Below, piece after piece: positions 1 through 64,000 of a stretch of 64,000 bases of DNA (positions are counted from its first letter, which is position 1; each line of letters begins with the position of its first letter). Position numbers and translations under genes: made by a program. This stretch comes from Branchiostoma floridae (Eukaryota; Chordata; Leptocardii; Amphioxiformes; Branchiostomatidae): positions 16,346,378 through 16,410,377 of the forward strand of contig NC_049992.1 in assembly GCF_000003815.2 (NCBI RefSeq). The letters run 5' to 3'. The notes below the pieces were generated by a model that saw only the letters and a list, made by a program, of their open reading frames with translations, had not been told where the DNA came from and did not search any database.

Positions 1-1025
1 TTTCAGAAATAAAGAACGAATTTTCTTAAGTTGTGTGTACTTTGTTGTCTTCTATGTCATACTTATACGCATTGCGCAATACCTAGATGATAAAAAAAAA
101 TCGTCGAAAATAACAAAACAGTGGCACAATGAACGAACCCCGCAGTGCCGCACCGGTGCTCCAAGTTCAGTGAGATACCACCTTAAATCGCTTCCCACCT
201 ACGTCCATAATGCCTGGGTCTTTGAGGCGTCTAACATCTAAATTCCACCGGTGCACCGGGGGTGCCACCTTTACATTGGCTGTGTGTTCAAAGACTTGGA
301 AGAATGGGGCCAGACTTTGAAGAATAGAGCCAGAAATACCATGGAAAACCCTTTACAACTTCGTGTATGGGTGCCAAGACAGATTCATCACTTGCCACCT
401 GTCAGCACGCCAACAATGGGCTGAAAGTCAAGTTTAAATGGAGCGTGGAACTTCCGGAGTCCCTTCTCTATCGCCGAGGAGACGTGACGACGACCACGTG
501 CTGGGCCCTTTTTTTCGGGTCGCTCGTTTTCCCCCAGACTTGTGTTTCGCCGTCTTATTTTTCAGAAGACCATAGAAGTCTCTTTCAGAACCCACGGGGC
601 CTTGCTCATTCGTTCTGTGGAGTCTGTATAATAGAGACTAGTTGTTCGCTTAGGAAAGGAGGGATGATAACTTGTTTCATACATGAACGATGTGATCGAA
701 GTCAGTGGCTCGTTGAGGTGTGATGAACACATAATAAACGTTAAGAGGAATTGAAATGTAAATTGGAGATGAGAGGGGTCAGAAGACTGCTGTGAGATGT
801 TACCAGACTGATAAATTACTGGTACATGTATATGATTGTGGGTATCACAGGGAAGAAAACATATTGCTGTAGAGTATGTATATCTTTAAGGCTTTCTTTA
901 TTAAACAGAACCCGTGTTATGATCTGAACCTAGATATGACACCGAAGAAAGGTAGTGAACGTGAGGCTACTAAACCAGGCTCAGCCATTATCAACGGTTT
1001 AACCTTTTTATATCGTTGATTGCAG
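1..1025. other. Upstream flank or intron 1 of WFDC1-like gene, no gene supported
   Basis: I see no convincing coding exon, signal peptide or RNA gene here. The frame open at 367-723 has no family resemblance and no matching splice sites. The last bases form a 3' splice site (pyrimidine-rich tract, then ..gattgcag) serving the exon that starts at 1026. The missing signal-peptide exon of the WFDC1-like gene should lie here or left of the window; I could not find it. Confidence 0.5.
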
Positions 1026-1449
1026 GTCAGACCCCGTGAAGAGCATAGACCAACGCACAGCCAAGAGTCCCATCCGCACACGGGCCGTCCTCAGCATAGA
1101 AGGGTTAAACCTAACCGAGCCTTCCTCCGTGTGGAGCCAGAGTCCCAGAGACACAGACTGCTCAATCGGAAAGCCTTCTATCCAGACGACGACCGCTTTC
1201 CCGCCCCAGAGAGCCATCGGAAGGCCGTAGACGGGCCGACGAGGAAGGTGACGGGAGATGGCCGGGGAGAACCGCTGGAAGTGGGCGGGGACGAGTACCG
1301 CTGTCCGCCGCCGCTGACAGTGAACAAGCTCCGGAGGCGGGTGTGTCAGCAGACCAAGTGCGTGTCTGACTCGACGTGCGGCGCGGAGAGAAGATGCTGT
1401 TTTAACGGCTGTGTGTTCACCTGTTTGGACGCCGTGCCGCCTCCAGCAG
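1026..1449 (+). CDS. WFDC1: WFDC1-like exon with complete WAP four-disulfide core
   Basis: It begins phase 0 after ..attgcag and ends phase 1 at GCAG/gtaagg. The last 50 or so codons hold all eight WAP cysteines, beginning CPPPLTVNKLRRRVCQQTKC and ending CCFNGCVFTCLDAVPPPAG. The part before this is basic and low in complexity, with many Arg, His and Pro, and has no domain I recognise. The ending CLDAVPPP closely matches the vertebrate WFDC1 CLEAVPPP. Confidence 0.88.
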
Positions 1450-4400
1450 GTAAGGCCTATGTCACATTTTCATACTCTCCAAGCAGAGGTTAGGCTCCGA
1501 CACAGCAAAAAAAAATAATAAACTAGAAAGGCCGACATTTGCTTGGGTGCAAATACAGCATATTTCAGCCATACCCATTCCCACGCAACATTGGACTGTT
1601 CCAAGTCACCCCTGCGCAAAAATGCAATATTTTAACTGTAAGTTATCCCCAAAAGAGAACTAATATTGTGAATTGATTCCAGGTCAAAACAGAGCTTGCC
1701 CAATATGCCCCGGGCCCATATGGAAGAATATAATCTTCCACAGGAGCGCCTATGCATAACTGATTGGTTTTTAGAATTGCGGCAGCTCCTATTTTTCCGA
1801 GAGTGAAAAAAAACGCATCTTCCATTAAGATTTTCATCATGAAATTACATGACGCCATTCAACAATTTCCACTTCGATAACTAGGTCTAAATACCGTAAT
1901 AATCTCCTTGTGATGTGGGTACATTTATCATTGCAGTGAACTTTTTTTTAAGCAAGTAGCTATAGGGCATACATTTTGATAATTGTCAAGCAGGTGCAGG
2001 TACTGTGTAGTAGGAGTGTTTTTTTTTTTTTTCAAGCTAAAAACTTCAATCTTCTTCTTGTTTTGTATGAGCCATTATAAACGGAGACGTCTCGAATTTT
2101 TACAAGAATTTTACCACTCTGTCGCTTCATTTCTTTTCTGAAAAATCCCAGGACCAACAAGTTAATTTGATTTGGCTTTATCTGTATAACGTTATTTCAT
2201 TTTCCTTCGAATTCTTTGTTAAGTATATGCCCCTGCATACCACTGTTAAATTGTTTTACTTTGTATGCAATCCGCTGAGCCATCGGACGTAACATCCATT
2301 GGCATAATACCGGTCGGTTTACTGCAATTTCTCAAGCAATGCTAATTTGGCAAATGATCAACGCATCATTTTCTCCAGTTACATGTTGCTGTTACAGCTT
2401 ACCTTTGCCACTTCTTCTGTGTAAATTATTTTGTCTCTCTGGTCCTGCTAAAAACATAATATCGTAATTGGAACACACCGCGGAATTGCACGGAGAACGG
2501 GCGCGTGGTTGGAAGGGGGTGCACTATACCGGTCGAACGAAACACGGCACAATTAACTGCCGCTATGTACCTTTATTCATCCTCTGTTGTTCCTTTCTTT
2601 CCTGTTAGTAGTTGCACAAAACAAAAATCTGCATGAGCATACAAAAAGTCATGAGAAAATGGGCGTATACTGACAAGAATTTTCATTTAATTTTGGTCCG
2701 TCACAACCGCTATGACGTAAAACTTTACAGCTGGCCGTAGCATTAAAAATGGCGGGAAAATGGCGGCGTACGTTCAATTTGACCCATTCAGCCGTAGATC
2801 CGGGCTATTATGCAACGGTTCCTCACACTTTTATACGAGTTGTAGGTCACCAAAAGAAATTCAAGATTGCTGTTGAGTCATGCTCGTCTTGTGCCGTGAG
2901 CACATGTGATTATTATCTACAAATCTGGCGATGAACGTGACAGTGTGTTTGTCCCACGACGAGCTCGCCTGCCCCGAAAATGACCTGAAAACTTTTGGCC
3001 TTGTTGTCTTCGAATGCATTGTTATCGATGCTTTGTAAATTATGTATTGGACACCTAGATGTCTGAAGTGTGCATACCTCAGAAATAACTATTGTTGCAT
3101 GTGTAGATCTCTTTAAGTTCCACTATTTTTAATCGACCGGTATAAGGCTTATGACCGGTATTATGCCAATGCATGTTAATCTTGTCTGAGTGTTATAATT
3201 TCCTGCTCGTAGCGTGCGAGACCTGGAGGATAGGTGTTTCTACCTTGTTCGTGGGTTTCTTTTCGGAGGTCAGTGGTGATACTCTGGTACTGAGAGTGTT
3301 TTATTGGGCTCAAACTCTGGCAGTTTAAAGTTACTTACAATTTTAATGTACAAAGCTTACGTCAAAAAAGAACAACAACAATACTAGAAGTACCTACATT
3401 TGTTCGGGAAAAATACATCCATTCTCGCCACTGTCAAACTTACGTATCAAAACTAAACGCAAACTGTCCAATTTTCCCTGTCCAAATCTGCCGAAAATGA
3501 TTGATAGTGCCATGCGGAATGTTGGTAAAGTCATCGCCACTAACGTTCAATGCACGCGTACCGTCCGCTACCGCTCAAATGACCCTGTCTGAACTCCAAA
3601 TCCTCGCAAACTACAATTTCAAACCGGGCACAGGGCACCATATGGCAACTGTAAGGCTGTAATGTGCATCTGTTTGTGTATATACGGGATTGCAAGGCCC
3701 CGCTTATGAATATTAACTAGCATTCGCCTTTCTCGTCGCTGATTGGCTGGCGTCCATAAAGTAATTAACTCTCGCTCTCCCCAGACCGCTGGCACCTGGC
3801 ACGTGTGGGCTCTGGGGTCACTGGAGTTCACGGGAGAAGACCGAAAGAAAACCAATTTCCCCTCAGAAAAGTGCAGAAATTAATAATTTGAAATTGGTTT
3901 ATACCAAAAATTTTACTTGGATCATTTTACCAACTATCTAATGCCTATCTACACCAAATCTAAGGTCATTCCATTGTAATTCAAGGGAACAGGGGGCCAC
4001 AATATACAGTTTTGGTCAAAACATGACCTTTAAACTTCAATAAAATCATTTTAGAGGCAGATATGAATAAAATCAGAAAAACACACATTGGTATTGACCC
4101 ACTCTACCTTTGTGCTAAATTTCAGGTCATTCGGTCACGGAACGACGGAGATGAATCGCTTTGAAGATTTGACAGGAGAAAGAAAGAAAGAAAGAAACAT
4201 TACGAATACAATATATTTCACCATACCATATATGGTATGGCTGAAATATAAAAATGACAAAATAGAAAGCCTGATAAAAACGACTAAAAAACGTTGAAAA
4301 AACAGCCGGAGCCTAACCTCTGCTTGGAGAGTAACATTTTAAAACCGGGGCCCGTCCGGGCAGCTTTTGGGAGCGAAAAGTATAGTATAAACAATACAAA

Positions 4401-7400
4401 ACTACATAAGACGAATAGTCGCGGGTAATATTTGTGTATAGTCTTACATATACATTTCCATTTTTTAAATCAATACATTTTACTTTACCCTAACCGGACG
4501 TTTATACTTCTTTTCACCCCAGTGTTGGACTGGCTCGAACAGCCGAGTCCGCAGAGGAGCGCAGGTAAGATTTTCAAAAATCTGTACTAGCTACAGCGCC
4601 TCTTCGTAATTTGCTGTAGTCAAATCGAAGCGAGGAGAATAAATTGACCGAACCGTATGAAAATTTAATACCTGACGCGGGGCCGGGGACTCGGTTCTTT
4701 GCTAGAAAAACTCCAGTCGGGGTAAGATGAATATTCCCAGCTTGCCTCATTATAGGCAGCCTTGGGGTGGTCAACATAACATCCGCCGAGGTCGTGTGAG
4801 GACTGTGTATGTTTCAGACCACCTGATGTGTTCTCATGCCCGCTGCACGACCTCAGGTCTTGTTATGACTCTTATAAAAACACCTCAGACAGTCACACGG
4901 TGATGCCATACTGCAAAAGTGTGTTACCATTTAGAACCCGTGGTCACATATGACTTTGACTTTATTCAGATCCACTTTTAGCTAACAACATGACGCACCT
5001 GTCATTCTAGACCCTCGAGAGACACACGTGTAGGTAGGGTCCAGGGGTCTGTAGACTACAGATTCTGAGCTTTTTGAGGACAAGCAAGAATTTAACCGAC
5101 TTTATAAGAGTTTTGAAAGTTTAAGATTTTTAAGTGATCTTGAAACTCAGTCTTTACCAACTACGTGATAGGTGCTGACGGATCTGAAATCCAAACTTCG
5201 ACATTACTCTAGAAGTGAGGTCGCTAATCACTAGATCATCGTATGCTACACCTGTCTGAATAACGGGAAAAAACAACAGTCATATACTATCGACGACGTA
5301 TTGAAAACAAACATCTCAAACAATTCGATCCTTCGGACCCTTGCAGTGCCTAGAGGGAGGCACGTTTCCTTGCTGATTCAGTAGCAGGGTACATTTTTGT
5401 AGGCCAGGGAGGGAAGCTAGTCGTTCCATTTTCAACGTGCGCGATGGACCTCGTCCAACACTGAACGGACTCTACTCCACTTCCGAAAAACGGATGCAGA
5501 CCCAACCGAAATGTCCTTCCCAAGATTGAACCAAAGTTTCACAGTTGCCAACTATTTAAAGTGAAAGGCTGTCGCCAACTGAGCTGTATTTGACACCCGT
5601 CTCTATTAAAACAGTAAATATTCGGTAACTAGTGAATTTGTCTGATTTTCTCTGTCTCTCTTTGTTGCAGGTTATGCCTGGTTGGTGGCAGAGCCGGAAG
5701 AAGTTATGGGAGGCACGTAGATATACATGTCTTACCGCCTGCAGATTGGTATCTAGAATTAGTCATCATGCTGAATGGGCTCCCTTTGAAATGTACACAA
5801 AATCACATTGCGACACTTGCAGCAAACAGAGTGGGACAGGAACGTATTGTACGGTAATGAATGGTTACAATGGGGAGGGGGTTGCTTCAGAACTGAGACA
5901 TAAAAGCAACTAAAGCATAAACATGAACGATACGTGAATTATGCAGAATTTGTATGGGGAGACCTACGAATGACTACTCTTCTTTCTTCATCATAGTTTC
6001 TTTTAGAATGTGATTCAATCTTTTCTTGTGTCCAGTTCGGGCTTTTCGTAGCCTGGGAACCATCCGGGTAGCAGTTCTTTCTATGTTCGCTTCTGCTACT
6101 CGTCTGGGGAACAGTATACCAGTATTCAAACGTCTAAACGTCAGGTGGAATAGCAGATAAACGGCTGTATATAGTGTATAATAAACGTCCGAATGAACTA
6201 CTATCCGGATGGTACACTACGCTACCATACTGTGTCGACCTTTTAAATTCATGTTAGACTTTAGATGTCACTTTTTAATCTTCCTCAATAGTTCTGTTTT
6301 AGATTGAAATGAGATTTTATTACTGATGTATACATATATATATATATATATATGTGTGTGTGTAAATCCACACTTTTAAATTGTACAGCTGAGTGGGAAT
6401 ATTGTGACTATTATAATTTGATTAACGTACTTAGGCAGGGCCTTCCATTAAAATCTCTTGTGTACTTAGTACGAGGCAATTTAGTCTTAGGACTACGATC
6501 TTGTACATGACTTGTACATGTGTGTGTTTAATAAATAAACCAGTTCTCTCTCTCTCTCATGGTACCCAGGCTAGGCTTTTCGAGAATGTATAATCTCTCC
6601 ATGATTTCCACAGTTGAGACCTGTAGCACGACTACGGCTTCTCCAAACGACCTGCCACTCGAGTGTCCTCACGGGTACGTCTGCCATATCACCAACCAGG
6701 GGGACCCCAACAGTGACATCCCTAATGCAGGCATCTGTATCAAGGGACAAGGTATAGGGGACGATTCTGTTCTTCCTTTCATTGTCATCTTCTGAAGTAA
6801 ACTTGTAGAGCGTCCTCGTGTTCTTTTCTTCAGCCAATATTGTTGATCTTTGCAGATCTAGATTTTCAAGAACATCGCAACACTATACCGCCTGGGAAAG
6901 AAATTGTTAAAGGAAAAAATACATAGAAGGGCCCGAATTTCAGTGACGTTCGTACATTGAGTACGAAAATTGACATACCTAGTGCCTATGCTACTATCTG
7001 ATAATAACATAAGACATCGTGCGGTTTACGTTAGCAAAATTTGCAGAAAGATGAGAAAGAAACCAACTTTCCGACCATAGCTAAGAAACAAGCGGTCAAT
7101 GGAAACACTTTCTGTTTCCAAATTTGTGTTTCAGAAAGTTTTTTTTCGAAATGTCTCCGGAAGAAAAGCAGCCTCTGTTTGTTGTGTACTGTACTCGTAA
7201 CGTTCTCACGTCCCTGTTGTTTGTGGCTTCTTCATGCTTATGTGGCTTTTGCGCCCCCAGATTCACGTAAACAAGCACCTAACGATGAACACACATAACG
7301 ATAGAAAAACAATTCTGGTGTCGCCGTCTAGAATGTATCTGAAGGCACCTCACTTAAACAAATGCCAATTTTGTTTACTAGTCAGATGGATTGAATAAGG

Positions 7401-10400
7401 ATATACAAAATCACTGATGACTTCTTCCGTCTTTTTCGTCTCTTAAACTCTATGTGTTCTTACCTTTCAAAGACTTTCATCTAGTGATGTGTAGTAAAGA
7501 TGACTTAGCCCAAAGTAGATTGTAGCGTGTTCAGAATTGGTATGTTCTATAGAATGTAGAGTTAGTCTGGTGTTGCAGCAGTTTGTAAAGAAGTCGCAAG
7601 TTCGCTCCTGTAAACTACTATCGCACAGCCAGACTACTGGAAATTATTATGATTATGACTGTCATGTTAACGTTATTTCTGTTTGAATAGGAGAGGAGGA
7701 AGGAAGCGATTCTGAAAACGGTAAATTTCGACGAATTGTGTTGTGCGTGCCAGTAATCGCATGCCGACAAGTCCAAATTACTTTTAACACTTTTCATAAC
7801 CTATTTCTCACTCAGAAGATTAATTCTTTAAATGCATAGCAACTTTGATTAATTTAGAATCTTTGCTCCGAACTCTTTAATCAATATCACTGAGAAAATG
7901 TAATAAAATCCAATAAAAGCACATCGTTCAGTTTATCTAACGTTACAATGAAGACATTTTGAGATCACTCTACTAGTATAGAAAACGTGAGGATCATATT
8001 TTTCACATCCCCAGTCATCTTGATCCAAGCTCCATGTGTTATACCCGTTCACTGCCCAAGCCTTAACGTCATCGGTAAATAAATTGCAAGCAACCAAGTT
8101 GAACGTTAACCCTATTCAAATTCTGCAATGAGATACATGCGTGGGTGCCATTGATGTGCAAAATTGTGACATTGAATGCAAATCTACCACAAATTTGGTG
8201 TATGCATTGTTAAAAGCTCTAGTGATTTTTGGAAAACTGATAACGCACTTGGACAGTGAAGGGTTAATAACACTCGGCTTCCTTATCTACTTTCCTTGTT
8301 GGTTTCTGTCTGTTTGTGTGTGATATTTTCTGTTTGTGATATAGTAGCCGAAAGGTAGAGTATCAGTAAAATTTACTCAGCATTGAGAGCTTTGCCATTA
8401 GCGAATTTTTCCACACAACTTTCTCACTGACTTTTGCTTAACAACCTGTTTGCCGTTCAAGTAATGAAACTTTGTCCAAGTAAGTTTTCCGAAGACCTGT
8501 AAGCCATTCTTTTGGATACGACTGCCTTTATCTGGATAGCAATACAAAGAATTGGTAATACCTAAATCGAAAAGAGAATTCTTATCTAAAAATATTAATC
8601 TTCACAGTACTATAATGCATACATAATGAAAGAGCATACGCACACATGAATCAATTTATTGCTTACCAATAAGAGGCATTAACTAGAGAAAGAGAAAATT
8701 TCTGTCTTGTCACTTTTTTCTCTACGCAGATGACGAAAGTCCTCGCCAGTTCCGCCTTAGGTCAGGTCCAACTGACGACGGGAAAGGTAAGGTCCACTAT
8801 GTCTGGGTAACTTCAAGGCAGGATTAGAACAGTATGTTCGTGAACAGTCCACTACCTTGATAAAAGCTAAGAGGTCTTAGCCTGCCACCACCGAAAAGTA
8901 AGAAAACAGGTGATGCACAACGGANNNNNNNNNNNNNNNNNNNNNNNNNNNNNNNNNNNNNNNNNNNNNNNNNNNNNNNNNNNNNNNNNNNNNNNNNNNN
9001 NNNNNNNNNNNNNNNNNNNNNNNNCTACAGAATGTTTGGGCGGGCGAACCGTTATACTCTGAGTGGTTTAACATATTGCACAAAAGTTTAAGTTGAAGTC
9101 TAAAAGCCTTGAAATGGTTTCAATTAAATTCTAAACCCTCCTGAAGATCGTAAAAATGGTCTCTAAAGGAAAGGGTGGGGCACCGAGCCACCTTGAAGTT
9201 CGCCCTTTGCCTTGTCCATATTTACATTTGCGGCGTACATGTTTTCCAAATGGTCTTGCCAATGGTCTCTTTTTTAACTCTTCGTTTTTTTTAGGGCATA
9301 ACTATGGCTTCCAACAGGGTGGAGGTCATAACCGTTCTATCAGTAGGCCATTCTGGCCGATCTATAATGTTTTAGGATGTACTTTGAGCACTTATGCAGT
9401 ATTTAAGAATATCTCTTGGAGAGATGTCGTTTCATGCAACATGTACCATTGTGTCAAAATCCTAACATTTAACAGGTTCGTTACTCTGTTTCGTGGAAAT
9501 ATGGGGTCATTTTCAATCATTTTCCAACTTTCCTCTTGATCCACAGTGCGCCATGCACCGTTTACATTACCACGTAACAACATCTCTCTTTCTCTCTTCC
9601 TTCGTACATGTAAGTAGCTTCATGAAGTTGGTGTATCATAGAACAGGGTTCTCAAACCAAAACCTTGAAAACATTTACCTTGAGGCTGACGTTTCAGCAA
9701 CCTTCATCAGGATCTGAACTAACTGTACTACTTCTTGCCACATGCCCAGGCTGGTCATCTGGATCAGAAAATCTACTCCAGTCATGAACAGAAACGATAG
9801 CCTGGGACCTAGTCTTCCTAGGTTTATTCTATTTGTAAATGTACCCACCATTGGAAGCAGACTAAAGCTAACATGACCGGATTCCTGGCTACAGTGACAA
9901 GGGGGTGTGGGTGGGGATAAAGACTCAGTCATGTTTGGAACTGCATCTTTGCTGCAATGCCACCTAGCGGCAAGGAGTATAGTACAGTTCAGTCATGCCC
10001 TGACGAAGGTGTTCTCAAAATGTCAATGTCTGACCGTTTCCAAAACCATATCCAGTTGCTTGAGTAACTATTTTTTGGCGTATCTTATTACCTGGATGTC
10101 TAACCTACATCGACGTACCAGGTCTATGTTTTGTAGGTTGTGGTACAAGAACCCTATACTCCTTTCCATCATCTCTCTCTCTATACTACTGATAAGTAAC
10201 TCTCTAACCCACCACCATAGGTTGCATGGTGGAAGGACAGACTTACCGAAACAAACAGCTCTTCAGTTTCAACACACACATTTGGTAAGTCATTATTAAG
10301 CTCACTCCACTTCGATCACCTATGTCATCTCTTTCCATTGACGTACCTAGTTTCTGTATCATTTGTGTTAACAATATGTAGTAGTAAATGTATTATGTAC

Positions 10401-12193
10401 TCTTCCAACCATGCATCATCAATGGTTCAAACTAGGGGTCCAGGTCCAGAGGATGAGGTCCAGATCCGGATCTTGTTTGTAAATGGACAATACTCAAAAC
10501 AATGGTCCAGTTCCAATTCGCTACAAAGGAATCTGTTTCGTCGAGTATCCTACAACAAAATAACACTAACTGCCCCAGTTAGGTTAGACCATGTTTGAAT
10601 GTAGAAACTTCTTAAAAATGACTATCAACTCTCCTCTACTTCGCTCTTGCTATTTTCTTGGACAAATAAGTCTCAAAACATGCCTGCCGCCGTAGTGCCA
10701 GTGTAATCTGTTTACTTTGTAATTGGTACAACATCCGGTTCACTGAGTTTTTTCAGGTCCATTTTTCCGATCCGTTCCAAGAAGAAAAATTTTTTTTTAC
10801 CGGTACACTGTACCGGTACCCCACCCCTAGTTCAAAACAAAGATTAAAAAAGGATGTGGATCCTAATTTGGAGCAGAACTCTGGATTTAAGGCTGTCTAT
10901 GTACATTCATCACACATGGCATACTGTGTGAAAAAACTTGTCTGTACCAAAGTTACATGTACTTTCCCAACCCAATGTCAAAATGGTTAATGGACTGATG
11001 TACAAAGTTCAGGTCTAACCAGTTAACCATCCTGCAGGCTGCTTGTAACTTTGGGGCTGATTACTTCAACACAAATAAAACCAGCACCTGTTTGACTGGC
11101 GCTCCAAGCACTCGTTTCTCAACTCAAGGTTATACTCATGATGCTTTCTACAGCTGGTTCTGATTTTGTACTTATGTAGAGGGGCCACCCCATAAAAACC
11201 TCACTCAGGAGGTGGGGGTTTTAAGATCAGAAACCAAGATACATTTCTTAAAGACGTTTTCCAAGACGTTTGATCAACTTCAAGGTTTTTGAGACATAAT
11301 ACTTTATACCCACCTTTATACCCATCTTGTCTAAATCAAATCATGCACTTTTTAAACTTTTCAAAACCTGATATGTGTTTCAAGTCATTGCCAAAGTCAT
11401 GTGCATAAGTCATTTGAGGTCAACCTCCAGAAAAACTGGAATATGGTCTCTTTGAATGAACAAGAGTGAGCATAAACTAACAAGAATGGTGTATGTAACA
11501 AGGCTGAGGGTTGGCATTCTTCGGTAGTAGAGTTTTTTGTATGCAACCAAAGGAAATTACCTAGCATTGCTCTGATGGTAAGATAGAGTGAGCATAAACT
11601 AATGAGGACAGTGTATACATGTACTATTTGGAGCACAGCATTCTTGGGTATTAGACAGGTTTTTGTATGCAACCAAAGGAAAATTCCCTGGCATTTGTCA
11701 TCTGTGATATTTGTGTTCCAGCAAGTGCAGAAATGGAGGAGTTACCTGCGTGGTGGCAGACAATGTAGGTCAGTACTATCCACACAACATGCTTACTGAT
11801 ATTTGTTGTGCACTAGTTTGAGATTTTCACAGTGACTGCTTCACTGTGGGCCATTGCTGTACAATATGTGACTATAGCACTACTGCAAACTTAAAACCAC
11901 CACATCCCTACTGCAAAGATAAATCTGAAGGTGATAACTGAAACATACCAAAGCATGATTTCTAAACAGAAAGTAAAGATGCACAAATAAATGTTCCTTT
12001 ATCATGCAATTTTTGAGACTAAGTCATTGCTGATGAAAATCTATGAAAGTTTTAAGTAAGATTCCTTGGCACAAGCAATCATAACATAAGTCAATCTTGT
12101 TCCTTTACAGAAACCTTTGAAGGTTGGTTGGATGCAGCAGAGCTAGACTACAGTGTGGGAGAGGAGCCCAGCCTAGGTGCAGAGACAGTTTGA
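1026..12193 (+). CDS. WFDC1: WFDC1/ps20-like secreted WAP-domain protein (8 exons seen, 5' end missing)
   Basis: Exons joined in frame: 1026-1449, 4523-4564, 5671-5716, 6570-6751, 7691-7720, 8730-8786, 9295-9324, 12111-12193 (stop TGA at 12191). All introns are GT-AG and phases agree from exon to exon. The product has a basic N-terminal region, one WAP domain with eight cysteines in the family order (C..C-x4-C-x5-C-x5-CC-x3-C-x3-C), the motif VLDWL directly after it, then a second Cys block with ETCSTT and CPHGYVCH. This order is diagnostic of vertebrate WFDC1 (ps20, a secreted growth-modulating protein); WAP domains often inhibit proteases. The acidic tail from 7691 on is not like the vertebrate tail. 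The start codon and signal peptide are not seen. The 9295 and 12111 exons are the least certain. Confidence 0.85.
1475..4331. mobile_element. 2.86-kb segment bounded by terminal inverted repeats and TA duplications
   Basis: The left end CTCTCCAAGCAGAGGTTAGG (1475) and the right end are inverted copies over about 25 bases. A further match around the motif ATATTTCAGCCATACC lies about 90 bases inside each end. Both ends are flanked by TA (1473-1474 and 4332-4333), as for TA-targeting cut-and-paste elements. I see no transposase frame inside, so it is non-autonomous or decayed. It begins 25 bases after the donor of a WFDC1-like exon. Confidence 0.65.
2297..3171. mobile_element. Nested 875-bp element with 19-bp perfect inverted repeats
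   Basis: cattggcataataccggtc at 2297-2315 is repeated exactly in inverted orientation at 3153-3171. The pair sits inside the larger TIR element, so this is probably a later nested insertion. I could not define a target duplication, and no coding capacity is visible. Confidence 0.5.
4523..4564 (+). CDS. WFDC1: WFDC1-like exon, VLDWL motif
   Basis: This 42-nt exon runs from phase 1 to phase 1, after ..caccccag and before /gtaaga. It reads (G)VLDWLEQPSPQRSA, the counterpart of VLDWLVQPKP directly after the WAP domain in vertebrate WFDC1. Confidence 0.8.
4565..5670. other. WFDC1-like intron, nothing recognised
   Basis: No repeat, exon or RNA gene that I can support between the 4523-4564 and 5671-5716 exons. 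Confidence 0.5.
5671..5716 (+). CDS. WFDC1: WFDC1-like exon, GYAWLVAEPEEV
   Basis: It follows a strong pyrimidine tract (..tctctctttgttgcag) and reads GYAWLVAEPEEVMGG, like GNGWLLDGPEEVLQ of the vertebrate protein. The donor chosen is cac/gtagat at 5717, because it leaves two bases that join in frame to the next exon. No better GT is nearby, so this boundary is moderately certain. Confidence 0.7.
6328..6363. repeat. (TA)n(TG)n microsatellite
   Basis: An alternating TA run followed by TG repeats in a WFDC1-like intron. Confidence 0.9.
6570..6751 (+). CDS. WFDC1: WFDC1-like exon, second cysteine block
   Basis: The acceptor is a CT-repeat tract ending cccag at 6569. A nearer acceptor (ccacag at about 6612) would resemble the vertebrate protein more but breaks the frame. 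The exon holds ETCSTT and LECPHGYVCHITNQGD, then IPNAGICIKG, matching the vertebrate pattern of four cysteines with CPSGYECH and IPNRGQCVK. It ends phase 1 at CAAG/gtatag. Confidence 0.8.
7691..7720 (+). CDS. WFDC1: WFDC1-like small acidic exon
   Basis: A 30-nt exon, phase 1 to 1, between ..tttgaatag and /gtaaat. It reads GEEEGSDSEN. It is supported only by splice sites, phase and position, not by vertebrate similarity. Confidence 0.55.
8730..8786 (+). CDS. WFDC1: WFDC1-like exon, DDESPRQFRLRSG
   Basis: A 57-nt exon, phase 1 to 1, with a strong acceptor (..cttttttctctacgcag) and donor GGAAAG/gtaagg. It reads DDESPRQFRLRSGPTDDGK. It is charged and probably disordered, and occupies the place of the basic tail of vertebrate WFDC1. 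Confidence 0.65.
8925..9024. other. Assembly gap, 100 N
   Basis: Exactly 100 N, the usual placeholder for a gap of unknown size. It lies in an intron of the WFDC1-like gene, so a small exon could be hidden here. Confidence 0.97.
9295..9324 (+). CDS. WFDC1: Possible WFDC1-like small exon
   Basis: A 30-nt candidate, phase 1 to 1, after ..cttcgttttttttag, reading GHNYGFQQGG. The acceptor is strong but the donor (GGAG/gtcata) is poor. Leaving it out would not disturb the frame. Confidence 0.4.
11465..11700. repeat. Two-copy tandem repeat, about 122-bp unit
   Basis: The motifs agtgagcataaacta and tttttgtatgcaaccaaagg recur in the same order with a 122-base offset (11465 and 11587). The copies are diverged. 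The repeat lies just before the possible alternative last exon of the WFDC1-like gene. Confidence 0.75.
11722..11768 (+). CDS. Possible alternative last exon of the WFDC1-like gene
   Basis: After ..atttgtgttccag, the phase-1 frame reads ASAEMEELPAWWQTM and reaches TAG at 11766-11768. It cannot be an internal exon joined to 12111, because every usable donor gives a stop in the next exon. An alternative ending or chance are the remaining options. Confidence 0.25.
12111..12193 (+). CDS. WFDC1: WFDC1-like terminal exon
   Basis: The acceptor is ..cttgttcctttacag. Entering in phase 1 the exon reads ETFEGWLDAAELDYSV, then a short acidic end and TGA at 12191-12193. An AATAAA lies 27 bases after the stop, which fits a last exon. 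Confidence 0.6.
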
Positions 12194-12993
12194 CTTACAC
12201 AGCAAAATAATTCAACATAAATAAATTAACCTTACCAGTTCCACGGGCAGCTTCTGATCCCATGTTCTTCAAGTATTTATCCCCACACCTGAGGTTTAAA
12301 TATACTTTTTACCATTTACCATGTGCATGGCTTTATCACTTGTTCACAATCTACAAAGAGGGGGTAATAGTCTGAGAATAATTACTACAGCAGTATGTGG
12401 TAAATTGTAATTAAAATAAAATGCGAATATAGTGAAAACATTGTTCACAAGTACTTGTGATGAAATGGATGCTTTCGCTCCTATGATTAATCCCTGATCT
12501 AAAATTGTTTTAGAATTGCTATTCTTTTTACATCTTACCTCAATTGTAGGTGCAGAGTTGCAATGTATGGGGTTATGGGTCTCAGACTTGCATGTTACAA
12601 GCAAGGTTTACAAATAGGGACTAAGGCATGAGTATCAAACTGGCGAACAGAATTAATTAACTATATAGACATTACTGAGTCATTAACAAAATACAACATT
12701 TTTAATTTGCAAATCACAGTCTGTCTTTGTCATATCATTTCTTACCAATGTATATTATTGCATACTATTGTAAATGACATGAATGCACATACATGTAGTC
12801 AACATAAACATTTTCTTAAAGCACCAAATACAAATCCAACTTAAAATCAGCTTTGTAAATAGGAATCTTAAAATATGATACAATGTATATTAATTTCTAT
12901 CTTGTATTAAAATTTGATGGTCAATCTTATGTCCAACACGTTTAGTTTCCAACAAACACTAGTAGTAGAAATATCATCTATTTCAAGCTGTTG
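12194..12993. other. Shared 3' region between convergent WFDC1-like and PEX2 genes
   Basis: About 800 bases between the two stop codons, holding both 3' UTRs. Read on the minus strand, ATTAAA at 12701-12706 is a possible PEX2 polyadenylation signal. No other feature is seen. Confidence 0.5.
12220..12225 (+). terminator. Polyadenylation signal AATAAA, WFDC1-like gene
   Basis: AATAAA within ..caacataaataaatt.., 27 bases after the terminal TGA. This gives an unusually short 3' UTR. The convergent PEX2 stop codon is only about 770 bases further on. Confidence 0.5.
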
Positions 12994-13098
12994 TTATGAC
13001 GACATGATGGTGACCGGAACACTGTTGACTGGCCTGATCTGATTGGCTGGCTGGGAACAGGTTGGACAGCTGAAGCCTGGATCTGCCAGCTGATTGGC
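12994..13098 (-). CDS. PEX2: PEX2 coding exon 8 (end of RING and stop)
   Basis: After ..ttgctgcag it reads ANQLADPGFSCPTCSQPANQ, giving the last two RING cysteines (CPTC), then a short tail ending IMSS and TAA. It matches the vertebrate SNFLADVNFTCPLC. It lies 6.5 kb from exon 7, across an intron crowded with mobile elements. Confidence 0.92.
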   Translation of the reverse strand, partial: ANQLADPGFSCPTCSQPANQIRPVNSVPVTIMSS

Positions 13099-16000
13099 CT
13101 GCAGCAAGATAAGAGAAGTGCACTTTTGATCAGATGACATGCAAAAGTTATCAACCTGAGGCAAAAACATTCAATACAAGTTTTCAGATCATAATTCTAT
13201 TCATGACCTATTTCCCTGTCAATTTCTTTTCAGACACATACTTATTACATTTTTCAACAGATCATATCACTTTTCTGTTGCACACACACACATACTATAA
13301 AATCTCTGGACACTGTCATACCTGAAAGCCTGATAAATTTAACCAGGCCTCCCTAAAGTCTATAAATGGTATGACCCGGAGGTCAGATGCCTTGGTTGAA
13401 TTGACCAGGGTGTTGGGTAGAGTTGACTGGGCCAAGTTCGGGGCCAAGTAAGGGCAACAGATAAAACCTATAGCAAACAGTTGAGAAGGCCTAAAATACC
13501 TCCTATAAACAAACTTTGAGGTGAGAATGTGTGGAAAAAAATACAATCTATACTTCCTAAGAATTAGTTCAACAGGTATGCACCTACATATAAATCATAA
13601 ACAAGGTCTGGTGTAAAGGCATGTTTAGAAGCATTTATTGGATTGCGTTTCTGATTTGACGATTTGATGATGTCTATGTACCAATTTTTTTTCCTATTTT
13701 CTCCCGGGCCTCTTGAAATCTACAATCAGGTCTGTTGTGCCAGGCACTTCCCAGATGTCAAAAGATTGAATGAATAGGTAAATAAATAAATAAACAAACA
13801 GGACAACAATTTTAGTCTGCTTATATCCTTAGCCACCAAATCTCTTGCCTTGGTTTGAAGAAAACCAGTTGTAGTTCTTCAACCATTCTTGCAGCATTGT
13901 CAAAGCCCCTTCGAAATGGAACTGCTGAGAGCAAGGGAAACTACCATTTTTGTATCCGTGACTTGTAGTACTGAAACAGCCTGTGACAGTTTGATGGTGA
14001 CAGGGAGAGTAAACTTGGCTAGTTAACAGTTCCACACCTCCCACTTACTAACCCACTAAGGTACTATATAGATAAAGACTGACACATTGCGTGACTCCCT
14101 GGCCCAGAGCAGTACAACTTTGACAGGCAAGGAATGTTGGATGAGACTTTGGAAGTAAGATTTGAAGAGCTGCCAAAAACCTTGATTTAAAAGAAATGAA
14201 CCATGGAAGACACTGGGAGATATGCTCCTACTTGGGATAAGACTTTCCCATGACTTCTTTGCCCCTTAGCGCCTGATGAATTCCGTAATGTGTCGATACT
14301 ACACAATTCTACAAGACGGGTCATAAGAGAACTGGAAACACATGTAGTACAATGCATACATAAAAGAAGGAACTGTAAAGAGTTCTATATTCTACGAGGT
14401 ACACACATTACATTATCAGTTGTAAGGAACGGAGTCAAGTGCTGGAAAGATGAAGATTGTAACAAGCTACTAACAGATGAAACATTAGTTTAATAGGACT
14501 CTTGGATTGATAGTTTCATCGATGAGAAGTTACTGTCCTAGCATTTAACGTTTCACTGGAATTTGCCAACCTGCCAGTATTGAGCCTTTGCCAATGGCTA
14601 CATTTACAGAATTAAGAGCCAAATGTTGCCCAGGTGAATTCCTTACTACTTTGGGATATCCTGGAAGCCATGATTAGCATCTCATGCAGCTTCTTCCATT
14701 ACTCTCAAATCCTACAGCTGTCAAGAGACACCAAATATCTCCTCTTGAACCCTGTTCACCTGTGGTTAATTGAAACCATGCTTGGCACAATTCCAGCTTG
14801 CAAGATGTTATAAAAAGTATTATTACAGACATCTCTGATCTCAGGAAAGATAACCTCTGGATGGGAGGGTTCCAAAGAGGTTTTTCAAAACACTTTTGCT
14901 GATCTTATCCTTTCAGTCTTATTGTATAGAATGAATTGTACTATGCCATGGACTATTAACCAGGGTAGCAACCTTTGGGAGCAGACCAAAGCTAACAAGG
15001 CTGGGCTCCAGGCTAATAGAGCTATTCGATTCAATAGACATTTGTAAGGAGTGTAGTCAGGATATTTTTTGAAAATGAAAAAGAAATTGTGCATATAATA
15101 CAGGATATTAAATTGTTCTTCCAGGTATCAGAAATGAAGAGTATTGGAAGATCAAGTGGGGTGTTTTAAAATACACAAACATGTACTACTACAAAGTGAC
15201 TTGAGGGAAACCTTACAAGCTATTATAACAGGTATAGAAACCCTCAATATTGCAAAGAGGCATGATACAAAAAACTCCATGTTCAGCCTCTGGCATGCCA
15301 AGTTCAACCACAACATGAAATCTCAAGTTCAAGTTTAACCACCCAATCAGCTGGTGTGCATTTGTTCTCATTTTTCCTACTGACTGGAAGGCAAAAATCA
15401 GGTCACAATCATTTGGTTCCCATTGAGGTGATCTACCACAGAATTACACCTTCTAACCTTGCTGATTGAAACCAGCAGGAGATAGAATAACAGATATCCT
15501 TAGTGGCTGGCAAGATTTATCCTCCTGGAAAATGCAAAGTGACAAGTTTGGGTGGAAACTTGTCTTATGGAATTGAACCGGTACCTTTGTCAGATCTGGG
15601 GAGGGGGAAAGGCCACCTGTGGAAATGATGTTATTCCCTATACTTTGTGATTAGGTTATCATAAAATGTCAGGGGTTTAGAGGGGGAGATAGGAGAAAGG
15701 AAGAACTAGAAAAGGGTCTGCATATACATGTAGTCCCGACAATGTTTTATGCCGAATTCAGAAAAAGTATGTATTGCGCTCACTACATTTGGTCACTTCA
15801 CTACAAAAATAATTGTCTTTCCCGTGTTCAGTCACCAAAATATCAAGATCATAGCACATTCTGGTCAAAAGATACAAAACAGAATTTCTGCTGCAGTACC
15901 AAGGTCACATACCAGGAGGCCCAAAATTGACCTTGACCTTCATCTTTCTAACACCTACCCACATATTAATAAATACATGTGTGTAACATCGTAATCCATC

Positions 16001-19000
16001 TAGAGGTTCTTAAATTATGCTGACTACAAAAATCGAAACACAGATAAACAGACAGACACACCTAAAACTACATGTATATTTCTATTTTCATGGAGATAAT
16101 TACATTGAACAAAATGGCTTCCCTACAAAAATAGCTTGCCCATCCCTCACAGTATCAGTATACAGAGATGGCGCATGAAGGCCCACTAGAAGCCTGCTGT
16201 AACCCTAGCTAGTTTGCCATGCTTTAAGGTCTCATTGATGAGTTTCTTCTTCCCATAGACTTCTATGTATTAATTCGTGGTTTAAATGGGCGCGTTCATA
16301 ATGAAGCTACGTGAAATTTCAGCAGATTTTTCATTCTATGTCGAGCACATTTACCCTATATCGTGGGAAAAAATTGCCAGTGTAAACTATACGTAGGAAC
16401 TTTTTTTATAGCAATTACAAACTACGATTAGTCAATCCCCACAAAAGGCACTTTTTCGCTGCTACAGTACAACCGCACCACTCAGAACCCACGACTGTGT
16501 ACCTCCGACCTAGCGCGCGGCTGCTAAACTTTACCTGCTAATTTCTTCAGTTACAAATAAGCTTTCACCAATCTAACTTTTGAGATCAGTTCCGCTGGCT
16601 AAAAGGGAATTTCTCACCGCTAAAAACATGCGTCCGTGCAGCCGTTCATTTTTGGCTCGGATCTCTTTTAGGGTGTCCACTCGCGGAGTAATACATCAAT
16701 GAGACCTTAAGTTTAATGTATTATTGAAAAAATCTATCAAAGAAAAGAATGTCGTTTTCTTCATCATCTCTGAAAGTTTGGGTGTCTTACGTTAATGAAT
16801 TAGCCTCTGGGAGGTAATTAAGTACGAGATCATGATAGGCATGAAAGCACCACCTAGCGGCGGACAAAGGCCAATGTTGGACAAAGTGCAAAGGCGTCGA
16901 GACGGACGCTTTTGACGTGTTGCAAAGACTCATTAGATCAGTCTGTGTATGAGTTTGACTGAGTAGTGTTCCCTTTGTGACTTTGTCTTTGTTTAATTGG
17001 AATATATCTCAGAGAATAGTCGTGTAAGGGATATCAGCACGAAAGGCACGACGAGATTCATCCGGATCTTTCTACGTAAAATAAACGGTTCTATAGAGGA
17101 TCGGGTGAAGGTACTATAGCTCATAAAGTCAAAACAGAGCTTAACGACAAGAAATTGATGTTAGCTGCGTTTCAAGCTCCCTTATACCAGAGGCGGGCAA
17201 GCCGAATTGAGCCTTTCTGATTGGCCTTTTATAGGTGTCGCCTAGCCCGGGGTTTGGGGGGGGGGGGGTGTTGGAGGGGCGTTCGAGAGAAGGCGGTGAT
17301 TGCAAAAAATAACTTGGATGTAGTTTGCATCAAGAAAGATAGCTTTAGAACCTTGGTCCTCTTCCAAATGGCTTCTATATCCAGTAGAGTGTGATACAAG
17401 AAAAATAACAATAGTAACGCCCCTTGGAAATGTAGACCCGTCCGTTACCATGGTAACGGAAATAGGTACACGGCGTAATCTGCAGCCAAAAAATGCGGGG
17501 TGGCGCCCGGTTATAAACCCTTTTCAAATTTTTGCTCCAGTGCTATTCCTTGATTTTTTATGAATATTTTTCATTTTTATTTAAGGTCTCATTGATGAGT
17601 TTCTTCTTCCCATAGACTTCTATGTATTAATTCGTGGTTTAAATGGGCGCGTTCATAATGAAGCTACGTGAAATTTCAGCAGATTTTTCATTCTATGTCG
17701 AGCACATTTACCCTATATCGTGGGAAAAAATTGCCAGTGTAAACTATACGTAGGAACTTTTTTTATAGCAATTACAAACTACGATTAGTCAATCCCCACA
17801 AAAGGCACTTTTTCGCTGCTACAGTACAACCGCACCACTCAGAACCCACGACTGTGTACCTCCGACCTAGCGCGCGGCTGCTAAACTTTACCTGCTAATT
17901 TCTTCAGTTACAAATAAGCTTTCACCAATCTAACTTTTGAGATCAGTTCCGCTGGCTAAAAGGGAATTTCTCACCGCTAAAAACATGCGTCCGTGCAGCC
18001 GTTCATTTTTGGCTCGGATCTCTTTTAGGGTGTCCACTCGCGGAGTAATACATCAATGAGACCTTAAGTACCAAGGATGGTGAATCGTACATACCTGAGG
18101 AAAGACAACATTTTGAGCTTGTGTTTATTTTCATCTTGCGACCTTTTGTAAGTTGCTTAAAACTGGTTGGCAAACATGAGGTACTAGAAATGGATAGGAT
18201 CGGGGGGGACACCAGAAATAAGCCAGCATGCCAAAGAAAGTCACAGAAAGCAATAGAAGAAACACAATCTTACGCAAAGAGAAATCCAAGTCATGACTTG
18301 GAGGCACCTGTCACAACTAGGTCCTCTCTTTTACAAATAAGGATTCAAATTGCTCCCATGTGTGCTATTGTCAGATGTTAAAGTTTACCATCTCTCACCA
18401 AAGGTTCTAATCCACCTAGCCTTGGAATAAAACCACCACTATTTCCTTTGAGCTACTGTACCAACAGACACTGTTTGGGGCTCTTTTTCTTGGGTACTTT
18501 CCAGCTCCACCATTTATTTGCCTTGGGCACTAAAGCATCTGCTCACAGGAATAGACTTCGTGGAATGCCGTTTGGCAAAGATAGTCTGCTATCTCTAACT
18601 GCTTGATAAACAGACAACTGTGTGAGTGAAGAGACCCCTTTCTGCTACTAATCAAACTGCACCCAACCATGTACATGTGTATTCAACCAAGGACAAATCT
18701 CATGCACTACAGAACTGAATAATTTCCATATCTAAAAACTACATTTAAAGGGGGACGCCACAGTTGGCATATGTGCCCAGACCCCATGGCAAAAGACCTG
18801 AAATGAAAACAAGGCTTTAAACCATTGAAAACTCTTCTTTGTTGGAATTTTGGTGAGTTTTGGTGCGGCTAAAGTAGGAACGACTCTTTATCTATTGAGG
18901 AAAGAAAAAGTGACCTTATTCCCTGTCTTGCAAGGGTTGGATGTTGTGAGGCTTATAGAATTTTCATGCATGTGATGACAGCTTTCTTTCCTCCAATTTC

Positions 19001-22000
19001 CCATAGGTTTAAATGAGCTACAGGTTACTGGAACAGTAGTATATCATTATCAAATCTAACTTTTGAAGAGACCTCTTTTTGCTACTGATCTAACTGCATC
19101 TAATAACCAGGCTTTCTATCAAAGATACTGCCTATAAACTCCTAAATCATGTATCAGCATTTGAGAACTGAATGCATCACCTATTCCAAAAGAGGCTATA
19201 TATTTGTACATAAGGGATACAAGTAAAAACCTGTAGGATACCATAACATACAGTCCGGTCCGGAAAAAACGTATTGAATAATATCTTGGCCCAGGTATGG
19301 CCAAAAGGTTCACAAAACATATCAACGCAGTAATTCAATGTATTGATTAGCTATACTATACCTAACTGATTAGCTATACAGGGGTGTCTGTGTGGCGCAA
19401 CGGTTAGAGCGTTGGAATCAGAATCAGTATGTCCTGAGTTCGATACTCGCCATGCCCCTGCCCCCATGACGGTGGAGTGACGCTCACCGAGCCTCACGGC
19501 TAATCTATCTAAAGGTGCCAAAAACACCTACGGATTTGGTGCTGCCAGTGTGTCAACATCTGCACACTTGCCACTAAGACCCGTGAATTTTTTTATTCAT
19601 TAGCTAGCGTCTGTTCAATCAACTTACTTTGATGCAGTAAAAGCAGAAGACATGTTGACAGCCGATGTCGTGAGGGTTGGTGGGCCACTCCCCGCACACG
19701 GCACACTCCTTCAGTTCCACAGGACCTCGCAGGTTCACATCACAGTCCTGCCGCCCTGAACCTAGCAGCTGATTCGTCACAACATTCTTCCATCTCCTGA
19801 TGTTGATCAAGGGTAGCAGAAAGAACAGGAACTCCTGTGGAGGTCAAAGAAAGGGTTGGAAATACAAGTATGTGGATAGTCACACAAAAAGTTAACCCAA
19901 ATCCATTGTGAAGGCGGTATTATTTTTTGTTCTTCTGCATGTCTGTGCTTGTGGGACCGCGTAGCGCAGCAGCAGTGTGTTTGCCTCGTGACCGAGATAC
20001 AGCATAACATGTTGATACAGCATAACATGTTGTGCTGCCCCTACGGCTGATTAAAAGGCTATGGGACTACTACTAATACTACTACTTCTATGTCTGTGTT
20101 TTTTTTTCTTTATGTCTGTGCTTTTTTTTTTCTTTTCTGCATGTCTGTGTTTCCGACGTTCTTTGGCTAGCATAACTCCTGAAGCTATGCATAGATCGTA
20201 ATTATATTCAATATGTGAGTAGGTCTTGTTAGAAATACATTAAAACATCTTGTTGAAAATTAACCCCAAAATTTCATGTTTTTGGAAATGAACTTAAGAA
20301 GAAAGGAATGCAAACTCACTGCAAATCCATGCCACAGCAACTCCCTGGTCATGTACTCAAAGCTGACCTGTAAAAATTGTTCAAAAACAGGTTAACCTCA
20401 TCTTTAGTCAACATGTTAAGTGTTTCCGACAAAAGCTCATAACAAACTGAACTGAACCTAACTCAACAAGTTGGAAAACTTCATCATATAACTATCAAAT
20501 TAAAGGTAATAAAAAATCATGAAATGATCTTTGATACTGTGTCAAAATACATTTGATCAAGGAACAATCATTATGGTTATGTGATCAAAACCAAATCAAG
20601 GTTTGAAACTTTTTGTTAGGTTGATCTACCTACATTCAACCTTAAGAATGTGCACAACATTGAAGCTTTGTGCTATATGATCAACATGCAAGTAAATGAC
20701 AGTTTGAAAGGAACCTGCTAGGGAGGTCGCCCTATATCACAATGGTTAAGACTTCTTCAAATTCTGCAACTACTGAAAAATTCAGCCATAATAAAATAAA
20801 ATAAAGCAATCCCATAGGACCTATTAAGAAGTGCCAATGTGGAATGGTGGTATTGAATGTGTGAGTAGTTCTTTCCTTGAAGAACGATTGATTCATACAT
20901 ACTCCACAACCTACAAATGGAGCTAGCATGCAGCCATGGAGTTTGCAATATCTAGTTCATTTTTTAAAGGAAAAATCAAGGCAGTTCACTGTACATGTAA
21001 GCAATAGTGGCATCACCAGATTTCTATGATTCATCGTACAGGTGTTCAAGCTATTTTCCCACCTGTCTGATTGCCTGCTTCCTGTCGTAAACAGGCCGTA
21101 TGGAGAGAGCGCGCTCCAGGAGGGACTGGTACCTGCCCTGCTGCAGGAACACCAGGAAGTTCAGCACAGAGGCAACCTTCAAACAGTTCTCAGCTGTGGT
21201 TAATACCTTAAAAACCTGTGGACGGACAGAAATGTTTGAATAGTACAGTACAGGGTTGTAGCCAGCCTGAAATCATTTTCAGTCCCCTTGATTTTGAATG
21301 GGAATCCTATTGACCACCGAAGGCATGGCATGGTGTTGCACGTCATTTCTAGGGGGTCTGGGTCCCAGAAAAGTTTGAAACCTAGACCCTCTGAAACACT
21401 ATTTCCTGCATTTTGAGGTGCAAATTTTTTCTTGTAGACTAAGCTGTTCAATGTCATCTGTTTTGGTGAGGAAGAACACGTGGGTTTCAGCTGTTTTATA
21501 TCTTTACATATCAATTTTTGTCTGTCCCTGGGGACGGAAAGGGGAAAACTTTTTTCAGTCCCCAACTGCAAAATTCCTTCAAAGGACTGAAGGACAGGTG
21601 CTGGCTACAACCCTGGTACAGTATATGGAGAGGATACATTAAAAACATGCACAGAAGCAACGTGTATGGAGACAATATATGTACAGTGTACTTTAAAAAC
21701 CTTTGGACAGAAAAAACATTTATTGTATGGTCATAATACCTGTGAACGAACACAATGTGGATGGAGACAATAGTTTAAAAGCTATGGACAGAAACAATAA
21801 TAAAATAGTGTATGGAGACAATAGCTTAAAAACCTTTGAACAGAAACAATAATAAAATAGTGTATGGAGACAATAGCTTAAAAACCTGTCAACAGAAATA
21901 ATGTGTATGGAGACTATACTTTAAAAACCTACAGACAGAAACAATGACTAAATAAATAAGACTTGTATAGAGACAGTATCGAAAAATCTGTGAAGGAAGG

Positions 22001-25000
22001 ACATAAGGATGAAATAGTGTGTGGAGAAAATACCTTAAAAACCCATCAAAATAGATTATGTTTAAAAACCTGGAGATAGAAACAAAGGCCAATTGGCGTA
22101 TGTAGGGAAATGATGCTTAAATTGCTTGGTGAAGACTTACATTTAGTATCAAATTTAACAAAATTTGAAATCAGCTCTTCATGATTGTGACTTTTAAACC
22201 CTGTACTCGGAATGTACATGTATGCCACACATAAACACTTAGACACTTTTTATCCTAGGAGAATGTGATATTTGCAAAACACGATAAACTTTGAATATGA
22301 ATACCTTACTATAGATTTAGGCCAGAAGTAAAGACAGACATCACAGTTTATAAGGTGAAACTCAACTGTCCCTGACAAGTACAGATTTGGTGACAACAGA
22401 AAGTTAACATAGAGCTTTCGCACGCACCCGGAACTCACCGGAGATTCCCGACCAATAACCGTTGATGATTGATTCTTGTTTGAATTCTCACCAGTGCCTA
22501 ACTAGGGGGGTCAACAAGTAACAGCGCGCGTAGGACGAAATGTTTGTAGGCTAATTCTCTACGTTGCAAACGTGAAATAATGACACAAAAGTGTCAAAAA
22601 GTAGTAGTAAATCTGAGATTTCTTAGTTCTAGAATATTTCAAATTTGAGCGCAAATAACTGCGTAGTAGACCTTTAACTTGTCTACTGACAAAGTTGTCC
22701 TGTCCACCCAACTTCCCAGAATTCCAAAAAAATGACCAAGTAGTTTTTACCCATCACTTACATTGCATTTAAGACACCTAAGAAGAAGATAATGACTTAT
22801 ATTCAACTAAAATGAAGATGTACAGAAAAATTTCCACACTTCTCAATTTCTTAATGGTTGAAATCCGACAGACAACACGGTTTCAGTAACACATTGTCAC
22901 TATGTTCACATTCCAGCACACATCTCGAGACACCTACATGTAAGTGCTAACTCCAGTTCAATGAACTATAATTGGAATACCACAGCTCAATGGTAGCAGT
23001 AGCAGACTAGCATTAGTGGTGTTAGCCAAATTTTAGAACTGATCCTACGAGTGTTCTAGCCAGCTTGAAATTTTTTTCCGTCCCCTGGATTTTGAATGGA
23101 AATCCTGTCGAAGGCGTAACGGTCCAAAGGGGTCCGGGGGCATGCTCCCCCATGAAAATTTTGAAATCTAGACCTGATGAAATGCTATTGCCTTTATTTT
23201 GTGGAGCAAATTTTGCTGGTAGACATAGCTTGGTACAATCATTCAACCTCCTTGGTACAATCAATATCTTTACATGCTGATTTTTGTCTGTCACAGAGGA
23301 CGGAATGGACAAAATTTCTTTTTCGTCCCCTGCATCAAAATTCATCAAAAGACGGAAGGACGAATGCTGGCTAGAACCCTGGATCCTACTCTACTATAAG
23401 CACCTGGCATGAGAAGTTAAACAAACATTGTAACAATGAACTGTGTTGTTTAAATCAATTTTCTGAAGCTAGGAAGTAGAAGATTTTGATAAATTGCAAC
23501 ATCCTAATTACACCTTGAGAACAGCGGTAGTACTTTCAGAAAGTACCGACTTGACTGGTGTACTGACGCTTGTCTCTATGGCAACCATGCCGTCAACAAT
23601 GAATTTTTTGTTCTTTTGGGTTCAATTTTTCTGTCATTATTTTCCAACCACCCTTTGTCCCATGTGTTCTTGTTTGTAAATCCTCGCCAGGGCTTTAAAG
23701 TTTAAAGCCCACGCTAAGTCACACATTGGAAGCTAGCGGTAGTACTTAACACACCATCAAATTGAAGACACCAACCCAGAATACGGCTTCTTGTTCCCTG
23801 AGCACAAATTACAGACCTCTCTGGTGTTGATATTGTTCTTTTGGGTCACTTACAGGGAATTACCACCTCTGAAACACTGTAATTTCAGGGGCTGTTTGAA
23901 AAATTGCACTAAGTATAGGGCAACTGTTTTACAGCAAGACTTTAACCCCCTTTACTTCTGTAGTATGAAAGGTGTAATGTCTGAAGTAATTGAAATTTTA
24001 TGTCCAAAGAAGGGAGGGAGAAGCGAAAAAATTCTTTGAAGAGGTTCAGTCATGTATAAGTAAGTCAATAGAATAATTCTTCTATCATCCACTTTGAAAA
24101 CACGTAAAACACATCAAATTTGGAGGTATTTTACGTGTTTTCAAGAGTCACAGATTGAAGAATTATTCTATAGACTTGAAAATTCTGTGGCACTTCTCAA
24201 CACACCTGCTCCAATTTCTTGAAACTGTACACTGAAACTAAAAAAGGCCTAGATTATGCAAGTCAATGATTTTTCTCCTGAATACTAAAATTACCTTGTA
24301 GGCTAGACCAAATGAGTCATACTAAGAATGATTCTGAAAATCCTTGATCAAATTACTTTTTCCTTTCATCACGATTGCAACAGTGTGAAGTCCAGTCAGC
24401 TTTGTTGTGCCCTTTTCTTAAAAGCACTTGATGGTACACTGGTCTGTAGTAGGATTTAACTGTAATTTTCAACACAACAGAAAAGTGGGACTTAACCAAA
24501 TATGAATATCTGAATATCCCCAATCAACTTACTATATCATTAAGATTGCAACAATACATAGTGGAATCAAGGTAGCTTTGTTAACGTTGTTTTTGTGCCC
24601 TTTACTTAACAACACCTGTATACTGGTCTGTAAGTGTAACAAGATTCAATTGTAATTTTCAACACAACAGAAAAGTGGGACTTAACCAAATATGAATATC
24701 TGAATATCCCCAATCAACTTACTATTTCATTAAGATTGCAACAATACATAGTGGAATCTAGGTAGCTTTGTTGTTTTCGTGCCCTTTATTTAAAAGGACC
24801 TGATGGTATACTGGTTTGTAACAAGATTCAATTGTAATTTCCAACAAAACAGCAAAGTGGAACTTAACAACCAAATTTGACTGATGCTGTTCAGTCAAAT
24901 TTGGGTTAAGTCCCACTTTCCGGTTGTGTCAGAAATTACACTTAAATCCTACAAAATTATTTCTACCAAAGACGTTGTTTCTGCCAACACAGATAACAGC

Positions 25001-28000
25001 TGAAAGTGAATTTCTGATGAAAGGGTAACTTGGTTTGATCAAATAAAGTAGAAAGAAGTTAATTTCTCATGTCGGAAATTACACTTAAATCCTACAAAAT
25101 GATTTCTACAAACACAGATAACAGCCAAAGGTGTATTTTTGATGAAAGGATAACTTGGTTTGATCAAATACACAAAAGTAGCAAGTTGGTAATTTCTTGT
25201 GTCAGAAATTACACTTAAATCCTTCAAAATCATTTCAGTCTACCAATTCAGATAAGTTGGAGGTGCATTTCTGCTGAGAAGGTAAGTTGATTGATCAAAT
25301 ACACTGTACTTAGCATATTATTTGAAATGTAGGTAATCTTTTACTCTGCTTTGCATAACCAGTAATCCTTAAGGTATAAAACACCCATTTTGTACAGAAA
25401 GTACAAGTACAAGTTACATAAGACCAGACTGGAAGGTTGGAGAGTCTTCTACTCTTTTTGTACGGGATTCTTAACAAGCACGAGGTGTGGCACTGCTCCA
25501 ATACATCCCATTCGAGAGAACATCCCTAACTGCAGGTAGGTACACATTTTTACCTGAGTCAAGGGACACCTGGGAGGAAACAGGTGAAAAGTGCCTTCCA
25601 ACTTAGGCACAACATTGCTAATGACGTGAACCCTTTAGATTCAATCTCAGATTCAGACTCATTTATTCAGTTTGACCACATTTGTGGAAGGATTGACACA
25701 ACAGGTGATTATCACCTTTGCAAGATGTCAACCCGGAGACCAGACTGTAAGGTTTGATCCACTCACACCGGGAAGGACCTCTATTTCGATAACTGCACTG
25801 GGTTCTTTAACGTGCTCGGGGTGTGGCTCTCCCCAAAAACGGGACCTCCATTTAGCTTCCTATCCGAGGGACGGCCCTATCTGAAGCTAGCTACTCATTT
25901 TTCACCTGAGTGAAGTGAAGAAAGTTGTGTTAAGTGCCTTTCTCAAGGGCACAAAATCTGTGATATGGCAGATTTCGAATTCAGGTCACCTCTTGGGCCT
26001 GAGCCCAAAGCGCTGTCGATTACGCCACACAATCTCACTGATGGGCATGAAAACACCACTGGTCAGACTACGACAATCCTTTAAACTGGGTTAACTGACC
26101 CTTCTTTAGTCGTTACTCTAAACGTTCGCTTTTTTGTCAACTTGCCAAATTTTCACCCTCCTGAATATAGGCACTACTGCCAGGTCTTTTGGTGTTGATG
26201 ATTCAGTATTGTCTTGTGACCCTTATATCTTGATGACCTCCAGCCTTTCCTAACACAATATTCAAACCGTACCACAAGTCATCAAGTCTATGTGCAAAGT
26301 CATCTTCATCTAACATCTTAGACATATATAGTAAACCGTATTAAAGAGCGCAACTCGTAACTCTGTAGTTACCAGCAGCTACAACAAAAGTACTTATTCG
26401 TTATTGGCAACGTTTAGCTTTCTTCACACCAATATAATATTTTTCACAACACGCGACACATATTTTCCGCCTACCAATTGAAACAAGGACGTTTGGCCGG
26501 TCCAGATGGCTAGGTCATGTGACCGATCCTGCAGCCACTTTCCGCCAACCACGATAAGCGCGTACAGGAGTTTCTGCCGGTCCGTTAGACCTGCCGTCGG
26601 GGATGGACTGCCACTGTATCTCAGGTTTAACAGCTTCTGCCCAACTGTTGCACTTGCAGTATGGATGGTAAACTGTAAAGAGGAAGAAAAATACAACAAC
26701 TTAACACTGGCAAGCTATATACAGGGCTTAAAATATCAGATACTTAATTTCTATACTGTCATCATCATCATTCGGCTGCGTAATCCAATATGAATGGCAA
26801 ATTTTTCCTTTGATAAGACACATGGGTTCTTGTACGTTTTGTCTGATATATTTGAAAATGTTTTGTTACACAATTATTTACGTATAACTATGAGTACTAT
26901 ACCCTGCTTAGACATTTAGTTGATTTACTACAGATAAATGACAGAAGTATGCAAAGTATTTCTTTGCTATTTCATTTCAAACATCTACATGAAATACTTA
27001 TCATTTTCTTTCTTTCTTTCTTCTTTCTTTTTTTTCTTGAATTCTCTCTCTCTCTTTCTCTTTCTGTCTTTTCAAGATCTATACACACTTGACAATTAAG
27101 CATATCTCTGTTGACAATAACGTACGTTGTTTGAAAAAGGCATTTCTCGGTATAAACATATTTATGTATTTCAACTATTTGTCAGTATAACAGTGTTAGC
27201 ACAAACACAGTCACTAATAAACATGATTAACAAAGGTCAAACAGTGTAGAAAATGTAAAACCCATGAGGTCATACAAAGAGAGGGAAGCTCTCCGGATGA
27301 CAGACATGTTTCTTGCATGACGTTAGATGACAGAAGCTGTCAGGTACAACACATTGGGTTGTCAGGATAAATGAGGGGTAGCGACGCTACCCCCTGGTTT
27401 GATTGGCACCTGTCGACCCTCATCAGCAAAGAGGAAAACATACTCCTTCTTACACTAATGTTTTCATAAGGCTTAAGTATAATTTTGTATGGAAATGGGA
27501 AAAGGGGACGCTGATAAGTTTTAGTTTTGACTTAAACTTTTTAAGGTATTGTGTTTTAGTCAAGTTGCCAATTCGGATTGGTAAGCTTTGTATAAGTCTG
27601 TTTTTTTCTGCACTGTTAGTTCTTAAAACTTTCTCAATCACTATTCTTGTCCGAAAATCTACCAAACAGTCCTGAATGGCCATGTCTTTGATACAACAAG
27701 CCCACAATTCACCAGTCTAAAACTGGAAAGTACAAAAAGAAGGAAACAAAAAACAATATGAAAACTTTTGTGCACATGGCATCCTTTTAAATGTCCATAC
27801 CCTGTCCATTTAAACATCCCCCAGGGTCTACATTATGCTAATTCTGATCTACGTGACTAATTACAGGTAAGCTGTTCATTACAGGACGCTACCTTTTAAT
27901 TAGGGTCAAGACATGCCCTGATGCCTGTCCACGATACAAACATCCCTGTAGACATTCAAAACCTTCACACTAGTACCATGGTAACGGCATGAGTATCTGT

Positions 28001-31000
28001 AGATATGTCAACAGCACACAATGTGCAGAGCAGCATAACTTTGCAATGAGAATACCCTCTAGAATCTGACGTTTGAGATTGTAAAATAAACAAACACGGC
28101 TACTCCTGTGTGCACCAATCATGAGTTCCCAGGGTCCCCGGGGATGAATTACCATAAACCCTATTGAGAGGTGAGAAAAATGACTTGGGGACATGTTTGA
28201 ATAAGCCTGGGCCCTTTAAATACCCTTGGCTGGCACTAGCAACCACTCACTCCAGGCTTTGTCAGAGTGCTGGCTGGCTGTCCCCTGCTCCGTGCACCCA
28301 CGCTGAAGGAAGAGAGGAACCATGAGCACACGTTACACCNNNNNNNNNNNNNNNNNNNNNNNNNNNNNNNNNNNNNNNNNNNNNNNNNNNNNNNNNNNNN
28401 NNNNNNNNNNNNNNNNNNNNNNNNNNNNNNNNNNNNNNNNNNNNNNNNNNNNNNNNNNNNNNNNNNNNNNNNNNNNNNNNNNNNNNNNNNNNNNNNNNNN
28501 NNNNNNNNNNNNNNNNNNNNNNNNNNNNNNNNNNNNNNNNNNNNNNNNNNNNNNNNNNNNNNNNNNNNNNNNNNNNNNNNNNNNNNNNNNNNCTTTAAGT
28601 TTTATACCTGTCTACCATGTATAACACTTCAACACCTTTAAACTAATGGGCTCTCAGTTATCGATGCATTTACCTACAGCAGAGAAGGGCTGCCTTCATT
28701 TACTATAGCAGGAGGAAAAGCATTAGTTTGGGACAATATGTCCTCTTGACGAAGCTTGATGGCTTTTAGATCGACATTGTTTCTGTTGTCCGTTAATTTT
28801 TCACAAGATCCCCTAGGCTTTGCGGTAGCGTGAAATCCTATACCAGGATAGCGTCCTACATTTCATTCTCTGCTTGACACTCAGGCCTCAGGACTTTTAA
28901 GATCTTAATCCGTCTTGACAAGACAGTTGGACAATAGAGTTGTATTTGTCCAAGAATTTTGTCCGCTTTCTATTGAGGGCAGCAGAAATGTGATACACCT
29001 GTTGCAAAGGTGGTGTGCAGGTTAAACAGGTGAGCTGTCAGGACACACCTACCTTACAGGTGGTAATTGAGCTTGTGCTTGTTATGGAATAGACACAAAT
29101 TGTTTCAGTTGGAAACAATGCTTCTTGTAGACAACTAAGCTGTTTCAAGTATCAAGATCATGATATATGCATGCAGGTTAAAATTGTTTTCTTTAAATAC
29201 ACATTTTACACAGGTTTATTGGGATGAATATGTGGCATATATCCAGTAGGGAAAATCTTCAACTTTTTAAACCAGCACTTATGTAAAGTGATAGGAGAAC
29301 ACAGTAGAATCAGAATCAGGAGGCATCCCTTGGGGGACAGACACCACTTTTAACACTTATCTCCAGGTATATTCTTACCATTTTCCAAGTTGTACACTTC
29401 GAATTTGCAACTCAAAAGTCATTCATTTATTGATAAACCTGTGAGTATAGCTTTTTGCCAAGGGCTGGTAGAAATTATAGCGGTACACCACTATGGTTAA
29501 AGCTCAAATCATTAGGTACAAATTCTAACCACCATGGAGCCCTTAGATCTGAGGCTTTTACAGAATCTTAATTGTATTTTAACGAGCGGTTTTGGAGTAA
29601 TTAATATCCAAGGGTGTCTGTCTATGTGTGAAAAGAATGGGGGTGGGTGCCTGGAGTAACAACCTGTCAAACAAGTCCAAAGGTGCCAAAGCGTCTCCGG
29701 AAATTGTTCAGGTAAAACCATCAGGAATTTACGGCCATTTGTGCACTGTTTTCTGTCAGACAATTTGGGGAAGAAGGCGAGGAGCAAAGCTGGTGGTAAA
29801 CATAATTGGGGCAGAGATCTGAGGTGCCGTCAGGGGTTACCTGGGTGCAAAGAGGACACCATAAATGTTCTGATTGGGACGTACAGGGCCCATATAGAGC
29901 AACCACTCATAAACAAGACCACGCATCAAGCTTTAAAGCCCTTTAAACCACAGGCTGTTGGAAAATTAAAACAAGACAAACATTTCATAAAGAACAAAAA
30001 ATCTAGCAATATCAAAGGATTAACTTCAATGGAAATCTTTACTTTGGATATCAATGACTCCAAGAAATTTATCAAAAACATCTTAAAATTCTTTTGTATC
30101 TTGCTCTATAGTTTGCTATGTGATATCTAATTAAGTCGTATTAAAGTAAGTCAATATTCAAGGTAGCTCCTTAAATCCCTATTGACTTTAAATTGAACTA
30201 GATATTTAGATTGCTAGGCTACACTTTGAAAAAATTCATCGAACCCAGTATGTGGACATGACTGTTCTGCAACTTAGAGATATGATAGACTAACAAATCA
30301 AACGAGGCCCACGAACAGATAAGTTATCTCACTAGACAATCCACAAGTTTGTGGTTACCATTCCACAGTCACTTTGTGGTTGTTAAGTTATGCATAGAAT
30401 TTTTCCGGCCACTTGTACTAGTATTAGTGCTGACCACCTAACAGGTTGCCTGCAATATCAGTCTTTTACCTGTTCAAAATTTGAGGTACATCTTTGGTAA
30501 TGTGTATGATACTGTTATACTTCCATATCCTTGACCTTGTAATGTGTACTTCTAGTGCTGAATACTATAATCTGTTAAACCTCTAAATTCAATCACCAAA
30601 ATGATTATCCTATAATTCAATGCTGACTTACACAAGAGGCAGTCAGAAACAGAAAGGTAATGTCCTTTTGTACCTGCACACCTGTAGTCCATTAGTAAAA
30701 TCCCCCTAAACCAGAGGCCTTAGCATGCAGATGTGTAGGTGATGACTATAATTTCTTATCACTCTACATACAGTCATCAAAATGATTATTTTGTAATGCA
30801 ATTTTGATTTACAGAAGAATTAGTCAGAAACAGCAAGTCAATGTCTAAGCACTTTTTGTACCTGCACACCTGTAGCCTATTTGTAAAATCCCCCAACTAG
30901 TGTGGCCTTAGTATGCAGGCATGTAGGTGATCCCTTAACCCCTTGACCAACCCCTTGGCCCATTCTACAACAGTTTGGGGTTACCTGGTAACACAGGTAT

Positions 31001-33019
31001 TCAGCCTGCCCAGCTGAACACCACTTTGAACACTATCGTTATAACCTCGTCTCTCACTCCAGCTTAAGAAGGGGGTAATAAAGCACCTGTTTACACTGTC
31101 AACTGCTTTGTGTCAACTTGGCCAGACTATGGAGATGAATACAGTTGGGACCAAGCTCATTAGTTTTCATGACAAAGTCTTGTTTTCTTTGCCAGACTTT
31201 AAATCTCTGTTTGGGGAAACTTACATTTACAATTTTTACCATAAGATTTCACCAAATGGGTTTTCTTCCTTTCTGATTGCGCTTTTTTGTCCCATTGTGT
31301 TGATAAAATTTTGTCTTATTCATTTATGCCTTCACAAATCCTGGCAACAGAAATGCTTTCTACAGCTTCTGCTTATAAATATTTATAAATGACTCACAAA
31401 ACATCACATTTCAAAACAAAAGGTTTGGATATGTACATTATTCTCTCTGTATATAGCTAGAAGCATAACAGAGCACAATGTACATTTGCTCGATCGAACT
31501 GAAACACTGAAGAAGCCACACCTGGTAAAGCATGTCTGTGTGTGGGCTTGAATAAAGTTTTTAGACAGGAACCATACAGCTTCAGCTTCCTTTCTGCAGA
31601 TGTGGCATAAGTGTGTACAGTTGACCTGAGGTTTTCCACTACCATATTGTCTATTAAAAGATGACACTTACCTTCCATAGAAGAAATCTAAGGCAAGCAT
31701 TTACTTCTGGTTCAACTCTGGTCAGGACGCCAGGCTATGGGAATAAAATAAATACATATACCATACATGTAAGTTATACATCCAATCTGTTTGGGGGCTA
31801 AATGTGTGATACTTAGCAAGCCTGCAGAACTCTCTTTTCTCTAGTCACCTGTATCCACATGTTACTTAACCTCATAAATTACAGCCATGATTGGTAGAAA
31901 TACTGTTATCAACATAACTTCAGCCTACCAGAATCTAATTGTCAGGAAACTATGCTTATAACAATTGCTCTGTTTTAGTAAAGAAAAATACAACAATAAT
32001 TCACCGAATTCCGACCTGTAAACCTACAAGAGGGACAGACTTACAACAGATCACAGCTTTCATACTCTAAACATAGGACTTTGACCCGGTAATACTAATG
32101 CATTTTTTCTAAACATAGTACACAGTAAACTGAACACTGTAGTCAAATGTGAATTTATGGCTACCAGCATGCATGGTGTCTTGGGAGTTTATTATTTAGA
32201 GTTAATCTGTTACTTCTGCAGGTTGAAACTGCTAAATTTGGTGCTTTTTTTTTAAAAATCATTCTGGCCAATGCTAGATCCAAATAGTACTTTAAAAAGA
32301 AAACTAATTTTCATGAACATTAAAAAAAAATTAATAATAAGTGCACAGTATGTTGGGGAACTCCCATTCTAAGCATTTTACCTTGAAGTATTGGAAGCAT
32401 CTTGACACTTGTGACTTGAGATGTTGAAGGATGGCACTGTCTAACTCTGCTGCATCGAGCTACAGCATTAGAGGAATAAAGAACAAAACTTCTGAAGAAT
32501 AACCTAAACAACAAGATGTAAAAATCAGCAAACCTTCTGCAGGGAAGAGTTTCAACAGCGTCGATTGATCAGTTTGGAGTCAGAATGCTGACTTGGTAAC
32601 TTTTCTAGCAGACGACAAATTCATGTGACCACGCCCCTCTTGGTTATCATGCACCTTCTCCATTGATCAAAATCGTTTGATTTTCTGCATAAGGAGACCA
32701 ATACTTCCGCAATAATTCTACGAGAGTAACGTGAAAATTGAAGTTTATATTGAAACTACAAGTGCCACTGACGTACCCTGTGAAACAAAGTTCAGAACTT
32801 AGAAATCATTCATTCTGAAAGAGTGTGATACTAAAAGCTTGCAATTGTATATAAAAAAAGTGTAATAGACACAAAACATAAACTTTCTGTCATTCTAGAA
32901 GTCTTTTTACACGCATATACGGGCTTTCAAGGAAATGATAGCTCATGAGAGAGCAAAAAACTACATTTTACCTGACTAACTCTCAACACAGGTGGAATGT
33001 TTTCCTCACTTGCCGCCAT
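12994..33019 (-). CDS. PEX2: PEX2, peroxisome biogenesis factor 2 (RING E3 ubiquitin ligase), complete
   Basis: Coding exons in order on the minus strand: 33019-32972, 32459-32382, 31734-31672, 26672-26475, 21215-21063, 20367-20320, 19834-19628, 13098-12994. All introns are GT-AG and every exon is phase 0, giving 299 codons plus TAA; human PEX2 has 305. Conserved blocks include VLRVSQ/LDAAELD, VEPEVNACL, FTIHTASATVGQ, VVGGKWLQDR, SFEYMTRELLWHGFA and [20 protein letters not shown]. The C3HC4 RING ligands are Cys240, 243, 255, His257, Cys260, 263, 276 and 279, all present. PEX2 works with PEX10 and PEX12 in the peroxisomal membrane to ubiquitinate and recycle the import receptor PEX5. Hydrophobic stretches at about residues 140-155 and 197-208 fit membrane segments. 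Vertebrate PEX2 has its coding sequence in one exon, so eight coding exons is notable. Confidence 0.96.
13099..16223. other. PEX2 intron 7, distal half
   Basis: No exon supported. A short diverged repeat around 14970-15020 (motif agcagaccaaagctaac) also occurs near 9855, suggesting an old dispersed element. The open frames here lack similarity and splice logic. Confidence 0.4.
16228..16706. mobile_element. TTAA-flanked MITE, copy 1 (479 bp)
   Basis: It starts GGTCTCATTGATG and ends with the exact inverse, CATCAATGAGACC, and is flanked by TTAA on both sides (16224-16227, 16707-16710). TTAA duplications are the hallmark of piggyBac-type transposition. It is too short to code for a transposase. 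It appears base-for-base identical to the copy at 17585-18063, in the same orientation. Confidence 0.85.
16711..17580. other. Segment between the two identical TTAA elements
   Basis: About 870 bases of non-repeated DNA with a long G run near 17258 and the perfect palindrome GTTACCATGGTAAC at 17444-17457. No gene seen. With the flanking copies it has the layout of a composite transposon, but no transposase is present. Confidence 0.45.
17444..17457. promoter_or_regulatory. Palindromic X-box-like motif
   Basis: GTTACCATGGTAAC fits the RFX X-box consensus GTNRCC-N(0-3)-RGYAAC on both strands. It lies in a PEX2 intron between two transposon copies, so its function is unclear and it may be transposon-derived. 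Confidence 0.3.
17585..18063. mobile_element. TTAA-flanked MITE, copy 2 (479 bp)
   Basis: Same length, ends and orientation as the copy at 16228-16706, flanked by TTAA at 17581-17584 and 18064-18067. I saw no difference on reading both copies, which implies very recent transposition, duplication or gene conversion. Confidence 0.85.
19382..19600 (+). mobile_element. tRNA-derived SINE
   Basis: The first 75 bases look like a decayed tRNA: an A-box-like TGGCGCAACGGTTAGAGCG, a B-box-like GAGTTCGATACTCG, and end segments GGGGTGT and ATGCCCC that pair with two wobbles. About 140 bases of unrelated body follow, ending at a T-rich stretch. No normal anticodon arm is preserved, so I call a SINE rather than a tRNA gene. 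Confidence 0.6.
19628..19834 (-). CDS. PEX2: PEX2 coding exon 7 (last membrane segment and most of RING)
   Basis: 69 codons. It starts EFLFFLLPLINIRRWK, a hydrophobic segment with a basic stop, and ends with the first six RING ligands in [20 protein letters not shown] and CFYCIK. The intron after it splits the RING finger. Confidence 0.95.
19950..20075 (+). mobile_element. SINE-like fragment
   Basis: It begins GGGACCGCGTAGCGCAGCAG, an A-box-like tRNA 5' half, and includes GCTGCCCCTACGGC and GGCTATGGGACTA. The latter motifs recur inverted at 57062-57130 and the GGTGAGG tail recurs near 47976, so this is a dispersed family. A 21-base direct repeat (gatacagcataacatgttg..) lies inside. Confidence 0.5.
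20320..20367 (-). CDS. PEX2: PEX2 coding exon 6
   Basis: 16 codons, VSFEYMTRELLWHGFA, almost identical to VGFEYMNRELLWHGFA in human PEX2. Acceptor ttacag, donor gtgagt. Confidence 0.94.
21063..21215 (-). CDS. PEX2: PEX2 coding exon 5 (membrane region)
   Basis: 51 codons beginning VFKVLTTAENCLKVASVLNF and including LVFLQQGRYQSLLERALSIR, matching [22 protein letters not shown]. It probably holds a membrane segment. Its acceptor (..tccacag) and first bases are the motif repeated in the minisatellite upstream, and a hAT MITE begins only 36 bases from the exon. Confidence 0.9.
21251..21615. mobile_element. hAT-type MITE (365 bp) with 8-bp target duplication
   Basis: Terminal inverted repeat CAGGGTTGTAGCCAGC, with the perfect direct duplication gtacagta at 21243-21250 and 21616-21623. 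Its interior resembles that of the element at 23049-23381. It inserted inside the first unit of the minisatellite next to PEX2 exon 5. Frames open through it are not genes. Confidence 0.88.
21624..22080. repeat. Minisatellite built from a PEX2 exon 5 acceptor-like unit
   Basis: About nine copies of a 45-80 base unit with the core CTTAAAAACCTNTGGACAGA and gtgtatggagaca. The ttaaaaac core starts near 21639, 21693, 21775, 21826, 21878, 21921, 21981 (degenerate), 22034 and 22061. On the minus strand each copy reads as a pyrimidine tract, NAGG and TTTTTAAG, the same as the acceptor and first codons of PEX2 exon 5 at 21215. Confidence 0.75.
23049..23381. mobile_element. hAT-type MITE (333 bp) with 8-bp target duplication
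   Basis: The ends are GAGTGTTCTAGCCAGC and the inverse of CAGGGTTCTAGCCAGC, with the perfect 8-bp duplication gatcctac at 23041-23048 and 23382-23389. It is the same family as 21251-21615; shared interior landmarks include ggattttgaatgg and atctttacat..tttttgtctgtc. Confidence 0.88.
24063..24178. repeat. Long imperfect palindrome
   Basis: The arms share atagaataattcttc and ttgaaaacacgtaaaa in inverted order around a short centre near 24120. It could fold into a hairpin of about 50 bp. A small MITE is possible, but I saw no target duplication. Confidence 0.65.
24349..24870. repeat. Tandem repeat, about 188-bp unit, three copies
   Basis: The block aagtgggacttaaccaaata and following sequence recur at 24483 and 24671. 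Diverged flanks with ggtctgtaa..gattcaattgtaatttt extend it to a partial third copy on the left. Confidence 0.8.
24926..25310. repeat. Tandem repeat, about 135-bp unit, three copies
   Basis: cagaaattacacttaaatcc and tttgatcaaat recur at roughly 130-base spacing from 24926, 25075 and 25205. It directly follows the 188-bp repeat and a short hairpin (caaatttgactga/tcagtcaaatttg at about 24880-24905). Confidence 0.75.
25430..26035 (-). mobile_element. Two diverged copies of a tRNA-headed SINE-like element
   Basis: On the minus strand the copy at about 25640-26035 starts GTGTGGCGTAATCGACAGCG, with a B-box-like CTGAATTCGAAATC. The body (ttcacctgagt.., aagtgccttt..ggcacaa, gtgtggc..ctccc) is repeated in more diverged form at about 25430-25620. 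I interpret them as a SINE family; the ends are approximate. Confidence 0.5.
26475..26672 (-). CDS. PEX2: PEX2 coding exon 4
   Basis: 66 codons starting FTIHTASATVGQKLLNLRYS and including YALIVVGGKWLQDRSHDL, matching FTIYSKNATVGQ and YAVCTIGGRWLEERCYDL. The donor was set at TTG/gtaggc so that the next exon continues in phase 0. Confidence 0.92.
27004..27072. repeat. Polypyrimidine (CTTT)n/(CT)n tract
   Basis: A run of ttctttcttt followed by ctctctctcttt in PEX2 intron 3. Confidence 0.9.
28215..28222 (+). promoter_or_regulatory. TATA-like box of a putative gene nested in PEX2 intron 3
   Basis: TTTAAATA lies about 30 bases upstream of an initiator-like CCACTCACTCC (near 28248) and 107 bases before a well-placed ATG (28322, context GGAACCATGAGC). 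A CCAAT motif (CACCAATCATG) lies about 100 bases upstream of the TATA. The arrangement resembles a complete core promoter. Confidence 0.45.
28322..28339 (+). CDS. Start of an unidentified gene cut off by the gap
   Basis: ATG in a strong context reads MSTRYT and then enters 253 N. Six residues cannot identify a family; MSTR.. is how some intermediate-filament proteins begin, but that is only a hint. It lies antisense to PEX2, inside its intron. Confidence 0.35.
28340..28592. other. Assembly gap, 253 N
   Basis: Unsequenced bases. The gap hides the continuation of the putative nested gene beginning at 28322. Confidence 0.97.
28593..30589. other. PEX2 intron 3, no gene supported
   Basis: If the MSTRYT gene is real, its further exons could be here, but I found none. 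The frame at 29741-30130 is Lys-rich with no recognisable motif and no good splice frame. Confidence 0.4.
30590..30935. repeat. Two-copy tandem duplication, about 183-bp unit
   Basis: tcaaaatgattat, gtcagaaacag, tttgtacctgcacacctgta and gtaggtgat occur in the same order in both units (about 30595 and 30775). Confidence 0.8.
31672..31734 (-). CDS. PEX2: PEX2 coding exon 3
   Basis: 21 codons, PGVLTRVEPEVNACLRFLLW plus one Lys, matching [20 protein letters not shown]. The donor is AAG/gtaagt. Confidence 0.93.
32382..32459 (-). CDS. PEX2: PEX2 coding exon 2
   Basis: 26 codons beginning LDAAELDSAILQHLKSQ and ending CFQYFK, homologous to LDALELNKALEQ..CFHGFK in the human protein. Phase 0 at both ends. 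Confidence 0.93.
32972..33019 (-). CDS. PEX2: PEX2 coding exon 1 (start)
   Basis: ATG at 33019-33017 in AAAGATGGCGGC, reading MAASEENIPPVLRVSQ to donor CAG/gtaaaa. VLRVSQ matches the vertebrate VLRISQ near the N terminus, which fixes the start. Confidence 0.93.
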
Positions 33020-33440
33020 CTTTGATCAAGTAAGCATAAAATGTAAAACAAACTCTGATTGGTCAGCGCTGTGTACAGTAAACCAAAGAATCATACAAAA
33101 CATTCAAAAGGATCTGAATCTTACCCAATAACTTCTTAAAAGCCATAAGATTACAACTATGTAGTCAAAGCGAATATGTGTTCACACTTTGGGCTCTAAA
33201 TATCAGTTGTATCTTTGACCTTTCCATGTGGCATTAGCCAATCAGAGTGGCGATAACTTCACAAAGCCATTGACCCTTGACCTGTAAGGAGTATTCAAAC
33301 TCGCAACCGGCTGGACGGAGCTTGGACGGACCGAGCCGAGGGTCAGCCGCATTTTGGTGCTAGACGGCGGCGATTTGTGCCAAATTTTGGGAGGGAATGT
33401 GCCATATAGCCTAAGTGAGATTATCTTCAAAGGTAGGGTT
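33020..33440. promoter_or_regulatory. PEX2 promoter region, possibly bidirectional
   Basis: It contains two CCAAT boxes in opposite orientation (ATTGG at 33058-33062 and CCAAT at 33238-33242, both with NF-Y-like flanks) and a GC-rich stretch at 33300-33380. A candidate donor CTTCAAAG/gtaggg at 33432 would end a non-coding exon transcribed to the right. A CCAAT-driven, TATA-less arrangement fits a housekeeping gene. Confidence 0.5.
33271..33283 (-). promoter_or_regulatory. DR1 nuclear-receptor site (PPRE-like) upstream of PEX2
   Basis: On the minus strand it reads AGGTCAAGGGTCA, two half-sites spaced by one base. This is the DR1 layout bound by RXR heterodimers including PPAR, and by HNF4 and COUP-TF. 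It lies about 250 bases upstream of the PEX2 start codon. Confidence 0.5.
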
Positions 33441-35850
33441 GTATTCTGGTGAGTCTATGGCGAAGGGTGATCGTTTCTTTGTGTGCAGATTGCCCCCCTC
33501 CCATTACCTACCTCTGGCCAAGCTCTGGCAGACAACAACAAAGTCTAGTTTGAACGTGCCATTGCCAAAGACGCTATGGACGATCTTATGCAAACCTTTT
33601 CTTTTTCACGCAATGCTGCGTTTAAAACCTTGCCTGAACGTAGGGGTTTTATTACAATATTTTGACTCGTGATTTGCATGCACCGCACCAGTGATCATAA
33701 ACCATATCCGGATATCCGTATATGCCCTTTAAATTATAATAATTTGTTTCAAGTACCCAGTCTAGCGTTGATCAGCAATGTGATTCTTTTGGTGCAGTAG
33801 AAACATGCCTTTTGTTTATTTCAAGTATCCTCTTATTATATTTGAACAATGTATCATCTGTTTATTTATCACCTAACTGTTAATGTGAACTACATTGTTC
33901 TTCTTCTGTGCTCTATGCTTAATACTAACGTTAGTAAGTTGTGTGCATTGTCATTCTTAACTCTACCTTAGATAACATGTCATGTTTTGTAGGTAAGAAG
34001 CATGCATTGAAATAAACCAGAATGTTGTAATATTCCTTTATAACTGAAGAGCTCTGCCTCTTATCTCTGTTACTTTACATTGTATGTTACAATAACCATA
34101 ATCTTCACTGTCTTTCATAACCAAGTACATTACTGAAGTATACATGATGCTAATGTTCTTACTATGCACTGACTGTCTGTAATCTATATGTTCCTGATGC
34201 CTGCACATTTTCTCTACTGACTACTCAATGGTGTAGAATTGTTCCAAAGCGTACTTGTGCAAGGGAAGAAAAATGTAGACAATTAAACTTGTGAATGTGT
34301 CTGTCAGTGTCAACAAGAAGACAAACCAGGTTTTCCAGCATAACAATGACAGCTTAGCAGAGTTTCCCAAAATGATGAAGGCATGAACCTAACTACATGT
34401 ATTATCCTTTGATGTTACATCAGCACATTCTCAAAGTCTGGCATGATGCGATTAATTCCTCAGAGTCAGACCTGAATTTGATTCTTTCGTTACATATTTA
34501 CCATTGTTGAACTTTGCTTTACAAGTCATTACTTTTAATGGGAGGTAAAGAACAGAGCTGTAGTGAGACCAACTTTTCCTCTGGCATGTTTTTGTCCATT
34601 ATTAAGATCCGCTGTTGCTTTAATCAGCATTGTGTATGTAGCCAATGGTTTTTCCATGTTTCAAATGGCTTCACAAGCGTACTGTCAGCTAACTGTTAAT
34701 GGTGACAAGATGACGGATTAGGGGCTTTGTGATGTTTGGAGTCAACATTGGAGCACATCGCACCTGGTCAGGATTGACATACAATGGTGCTATTATCATC
34801 AGACATTGACAAGAAACCCTACAGTCGGCTTTCCCTTGATTGGCCACTAATTTTGTATTGAAAGATTGTAGCCATTATCACTCGTAGACAACTTTCTGAA
34901 ATATGCAGAAGAATGCATTGTATATTGGTAATGAGACAGACAATGGTGGAGTTGAAGATTTTGAATGTTTATGATTAAGCAGAACATTAACAACACTTGC
35001 AATGTTATGTTCTTAGTTTAGAACAAGGTGGTAAAAGAAGCCTCCTTGGTTAGAGTAAATTTGTATTACATCTGGTTTAGAATTAGGTTCTGCCAAAGAA
35101 AGTAATGTAGCACTGACCACAAGAAAAGGATCTGCTGTCAATTAATTCTATATCTCCCTGAACAATCAATTAGCAGACAAGCACTTTGTCATGCAAGATC
35201 TTATTACTTTAATGGTTGTCATTGTCTGTTTTGAACATTCATTTACTTCTATGTAGGATAACAAATTTGTGTGGTTGTCTCCAGCTTTTCCTTGCACAGA
35301 CATAGATACTCATTTGTTTTAGCAAGCAAAGATGTAACAGGAGAGTTTTTCAAATTGTACAATCTCTCAGATCTAACGACTTCTCTAGACAAATACTACA
35401 CACTTTGTGTTGTATCAGTAAGAAAAGAAAACAATTGGCCCACAACTGAAAAGGGTGAGAGAAAAAAGGAAAGTTGGAAATCTGATTCCCAAGAGCGAGT
35501 CTGCACACTAGGAACGTTAGAAGATTCAATTTCATGTCAGTGTACCTTGTAATATCAGCACATTGTGTCTAGTCCAGACTTTGTACAATGTGCCATTCCC
35601 AGGTTGCCAGGGTTGGTTGTTACTGGAGACTTGTACAACCACCCTTAATCTGTTTTGCTATATTTTCTTTAGGACTGTTTACATACTGATAGGACCATTT
35701 GTACGCTCAATGTTCGTGACAGCTACAACAAACAGTGTTTAGCGTCCCCTGTGCCAAGCGTGCTCTCTCTCCATATAAGTTTCACACAGTTGCAGATCCA
35801 TAGCTGGGTCAGTGTTTGTTTCCTAAACAGCACCTTTAAAAAGATAAAGG
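33441..35850. other. Intergenic, nothing recognised
   Basis: AT-rich sequence with no supported exon, RNA gene or defined repeat. Confidence 0.45.
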
Positions 35851-36152
35851 GAGTTTGAACGTTAAGGTTGGAGAGGTGGAACAGTCGGGGTCAGCTAGTC
35901 CACTTGCAGCACTGCTGGCAGTTAGCGCAACCAACAGGTAATCATCTGACCCTGCTCAAAGGTGCTGTGTGCTCTCTTACCGGTAGGTTCATTTGCATAA
36001 CCGTAATCGATGAACCAATACATGTCCAAATGAGATTATGTTCACAGGTCATTCAGGGGTATGTAACACTGATCAAGATGAAGATTTGGTGGTGTAACTG
36101 TAAATACTGTATGTGTGTAATGTCAGGGGCCAAGACTTTCCTGCAAAGATAA

Positions 36153-36526
36153 CAGAGTCCTCCCCAGAGGATGGAATAACGGAGGCCCTCCACTATACTC
36201 CTAGCCCAGCTCCACTATACTACTTTTGAAATTTAGTGTGTTTCTTCCCTATTTTCTTGGTTAGTTTTGCTAAAATTAATTAAAATTCACAGCTTTTTGT
36301 GCCAAGTGGCATCACTTTTCCAGTCAGCATTGTCTGCAAAAACTTGTGAATGGGCGATGATCAAAACAATAGTTGCCACTTGACAACGAAGGAATCACTA
36401 TAATATGTATTTGACACCCTCTGTCATTGCAAAATGGACCCATTTTCATGAAAGTGCAGCGCGTTGGTTCGGGTTATTTTTGCCAGCCCCTCCACTATAC
36501 TAAAAAAATTTCTGGGGAGAACCCTG
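36153..36526. mobile_element. hAT-like MITE (about 374 bp)
   Basis: The ends CAGAGTCCTCCCCAGA and the inverse of CAGGGTTCTCCCCAGA form a 16-bp inverted repeat with two mismatches. The motif ctccactatact occurs three times inside. The 8 bases on each side (aaagataa, gataataa) are similar but not identical, so the duplication is unproven. Confidence 0.55.
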
Positions 36527-36662
36527 GATAATAATGGACTGAGGCTACAATGTTTTGTAATTCACTGTCAGTTGTTATGTCTTTATAACAGAATCTAGGA
36601 GGACAATCTAGCTCTTTAACTACTGACTAGATGGACGCATCCATGTTGGTTTTATCTTGTAG

Positions 36663-36713
36663 GAATAGATCGTAAGAGCAAAAGGAAATCTCTTAACCCT
36701 CTGTACTACAGTG
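36663..36713 (+). CDS. Orphan exon candidate
   Basis: A 51-nt stretch between ..ttatcttgtag and GTG/gtaaga, phase 1 to 1, reading (G)IDRKSKRKSLNPLYYS. The sites are strong and the peptide is basic and protein-like, but I do not recognise it. I could join it to no neighbouring exon with confidence. Confidence 0.3.
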
Positions 36714-37524
36714 GTAAGAAAGCCAAAGATGGATGCAAAAACCACTGTACTATGATATCAATAGGCTGTTCAACAAGTGATTTTTATTTTAGGAATCGGC
36801 AAGCCAACAAGTGATTTTTAATGTAGAAATTACAACAGTATTGTTGTAATCGAAGAAATAGACATGCTAGCATTTTCACAGTCAGGCAATTCTTTTACAG
36901 CCAATCTATTTCCATTGAATTGTATACATGTACATGTACTTACCCTCAATGAAAGCACTTCAAGGGAGCTCTAAAAGACAGTGCTGTGCCCATATCAGTA
37001 AAAGCTATTGATTACTAAGAAGTTAAAACTTGCAAGCTGTTGTACAATCTGTTGCTGTGTGGGCACGTCTACTTGTATACGTGTAGCTGTGTTGTGTGTG
37101 CATCAACATCAAGTACACATGTGACTGGATAGCAGTACTACATAGTGTCTGTCAATCAACTTATGTTAACAATTACTGGATGGGATATCCATAACATCGC
37201 TATTCTTAGTACAGCATTGTGGAGTGCCAGTTACCCCCACCATTGCTAGGGCATGTGGCAGGCTGGGTGCCCTGGCACTGAACCAAGGCTACGTCCAGGC
37301 TATGCATTCTATTTGAGTTATGGGGCAGTTGATGTTGCATGAAAATGTTTTGTATGAAACTTGAGATGCACGTCACATGGATCACCCCTCCCCTGGTACA
37401 CACAGTACCGCGAACATACCAGTGAGGATCCCTGCTTGTCATGAACCGTAGCAGTCTTCTTAACAGAAGAAACCTTAGATGGGTCGTTTAGCAAGAAAGA
37501 TGTAGTGTGACGTTGGCCTCCAGC

Positions 37525-37599
37525 ATGGATTCCTACTCCTTCTACTTCTGTGCTGGCGAGAAAAAGCAATTTCTGACCAAGCTGCATGGCGCAGGATGG
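37525..37599 (+). CDS. Orphan first-exon candidate
   Basis: ATG then 24 codons reading MDSYSFYFCAGEKKQFLTKL.., ending at a perfect donor (GGATGG/gtaagt). A possible acceptor precedes the ATG (ctccag at 37523). No family is recognised and no downstream partner was found. Chance cannot be excluded. Confidence 0.25.
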
Positions 37600-39179
37600 G
37601 TAAGTCAGTGCCGAGAACACAACTCACAGTTCAGGTTTTCTTCTGTGTAGTTTTAAAGCCGCTTGGCTGTTGTTGTTTACACCAAGAAGATGTGTCATAA
37701 CGAATTAAAAGTGACGGGCTGTTGAAATGACAGTCAAACTAATTTTGGTCCAGTGACTGTTCATTCTATTTGGGTACAACCAACATGGATCTGTTGTTGC
37801 AGTTCAGTCGGATTCTACTAGAGAGCACTGCTTTCACAGGCTGGAACTTCACTTAAAATTGTGGGGCAATTAGAAAGCTTGTTATTTGCTCAACCCTGTT
37901 ATTATTCTGTCTTATGGTTTTGTATAATAGGGGAGAATCAGTGAGTTGATGCAGTGCCACATAGCTTTGCTAGAGTGCTCTTTTGTACAGGTGAAAAACT
38001 GAAGCATGGAAGCCATTCTTTAGGGGGTATTAAATTCCTTCAGTTGTTTTGATATTGAATAAAACATAGTCTAACCTTCCTTTGCTTCCTTAAGTCTATA
38101 TTGACTGTGGAAAAAAAATGTAGATGCAAGATAGTATGAAATTGGAATGGAAAAAAAAATTTTCTTAGTGAAGAGGAAGGATATCTTGTTTATGCGACCC
38201 AGTAGGTCATTAATGCAACAAACATACAAAATATGTTTTGGATCTTGTTCTTTTTATAAATGATGCCAAAACACTTTGCTTAGGAAAAGTTCATGAAGTC
38301 TGTATGAGATATTGACTAGAACAAAAAAAATGATAGAGTACATTGTTTTTAAGGCTTGTTGTGAAAAGTCCAGTATCCTGTATCAGAAGGATGTTTTTTT
38401 GGAAGTTGGCATGGCTACAACAACAATGCCAACATGATGAGCATGGGGACAATTACTCATTGGAAGATAAGCTTGTGAAGAAGTTGGCAATAGTATTTCT
38501 ACCATTCTGTACACCTCTAGCAATTAGGCATCTAGAAAGATTTCCTCCTTTCCTCAAGATATTGATTGCAAGATATAGAAGTCTTGTCAAGTAACATAAA
38601 ATCACAAATCTTTTCCAAATTTCCATTTTACTTTTTTTTGTGATTTTATAAAAAGTTGGAAAGAAGTATTGGGGGTCTGACGGTCTGTTGGTGTTCCTTG
38701 CCATTAACTTCTGTTAGATTTTTGTGCACATTTAATGTTGTATCAGTATAAGGGCACGTTGCAAAAGTACATTTGTCTGACTGGCAAGAAGTACTTAGTA
38801 ATTGTTTGTCAGCTTTGTATCAGTCTGCTTTGAAGTGAAGAATGCTTGATTATGACTGTTTTACATAGCCATTAGCCCTGACAGACACATCCTCTTGTCA
38901 TCTGGGACAGCATTAAGTTAATTTCCAGTTGTTTGGACTAACAGGACTATTTGCACCTTTTCTTATGGAAACAAGATTGTTGAAGAACATTGCAGGACTT
39001 GTCACCTGGCTTCCTGGGGGATTCTGAAAGGATTCAGTTCACACTTATTTGCACCGTACAAACAGGGGGTCTGAGACAAACAGGTGTGATGTTTGGGGTG
39101 CAAACTTTTCGGTGGCTTCACCCCTGATTGTAAGGGTTCCCAACAAAAGCGTCCTGCAATGAATACTGACTCAAAAGCG

Positions 39180-41400
39180 TGTTAGCCCCGCCCCCTGTCA
39201 GTTAGCTCGACGCCAAGTTCAGAAAATAAAACAGAAAATGAGAGAATCCATTTGAAAAAGAGCTTTGTGGAATATTGTGTGTAGCGAAGCCAGCCGTCCA
39301 AGACGGGAAATGGTTGCCTAGTAACCAGGTACGCACTGTATCGTCTGCTGGGGGTCACTGAAACAGCCACGCCCCCAGGGCTTAGCACGTTGCATTTTCT
39401 ATCAGGGGGTGTTGGGTCTTGAAAAAGATTTTCTGTCGCCCGCTTTTTAAATCTTTTGCAGTTTGAAATTAATGTCCTCTTTTTAAAAGACGGGCCCAAA
39501 TTGAGCATTTCATTTAAGTCTTATGCGACTGTCTGAAATTACTGAAAAAGAGTTCAGCAGATGATAGCCACTCCCCTGTGAATTCCCTGATGGTTCGGTC
39601 TAATTTGCGCAGTGCAAACACACGCTAACCTCCTACCTGCCGCCGCTACCTTTAATGAATGGCGTGGTAGCCTGATTGATTGCAGGGAAGGGGCTTGTAT
39701 TAAGGGCTCCGGATCGGTTAAGGTTTCTCGATTCCGTATCGGTTGGCGGCCGAGGAGAAAGCTCAAGTACTGTATGAGCCCGTAACGGAGTCTGGTAGAT
39801 GATAATAGCGGCCCGAGTGCGGGAAACTTGAGCGGAGTTTGTACGCGAAGCTGCCACCGAGAGTCTTCCGCGTCCACGTAGCCCAAGTTTCCGCAGATAT
39901 TTTCCGTCCCACCTGTTGGATTCAACCCCTGACTGATTCGGACTTCAGTAAATAGCGGAGCCCCGTGTCTTTGCTTTGAGGGGGCAAAAGGACATATTTC
40001 TGAGGGCAGGGATTTGAAGATTTTAAACACCATTTCCCGATGAGCGCCCAGGACGGACAAGTAAAGCAGGCGGAGCCCAAACTCGAGCGAGTTATCCAGG
40101 TTGGGAGCCAGCGTTTGTTGTCTTTTACGTTTCCCCTTTGCACTCTAGCGTGAAATTTGGGGGTCAGGTTGCTGTGTTCCTAGCGGGCGCATTCGTGATG
40201 GGAGGGATTTTGCGGTGCATCTACGATTATCTGTGTGGTTTGGAACAATCGGATCGTGTTTCGACGTTTGCAAAACTGTGAAAATCGAATTATAGGGCCT
40301 AAGATGATTACAAGTCAAGTCAACAGGACAGGAAGGCGTCAATTGAAATGTGTATTATTTCACATCAACATTAATCGAGAGCATTTCTGGAAATTCGATC
40401 TGTTGGAAATAAGTATTGGGTGTCGCGTAAGTGTATCAAAGTGTGATCAAAGGTACCGCCCACCAAATCGACACTTTAGTTGCGAATCTTGCTGGGAGGT
40501 TGTTGTGAGTTCCAGAAAGCGGGGCAAAGAAAGCGTGGCTAATATTGACATTGCTGCAATATTTTCCACCGTCGCAAGCCTTGTTTGGTGATTAGTCGGA
40601 CCTTTAAAATATCACATGTTCACTTTGGTGTGAGATCGTAAGACACAGAATTAAGATTCTAGCCAAACAAAGATCGTGTTTCATTCTTTATTTTATTTTC
40701 CAGAAACCGCCCCTTTTTGCGATTTTTTTGGTGTTGAAAGGTTGTACCGCTCGTTCTCTTGACGTCACATCGATAGCAAGATGAGAGGTTCTTGCTTTTG
40801 TTCCTTAGTGTTTGTTGCCATTGTCGGCGATTCTTTCCACACAGAATATTTTTCAACACCGTTTGTTAGCCGTGGACTTGTTTTACAAGCCAGGCCGACC
40901 CAGTTCAAGAACCCTTTTCCTTCACAGCCGTCGTAGACAAAGGCGATAAGTCGACCCAGACGTATACTTTACCAATACGGATGCTGAGGTCATATCGTTT
41001 TTAGTTGGAGATCGTTGCATTTTTTTTGCGTCCTGTACGCCAACGGTGAACGTTTGTTGCGTTGTTTTGGTTTAAATTCCCGTGTTAATTAGCGGCTTTT
41101 TGTGTGTAGTCTTTGACGTTATTGTTTGCTAGGCGTCGACAGTTTGGTCAGTGTTTGGAGGCGGCGACGCAGGGTGTTATCAGTAGCGCTTTGTTTCTGC
41201 ATTATTGTCGATCTCAACGGAAAACCCCGAGTCGTTTTTCTGCATGCAATTTTCCTTTTCGGCTTTTTGGGTCCAAGGATAATTAGTCTAGGTGCCAGGC
41301 AGACTACAGGTGAACGCCTATTCGTTTTGAGTTGACGTGGTGATTTTTTTCACGTGGCGTTCTGGCCATAAGCCAGGTAGACCGGGTCATCGATTGTACG
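39180..41400. promoter_or_regulatory. GC/CpG-richer region, likely CROCC 5' region
   Basis: Base composition changes from AT-rich surroundings to many CpG-containing words. It contains a perfect cAMP-response palindrome TGACGTCA at 40760-40767 and the X-box at 39313. The 168-codon frame on the minus strand at 39554-40060 has no family resemblance and probably reflects composition. I infer a promoter-like region for CROCC. Confidence 0.4.
39313..39325. promoter_or_regulatory. RFX X-box motif upstream of CROCC
   Basis: GTTGCC-T-AGTAAC fits the X-box consensus GTNRCC-N(0-3)-RGYAAC exactly. RFX factors drive ciliary genes, and rootletin is a ciliary-rootlet protein. It lies 2.75 kb before the CROCC ATG, at the edge of a GC-richer region (39.1-41.4 kb) that could hold the transcription start and untranslated exons. 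Confidence 0.5.
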
Positions 41401-42073
41401 AGCCCTCGTACCGCCCCTTTGGAATGTGTTTTTAAACTGTCGTATTTCCGTAGTTTTTCCTTGACTCAGTGGTTGGACTTTCATACTTTCCTGGTTGAAA
41501 AAGAAGAATCTAACTGGGCGTTGTCAATATTTTAAGCATTATCAAACAATTGTCAAATTGAAGATAACTGCCATTAGAGGAAATATTATGTTGTTTTCTG
41601 CAGTATTTGCAATAGAACTTGTATTTTGAATAGAGAATATATATGTGCACACCTGTTAAATGTTATTTTCTGAAATGGTCCAGGAAAATGGACAAGTACA
41701 TACATGTACCTTTAGAGCCTAGGTTTATTCTTGAGCAAGTTGTGCTGAAATCCCAATCAATTGTAAAATGAGTGTATTACAATTTCCTAACTGGACCGTC
41801 AAATGCTTTGGTAAAATGTACAATGTACTGTTTCATAAATGACAGAAAAAGTGTGTGCAAGGTTCATCAAATATTCTTCCTTTGTTGTCACTTTTTTATT
41901 TCCTTTTTCATTTGTTTGTAACTCACTTTGTATTAACAAATCACATTTCATGCAACTTTTCATTTGTATGTCATAAATGCATCATGTTATTTTCATTGAT
42001 AACATTTCAATCATCTTTGTTTTATCATCACTTTTCTATCAACACAATATTTATGATTTGTGAACAAATACCC

Positions 42074-42088
42074 ATGAGTTTGACAACG
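42074..42088 (+). CDS. CROCC: CROCC first coding exon
   Basis: ATGAGTTTGACAACG/gtaagt encodes MSLTT and ends at a perfect donor. The vertebrate protein also starts MSL. An upstream frame is open without a stop, so an earlier start is possible but less likely. Confidence 0.7.
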
Positions 42089-45000
42089 GTAAGTCTCCAG
42101 AAAGATGTCTTGATGCAGCCTCCAGCAAGAAGCTAAGTATATTTTCCATTGTTACTGTAGAAACTTGAGGACTCAGTCCTAGGGAAGGGGGAGGAGGAGC
42201 CTTACACCATTCGCAGGGGAGACAGTCCGGGAAGCACAAGGGTTCCTGCTCGAATCCGCGAGATCATCACTAAGAACCTCTCCGAAGAAGACGTATCGAG
42301 CCCCGACGGAAGCGAAGGCATGCAGCCACAAGTAGCAGCCGTCCAGGTTTGTAGAATATAAAGACAAGAATACACTGGTTTCCCCTCCCCCATTTTCCCA
42401 TATGTGTAATGGTTCATTTTGCTGTGTCCATGAAAATGTTGTTTTTGTTCTGTATGTTTGCTTGTCTTGGTGTGTGTTCATAGTTATTTGTATAGTGACA
42501 GAATGTGAGACACAAAATGATGTAATGAGAGACTGGCAGGATTTGAAATTTGGTTTGGCCCGGGTCCAAAGTTGTTCCCATGTAGGATGGTAAGGTTGGT
42601 TTGGCCCGGGTCTAAAGTTGCATAGGCAGAAAAGTGTTTGAGCAGAATCTGCGAGAAATTCAAAATATAAAATTCACCATCATTAAAAAGCGATGAAAAA
42701 AGAACTTCTAAATATATAAGATATTCGATTTCTTCTTTTTTCTAAAAATAATCTGCATCAGCTTACAGGTTTACTATAATCCATAATAGAAAGCAGGAAT
42801 AGCCAAAGAGTCTCCAGGGTTTGCTGTGCTCGTTTATATACATCTTAGAACTAAAAGTCAAACTGTAGCTCTCACAGGCCCTCAGACTCATAAATATTTG
42901 ATTGGTAGTGCTTAATAAAATCAAGACACAGCACACAGAAAAACTTTGTGCTAAAATGGTGTTGTGTTACCAATTCCTCCCTGCAACAGAGTTACAGATT
43001 ATTAGATCAGCTGTACTTGATGTATGCCGTAAGACTTGTTCTTACCATACTGTACATTCTAAGATCTTTGGACTCATTATGACCTCATTTGTAAAATATG
43101 AGTCGACGTTCCAAGCATCCAAATCCAACAAAGTAAATGTTTAATGTCAAGAGTAAGGCGTTGTCTGTATGCTTATCGATTTAACATTGCTGGATGATAA
43201 TGCAAACAGTACACAGTACAATGACTGACTTGTTTGAGGTGTAAATGGTATGTTTCTTCCTTCCCATGCACAAACACGCCTCTTGCATTTGAACAATACT
43301 GAAAATGAAGTTACTTTCAGTGTTTTTATTTTGTGGTAAAAGGGAAAAGAAATCTTTCACTGCATTTGAAGTTCGAGGTTGAAACAGTGTAGTGCAGTAC
43401 AGTACAGAATGACAAAAAATATTTATTTCGCGCTAAGAGTTTTGCAAAAACCGTTGCTAACATTTCGAGATTTACAGTACTGCACTGCTGGTAGGAAAGT
43501 CAAGCTGTGGGGGTGGACTTGTGGGAAATGGCTGACTGGTTGGCTTAAGTTAGCTTACTAAAACGTGGGTCTCAGAAATGTGCGTGATGTAGTTGTAGGT
43601 GATCCGAAGTTGACCTATGGATCGTAGTCAGCATTTCTTATTCCAGCGCACGGCGCACGGTTAAGATATCATTGCAAAACTCATCGCAAACATTCAAGAT
43701 AAACAATACCACACTGCTGGTAGGAAACTGTGGGGGTGGAGTTGTGAGAAATGGCTGACTGGTTGGCTTAAGTTAGCTTACTAAAACGTGCACAGAAATG
43801 TGCGTGATGTAGTTGTAGGTGAACCGAAAATGACCTATGGATCGTAGTCAGCATTTCTTATTCCAGCGCACGGCGCACGGTTAAGATGTCACTGCAAAAC
43901 TCATCGCAAACATTGAAGGTAAACAGTACCACACTGCTGGTATGGAAATGTTTGGGTGGAGTTGTGAAAAATGGCTGACTGGTTGGCTTAAGTTAGCTAA
44001 CTAAAACGTGGGTCTCAGAAATGTGCGTGATGTAGTTGTAGGTGAACCGAAGTTGACCTATAGATCGTAGTCAGCATTTCTTACTCCAGTGCACGGCCAA
44101 CTCCATAGATCACAGACTGTAGATGACTTTAGTGGCAGGAAGGGTAATAGGGGGCAGCCAGCTATGCTGACCGTTACGAATAATCATGATGAAATCATGA
44201 CAAAGTCGTCAAATCGTCTGCTGCGTCTAGTCCTGACTTACGACAACAGTTGGGGCAACTAATTTTGTTCAGAAGGCTTGCCAAGACTTTTCCCATAACA
44301 CCACTCAGTCAAACACCATTAAAGATCTGAGGAGAATCAATAATCATATGGCAGGTGTCAGGAAGAAGATTGGTTAAGCCTTGCCGGCTTTAAAGCATTG
44401 GCTTTAAACCCATTGTCATCATAATTATCGATTGTGGCACCATCTTTTTGAAGTGCCTGATGGAGGAATGACAGCTTGAGTGGTGTCACTGAAAAAATGA
44501 TGTCGTACAAATCAGAACTGAAGTTGAAGTTAGATATTAGGGGGAAGTTTGTGCCGTGCAAATGTAAAGGGTGCCGGGACATCCAGCGTGTGTTGGTGGC
44601 TGGGAAACTTCCGAGGATTCAAACGGTATCTCCCGTGTTTTTCAAGCTGTTTCTTTTAATGATGTAAAGTTTGCAGGTTGTGTACATGTAACTTTTGTGT
44701 GTTTTGATTGTGAGGTTATGAGATTTTGTGTGCTGTATGGAAATGCCATTTTGATATGATACAAGAGAACATCAGATATGCATAATCTGTGTGCTTGTAT
44801 CAAATGGTGCATTTCATAAAGCTATGTAATAGTTATGGCCCAATTATCAGCCTTTAAGTGGAACTTTGTGAAGTTGAAAGTGATGTGGTGAATTGCATTG
44901 TTCTTCCTCTACAAGCCTGTCAGAAACATCTGGTGTCACATATACAGCTTGCAACGATAGCTTTGAAATGTGCACAAAAACACACACGTGCTGTGCATAC

Positions 45001-48000
45001 CAGTACTGTTAAAATGGCATTGCTGAACGGATGTAAAAATTAGAAGTATGAGTTGTTGCACAAAGGTAGATAGAAATAAACCTTCTTTTAAACAAAACAA
45101 CAGCCACATGAAGTCTTTAGAAACCAGAGGAGCTTGTTTTGATAGATTGGAAATGTAACTGGATTATTTTTGTTTGTTTGTAGGAGGAGAATCGCATGCT
45201 CCAGAATGAGCTGGGTCGGGTGGAAGATCTGCTGGCCCAGAGCCGTGCTGAGCGTGACGAGGTCACCATCAAGTACAACGCCGTCAGCGAAAGGGTAGGC
45301 CACGTTTTTATGCCCCTAACTCAGTTAATACCTTACATCCTAGGGGACTCAAGGATGACATAAATTCCTATATGAAAATTTATTGACTAGAATCATCACT
45401 CCGGACTGTGTATTCACTATTCACTCATCGTAGAGACTCATCAAATTCATAGTCTGAAACAGACAGTTTCATAACTGAAAGTATATTACGTTTAGATAAC
45501 ATTGTCCTTCTGAAGATCACTATTTCTATTTTGTGTCTGACAAGACTCATAAAAAATTATTTGGTCATATAAAATGTGCTTTGGTCACATAAAACATGCT
45601 TTGGAAATTCTTGCCTTTGAAAAATCAGTGTCTTTTCAAAGTGGACATTCAAGTATGAGAAGTTGTATAGAGTCCCCTTGGATCTCTCTCTTTGACAAGT
45701 TTTGTTAAAACAATCTTCCAGTAGAACCAGTAGAACTGGAGTGAAGAATATATTTATAGCTTTGAAGATTTATGTACAGTTATGTCCTGCAGAACACTGT
45801 TACATCATTGTAACTTGTTCACCCATGCATAGAAATGGCTGAAATCTCACGATCGTCCATAATTTATGACATGGACGCTTGAGCGGCTGCCTTGGACGTG
45901 CGCGTCTTTGCTTTGCGATGCGATTTTTCAACGATGCCCAAGAGTTCCATCACATCCTTAATGAGGATGTAGATCAATGGTCAAGACTGACAATGAAGAT
46001 TTCTCCAAACAGAACGATCTTAAGTATTTTCACAGCAGTACAGTGGATAGCTTGTGCAAACAGCTGATCAATAACGCACTAGAAAAGTAAACAGTCTAGA
46101 GCAGTGCTTTGATGAGGGGTACTTTTAGATAGGTCAAAGGTCACTTCAGTCTGAAAACATTGTAATACTACTAGTAATAGCCTAGCAAGAAAAGTATAAC
46201 ATGATACGAGGTCATCAATAATGAATGTCCACAAGTCTGTCAGGTTACTACATATGATATAAAGCTTGGACTTGAAACAGTAATATATTGTGTTCCAGGT
46301 AGGTTCGTTGATTGTGTCAAGTCGGAAAGATTTATCAAATATTGATTATCCAATCAATTCTTAAAGCTGGAAATGATTTCCTTGGAGTGGAAAGCCAAAT
46401 GAGACGTGTTAATCTGCTTTGCAGCATGAACTGTTAGAAGGAAGAAAAATCCGCCTTTGCCCCAGATTAAGAGTTGGATTGTTTGAAAACCTCAGCTCCC
46501 CCAGGACTTTGCCCTTATTGTAATGTCAATACAGACCTTAGATACACCTAATCATTGCCACATTAAACCACCTGCTCCCTTGTAATATGTGCGATTAACT
46601 GAAAAGTGATATTACCAGCCTGAAAGTTTAGACAGTTTGAACTGTTTCACTGTAAGTTGGGTTAAAACGAGAAGAAATGTCAAACAGTATAACTACGTAA
46701 CCTAAAACCATTTCGTAAGATGTCAGAAAATAAATAGAAAATGTCAACGCATTTTATGCCGTCAAGCCACTTAAAAGTAATAAAAATCTTACATATATAC
46801 CCATTCAACTTGTAGCACTGGTATCAGCTATCATTTTATGTATGGCATGCAGACACAACTCTAAATTGTACAAAATCAAAAGTTTTTTTGAAGCTTGGGT
46901 TAAAATTGGTATACAATTATTAAAAAGACTTCTTTTTTGTACCAGTCAATTATATAGTTATTACAGAGATAAATGTATCTATTTAGAGCATTTCTATGCA
47001 TTGATATGGCTCGACAATTCTAGTTTCTGACTTTCTTTGCTACTAAGGCCATTAAATTTTATGTGCATCATGCCCCATTGTGATTCATTATCCTCAGAGT
47101 TGATTAAAACAATGGTGTCTGGTACCAGTTGTTAACAACCTGCACACGTCTCAGCTCAGTGAACAGCTAATGTTAGCCATAATCACCAATTAGGAAGACT
47201 TCTGATCAGATTTCTATCAGAGCTTCTGTACTTAACAAATGCTTCTGAAAAATGAAAAAAAAGACTGTCGTATCCATTTATAATGTAACAGGAAATATAT
47301 TTCATGTTAAAATTTTAAACTAAGAGTGACAGATGTTGCTGGAAATGTTCCATGAGTGCCAATGAGTGAGCAGTTACCCATTATCGTTGGGACCATTTAT
47401 TTCAAAATCCATAGTCAATTTTGTGTTAATTGCTGGAGCACAAAGGATTTCAGTCTCCCCTGAGCATTTATTATTCCCAAGTACTCAATAGGAGCAAAGC
47501 ACTGCTGTCTAGCTTTTCAGTTAATTATACAGCAGCTAATACAGTCAATGGTAGGGGCCAAGGATGGCAAGTCCTACCAGGTAGTAATTAACTGCGCTGT
47601 CGCACAAGACTAGTCGGTGATATGGAGGGTGTTTGTGATGTCGCAGTTGAGACAATGTCTGACGTTGAGATGGAGATAGAAGGTGACGACCAAGAGGTCG
47701 AGTCGGTGGCAACGGCCGATCTTCTGGCGGAGATTGAAGACATTAAGGTAATGTATCACTGTGTGCTGGTAGGGAAATGATTATGTTATATCATAATGTA
47801 TGTTTGTAGGAAAAGGGCCCGCTCTGACAAAATGGGTATTGTCGCGCTCCTCTGCTTACCGTTGCAATGGTGATAGCGCTGGTAAAATCATTGCGTGGAA
47901 TATTTCCTTGGCAAAGCAGTATGTTAACTTTATAATTATATTTATAGTTAAATGTATCTTCACTGGATGGGACTAGGTGAGGTGAGGTGAGGTATCTTCA

Positions 48001-51000
48001 CTACAACTCATATGAATGGAAAGATCTCTAATACTTGAGTTGTGATATACTGAAATAAGAACATATTGGAGAAAAAAATCCTCATACTTCCAAGGAAGAG
48101 AGGACATGGTCAAAACTTCTGAAGGAGTGTGACATAATTCTCTTATAGTTATATATAGCAACATATAATTCATTCTTATAGTTTAAGAGTACAGTATTCT
48201 TTGTCCTTTTGATGGTAGACACTGTAATAAGCAAGTGCCTACCTTTGCTATTGCCAGGATTAGTAATCATTTCAAGTTCACTGAACCGAGAGCATGAAAG
48301 ATGATGTCATATAGACTCATACAGGGTTTTGCAAACAGAGCCAGGTTCATGAAAATGATTGTACATGTAAACTATAAACAGTTGCTGATGGAACATGTGA
48401 AGGTATAATGTCCTGGTCCTGTGTTTAATGTTTTAAAGTTATCGCTGAGGTTGGTTTCCTTGTCACCATAGCAACTGCAGAACAGCCCTAGCCTCCTGTA
48501 CATGGTACAAGAGGCTGGACTCTACCATTGTTGAATAAAGGGGGCATAATGAACCTTTATCAATGATAAAGTGATTAAGTTCTTTTTTACATAAACCAAA
48601 TTTAGATCCCCATTCTTTTACCCGTGAGATCCTTCCAATTTTTGGTTTAGGATCTTGAAAAAAAGAAAGATAGCATTGTACTCTTTTGACCCTGGTATTC
48701 AGGCCGGTCACCTCACACTAAAGTCTACAAATTGTCCACCAGAAATAGCTCTCAGGTCTCACATGTCAGGGACACAGTATAGATATGCAGTTCAAACAAA
48801 CCAAGAAAGTGTACTTATCCTTCGCCTTTCGTAGCACTACTTAAACATTAAGAATAAGAATAGAAAGCCTTTAAAAGGTCTCATTGGGTTGCCTGAACCA
48901 TATGTCAACAATAGAACTTTAACACAAGCAACTGTATACTTCTTAAGTTTGGTCAAAGTACACTTGTTATGTTACCTGTTCTCTGGGCTTTTAGCTCAGG
49001 GTTATCAGAGCATGGCACTGTGTTTGTAAGTCTCTGTTTTGTTTAGGTCGTGTCATCACTTATCTGGTCTCTTAGCGCTAAACCAAAATCACAACATCAG
49101 TTCTAGCTAATGGCCTGGAAGTTTTTTCCCTGAATCTCACAAATGCGAATCAGACTAAGAAGATCAAATTTGATTCTTTTCCTTGGCTTGATCACCTGCC
49201 AAAGCACTGCATTGGGTGATGTTGGCTGTAAATACAAAGTAGAGCATCCCCAAACAGTGGGAAGAAAGGCAGCATGTCTATATTTGGGAAGTTTGGGGAG
49301 ATGGAATGTTGGATTGGGAAATATACCAGATCATGTCTCTATTGGTCTTCCTTTGTTACTACTCATGTTTTATTAGCTGTGCTTTTCACAGTATTAAACA
49401 TTTCAGAGGCAACTTGTAGTCAAAGGTCTTTCTGTATTTTTGTTTTCTATTTCCTAATTGCTTCTAAAGGTTTGTATATCCGGTCTGATGTAATTGTCAA
49501 CTTTTTGTATGAAAAGATGGGTTTCATGTTACCATACAGAGTGTCTAAAATTCCAGGATGTTGCTATAGGAAGTGGGTTTCAAGTACATAAAACAATGCT
49601 AGAAAATGCCAAGGAATTGTTTTAAAGCACATTGCTTTGCAGTACGACTATTAGTGTAGTGTTCTGTACCAGGTCCTATGTTGTATCCCCCTATATTGTT
49701 GCCATACTTCAGTTTGCATTGCTAAAGGGGGATTGACTCCAGAGGGGCTGGACTATGTCACTTCTTTCTAAGCAAACAATAAGGTTATATCACAATATGC
49801 TTCAGGGCTGACTCTATGAGATTACATGTATCTGATGGACAATAGAGATTCCAAACAGATAAACAGATATGCAATAGGTCAGAACACAAAGACCCCATTC
49901 ACACTCCTCCTTTTGTACACAGTTTTCTATACATTATACAGTCAGAGATATACTTTTGAATCTGCATATTCAATACACGCACATTTCCCCATTCTGCCCA
50001 AAAAATGATATTACAATTGTAATACTATACCCCCTTCTAACTGCCTTCTCACAATATTTCACAGCACTTTACATGCCTCCAGTGCTTTGCTTCTTTGTTA
50101 CCTAGCAACAAGTATTAGTTGCTTGGCTACAGGGACAGCAACAATAATGCACCATAGAATAGTTGGATCGTTTTTAGTACAATATGCATGCTGTTTATTT
50201 CTTCACAAAGTACAATAACAAAGTATTAGATCAAATACAGTACCAGTGCTGCAAAAGATTTTAACAATTTTCTCACCACTGTATACGTCATTCTATCATT
50301 CATCATTCTTAATGATGTACTGAGCTGATCTTTTCTGAACTGTTCATTGAATTATCACGATAGGAATCCTGGAAAATACCACCATTAATAATTTAATGGG
50401 TAATGACCAGTTCCTTCATCATGAATGGGATACATCATGCCCTTTATAGTGCTGTCACATTGGGTATTGTTAACATGGCAATGAAATGCACAGACAGGCT
50501 GTCAAAAGGCTGAAGTAAGAGTTGGGTTAGGAGAGTCTTGCCCCATGAGCGATGAAATTGAAAGAAATTGCACCATAGGAGATAATTGCATTGAGAAAAC
50601 AAATGCAGAATGGTAGAGGAAAGACAAGAGTAGAGAAGATTTCAAAATGGCAGGTTTCAAACTTGTCCGTTCTATAAAGATACTGATTTTCAGGCATATT
50701 CAGGTATAATAATTCCACGTTGAGGCTGATAGAATGTTGCAAGTGTTGGTTCATCCATGATGGACACCTCATGAATAATTAATTAGGTAACAGGTGGTTG
50801 CCACAAAGATTATCTTGTAAATCCTATAGGTGGCGTGCATTCAATAATTTTTACATATTTAGAGGAGCAAAAACCTTATTTCTATGGGGAATGTCATCTT
50901 GAGAAACATCTACTGTCTTCTAAAAAGTCTTTAAGTCTTTTTCATTTCTTCCGGCCAAAAGTAGTAAATGCATTATAATACAGGGTGTTCGTTTCACCTT

Positions 51001-54000
51001 TTTGACATGCACTAGTTATGTTGATAGTGCAACCTTTGTTTACAACTGAAAGGTTAGATAAATGTAAATATGTTTAACATACTGGATCTTGTACTTTGGA
51101 GATTTGGCTAAAAATATGTCCATCCCAGTTCACTTACTTGGTTTAAGCTCCCGTCCACATTGACAAGTTCTTTATGTAGCTTTTTACAGATGTTTACACA
51201 CAGTTTCTTTACTTTCCCAGCCTGTGGACTTGACCTAATTGTTACCTAATTATTCTGGTCGGTTTTACGACAGCCTGTTTGATATCTTTATTTGCACTCC
51301 TACCAACTTGACTGAGGAACGTGACTGGTGAATTTTTCTCAGCTACAGGCCCCCCTAAACCTTTACAAAGCTGCGTTATGTGCTCTTCGGATTTACCGAA
51401 TTGACACCTGAATTGCTACACGTAATCCTCTTTTGTTTGCATGTCCCCTACCTTTAACTTGCCCGTCCAATCAGATGGCTTGAAACATGAATATTAAGTA
51501 GGCACAGGGTGAGTAGGGTTTGGTGTTTGGAGCTGTGAATGGCTTTGAGAGGACCCCCCATGAAGGGGGGACGCTATGGGTTGTCCTGGGCCTGCCCGCT
51601 ATTTGCATAATGAATACACCTGTCTCTGGTGACCCGACGCGTTGAGAATGTAGTGTTATGTTTCTTAGCATTGTTTCGCCGTTTACTTTTCAATGGTAAC
51701 AGAGACGCGAGAGGGTAGTGGCATAATTAACGCGGGTACAATCCGCTGGTTTGACTCGGAGTGCTCGGTGGACAGCTAGTGCCGTCAGTGCAGAGCTGGT
51801 CAAAATGAGCGAGGAACTGTCTGCATCAGGGTTTGTGAGGAAGCGAGTGCAGCGGGCAAGTAGCACACACACTCAGGAACACTTCTGGGCCACCGTTATG
51901 TCAGAATGATTTGTACTTAGTGTCACATGTGAGATGAAAAATTGTAAGCCAGCAAACAGGAACTCACAGTGCATCATAGGTCAAATGCTTGGAAACATTT
52001 CTTGCAGTGTTCACTGAAACTACCTCAAGAAACTTATTTGAGGTTTAAAGTATGTTATTGGATGTAATAATCCTGAGATTCAGAGAGCAGGAACTTCAGT
52101 TATTCCTTAGCAATAGCCGTCTATACAAGTTTTTGTTTACAAGTTGGTAAGGCCCTATTTTTAAGCTGGAAACGTGATACAGTAATTTGTTATGAAGCTT
52201 GGTGATGCTAGGCTCACCTTTATAGTGACTAGTGGCCTTGGTTGTAAAAGGACAATGACTTTGACTTAGCAAGCTGGGGTCACACCGGTTCGTAGTTGAG
52301 AGTAGCTCAGACCAGGTCAGTTCTCGGCCAGTGAAAGCACAGCTTAGCTTCTTAGCACAATCCCTCTTCAAACAGAGCAAGCTGCTCAAATGTTTTGTGT
52401 TGGTAAAACGATCGATATCCCACGCTAGGGCGACCGATTTTAAGAGCTCTCTGCCTTTAAAAGGACTGGGCTAAAGCTACAGCTATTTCACAGGCTGTAC
52501 TTGAGTTGGAAATGTAAAGAAAAAATGTTTTGAATTCAGACAACAGGCTAGCTTTGTATTTGATGGCTTGCGATGTTAACCCCATATATTTTCTATACTT
52601 CCTTTAAAATCTTTGCTGAATTAGGTGCTTGGTATTTTCAGAAATTTGACAGGTTTAATTAGGATGTAGAATTGTCACGGGGATTCAGGTAGAAGGATGC
52701 AATAGATGAAATGGAAGATTAGATTATTTCTATGAGGGACGTAATTTACATACAAAGTTTTGCTCGCAAAGGTGCATTGTATCAGCTTTGCTGCCAATCC
52801 AACTTTCTCAAACAATTATCAAGAATTCCATCCGAGAGGAACGATAACTGAATGTACTTTGATTTTCAACACTTTAGCTTGAGAGATTGTTTCAAGTGAA
52901 AGGAGGTGCACCACTCTCAAATGAGGAGGTACATATCGTTCATTACTATAGTTAAACTTGCATCCATTTTCTTGACTTCTCAAAGTGAGTATGTCTATGT
53001 TCAGCTTGGCTTTTTGTAAATGGTCAAATTCACGCACTTTGTATTTGCTTTGTTCTACTTTCTGCTATCTCTGTAAAACTAGAATTTAATCAAATTGAAT
53101 GCCATTGGACACCCTGCAATTTTTCTCTGACTTAACAAGTTTCTTTCAAAGTTATTCAATACCAGTAGAGTAGCATGATTTTATTGATCCTTTTAAAAGT
53201 TTGTGAATTTTTTGGTTGCTGTGAACTAACTATGTGTGAACTCTTATTTAATTCACAATGCATTGCATGCCATAGTTGGAACAGGAAGGCTTGGAGACAT
53301 GGGAGAACCCATGGGAGAAAATTTCCACGGTAACCGTCGCCATAGCAACAGCATAGATACTGCATGTTTCAGAAATGCGGTAGATTTAGGCCATAGGTCG
53401 CATGAGCATGCCAGAAAGTTTTGAATGACAGCTGCAATTCAAAGTTGATAATGCACCAATAGTTACCATTGACTGTCGACAATGTTTAGTGTCTATTGTG
53501 ATTTTAAAGTTTTGCATGACAGCTGCGATTCAAAGTTAATATTCATAATAATTTAAAGACAAATTCACCAGTAATTTCCGTAGGCCAGTTTGACATCTTT
53601 TAGATGATAATTCTTAGTAGTTCAATCAAAGCTGAATTTTTTGTTGCAAGTTAGATTCAAATTAGGAAAGAACTGCATGGTTATTGGATTGCTTATAGAC
53701 TATTTGAAATATTAGCACCTATAGTCACATCTTATACTAGATTTAGTATTTATTACCTTTAGCCAGCCATTTGCATCCAGTAACATTAGTGAGACTATAA
53801 ATTATAGACAACCATCTTCTAATCCTTTCTCCTCATTTCCCAATGAATTCTAGCTTGAAAAAGCTTTGGAGTTCGAAAGTACCTACCACAAGAAGGCACG
53901 AGACCGGATTTCAGCGGTAAATAGACTCATGAAAACTCCATTAAAAATGCATAGCGCTGGATTTTCCCATCTACTTTCTCTCTGTGATGCCTTGTGAATG

Positions 54001-57000
54001 CAGGGATTAGTGGGTCAAATCCACCAGTCTTGTGATGTTTACTTTTTGCCTTAAAATAAGTTAAATAGCAGTGATGATGTTGTTGACTTCTAGATTTTGA
54101 GTGTTGATAGCCTGTCCTTGCATGGTCGTATACTTGCATAGAATTTTGGGAAGAAATATATATGATTGTGGCAGAATTCAATTACTAATAGATAAAATGG
54201 AATGATTTGCAGATAACATTTTAACATTACATCGAAGGCTATGGCACAAAGCTCTTCAAAAATACTAGGTTATATCGCTAGCAGTTCAAAGGAATTAGGT
54301 TGGCTATTTGACAAGAGTCCTTGTTTTCTCCTGACAAGTTGAGTGAAGTATTGAAGGAGATGGAAAAAGAGTCACTAGACAGAACTATCCTGGATCTGAG
54401 GAACCAACAGTTACAAGAGATGCTGGCTGAGGTAAAGGACTAAATTCCTGTTGCAGAAATCCTAAACTTGTCAAATTGTTAGACCTATAGTCTCGCAGTT
54501 ACTACAAGACTTGTAAAAATGTATTTTTGCAAGTTGTTTGCAAATCAGAGCATCAAATTATCTAGAAAACTAATTGTGGACTTATTGCCCTTGTCCTGTG
54601 GACAGTTGGAAAAGGAATACCTGCTTGTCTGTGATGACAAGAGTCAGGAGTGTGCAGCCCTGACAGAAGAGAACACAATGCTACTAGAACAGGTACTATA
54701 GCACTCTTCTCCACTGGATTGGCTTAGTCGTGAAGTTAGTTCAAATAGTGTATTTTTTTAAACAGACTCAGACTACACTAGCTTACAGTACTTACAGTGG
54801 CAACACATAGATTATCTCGAAATGAAGATTGATAAAGTCCCTGTAATTTTGATGGTGATATGACAGAAATTTGAGAAAAAACAACAATTTCCCTTATTGA
54901 CTGACTTCTACTGTTGTACTGGTAGTTAGAAAAGGAACACAGTGATAAGAAGATGTTCCAACAAGAGTGCAAGAACCTCACCACTAAGGCTGCACAACAG
55001 CAGCAGCAACTTGAGGAGGTAAACGACCAAGATTTCTTCCCTTAATTCCTTCAAATGATGATTTTCCCTTTTCCTTATATCTGTGCTGTCTTTCTGTCAG
55101 AAATATTCAACAATCTCTCCCTTCTCTTAGCTGAAAAAGAAGTTGGAGGACTTGGAAGATGAAAGACAGGAGTTAGAAACAAATAAATTCCAGCAAGGTG
55201 TTCTGGAAGAAAGAATACGAGAGGTACATGCATGCATTAAACGATACATAATATCAACGCACCTCCTTTATCATTCATCAACATTTTTAGCATTTTAGGA
55301 TACAATTGTTCGTTTAAATGCATTGAGGTTGTAGTGCATACCCTAATGCTGAATGGTCTTGGATCTATTTTAGTTGGAACATGACTTGGAGAGTGACAGA
55401 AAAGAGATGGATGAATCAACAAGACTCAATAAAGAGTTACAGGAAAAAGTTGAAGAGGTATCTCTAATCAATGACCTTAGGCAATATAGTCTGGCTGCTT
55501 TTACATCTCCATTTGCTATAGTTTGACAATTCTAGAAATCCCCAGAGTTAATTGTAGGTTCCCAGATTATCTCTAATATAACCAAGAATGATGCCAACCT
55601 CAGTATTGAGCTGCTAAGGCCTCATGGTCACAGTAGAAGCACAATGTAGGCCCAGTCTATATTTAGAGCAAGGCTGCCCAACACAGGCCAAAGCAAAGCA
55701 TGTTGTCCTCCCTTGGCTGGGTCTCAATATCCCATAGACACTGGGCTTAGAAGGACTTTAAAGTCACGCCTCAAGTAAAGACACCCTTGTGCCTCTACTA
55801 TGTCAAAGGCTTTAGTTTAAGCTATGGTTCAAAGCTGTAGGATTCAATTTAAAGGCTAGAGCTTTAAAGAAGAGGTCCTCTGCAGGAATGTAGTGTAGTT
55901 TTTACAGCTAAATGTGTAGCATTTCCGACCCTAACATGCATGGGCAGAACACAACCAATTGTTAGTCCCACAAATTCAGTGAAACATGTATAAAGTGTAA
56001 CCACAAACTTTATAAAACTGGTCTGTAGACCTCCAAAATTGAAGAAACACTCCAGTAGGCTACGAGGGGCGTGCAAGAAGTAATGGCCCTGACCCATTTC
56101 CCATAGCAGGAGATTAATGAAACTTGGCACAGATATTAGTCATTCTCTTCATAGGAATCACCCAGAGTTATGCATTTCTCCCATCGTTTGATGCAGCTCT
56201 GAACACCGTTTTTGTAGGACACCCCAGGTTGGTCCTCCAACAGATGCCTCATCAATGGCAGAAGAGGAACAACCAGGTCTGGGAGCTGTTTCCACAGACT
56301 TCCGGCCACGTTTGAATTCAGGATGCCAGCGTTTTACAAGGTCATATGATGGGGCATCATCACCATAAGTTTCATTTATTTCATCAAAAGTCTTCTTTGG
56401 TGTGCGTCCTTTCAAATACAAAAACCGGATCACTGCGCGACACTCAACTGGTTCCATTTCACACCTGGTCCATTTCGCACCTGACTAAGTTCATACACCG
56501 GTAAATCAGAAACCACAATTAGTTCAGAGCTGTCTTTCGCAACATAACCCATAGAGATATGAATCATTATACATACAAAATTTCATTTAGATCAGACGAC
56601 TGGAAGTGGGTCAGGGCCATTACTTCTTGCACGCCCCTCGTAGTTCGATGTATTGTACATCTCTTAAGATCTTTCTTCAACTTGTCTTAGTCCACTAAGA
56701 ACCAGTCCTTTGCTGCTATCATTACTGTTTTTGTGTGTAATCTCCGAACTGTGTCCTAGCTGGAGCATGACCTCAGGCGCAAGACACAGGAGTGCTGCAA
56801 CATGGAGTTAGTCAACTCTGAGATAGAGGAAAAATTGGAACAGGTCAATGTTATTATCCAGTCATCCATTCAGCAGTTTTCTTCATTTCTTAAAACATTT
56901 CGCTTTGATCTTCTAGTAAGCAGGCAAAAAGCATTGTAACTATAGATCAAATAATAGTAGCTGAAATAAAAAGTTAAAGTTAGATTTATTGGAAATAATG

Positions 57001-60000
57001 ATTGCTCTTATCTCTTAAATTCTGAAATACAGATCACATATGTTGCTGTTAGTTTTCTCTTGAATCTACCTCACCTCACCTCACTGGTCCCATAGCCTCA
57101 CCGGCCGTAGGGGCAGCAATCCCATCAACATAAGTCTTGAATCTACAGTAACTCGAATATAGGACTGTTTTTCAGTGGTAAAACTGTTAGAAGTCGCTGT
57201 CTTTTCCCCTCATCATCTCTTGTACTAATGCTGATGACTTGTGTGATTGGACCTCTAGGTTCAGGAGAGTTTTGCAGTCAGTAAGAGACAATGCCAGTCT
57301 TTGGCAGCACAGAAATCCCAGCTACAGAGTGTTGTAGAAGAGGTACTAACATTGCATGACTGTACTACTTTATTCTGACTAACAGTGCATGGGTAATGTC
57401 AAGGCATACCATATCAGTTTGAAAGGATTTTGATTCAAAAATACAAAGTCAAGGTTTTGATACTGTGAAGCTTTCATGTTCTCAAAAGTTGGAGCGCAGT
57501 TTACTTTTATTACTGCTGATATTTGATGCCTTCACATTAGCTTGTACACTTTGATCTCTCGTTATACTTTTATCTGTCTCTAAATCTACAGACTGAGGTA
57601 TATTGTAGAAGGCTTAGGACTCGTCACTTGTCAGATTTTCTGTTTAACTATAAGACTAAGAACATACATGGATCTTATTCATCAAAAGTAGACTAGCTCG
57701 AACTAGGTCAAATCACTGAAGCCTAGATTAGGTTATGTTGATTAGTTGTTGTTTTGTGTTGGCACATGTTTGTGATAACCGAGGCACCTGTATTGCCGTC
57801 CCACCCAAGCTAGAGGTAAAAGTGGAGGAGTCTCCCCGCCAGGCCACTCAGAAGATGCTAGAACAGTATGAGGAGCTCGAAAATAGGTTACAAGAGGTGA
57901 CTGGATCATACTCATTATACTTGTGACATGGTCATGGGCCCTATTCCCTGCCCCCCACCCCACATGGAACTTTTGCCTAAGTTCTATTGTTATGGTGTTT
58001 TCATTATTTGTTAGTGGAGGGATAAATGAAAGTTTGTTATAATGCCTTGCAGCAAAGTTTCCCAACCCATATATGGGCTTATAAGGCATCATGATCAAAA
58101 GAATATAAAGATTTTTATCTCTTTGAATCATTCTCTGCTGTAAAGTTCAGGGCATAAACTGATAACTTTGTACATTGTAGGACTGGTAAAATCCACAAGG
58201 AAAAGGGCCCATTGCCATGTTAATTACAGTTGTTGTAGATATATGTGTCTATTAGTAATCATTTATGTTGTGGATATGGTAGATTGTTTGCAAAGTAGAC
58301 AGTTTTTCCAAAGTTGTAGAATTATATCTTACAATGGTAATAAAAGATTTCGTTTCGGGTTTTTTCTGTGAGGATTTTACCCTTTTAAATCTGTTGTAGA
58401 TCTTCAGTCACTTTCTTTGCAGTAAGACGTGATAATACTTAGCAGGTATCTTGTAAATGGCAAAACACATTTTGAATCTCTTTATCAGATAAATATAATA
58501 ACCTCCTCAGCAGATTAATGATTATGTTTGATCAGTTATATATACATAGGATCAATGCTTAAGACAAAGTTTAATCGCATAAAACAACAAGCATATAATA
58601 TGCTTGATGATACAAACAACTTAAAGCTGGCCTCATGCATCATAGCTGCGAATATCAAGTGCTCATTCTGGTCATCCTTGCTATGGAGATTCTGCGCATG
58701 CAAAACAGCGACTCCCCACACTATCACAGCGTCCTCCCATCTCCCAATGCCTTCCTACGTTCCCGCGCTGGCAGCAAACGTGTGCGACGTTTCCCGGTTT
58801 CCCACACAACCCTCCCCCTTCCTGCCGCAAAGCTGGAGCAGGTGCTCAAATGGGAGGAGGAGGTTCGGGCGCAGGAGGCCGCCAAACGGGAAGAACTCGA
58901 GGTGGAGAACGAAAGACTCTCCAACAAAATCAATGAGGTGAATATGGTGTGCTGTCTGGGACATAAGAAATAATGAAGACGTCAATAATGTTTCAGGCGT
59001 CTCATATAAGAGATTGGCAACACACTATATGTACTACTGAAGTCCTGACTTGTACGCAGTTTGGTATCCGGTGTGATATATCTTCATGCTAGGAAAATAA
59101 TACACTGGAGGAAATATTCTTGAAATCACTGATCACAGACCACAATATAACAATGAAAAGAATTTGCAATCATTTAGACTTTCAACCATTTAATTAATGT
59201 TCTGAAATGACAGCACTTGGTTTGTACAACAAGGTGTTTTTTGCTGTTTGGTATTGAGGACTTTTCTTCACACAATACAGTAGAATGCACCAATTTCTGA
59301 ATGTTTTTCCTACCAGTTGGAGTCCCAACTAGACTGGGAGCACAATGCTCGGGAACGAACCGTTTCCGAGCTGCGCTTTGCACAAATGACAGTCGAGAAG
59401 AAACAGCTCAAAATACAAGAGGTATTCTCGTCACCACACTTGTGTGCTGTTCTGTGTGTCTCTCTTCAACATTAATACAAAAACATACTTATTAAGTAAT
59501 AGATAATGATATGATAATTTCATAACTTAAATACAGAACATAATTAGACATTTCCTTGTCCAATCTGAAAGAACATCATGGTACCTTGACTTGTATTTTG
59601 TCACTTGTAGTATAAGGCTTAAGTATAAGTGTTTCTCTTCCTAGTTGGAAAAAATCATTGACGGACAGAACAAGGAAAACCAGAGGAATGTACGAGAAAT
59701 AAACTCCATGAGACATGACATCGAGAGCAAAGAGGAGGAGGTTAAGGAGGTATCCAAGAAAACTTACCTTACACTTTGCAATCAGAGCAAAAATTCCTTA
59801 AAGTGACTGAGTGTCTTCTTTGTATGATACTAATAAGTGATGCAGCTTTATTTGGTGCTGTGTGACAACTAACATTTTAAGATATCCAGAAAAACAACAT
59901 AGCATTGTTAAAGTCAATATTGAAGGCTAACATTTGAAGTCTTACTTGGAAGTACAGTAGAAACCGTTTATTTGCACACCCCATTGCCAGCGTATTTTGT

Positions 60001-61703
60001 GCAATTATCCGGTTGGTGCAACCATGCAAAGTTATCCAGCTGGACAGCACCAGTATTCCTTGCAATTAACAGAAGTATACCTTAATCCGTTGTGCAATTA
60101 ACTGACTTCTACTGTACTGGTAACTCGTGATTGTCCTGCCCGAACCCCCTGTAGTTGGAACAGCAACTTTCCCAGTGTGGACAGGAGATTGAGAAGGGGT
60201 CTCGGGAAATCAAGGCCATGAACTTTAGGAGCAGCAAACAGGAGGACCAGATCAAAGAGGTGCAATATCATAAAAATCATGATGACAACAATAACAAATC
60301 ATAATGATTTACCATCACTAAAATCCCTCTAGGTATCACCTAGAAATTAAAGGCTATTCCATCTTAAACTTTCAGGTGGTTGGCCAGAACATTTTACAAA
60401 AATCAAAATTCTAAGAAACAGGAAGATCTGTATCTTGTTATTGCAATAACATCAAGAGGAATATCATATTTGAACCACCACCTGAGTTTTTTTAGATGGA
60501 ATAGCATACTCTTAATCATAATTAAACCACATCACCAGTTTTTGTGCAGTGTCTGTTTCTCCTTTGGCTTTCCCTTTGTCAAAAATAAAACTTGAGAATA
60601 CACAGTTATTTCTTTGTGTGCTGTGGCCTTCTTTTTCCCAAGCTCTACTTAAAGTGTTGCGCGTCATATTAAGAGCTAAGTGATTAAGAAAACGTATGTC
60701 TTTCCTTTAATTGTAGCTGGAACATCGCACCAAGAGGGATTCACGTGAGATCCAATCCCTCAATCTCAAAAATGAAAACCTTCAAAAACAGATTGAAGAG
60801 GTATAATAAAAAGTGTGTCTTGTGTCTGTGTGTCTTTACTCTAATCCAAATAGTTTATGTCTTCAGTCTAAGAAATCTTTTTTAAACCTTAACAGTTAAT
60901 TTTCTTGCATCCAAGCTATTCTGATGCAGTATGCAAACGCATGTTGAGAAAATGACATCAAAAGTTGAAAACATCTTTTGATGTCAGTTTTCTCCTATCT
61001 CTTCTGTCAGCTGAAACAATATCTGGCAGAGGAAAAGGGAGAAAAGGACCAGAAAACACGCGAGGTCCAAGGGCGCGACCAGGATATCAAGCGCAAGAAT
61101 CGTGAGATTTCAGCCTTGAAAGCAGAGAAGCAGGAACTGGAAGCAAAAATAGACGAGGTATCATAGATTCTGATAGCGCAGAAAAAAATCAGGACATATC
61201 TTTTGTTATATTTCAGTTTGTTTGGTTTTTTTAACATTATCTTTTTGGAGACAACAACTTTCTAGTAGTCTTTACCAGACGTCTTGGTTGCTACAGAAAT
61301 GCTGTTTCGGCAGTGATGATTGGCCAAATACAGAGAACTATAATATGCCAGCTTATTCCTTTGGCATATCATCTCTCCGTGTTTGACCAATTTCTGTAGC
61401 AAACCAAAGAGTCTGGTAGAGACTATTTTGCTAAGAAATCATGTAAGACTCAAGAGATGAAGTTAATCAGTTTGCAGAATCAGCACGTTTTTATCTATCC
61501 CACTTCCGTAGCTGGAGCAGCTTCTGAAGCACGAGACCGGCGAGCGCGAGCGCGAGACCACGGAGAGCAAGAGCCTGGCCTCGCAGAACATCGAGCTGCG
61601 CCGCAAGCTGGAGGACGAGCACGCCAACTACAAGCGGAAGCTGCAGGCGTACCAGGATGGGCAGCAGCGCCAGGCACAGCTCGTGCAGAAGCTGCAAAGC
61701 AAG
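42074..61703 (+). CDS. CROCC: CROCC (rootletin), 5' half with a 16-exon coiled-coil cassette array
   Basis: Exons: 42074-42088, 42161-42346, 45184-45294, then 16 cassettes (53276-53329, 53854-53916, 54339-54431, 54606-54692, 54926-55018, 55131-55223, 55374-55457, 56760-56843, 57259-57342, 57810-57896, 58833-58937, 59317-59421, 59645-59749, 60155-60259, 60717-60800, 61011-61157), then 61512-61703. The gene continues past the window. Every exon is phase 0. Signatures of vertebrate rootletin: MSL start, IREIITKNLS, RVEDLLAQSRAERDE, YNAVSER, and KLQAYQDGQQRQAQLVQKLQ. Rootletin polymerises through coiled coils into the striated rootlet under basal bodies and links centrioles. The vertebrate protein goes directly from YNAVSER to the segment encoded at 61512; the 491 codons between are extra. 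Whether all cassettes are used in one transcript is unknown. Confidence 0.92.
42161..42346 (+). CDS. CROCC: CROCC exon, rootletin N-terminal motif
   Basis: 62 codons starting KLEDSVLGKGEEEPYTIRRG and including VPARIREIITKNLSEEDVSS, homologous to TLESSVL and ALIREIVTRNLS of vertebrate rootletin. Acceptor ..gttactgtag, donor CAG/gtttgt. Confidence 0.88.
43440..44100. repeat. Tandem repeat, about 221-bp unit, three copies
   Basis: gctgactggttggcttaagt recurs at 43531, 43754 and 43974, and gtgcgtgatgtagttgtagg at the same spacing. The copies are over 90 percent alike by eye. The repeat lies in a CROCC intron. Confidence 0.88.
45184..45294 (+). CDS. CROCC: CROCC exon, conserved rootletin block
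   Basis: 37 codons starting EENRMLQNELGRVEDLLAQS and ending IKYNAVSER, close to identical with the vertebrate block. It ends phase 0 directly before the point where the cassette array is inserted. Confidence 0.95.
47622..47747 (+). CDS. CROCC: Possible alternative first exon of CROCC
   Basis: ATG then 41 more codons, MEGVCDVAVETMSDVEMEIE and an acidic continuation ending AEIEDIK, to donor AAG/gtaatg in phase 0. It cannot be an internal exon, since entering from exon 45184 in phase 0 gives a stop. Spliced to a cassette it would give a rootletin lacking the conserved N terminus. An X-box lies about 700 bases downstream (48462). Confidence 0.5.
48462..48475. promoter_or_regulatory. RFX X-box motif in CROCC intron
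   Basis: GTCACC-AT-AGCAAC fits GTNRCC-N(0-3)-RGYAAC. It is one of four such matches in the CROCC locus. Confidence 0.4.
50097..50109. promoter_or_regulatory. RFX X-box motif in CROCC intron
   Basis: GTTACC-T-AGCAAC fits the X-box consensus. It lies 1.7 kb upstream of the possible alternative first exon at 51805. Confidence 0.4.
51805..51855 (+). CDS. CROCC: Possible alternative first exon of CROCC with GC donor
   Basis: ATG in good context (GGTCAAAATGAGC) after a GC-rich stretch, reading MSEELSASGFVRKRVQR to CGG/gcaagt, the standard form of a GC-AG donor, in phase 0. Joined to a cassette it would run straight into coiled coil. Without splicing the frame stops at 51909. No GT donor fits. Confidence 0.35.
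53276..53329 (+). CDS. CROCC: CROCC cassette 1 (18 codons)
   Basis: ATAG/TTGGAACAG.. reads LEQEGLETWENPWEKIST to ACG/gtaacc. It starts like the others, but its tryptophan-rich content and weak acceptor make it the least certain cassette. An X-box overlaps the region just after its donor. Confidence 0.5.
53336..53349. promoter_or_regulatory. RFX X-box motif next to cassette 1
   Basis: GTCGCC-AT-AGCAAC fits the X-box consensus, seven bases after the exon end. Confidence 0.45.
53854..53916 (+). CDS. CROCC: CROCC cassette 2 (21 codons, 3 heptads)
   Basis: LEKALEFESTYHKKARDRIS then Ala, between ..aattctag and GCG/gtaaat. Its start resembles the vertebrate LEQAL that follows YNAVSER. Confidence 0.8.
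54339..54431 (+). CDS. CROCC: CROCC cassette 3 (31 codons)
   Basis: Starts LSEVLKEMEKESLDRTILDL and ends LQEMLAE at GAG/gtaaag; acceptor ..tctcctgacaag. Confidence 0.8.
54606..54692 (+). CDS. CROCC: CROCC cassette 4 (29 codons)
   Basis: Starts LEKEYLLVCDDKSQECAALT and ends TMLLEQ at CAG/gtacta. Confidence 0.85.
54926..55018 (+). CDS. CROCC: CROCC cassette 5 (31 codons)
   Basis: Starts LEKEHSDKKMFQQECKNLTT and ends with a run of five Gln and LEE at GAG/gtaaac. The LEKE start and the spacing to QEC are shared with cassette 4. Confidence 0.85.
55131..55223 (+). CDS. CROCC: CROCC cassette 6 (31 codons)
   Basis: Starts LKKKLEDLEDERQELETNKF and ends LEERIRE at GAG/gtacat; acceptor ..cccttctcttag. 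Confidence 0.88.
55374..55457 (+). CDS. CROCC: CROCC cassette 7 (28 codons, 4 heptads)
   Basis: Starts LEHDLESDRKEMDESTRLNK and ends LQEKVEE at GAG/gtatct. It shares LEHDL and length with cassette 8. Confidence 0.88.
56063..56640 (-). mobile_element. Internally deleted mariner element (578 bp)
   Basis: 39-bp terminal inverted repeats starting CGAGGGGCGTGCAAGAAGTA, one mismatch by eye, flanked by TA on both sides (56061-56062, 56641-56642). Inside, on the minus strand, is the start of a mariner transposase. It sits in the intron between CROCC cassettes 7 and 8 and is non-autonomous. Confidence 0.92.
56158..56457 (-). pseudogene. Mariner transposase N-terminal fragment
   Basis: The frame starts MEPVECRAVIRFLYLKGRTP and includes YGDDAPSYDLVKRWHPEFKR, the helix-turn-helix DNA-binding part of mariner transposases. 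The following catalytic DDD domain is missing; after AIDEASV the similarity breaks, consistent with an internal deletion. It cannot be an active enzyme. Confidence 0.88.
56760..56843 (+). CDS. CROCC: CROCC cassette 8 (28 codons, 4 heptads)
   Basis: Starts LEHDLRRKTQECCNMELVNS and ends IEEKLEQ at CAG/gtcaat; acceptor ..ctgtgtcctag. Confidence 0.85.
57062..57130 (-). mobile_element. SINE fragment
   Basis: On the minus strand it reads ..GCTGCCCCTACGGCCGGTGA..GGCTATGGGACCA.., ending in GGTGAGG repeats. It matches the element at 19950-20075 and the GGTGAGG run near 47976. Confidence 0.5.
57259..57342 (+). CDS. CROCC: CROCC cassette 9 (28 codons, 4 heptads)
   Basis: Starts VQESFAVSKRQCQSLAAQKS and ends LQSVVEE at GAG/gtacta. 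It is the only cassette beginning with Val rather than Leu. Confidence 0.83.
57810..57896 (+). CDS. CROCC: CROCC cassette 10 (29 codons)
   Basis: Starts LEVKVEESPRQATQKMLEQY and ends LENRLQE at GAG/gtgact; acceptor ..gtcccacccaag. Confidence 0.85.
58833..58937 (+). CDS. CROCC: CROCC cassette 11 (35 codons, 5 heptads)
   Basis: Starts LEQVLKWEEEVRAQEAAKRE and ends LSNKINE at GAG/gtgaat. The frame stays open upstream through a GC-rich stretch with ATG at 58682, so an internal start here is conceivable. Confidence 0.88.
59317..59421 (+). CDS. CROCC: CROCC cassette 12 (35 codons, 5 heptads)
   Basis: Starts LESQLDWEHNARERTVSELR and ends KQLKIQE at GAG/gtattc; acceptor ..tttttcctaccag. Confidence 0.88.
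59645..59749 (+). CDS. CROCC: CROCC cassette 13 (35 codons, 5 heptads)
   Basis: Starts LEKIIDGQNKENQRNVREIN and ends EEEVKE at GAG/gtatcc. The REI motif is shared with cassettes 14, 15 and, as REV/REI, 16. Confidence 0.88.
59955..60114. mobile_element. TA-flanked MITE (160 bp), pogo/Tigger-like ends
   Basis: The ends CAGTAGAAACCGTTTATTTG and the inverse of CAGTAGAAGTCAGTTAATTG are flanked by TA (59953-59954, 60115-60116). A similar start, CAGTAGAAACTCATAACGGG, occurs at 63765 without a matching right end in the window. It lies in a CROCC intron. Confidence 0.75.
60155..60259 (+). CDS. CROCC: CROCC cassette 14 (35 codons, 5 heptads)
   Basis: Starts LEQQLSQCGQEIEKGSREIK and ends EDQIKE at GAG/gtgcaa. 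Confidence 0.88.
60717..60800 (+). CDS. CROCC: CROCC cassette 15 (28 codons, 4 heptads)
   Basis: Starts LEHRTKRDSREIQSLNLKNE and ends LQKQIEE at GAG/gtataa. It aligns with cassette 14 if one heptad is removed before SREI. Confidence 0.9.
61011..61157 (+). CDS. CROCC: CROCC cassette 16 (49 codons, 7 heptads)
   Basis: Starts LKQYLAEEKGEKDQKTREVQ and ends LEAKIDE at GAG/gtatca. It is the longest cassette, two heptads more than the 35-codon type. Confidence 0.9.
61266..61425. mobile_element. MITE (about 160 bp) with about 30-bp inverted repeats
   Basis: TAGTCTTTACCAGACGTCTT at the left end and the inverse of TAGTCTCTACCAGACTCTTT at the right, continuing to GGTTGCTACAGAAAT and GGTTTGCTACAGAAAT. 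No coding capacity. It lies between cassette 16 and the next CROCC exon. Confidence 0.7.
61512..61703 (+). CDS. CROCC: CROCC exon after the array, conserved rootletin block
   Basis: 64 codons starting LEQLLKHETGERERETTESK, then IELRRKLEDEHANYKRK and LQAYQDGQQRQAQLVQKLQ. The vertebrate segment is LEQAL..ELRRQLQEE..RRKLQAYQEGQQRQAQLVQRLQ, directly after YNAVSER. It ends AAG/gttggt. The next exon lies beyond the window. Confidence 0.95.
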
Positions 61704-61989
61704 GTTGGTTTCTCATTGTCATGTTTCCACATACTAGTCTGTGTAACACAAACTCTGCCGTCCAGGGCTGTAACTGGCCCGTCCCCGCAGAAACCGGCCA
61801 AATGTTGGACGATCTTCTTCTTTTTGTACTGCTCAGCCCCCTTGACGGGGATTAATAGCAGTGCGCATGTTTGTTAGTTACGGGTGATAGTGCCTTAAAA
61901 CACAGGGAAAATAAAGGCAAAACACAAAAGGAACATAAACAACTGATGGGTGCAAGGGACAAGACAAGTGAGTGCGGTGAGTTAGTGTT

Positions 61990-62460
61990 ATTTACATATA
62001 TACAAAGACGTGTAGGGGCGACTCAATGCAGCAGGGCCCTCCCCAGTTCGGTTTTGAACTGGGAGAGAGACCCCGCCTCCGCCACACCAGGCTCAAGTTC
62101 ATTCCACTCCTGGATGGTACGAGGGAAGAACGAGAGCCTATAGAAGTTGGATTTGCTCGCGATGGCCTGCAGCTTGAAAGCGTGGTTGGTGCGGCGGGAG
62201 CATCGAGTCGCCAGGACCAGTTTGGATGCATGTGGGACAGAGATGTTGTTATGGATGATTTTGTACATGGTAATGAGTCTGGCGTTCTTCCTTCTGGATT
62301 GCAAGGACTGCCAGCCCAGTTGATTGATTAAAGCAGTGACAGAGCATGAGTCTCGTTGGTAGTTGTTTGTTACATACCGGGCCGCTCGTCGCTGGACCAT
62401 CTCGACCTTCCTCACCTGATCTTGGGTGTGCGGATCTGCTACAAGCAAGATTTCATCAGG
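61990..62460 (-). mobile_element. LINE (non-LTR retrotransposon) ORF2 C-terminal fragment
   Basis: The minus-strand frame 62448-62023 includes VQRRAARYVTNNYQRDSCSV, LGWQSLQSRRKNARLITMYK and FFPRTIQEWNELE, the typical tail after the reverse-transcriptase domain in CR1/Jockey-like elements. Catalytic parts are absent, so it is a 5'-truncated or fragmentary copy in a CROCC intron. Confidence 0.8.
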
Positions 62461-63179
62461 ATAGTTTAAATACAGGGTTCAAAATACTTGTTTACCATTG
62501 CTGAGAAGCTTATGTTTTCGGTGCTGTTTGTAGGACCTGGTGTGTTGGTGGATAGATCTTACTCGTGTCACTGTCAAAAGATAGGGGATGCTGTCTGAAA
62601 TGATTGACCATTTCCTAACCTATCCAGTTGCTTTAGTAACTGTTACCTTGGGATATTGAGTTATTCCAAAGTGTCCATGGTTACTCCTCCAAGTATAGCT
62701 AGTAAGCCCAGACCATTGTAACATTGCTACATTCAGTCAGTTTGATTGCTTCCCCAAAAATTCTCCTAATCCTAGAAACCAGAAGTATTCCTCTGATTAT
62801 TTCCATCTGACAAACAGAAATGTGAAAGTATGTTTACTGCACATTCCTTTATATTAACAAGGAATGTAAAAGAACACAATGTGGCAATAATTTTTGGCTT
62901 AGATCACTAGGTAAAACAGTTGCCAATCTTTTTTAGTATTGAAAATGATAATCATTTAAAAGAGACACGTGCAAGATTTGTTGCATAAATATTCACTGTT
63001 ACCATGATGGTATGTCTTTTGACTATTTCTGTACTTTGTTCTTTATTATAGTTACACGTATAGTCAGAGTGAAATGATCCTTGCCTTGTTTTTCATCCAA
63101 ACTGAACTGTTGTGAAGAGTCTTTCTCTTTCAAACCATGGAGTGTTGTCAGGGCGGGAGCATGAATGAATACCTCTGTG

Positions 63180-63610
63180 AAAATTCAAGCGTCTCAGACG
63201 GCGAAACGCCGTTTGCGACAACCGTCCAAGGCGTCTTGAATTATTGGGACGCTTTGGACGGTTACGGCGGCGGACGGCATGGGACGGGCTTTTGAACGCC
63301 CGACGAAACGTCCAAGACGGTCCGAACGGCATAACAAACGCTCGGACGCGTCTAGATTGGCACTTTAGACGCGTCCGGTCGGACGTTCGGGACGTCCGAG
63401 ACGGCGTCTGAAAGCGGGCAGCCGGACGCTCCCGCGCTCCGTCGGGCGGGCCCCCCGCTGGGAACAGACGTCTCTGCGGACGGACCAGACGCCGATTGCG
63501 ACGGACGTAAATGACGTAATCCAGGCTGCTGGGACGGATCGGACGCCGATTGCGACGGGCATAAACGGCGTAATCCAGGCCGCTGGTACGGGCGGTAGCC
63601 TCCACCACGC
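63180..63610. repeat. CpG-dense repeat of GGACG/CGTCC words
   Basis: In an AT-rich intron, this stretch is packed with gacggcg, ggacg, cgtcc and related words. Near 63490 and 63546 a unit of about 56 bases, beginning gacgccgattgcgacgg, is repeated in tandem. The 214-codon frame on the minus strand (63737-63093) is a by-product of this composition. A similar word cluster recurs at 63820-63855. Confidence 0.7.
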
Positions 63611-64000
63611 CTTCCCACGGAGGGTACAGATCGTAAAATTGGACAGAAAATGGAATGAAAGGCCAAGAGGCAGTTATCGCTATATTATTAAAGGTTAATA
63701 TCTGGGCCAAACTCCTAGCAAAATATTTTTTCTTCAAGACACAGTTTTAGTTAGTCAGGCAGTACAGTAGAAACTCATAACGGGCCGGTGCATTTAATTT
63801 GGAACGTGTGCAGACGGCTGTCCGGACGCCGTTTCTGACGGCGTCCGGTCACGGCTATGATTTTATGGCCTCTAGGGATAAGCGTTCCCACATACCAAAC
63901 AAACAAATATTCAGCCAGGCAGTGAATTGTAGAAGACCACCCACCACCGGGCCGTCAGGTTTAGCTAAAATCAAACACAACTTGAACAAATTTCTTCGTA

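Follow-up and report, generated by a model that had tools for sequence, protein, structure and literature searches.

On balance, the gene (CROCC) for rootletin, the protein of the fiber to which cilia are anchored, probably harbors in the lancelet Branchiostoma floridae, within a single intron, an ancient array of about 15 small coding exons, and some of its transcripts may well take up these cassettes as optional segments. The window, that is, the whole 64,000-nucleotide stretch of DNA that was analysed, contains the first coding exon of the gene at 40040 on the + strand, and in joined-region coordinates the gene reaches ~99900, with exons beyond the window at 69713, at 74320 and onward to that end (Table 1). 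It is the one rootletin gene found in this lancelet genome (513,431,437-base assembly). The lancelet origin of the assembly is backed by 41 matches the size of exons, at up to 91% identity, to a lancelet fluorescent protein, clustered on C4 and C17 and on C14 and C3. From residue 56 to residue 1991 of human CROCC the gene is colinear with the human protein, 28 tblastn segments falling in order and the longest stretch without a match being residues 433-584. Along C14, downstream of exon 61512, Pfam Rootletin matches in five segments, all in order, and two of these (69.3 and 40.8 bits) exceed the cut-off of 36; exon 61512 alone scores 29 bits, below that cut-off. The same exon searched against the genome finds itself at 100% and no second strong match (next best E 1.45), and a search for solved relatives of both exons that flank the array returned nothing useful (best E 0.23). 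Vertebrate CROCC is the same gene, with the NAVSER-LEQ junction at the array site, and the human protein is not known to carry anything between NAVSER and LEQ. The preliminary description of this locus, which took both flanks for rootletin segments contiguous in the vertebrate protein, is borne out against human CROCC and Pfam Rootletin.

Table 1. Exons, cassettes and candidate regulatory elements of the lancelet rootletin locus (all on the + strand)
Feature	Interval	Strand	Length (aa)	Remarks
X-box-like RFX site, upstream of canonical start	39313..39325	+		GTTGCCTAGTAAC
Canonical first coding exon	40040..40099	+		MSAQDGQVKQAEPKLERVIQ; by eye like the human CROCC N-terminus; tblastn gives no match
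Canonical exon 2	42161..42346	+		KLEDSVLG...RIREIITKNLSE...AAVQ; E 0.054 over 17 residues
Canonical exon 3	45184..45294	+		terminal NAVSER; rootletin similarity
P2, candidate alternative first exon	47622..47747	+		MEGVCDVAVETMSDVEMEIEGDDQEVESVATADLLAEIEDIK (MEGVCD...IEDIK); phase-0 donor
X-box	48462..48475	+		GTCACCATAGCAAC
c1, rejected	53276..53329	+	18	LEQEGLETWENPWEKIST
X-box	53336..53349	+		GTCGCCATAGCAAC
c2, plausible cassette	53854..53916	+	21	LEKALEFESTYHKKARDRISA
c3	54339..54431	+	31	
c4	54606..54692	+	29	
c5	54926..55018	+	31	
c6	55131..55223	+	31	
c7	55374..55457	+	28	
c8	56760..56843	+	28	
c9	57259..57342	+	28	Val-Gln start
c10	57810..57896	+	29	
P3, speculative candidate alternative first exon	58683..58937	+		Ser/Pro/Arg head of 50 residues that reads into c11 in frame
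c11	58833..58937	+	35	
c12	59317..59421	+	35	
c13	59645..59749	+	35	
c14	60155..60259	+	35	
c15	60717..60800	+	28	
c16	61011..61157	+	49	
Canonical exon, 3' flank of the array	61512..61703	+		LEQLLKHE...KLQAYQ...QSK; rootletin similarity

Sixteen heptad-sized exons adding 491 residues had been proposed for the intron between NAVSER and LEQ. All sixteen intervals are present, each preceded by AG, followed by GT and open in phase 0, and they do sum to 491 residues. Leu comes first in 15 (Val in c9), Leu-Glu in 12, and Glu or Gln comes last in 14, as had been described; phase 0, found in all 16 as compared with 14 of the 24 other rootletin introns, likewise upholds the claim that any cassette can be skipped without a change of frame. 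What does not stand is the full count. The first interval, c1, is not a credible exon, as it carries a Pro and two Trp, breaks the coiled-coil pattern with a core occupancy of 0.2, scores -2.0 as an acceptor and -0.5 as coding sequence, and adjoins the X-box at 53336-53349, which begins 6 bases past its GT. The accepted set comprises the 14 cassettes c3-c16, with c2 added as plausible, for an insert of 452 residues, or 473 with c2. The label "heptad-sized" fits the 10 of 16 lengths that are multiples of seven (binomial p 1.2e-5), and not c3-c6 and c10, of 29 or 31 residues, nor c1. A further candidate exon at 52878-52928 (17 aa) was rejected on a coding score of -6.4. Protein searches of the genome with c11-c16 or c3-c10 revealed no second such array, the best candidate matches outside this one having E 0.13 or worse.

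The array is real and, as far as its sequence tells, most likely coding. A strict pattern, in which AG precedes Leu-Glu and a frame open across 75-150 nt ends in GAR, CAR or AAG before GT, was framed after the array had been seen; the test being post hoc, its weight lies in the width of the margin and in controls that came out empty. Eleven occurrences of the pattern fall in the 8.1-kb array, that of c6 beginning 12 nt inside it. The array's reverse strand, both strands of window positions 1-38000 and the stretch 45300-53270 have none, and 1000 first-order Markov sequences average 0.035 (at most 1 in any). Elsewhere it occurs three times in 74.2-100 kb, each time within a downstream rootletin exon, and once in 61.7-74.2 kb, at 64323-64451, a candidate rejected as not coiled coil. 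Coding scores are positive for 11 of the 16 intervals and negative for c1, c2, c6, c7 and c9, with per-codon values between -0.29 and 0.90 bits for the cassettes and of 1.24 and 1.58 for the flanking canonical exons. Among 520 null exons, between 2 and 72 reach the total score of each of c3-c16, counts that overstate chance because the null contains real exons (69713, and perhaps another at ~16.9 kb on the reverse-complemented 1-38 kb). Several cassettes are weak singly, and the case therefore rests on the whole set. Across c2-c16 there are no stops in frame 0, which is open by selection, versus 23 and 31 in the other two frames, and codon bias is absent in c6, c7 and c9 (z 0.7, 0.2 and 0.8). 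Pooled GC3s is just as much in excess when this DNA is read in frame +1; the excess thus lacks frame specificity, and for this reason GC3 was discarded as proof of coding. Against Pfam, the joined cassettes resemble coiled-coil families (tropomyosin, crescentin rod, KASH, GAS), all below their cut-offs.

The cassettes also share fixed positions within the heptad. In c3-c16 the first residue (Leu or Val) and the third residue from the end are hydrophobic in 14 of 14, and the fifth residue in 12 of 14, such that each accepted cassette starts at heptad position d and carries a hydrophobic a third from its end. Owing to these fixed hydrophobic ends, any splice combination retains the a-d step: the step is 3 at any junction, and then 4 where the fifth residue is hydrophobic, as it is in 12 of 14. 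The six cassettes c11-c16 amount to exactly 217 residues, or 31 heptads, and enter exon 61512 in the same register; together with its first 35 residues they form 252 residues, 36 unbroken heptads, in which Leu, Ile, Val, Met, Phe or Tyr occupy a/d at a fraction of 0.556 in one register and 0.04-0.35 in the other six. Upstream, c3-c6 and c10 contain an internal shift that leaves their ends unchanged, and no one register stands out cleanly when c3-c10 are joined (0.515 for the best, 0.388 for the next). At the NAVSER-LEQ junction itself the heptad step is imperfect (Val at -4). A single Pro occurs in the 452 cassette residues.

Beyond their register, the cassettes resemble one another in sequence. 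A shared pattern of the 3' halves had been noted earlier, and a 3'-anchored alignment bears this out: a pattern common to the 14 cassettes and to residues 17-35 of exon 61512, which by eye reads xxxxxLxxxNxxLxxKIEE, gives a sum-of-pairs similarity of z 10.8, above all 2000 shuffles in which core and non-core residues were held apart. The N-terminal parts of the cassettes likewise exceed all 2000 shuffles. Coiled-coil composition alone yields some signal, less than the cassettes do: controls drawn from the human rootletin rod gave a mean z of 1.4 (sd 1.6, maximum 6.2) for 15 windows in 60 draws, and a mean of 1.7 (maximum 4.8) in a second set of 60 draws, so that z 10.8 stands against at most 6.2 in 120 control draws. 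Among aligned pairs with the same residue, 195 of 480 have identical codons, with a null of 197.7 (sd 11.8). As the synonymous codons are randomised and the protein pattern stays, we infer that the array is old and that selection has held its pattern. The tandem exon duplication suggested at the outset survives in part, as a common origin. A simple tandem series finds no such backing: among the 14 cassettes, more distant pairs are not significantly less alike (Mantel r -0.14, p 0.15), and identical synonymous codons are not in excess. Adjacent pairs average nominally 30.2 and all pairs 23.1. The weak dependence on distance and the randomised codons fit an ancient array and leave the tandem steps unproven. 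As a set, the cassettes can be aligned to the opening five heptads of exon 61512, whose first 35 residues are likely a cassette homologue, and a 29-nt stretch covering the acceptor and first codons of c8 shows 72% identity with the corresponding stretch of exon 61512. Individual matches reach p<0.05 for 3 of the 14 (c5, c8 and c9), and for this reason we call exon 61512 a likely donor exon and no more.

How, then, would such an array be used? One possibility, appreciably less probable than optional use, is that it serves mainly transcripts started internally, from P2 near 47.6 kb or P3 near 58.7 kb, yielding rootletins with other N-termini that continue through the cassettes to the common rod, and that the canonical transcript joins NAVSER directly to LEQ. 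Read from its second Met (47655), P2 scores 24.9, above the full P2 exon and best among the ATG..GT candidates listed for 45.3-53 kb, and P3 with c11 scores 39.0; by comparison, the maximum in 1-38 kb on both strands is 10.1, and the canonical first exon reaches 13.8. At each of the two ATGs, G occupies both -3 and +4, and P2 finds itself and no second match in the genome. CpG peaks locally at 47.5, 51.5 and 58.5 kb, and P2, with an observed/expected ratio of 0.77, sits between windows of 0.24 and 0.12. X-box-like RFX sites, of the form GTNRCC-N0-3-RGYAAC, number six on the + strand of the whole window (17444, 30980, 39313, 48462, 50097 and 53336), compared with a mean of 0.37 and a maximum of 3 in 60 Markov sequences, and the last three, like the CpG peaks, favor internal starts. 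Several points weigh on the other side. The X-boxes near P2 are found downstream of it rather than immediately upstream, and CpG is similarly high elsewhere in the gene (0.75 at 43.5 kb). Nearly all of the coding score of P3 belongs to c11 (35.1 of the 39.0 is coding, and c11 alone gives 31.6), its head contributing little, and its open frame may be due to chance, as c4 likewise has 41 open residues upstream. Neither P2 joined to c2-c3 nor P3 with c11 has a Pfam match near any cut-off. Internal starts and a cassette array shared with the canonical transcript could also coexist. Separately, 51500-51900 is a stretch of GC 0.50 with an ATG at 51805 (MSEELSASGF...; A at -3); no strong phase-0 donor accompanies a start near 51805, and the stretch is perhaps a further promoter or untranslated exon.

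The splice sites bear on whether the cassettes are optional, constitutive or decaying. Cassette acceptors average 0.72 and donors 1.21, versus 2.69 (p 0.0035) and 2.65 (p 0.028) in the 24 other rootletin introns, a comparison that favors the canonical sites, as canonical pairs were chosen by highest splice score, and that counts all 24 rows, of which the first is wrong (it skips exon 69713) and those with donors below -3 are doubtful. GC3s is 0.55 in the cassettes versus 0.76 elsewhere in the gene. The weaker splice sites and codon bias hint at optional use and could also accompany decay or fast evolution; the AAG acceptors of c3, c10 and c11 count against the optional-exon reading. With the tilt toward canonical sites in mind, the weaker splice sites and codon bias also tell against all or most cassettes being constitutive, which would simply add ~450 residues to lancelet rootletin relative to its vertebrate counterpart, with no regulation; we consider this unlikely, human CROCC having no known segment of this kind, even though every cassette is in frame with identical heptad ends and 12 of the 14 introns of c2-c16 are short (112-467 nt). 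That the cassettes are relics of old exon duplications, now unspliced and decaying, would account for the weak sites and for the negative coding scores in 5 of 16, yet relics at synonymous saturation should show stops and a lost core, and the hydrophobic ends in 14 of 14 and the z of 10.8 render such decay improbable. A distinct gene lying within the rootletin intron, to which candidate first exons and a stop one codon past the c15 donor, followed by AATAAA at 60805, might be ascribed, is hardly credible given that c16 ends in a phase-0 donor and rootletin exon 61512 is the first phase-0 exon after it, that 61157-61512 contains no AATAAA or ATTAAA, and that the cassette set aligns with the start of exon 61512.

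Under optional use of an ancient array, the reading we prefer, the cassettes would have a common origin, to which the first five heptads of exon 61512 (LEQLLKHE...KLED) probably go back as well, and could be joined or skipped freely without loss of reading frame or coiled-coil step. Some rootletin transcripts would then contain some or all of them, inserting up to 452-473 residues between the N-terminal segment and the remainder of coiled-coil domain 1; the array falls near the N-terminus, probably within CC1. At 0.1485 nm per residue, the rod would gain up to 67-70 nm, shifting the N-terminus outward relative to the rest of the molecule with CC2-CC4 packing unchanged, with possible effects on the position of the A-band, the reach of membrane contacts or the striation pattern. 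One study describes a predicted rootletin coiled coil of ~265 nm with a stagger of ~80 nm, N-termini that point away from the centriole and are proposed to lie at the A-band, and a vertebrate striation repeat of 80.1 nm; it reports that CC1 self-interaction was not found, that striation spacing differs among species and even inside one rootlet, and that the function of striations is unknown (PMC11623930). The full array would come near one such vertebrate repeat. In lancelet larvae, cells of the tail fin contain large rootlets and express Rootletin (PMC5247814, PMC7296684), and this expression is reduced by retinoic acid (PMC5247814). As a long shot, choice among about 15 register-neutral cassettes might act as a ruler coded by splicing, in which segments of mostly 4-7 nm each place the N-terminus in the staggered fiber and so set the striation spacing or the stiffness of the rootlets, among them the giant rootlets that act as fin rays in the larval tail. 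If the cassettes are used, a stepwise change in rod length without a break in the coiled coil would make control of spacing directly testable, and the larval tail fin is the tissue in which cassette use could be sought. The fixed heptad positions at which cassettes start and end show, moreover, how splicing might edit a coiled coil safely.

Small in-frame coiled-coil exons are described as optional in the variable domains of kinectin, where they are few; we know of no homologous array of the lancelet size there. The alternative exons of Dscam substitute for one another. Dscam and insect myosin heavy chain are reported to carry mutually exclusive tandem exons, duplicated in one gene and picked by splicing (PMC5775551, PMC2257972). 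Unlike such substitutes, the lancelet cassettes vary from 28 to 49 residues and look additive, and their unequal lengths would speak against a mutually exclusive cluster. Closer in kind is the PEVK region of titin, where short, repetitive exons follow one another in the gene of a fibrous protein and the number spliced in changes the length of a mechanical element (PMC6469411). Both systems have short in-frame repeat exons that potentially set length; PEVK is a spring region, whereas the lancelet cassettes are coiled-coil heptads that need register and matched ends, and splicing is established in titin and presumed in lancelet rootletin. Fast skeletal troponin T (TNNT3) has neighboring alternatively spliced exons 4-8, a smaller group than the lancelet array, and the terms exon duplication, coiled-coil and heptad appear in a paper on it (PMC2447309). 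A search of openly available papers, covering titles and the openings of abstracts, found no account of such a rootletin array; a gene model containing these exons may already exist.

A few further features of the window are worth recording. Around the stop and AATAAA past c15, 60800-60830 includes GT-rich DNA and is a possible intronic polyadenylation site. The intron between c7 and c8 contains, at 56060-56643, terminal inverted repeats of 66 nt that are 83% complementary and lie 452 nt apart, which we take to be perhaps a mariner-like or MITE remnant. Tandem repeats occupy 43505-44097, within the intron that separates canonical exons 2 and 3 (220 bp, 2.7 copies, 92% matches), and 63478-63591 (54 bp, 2.1 copies).
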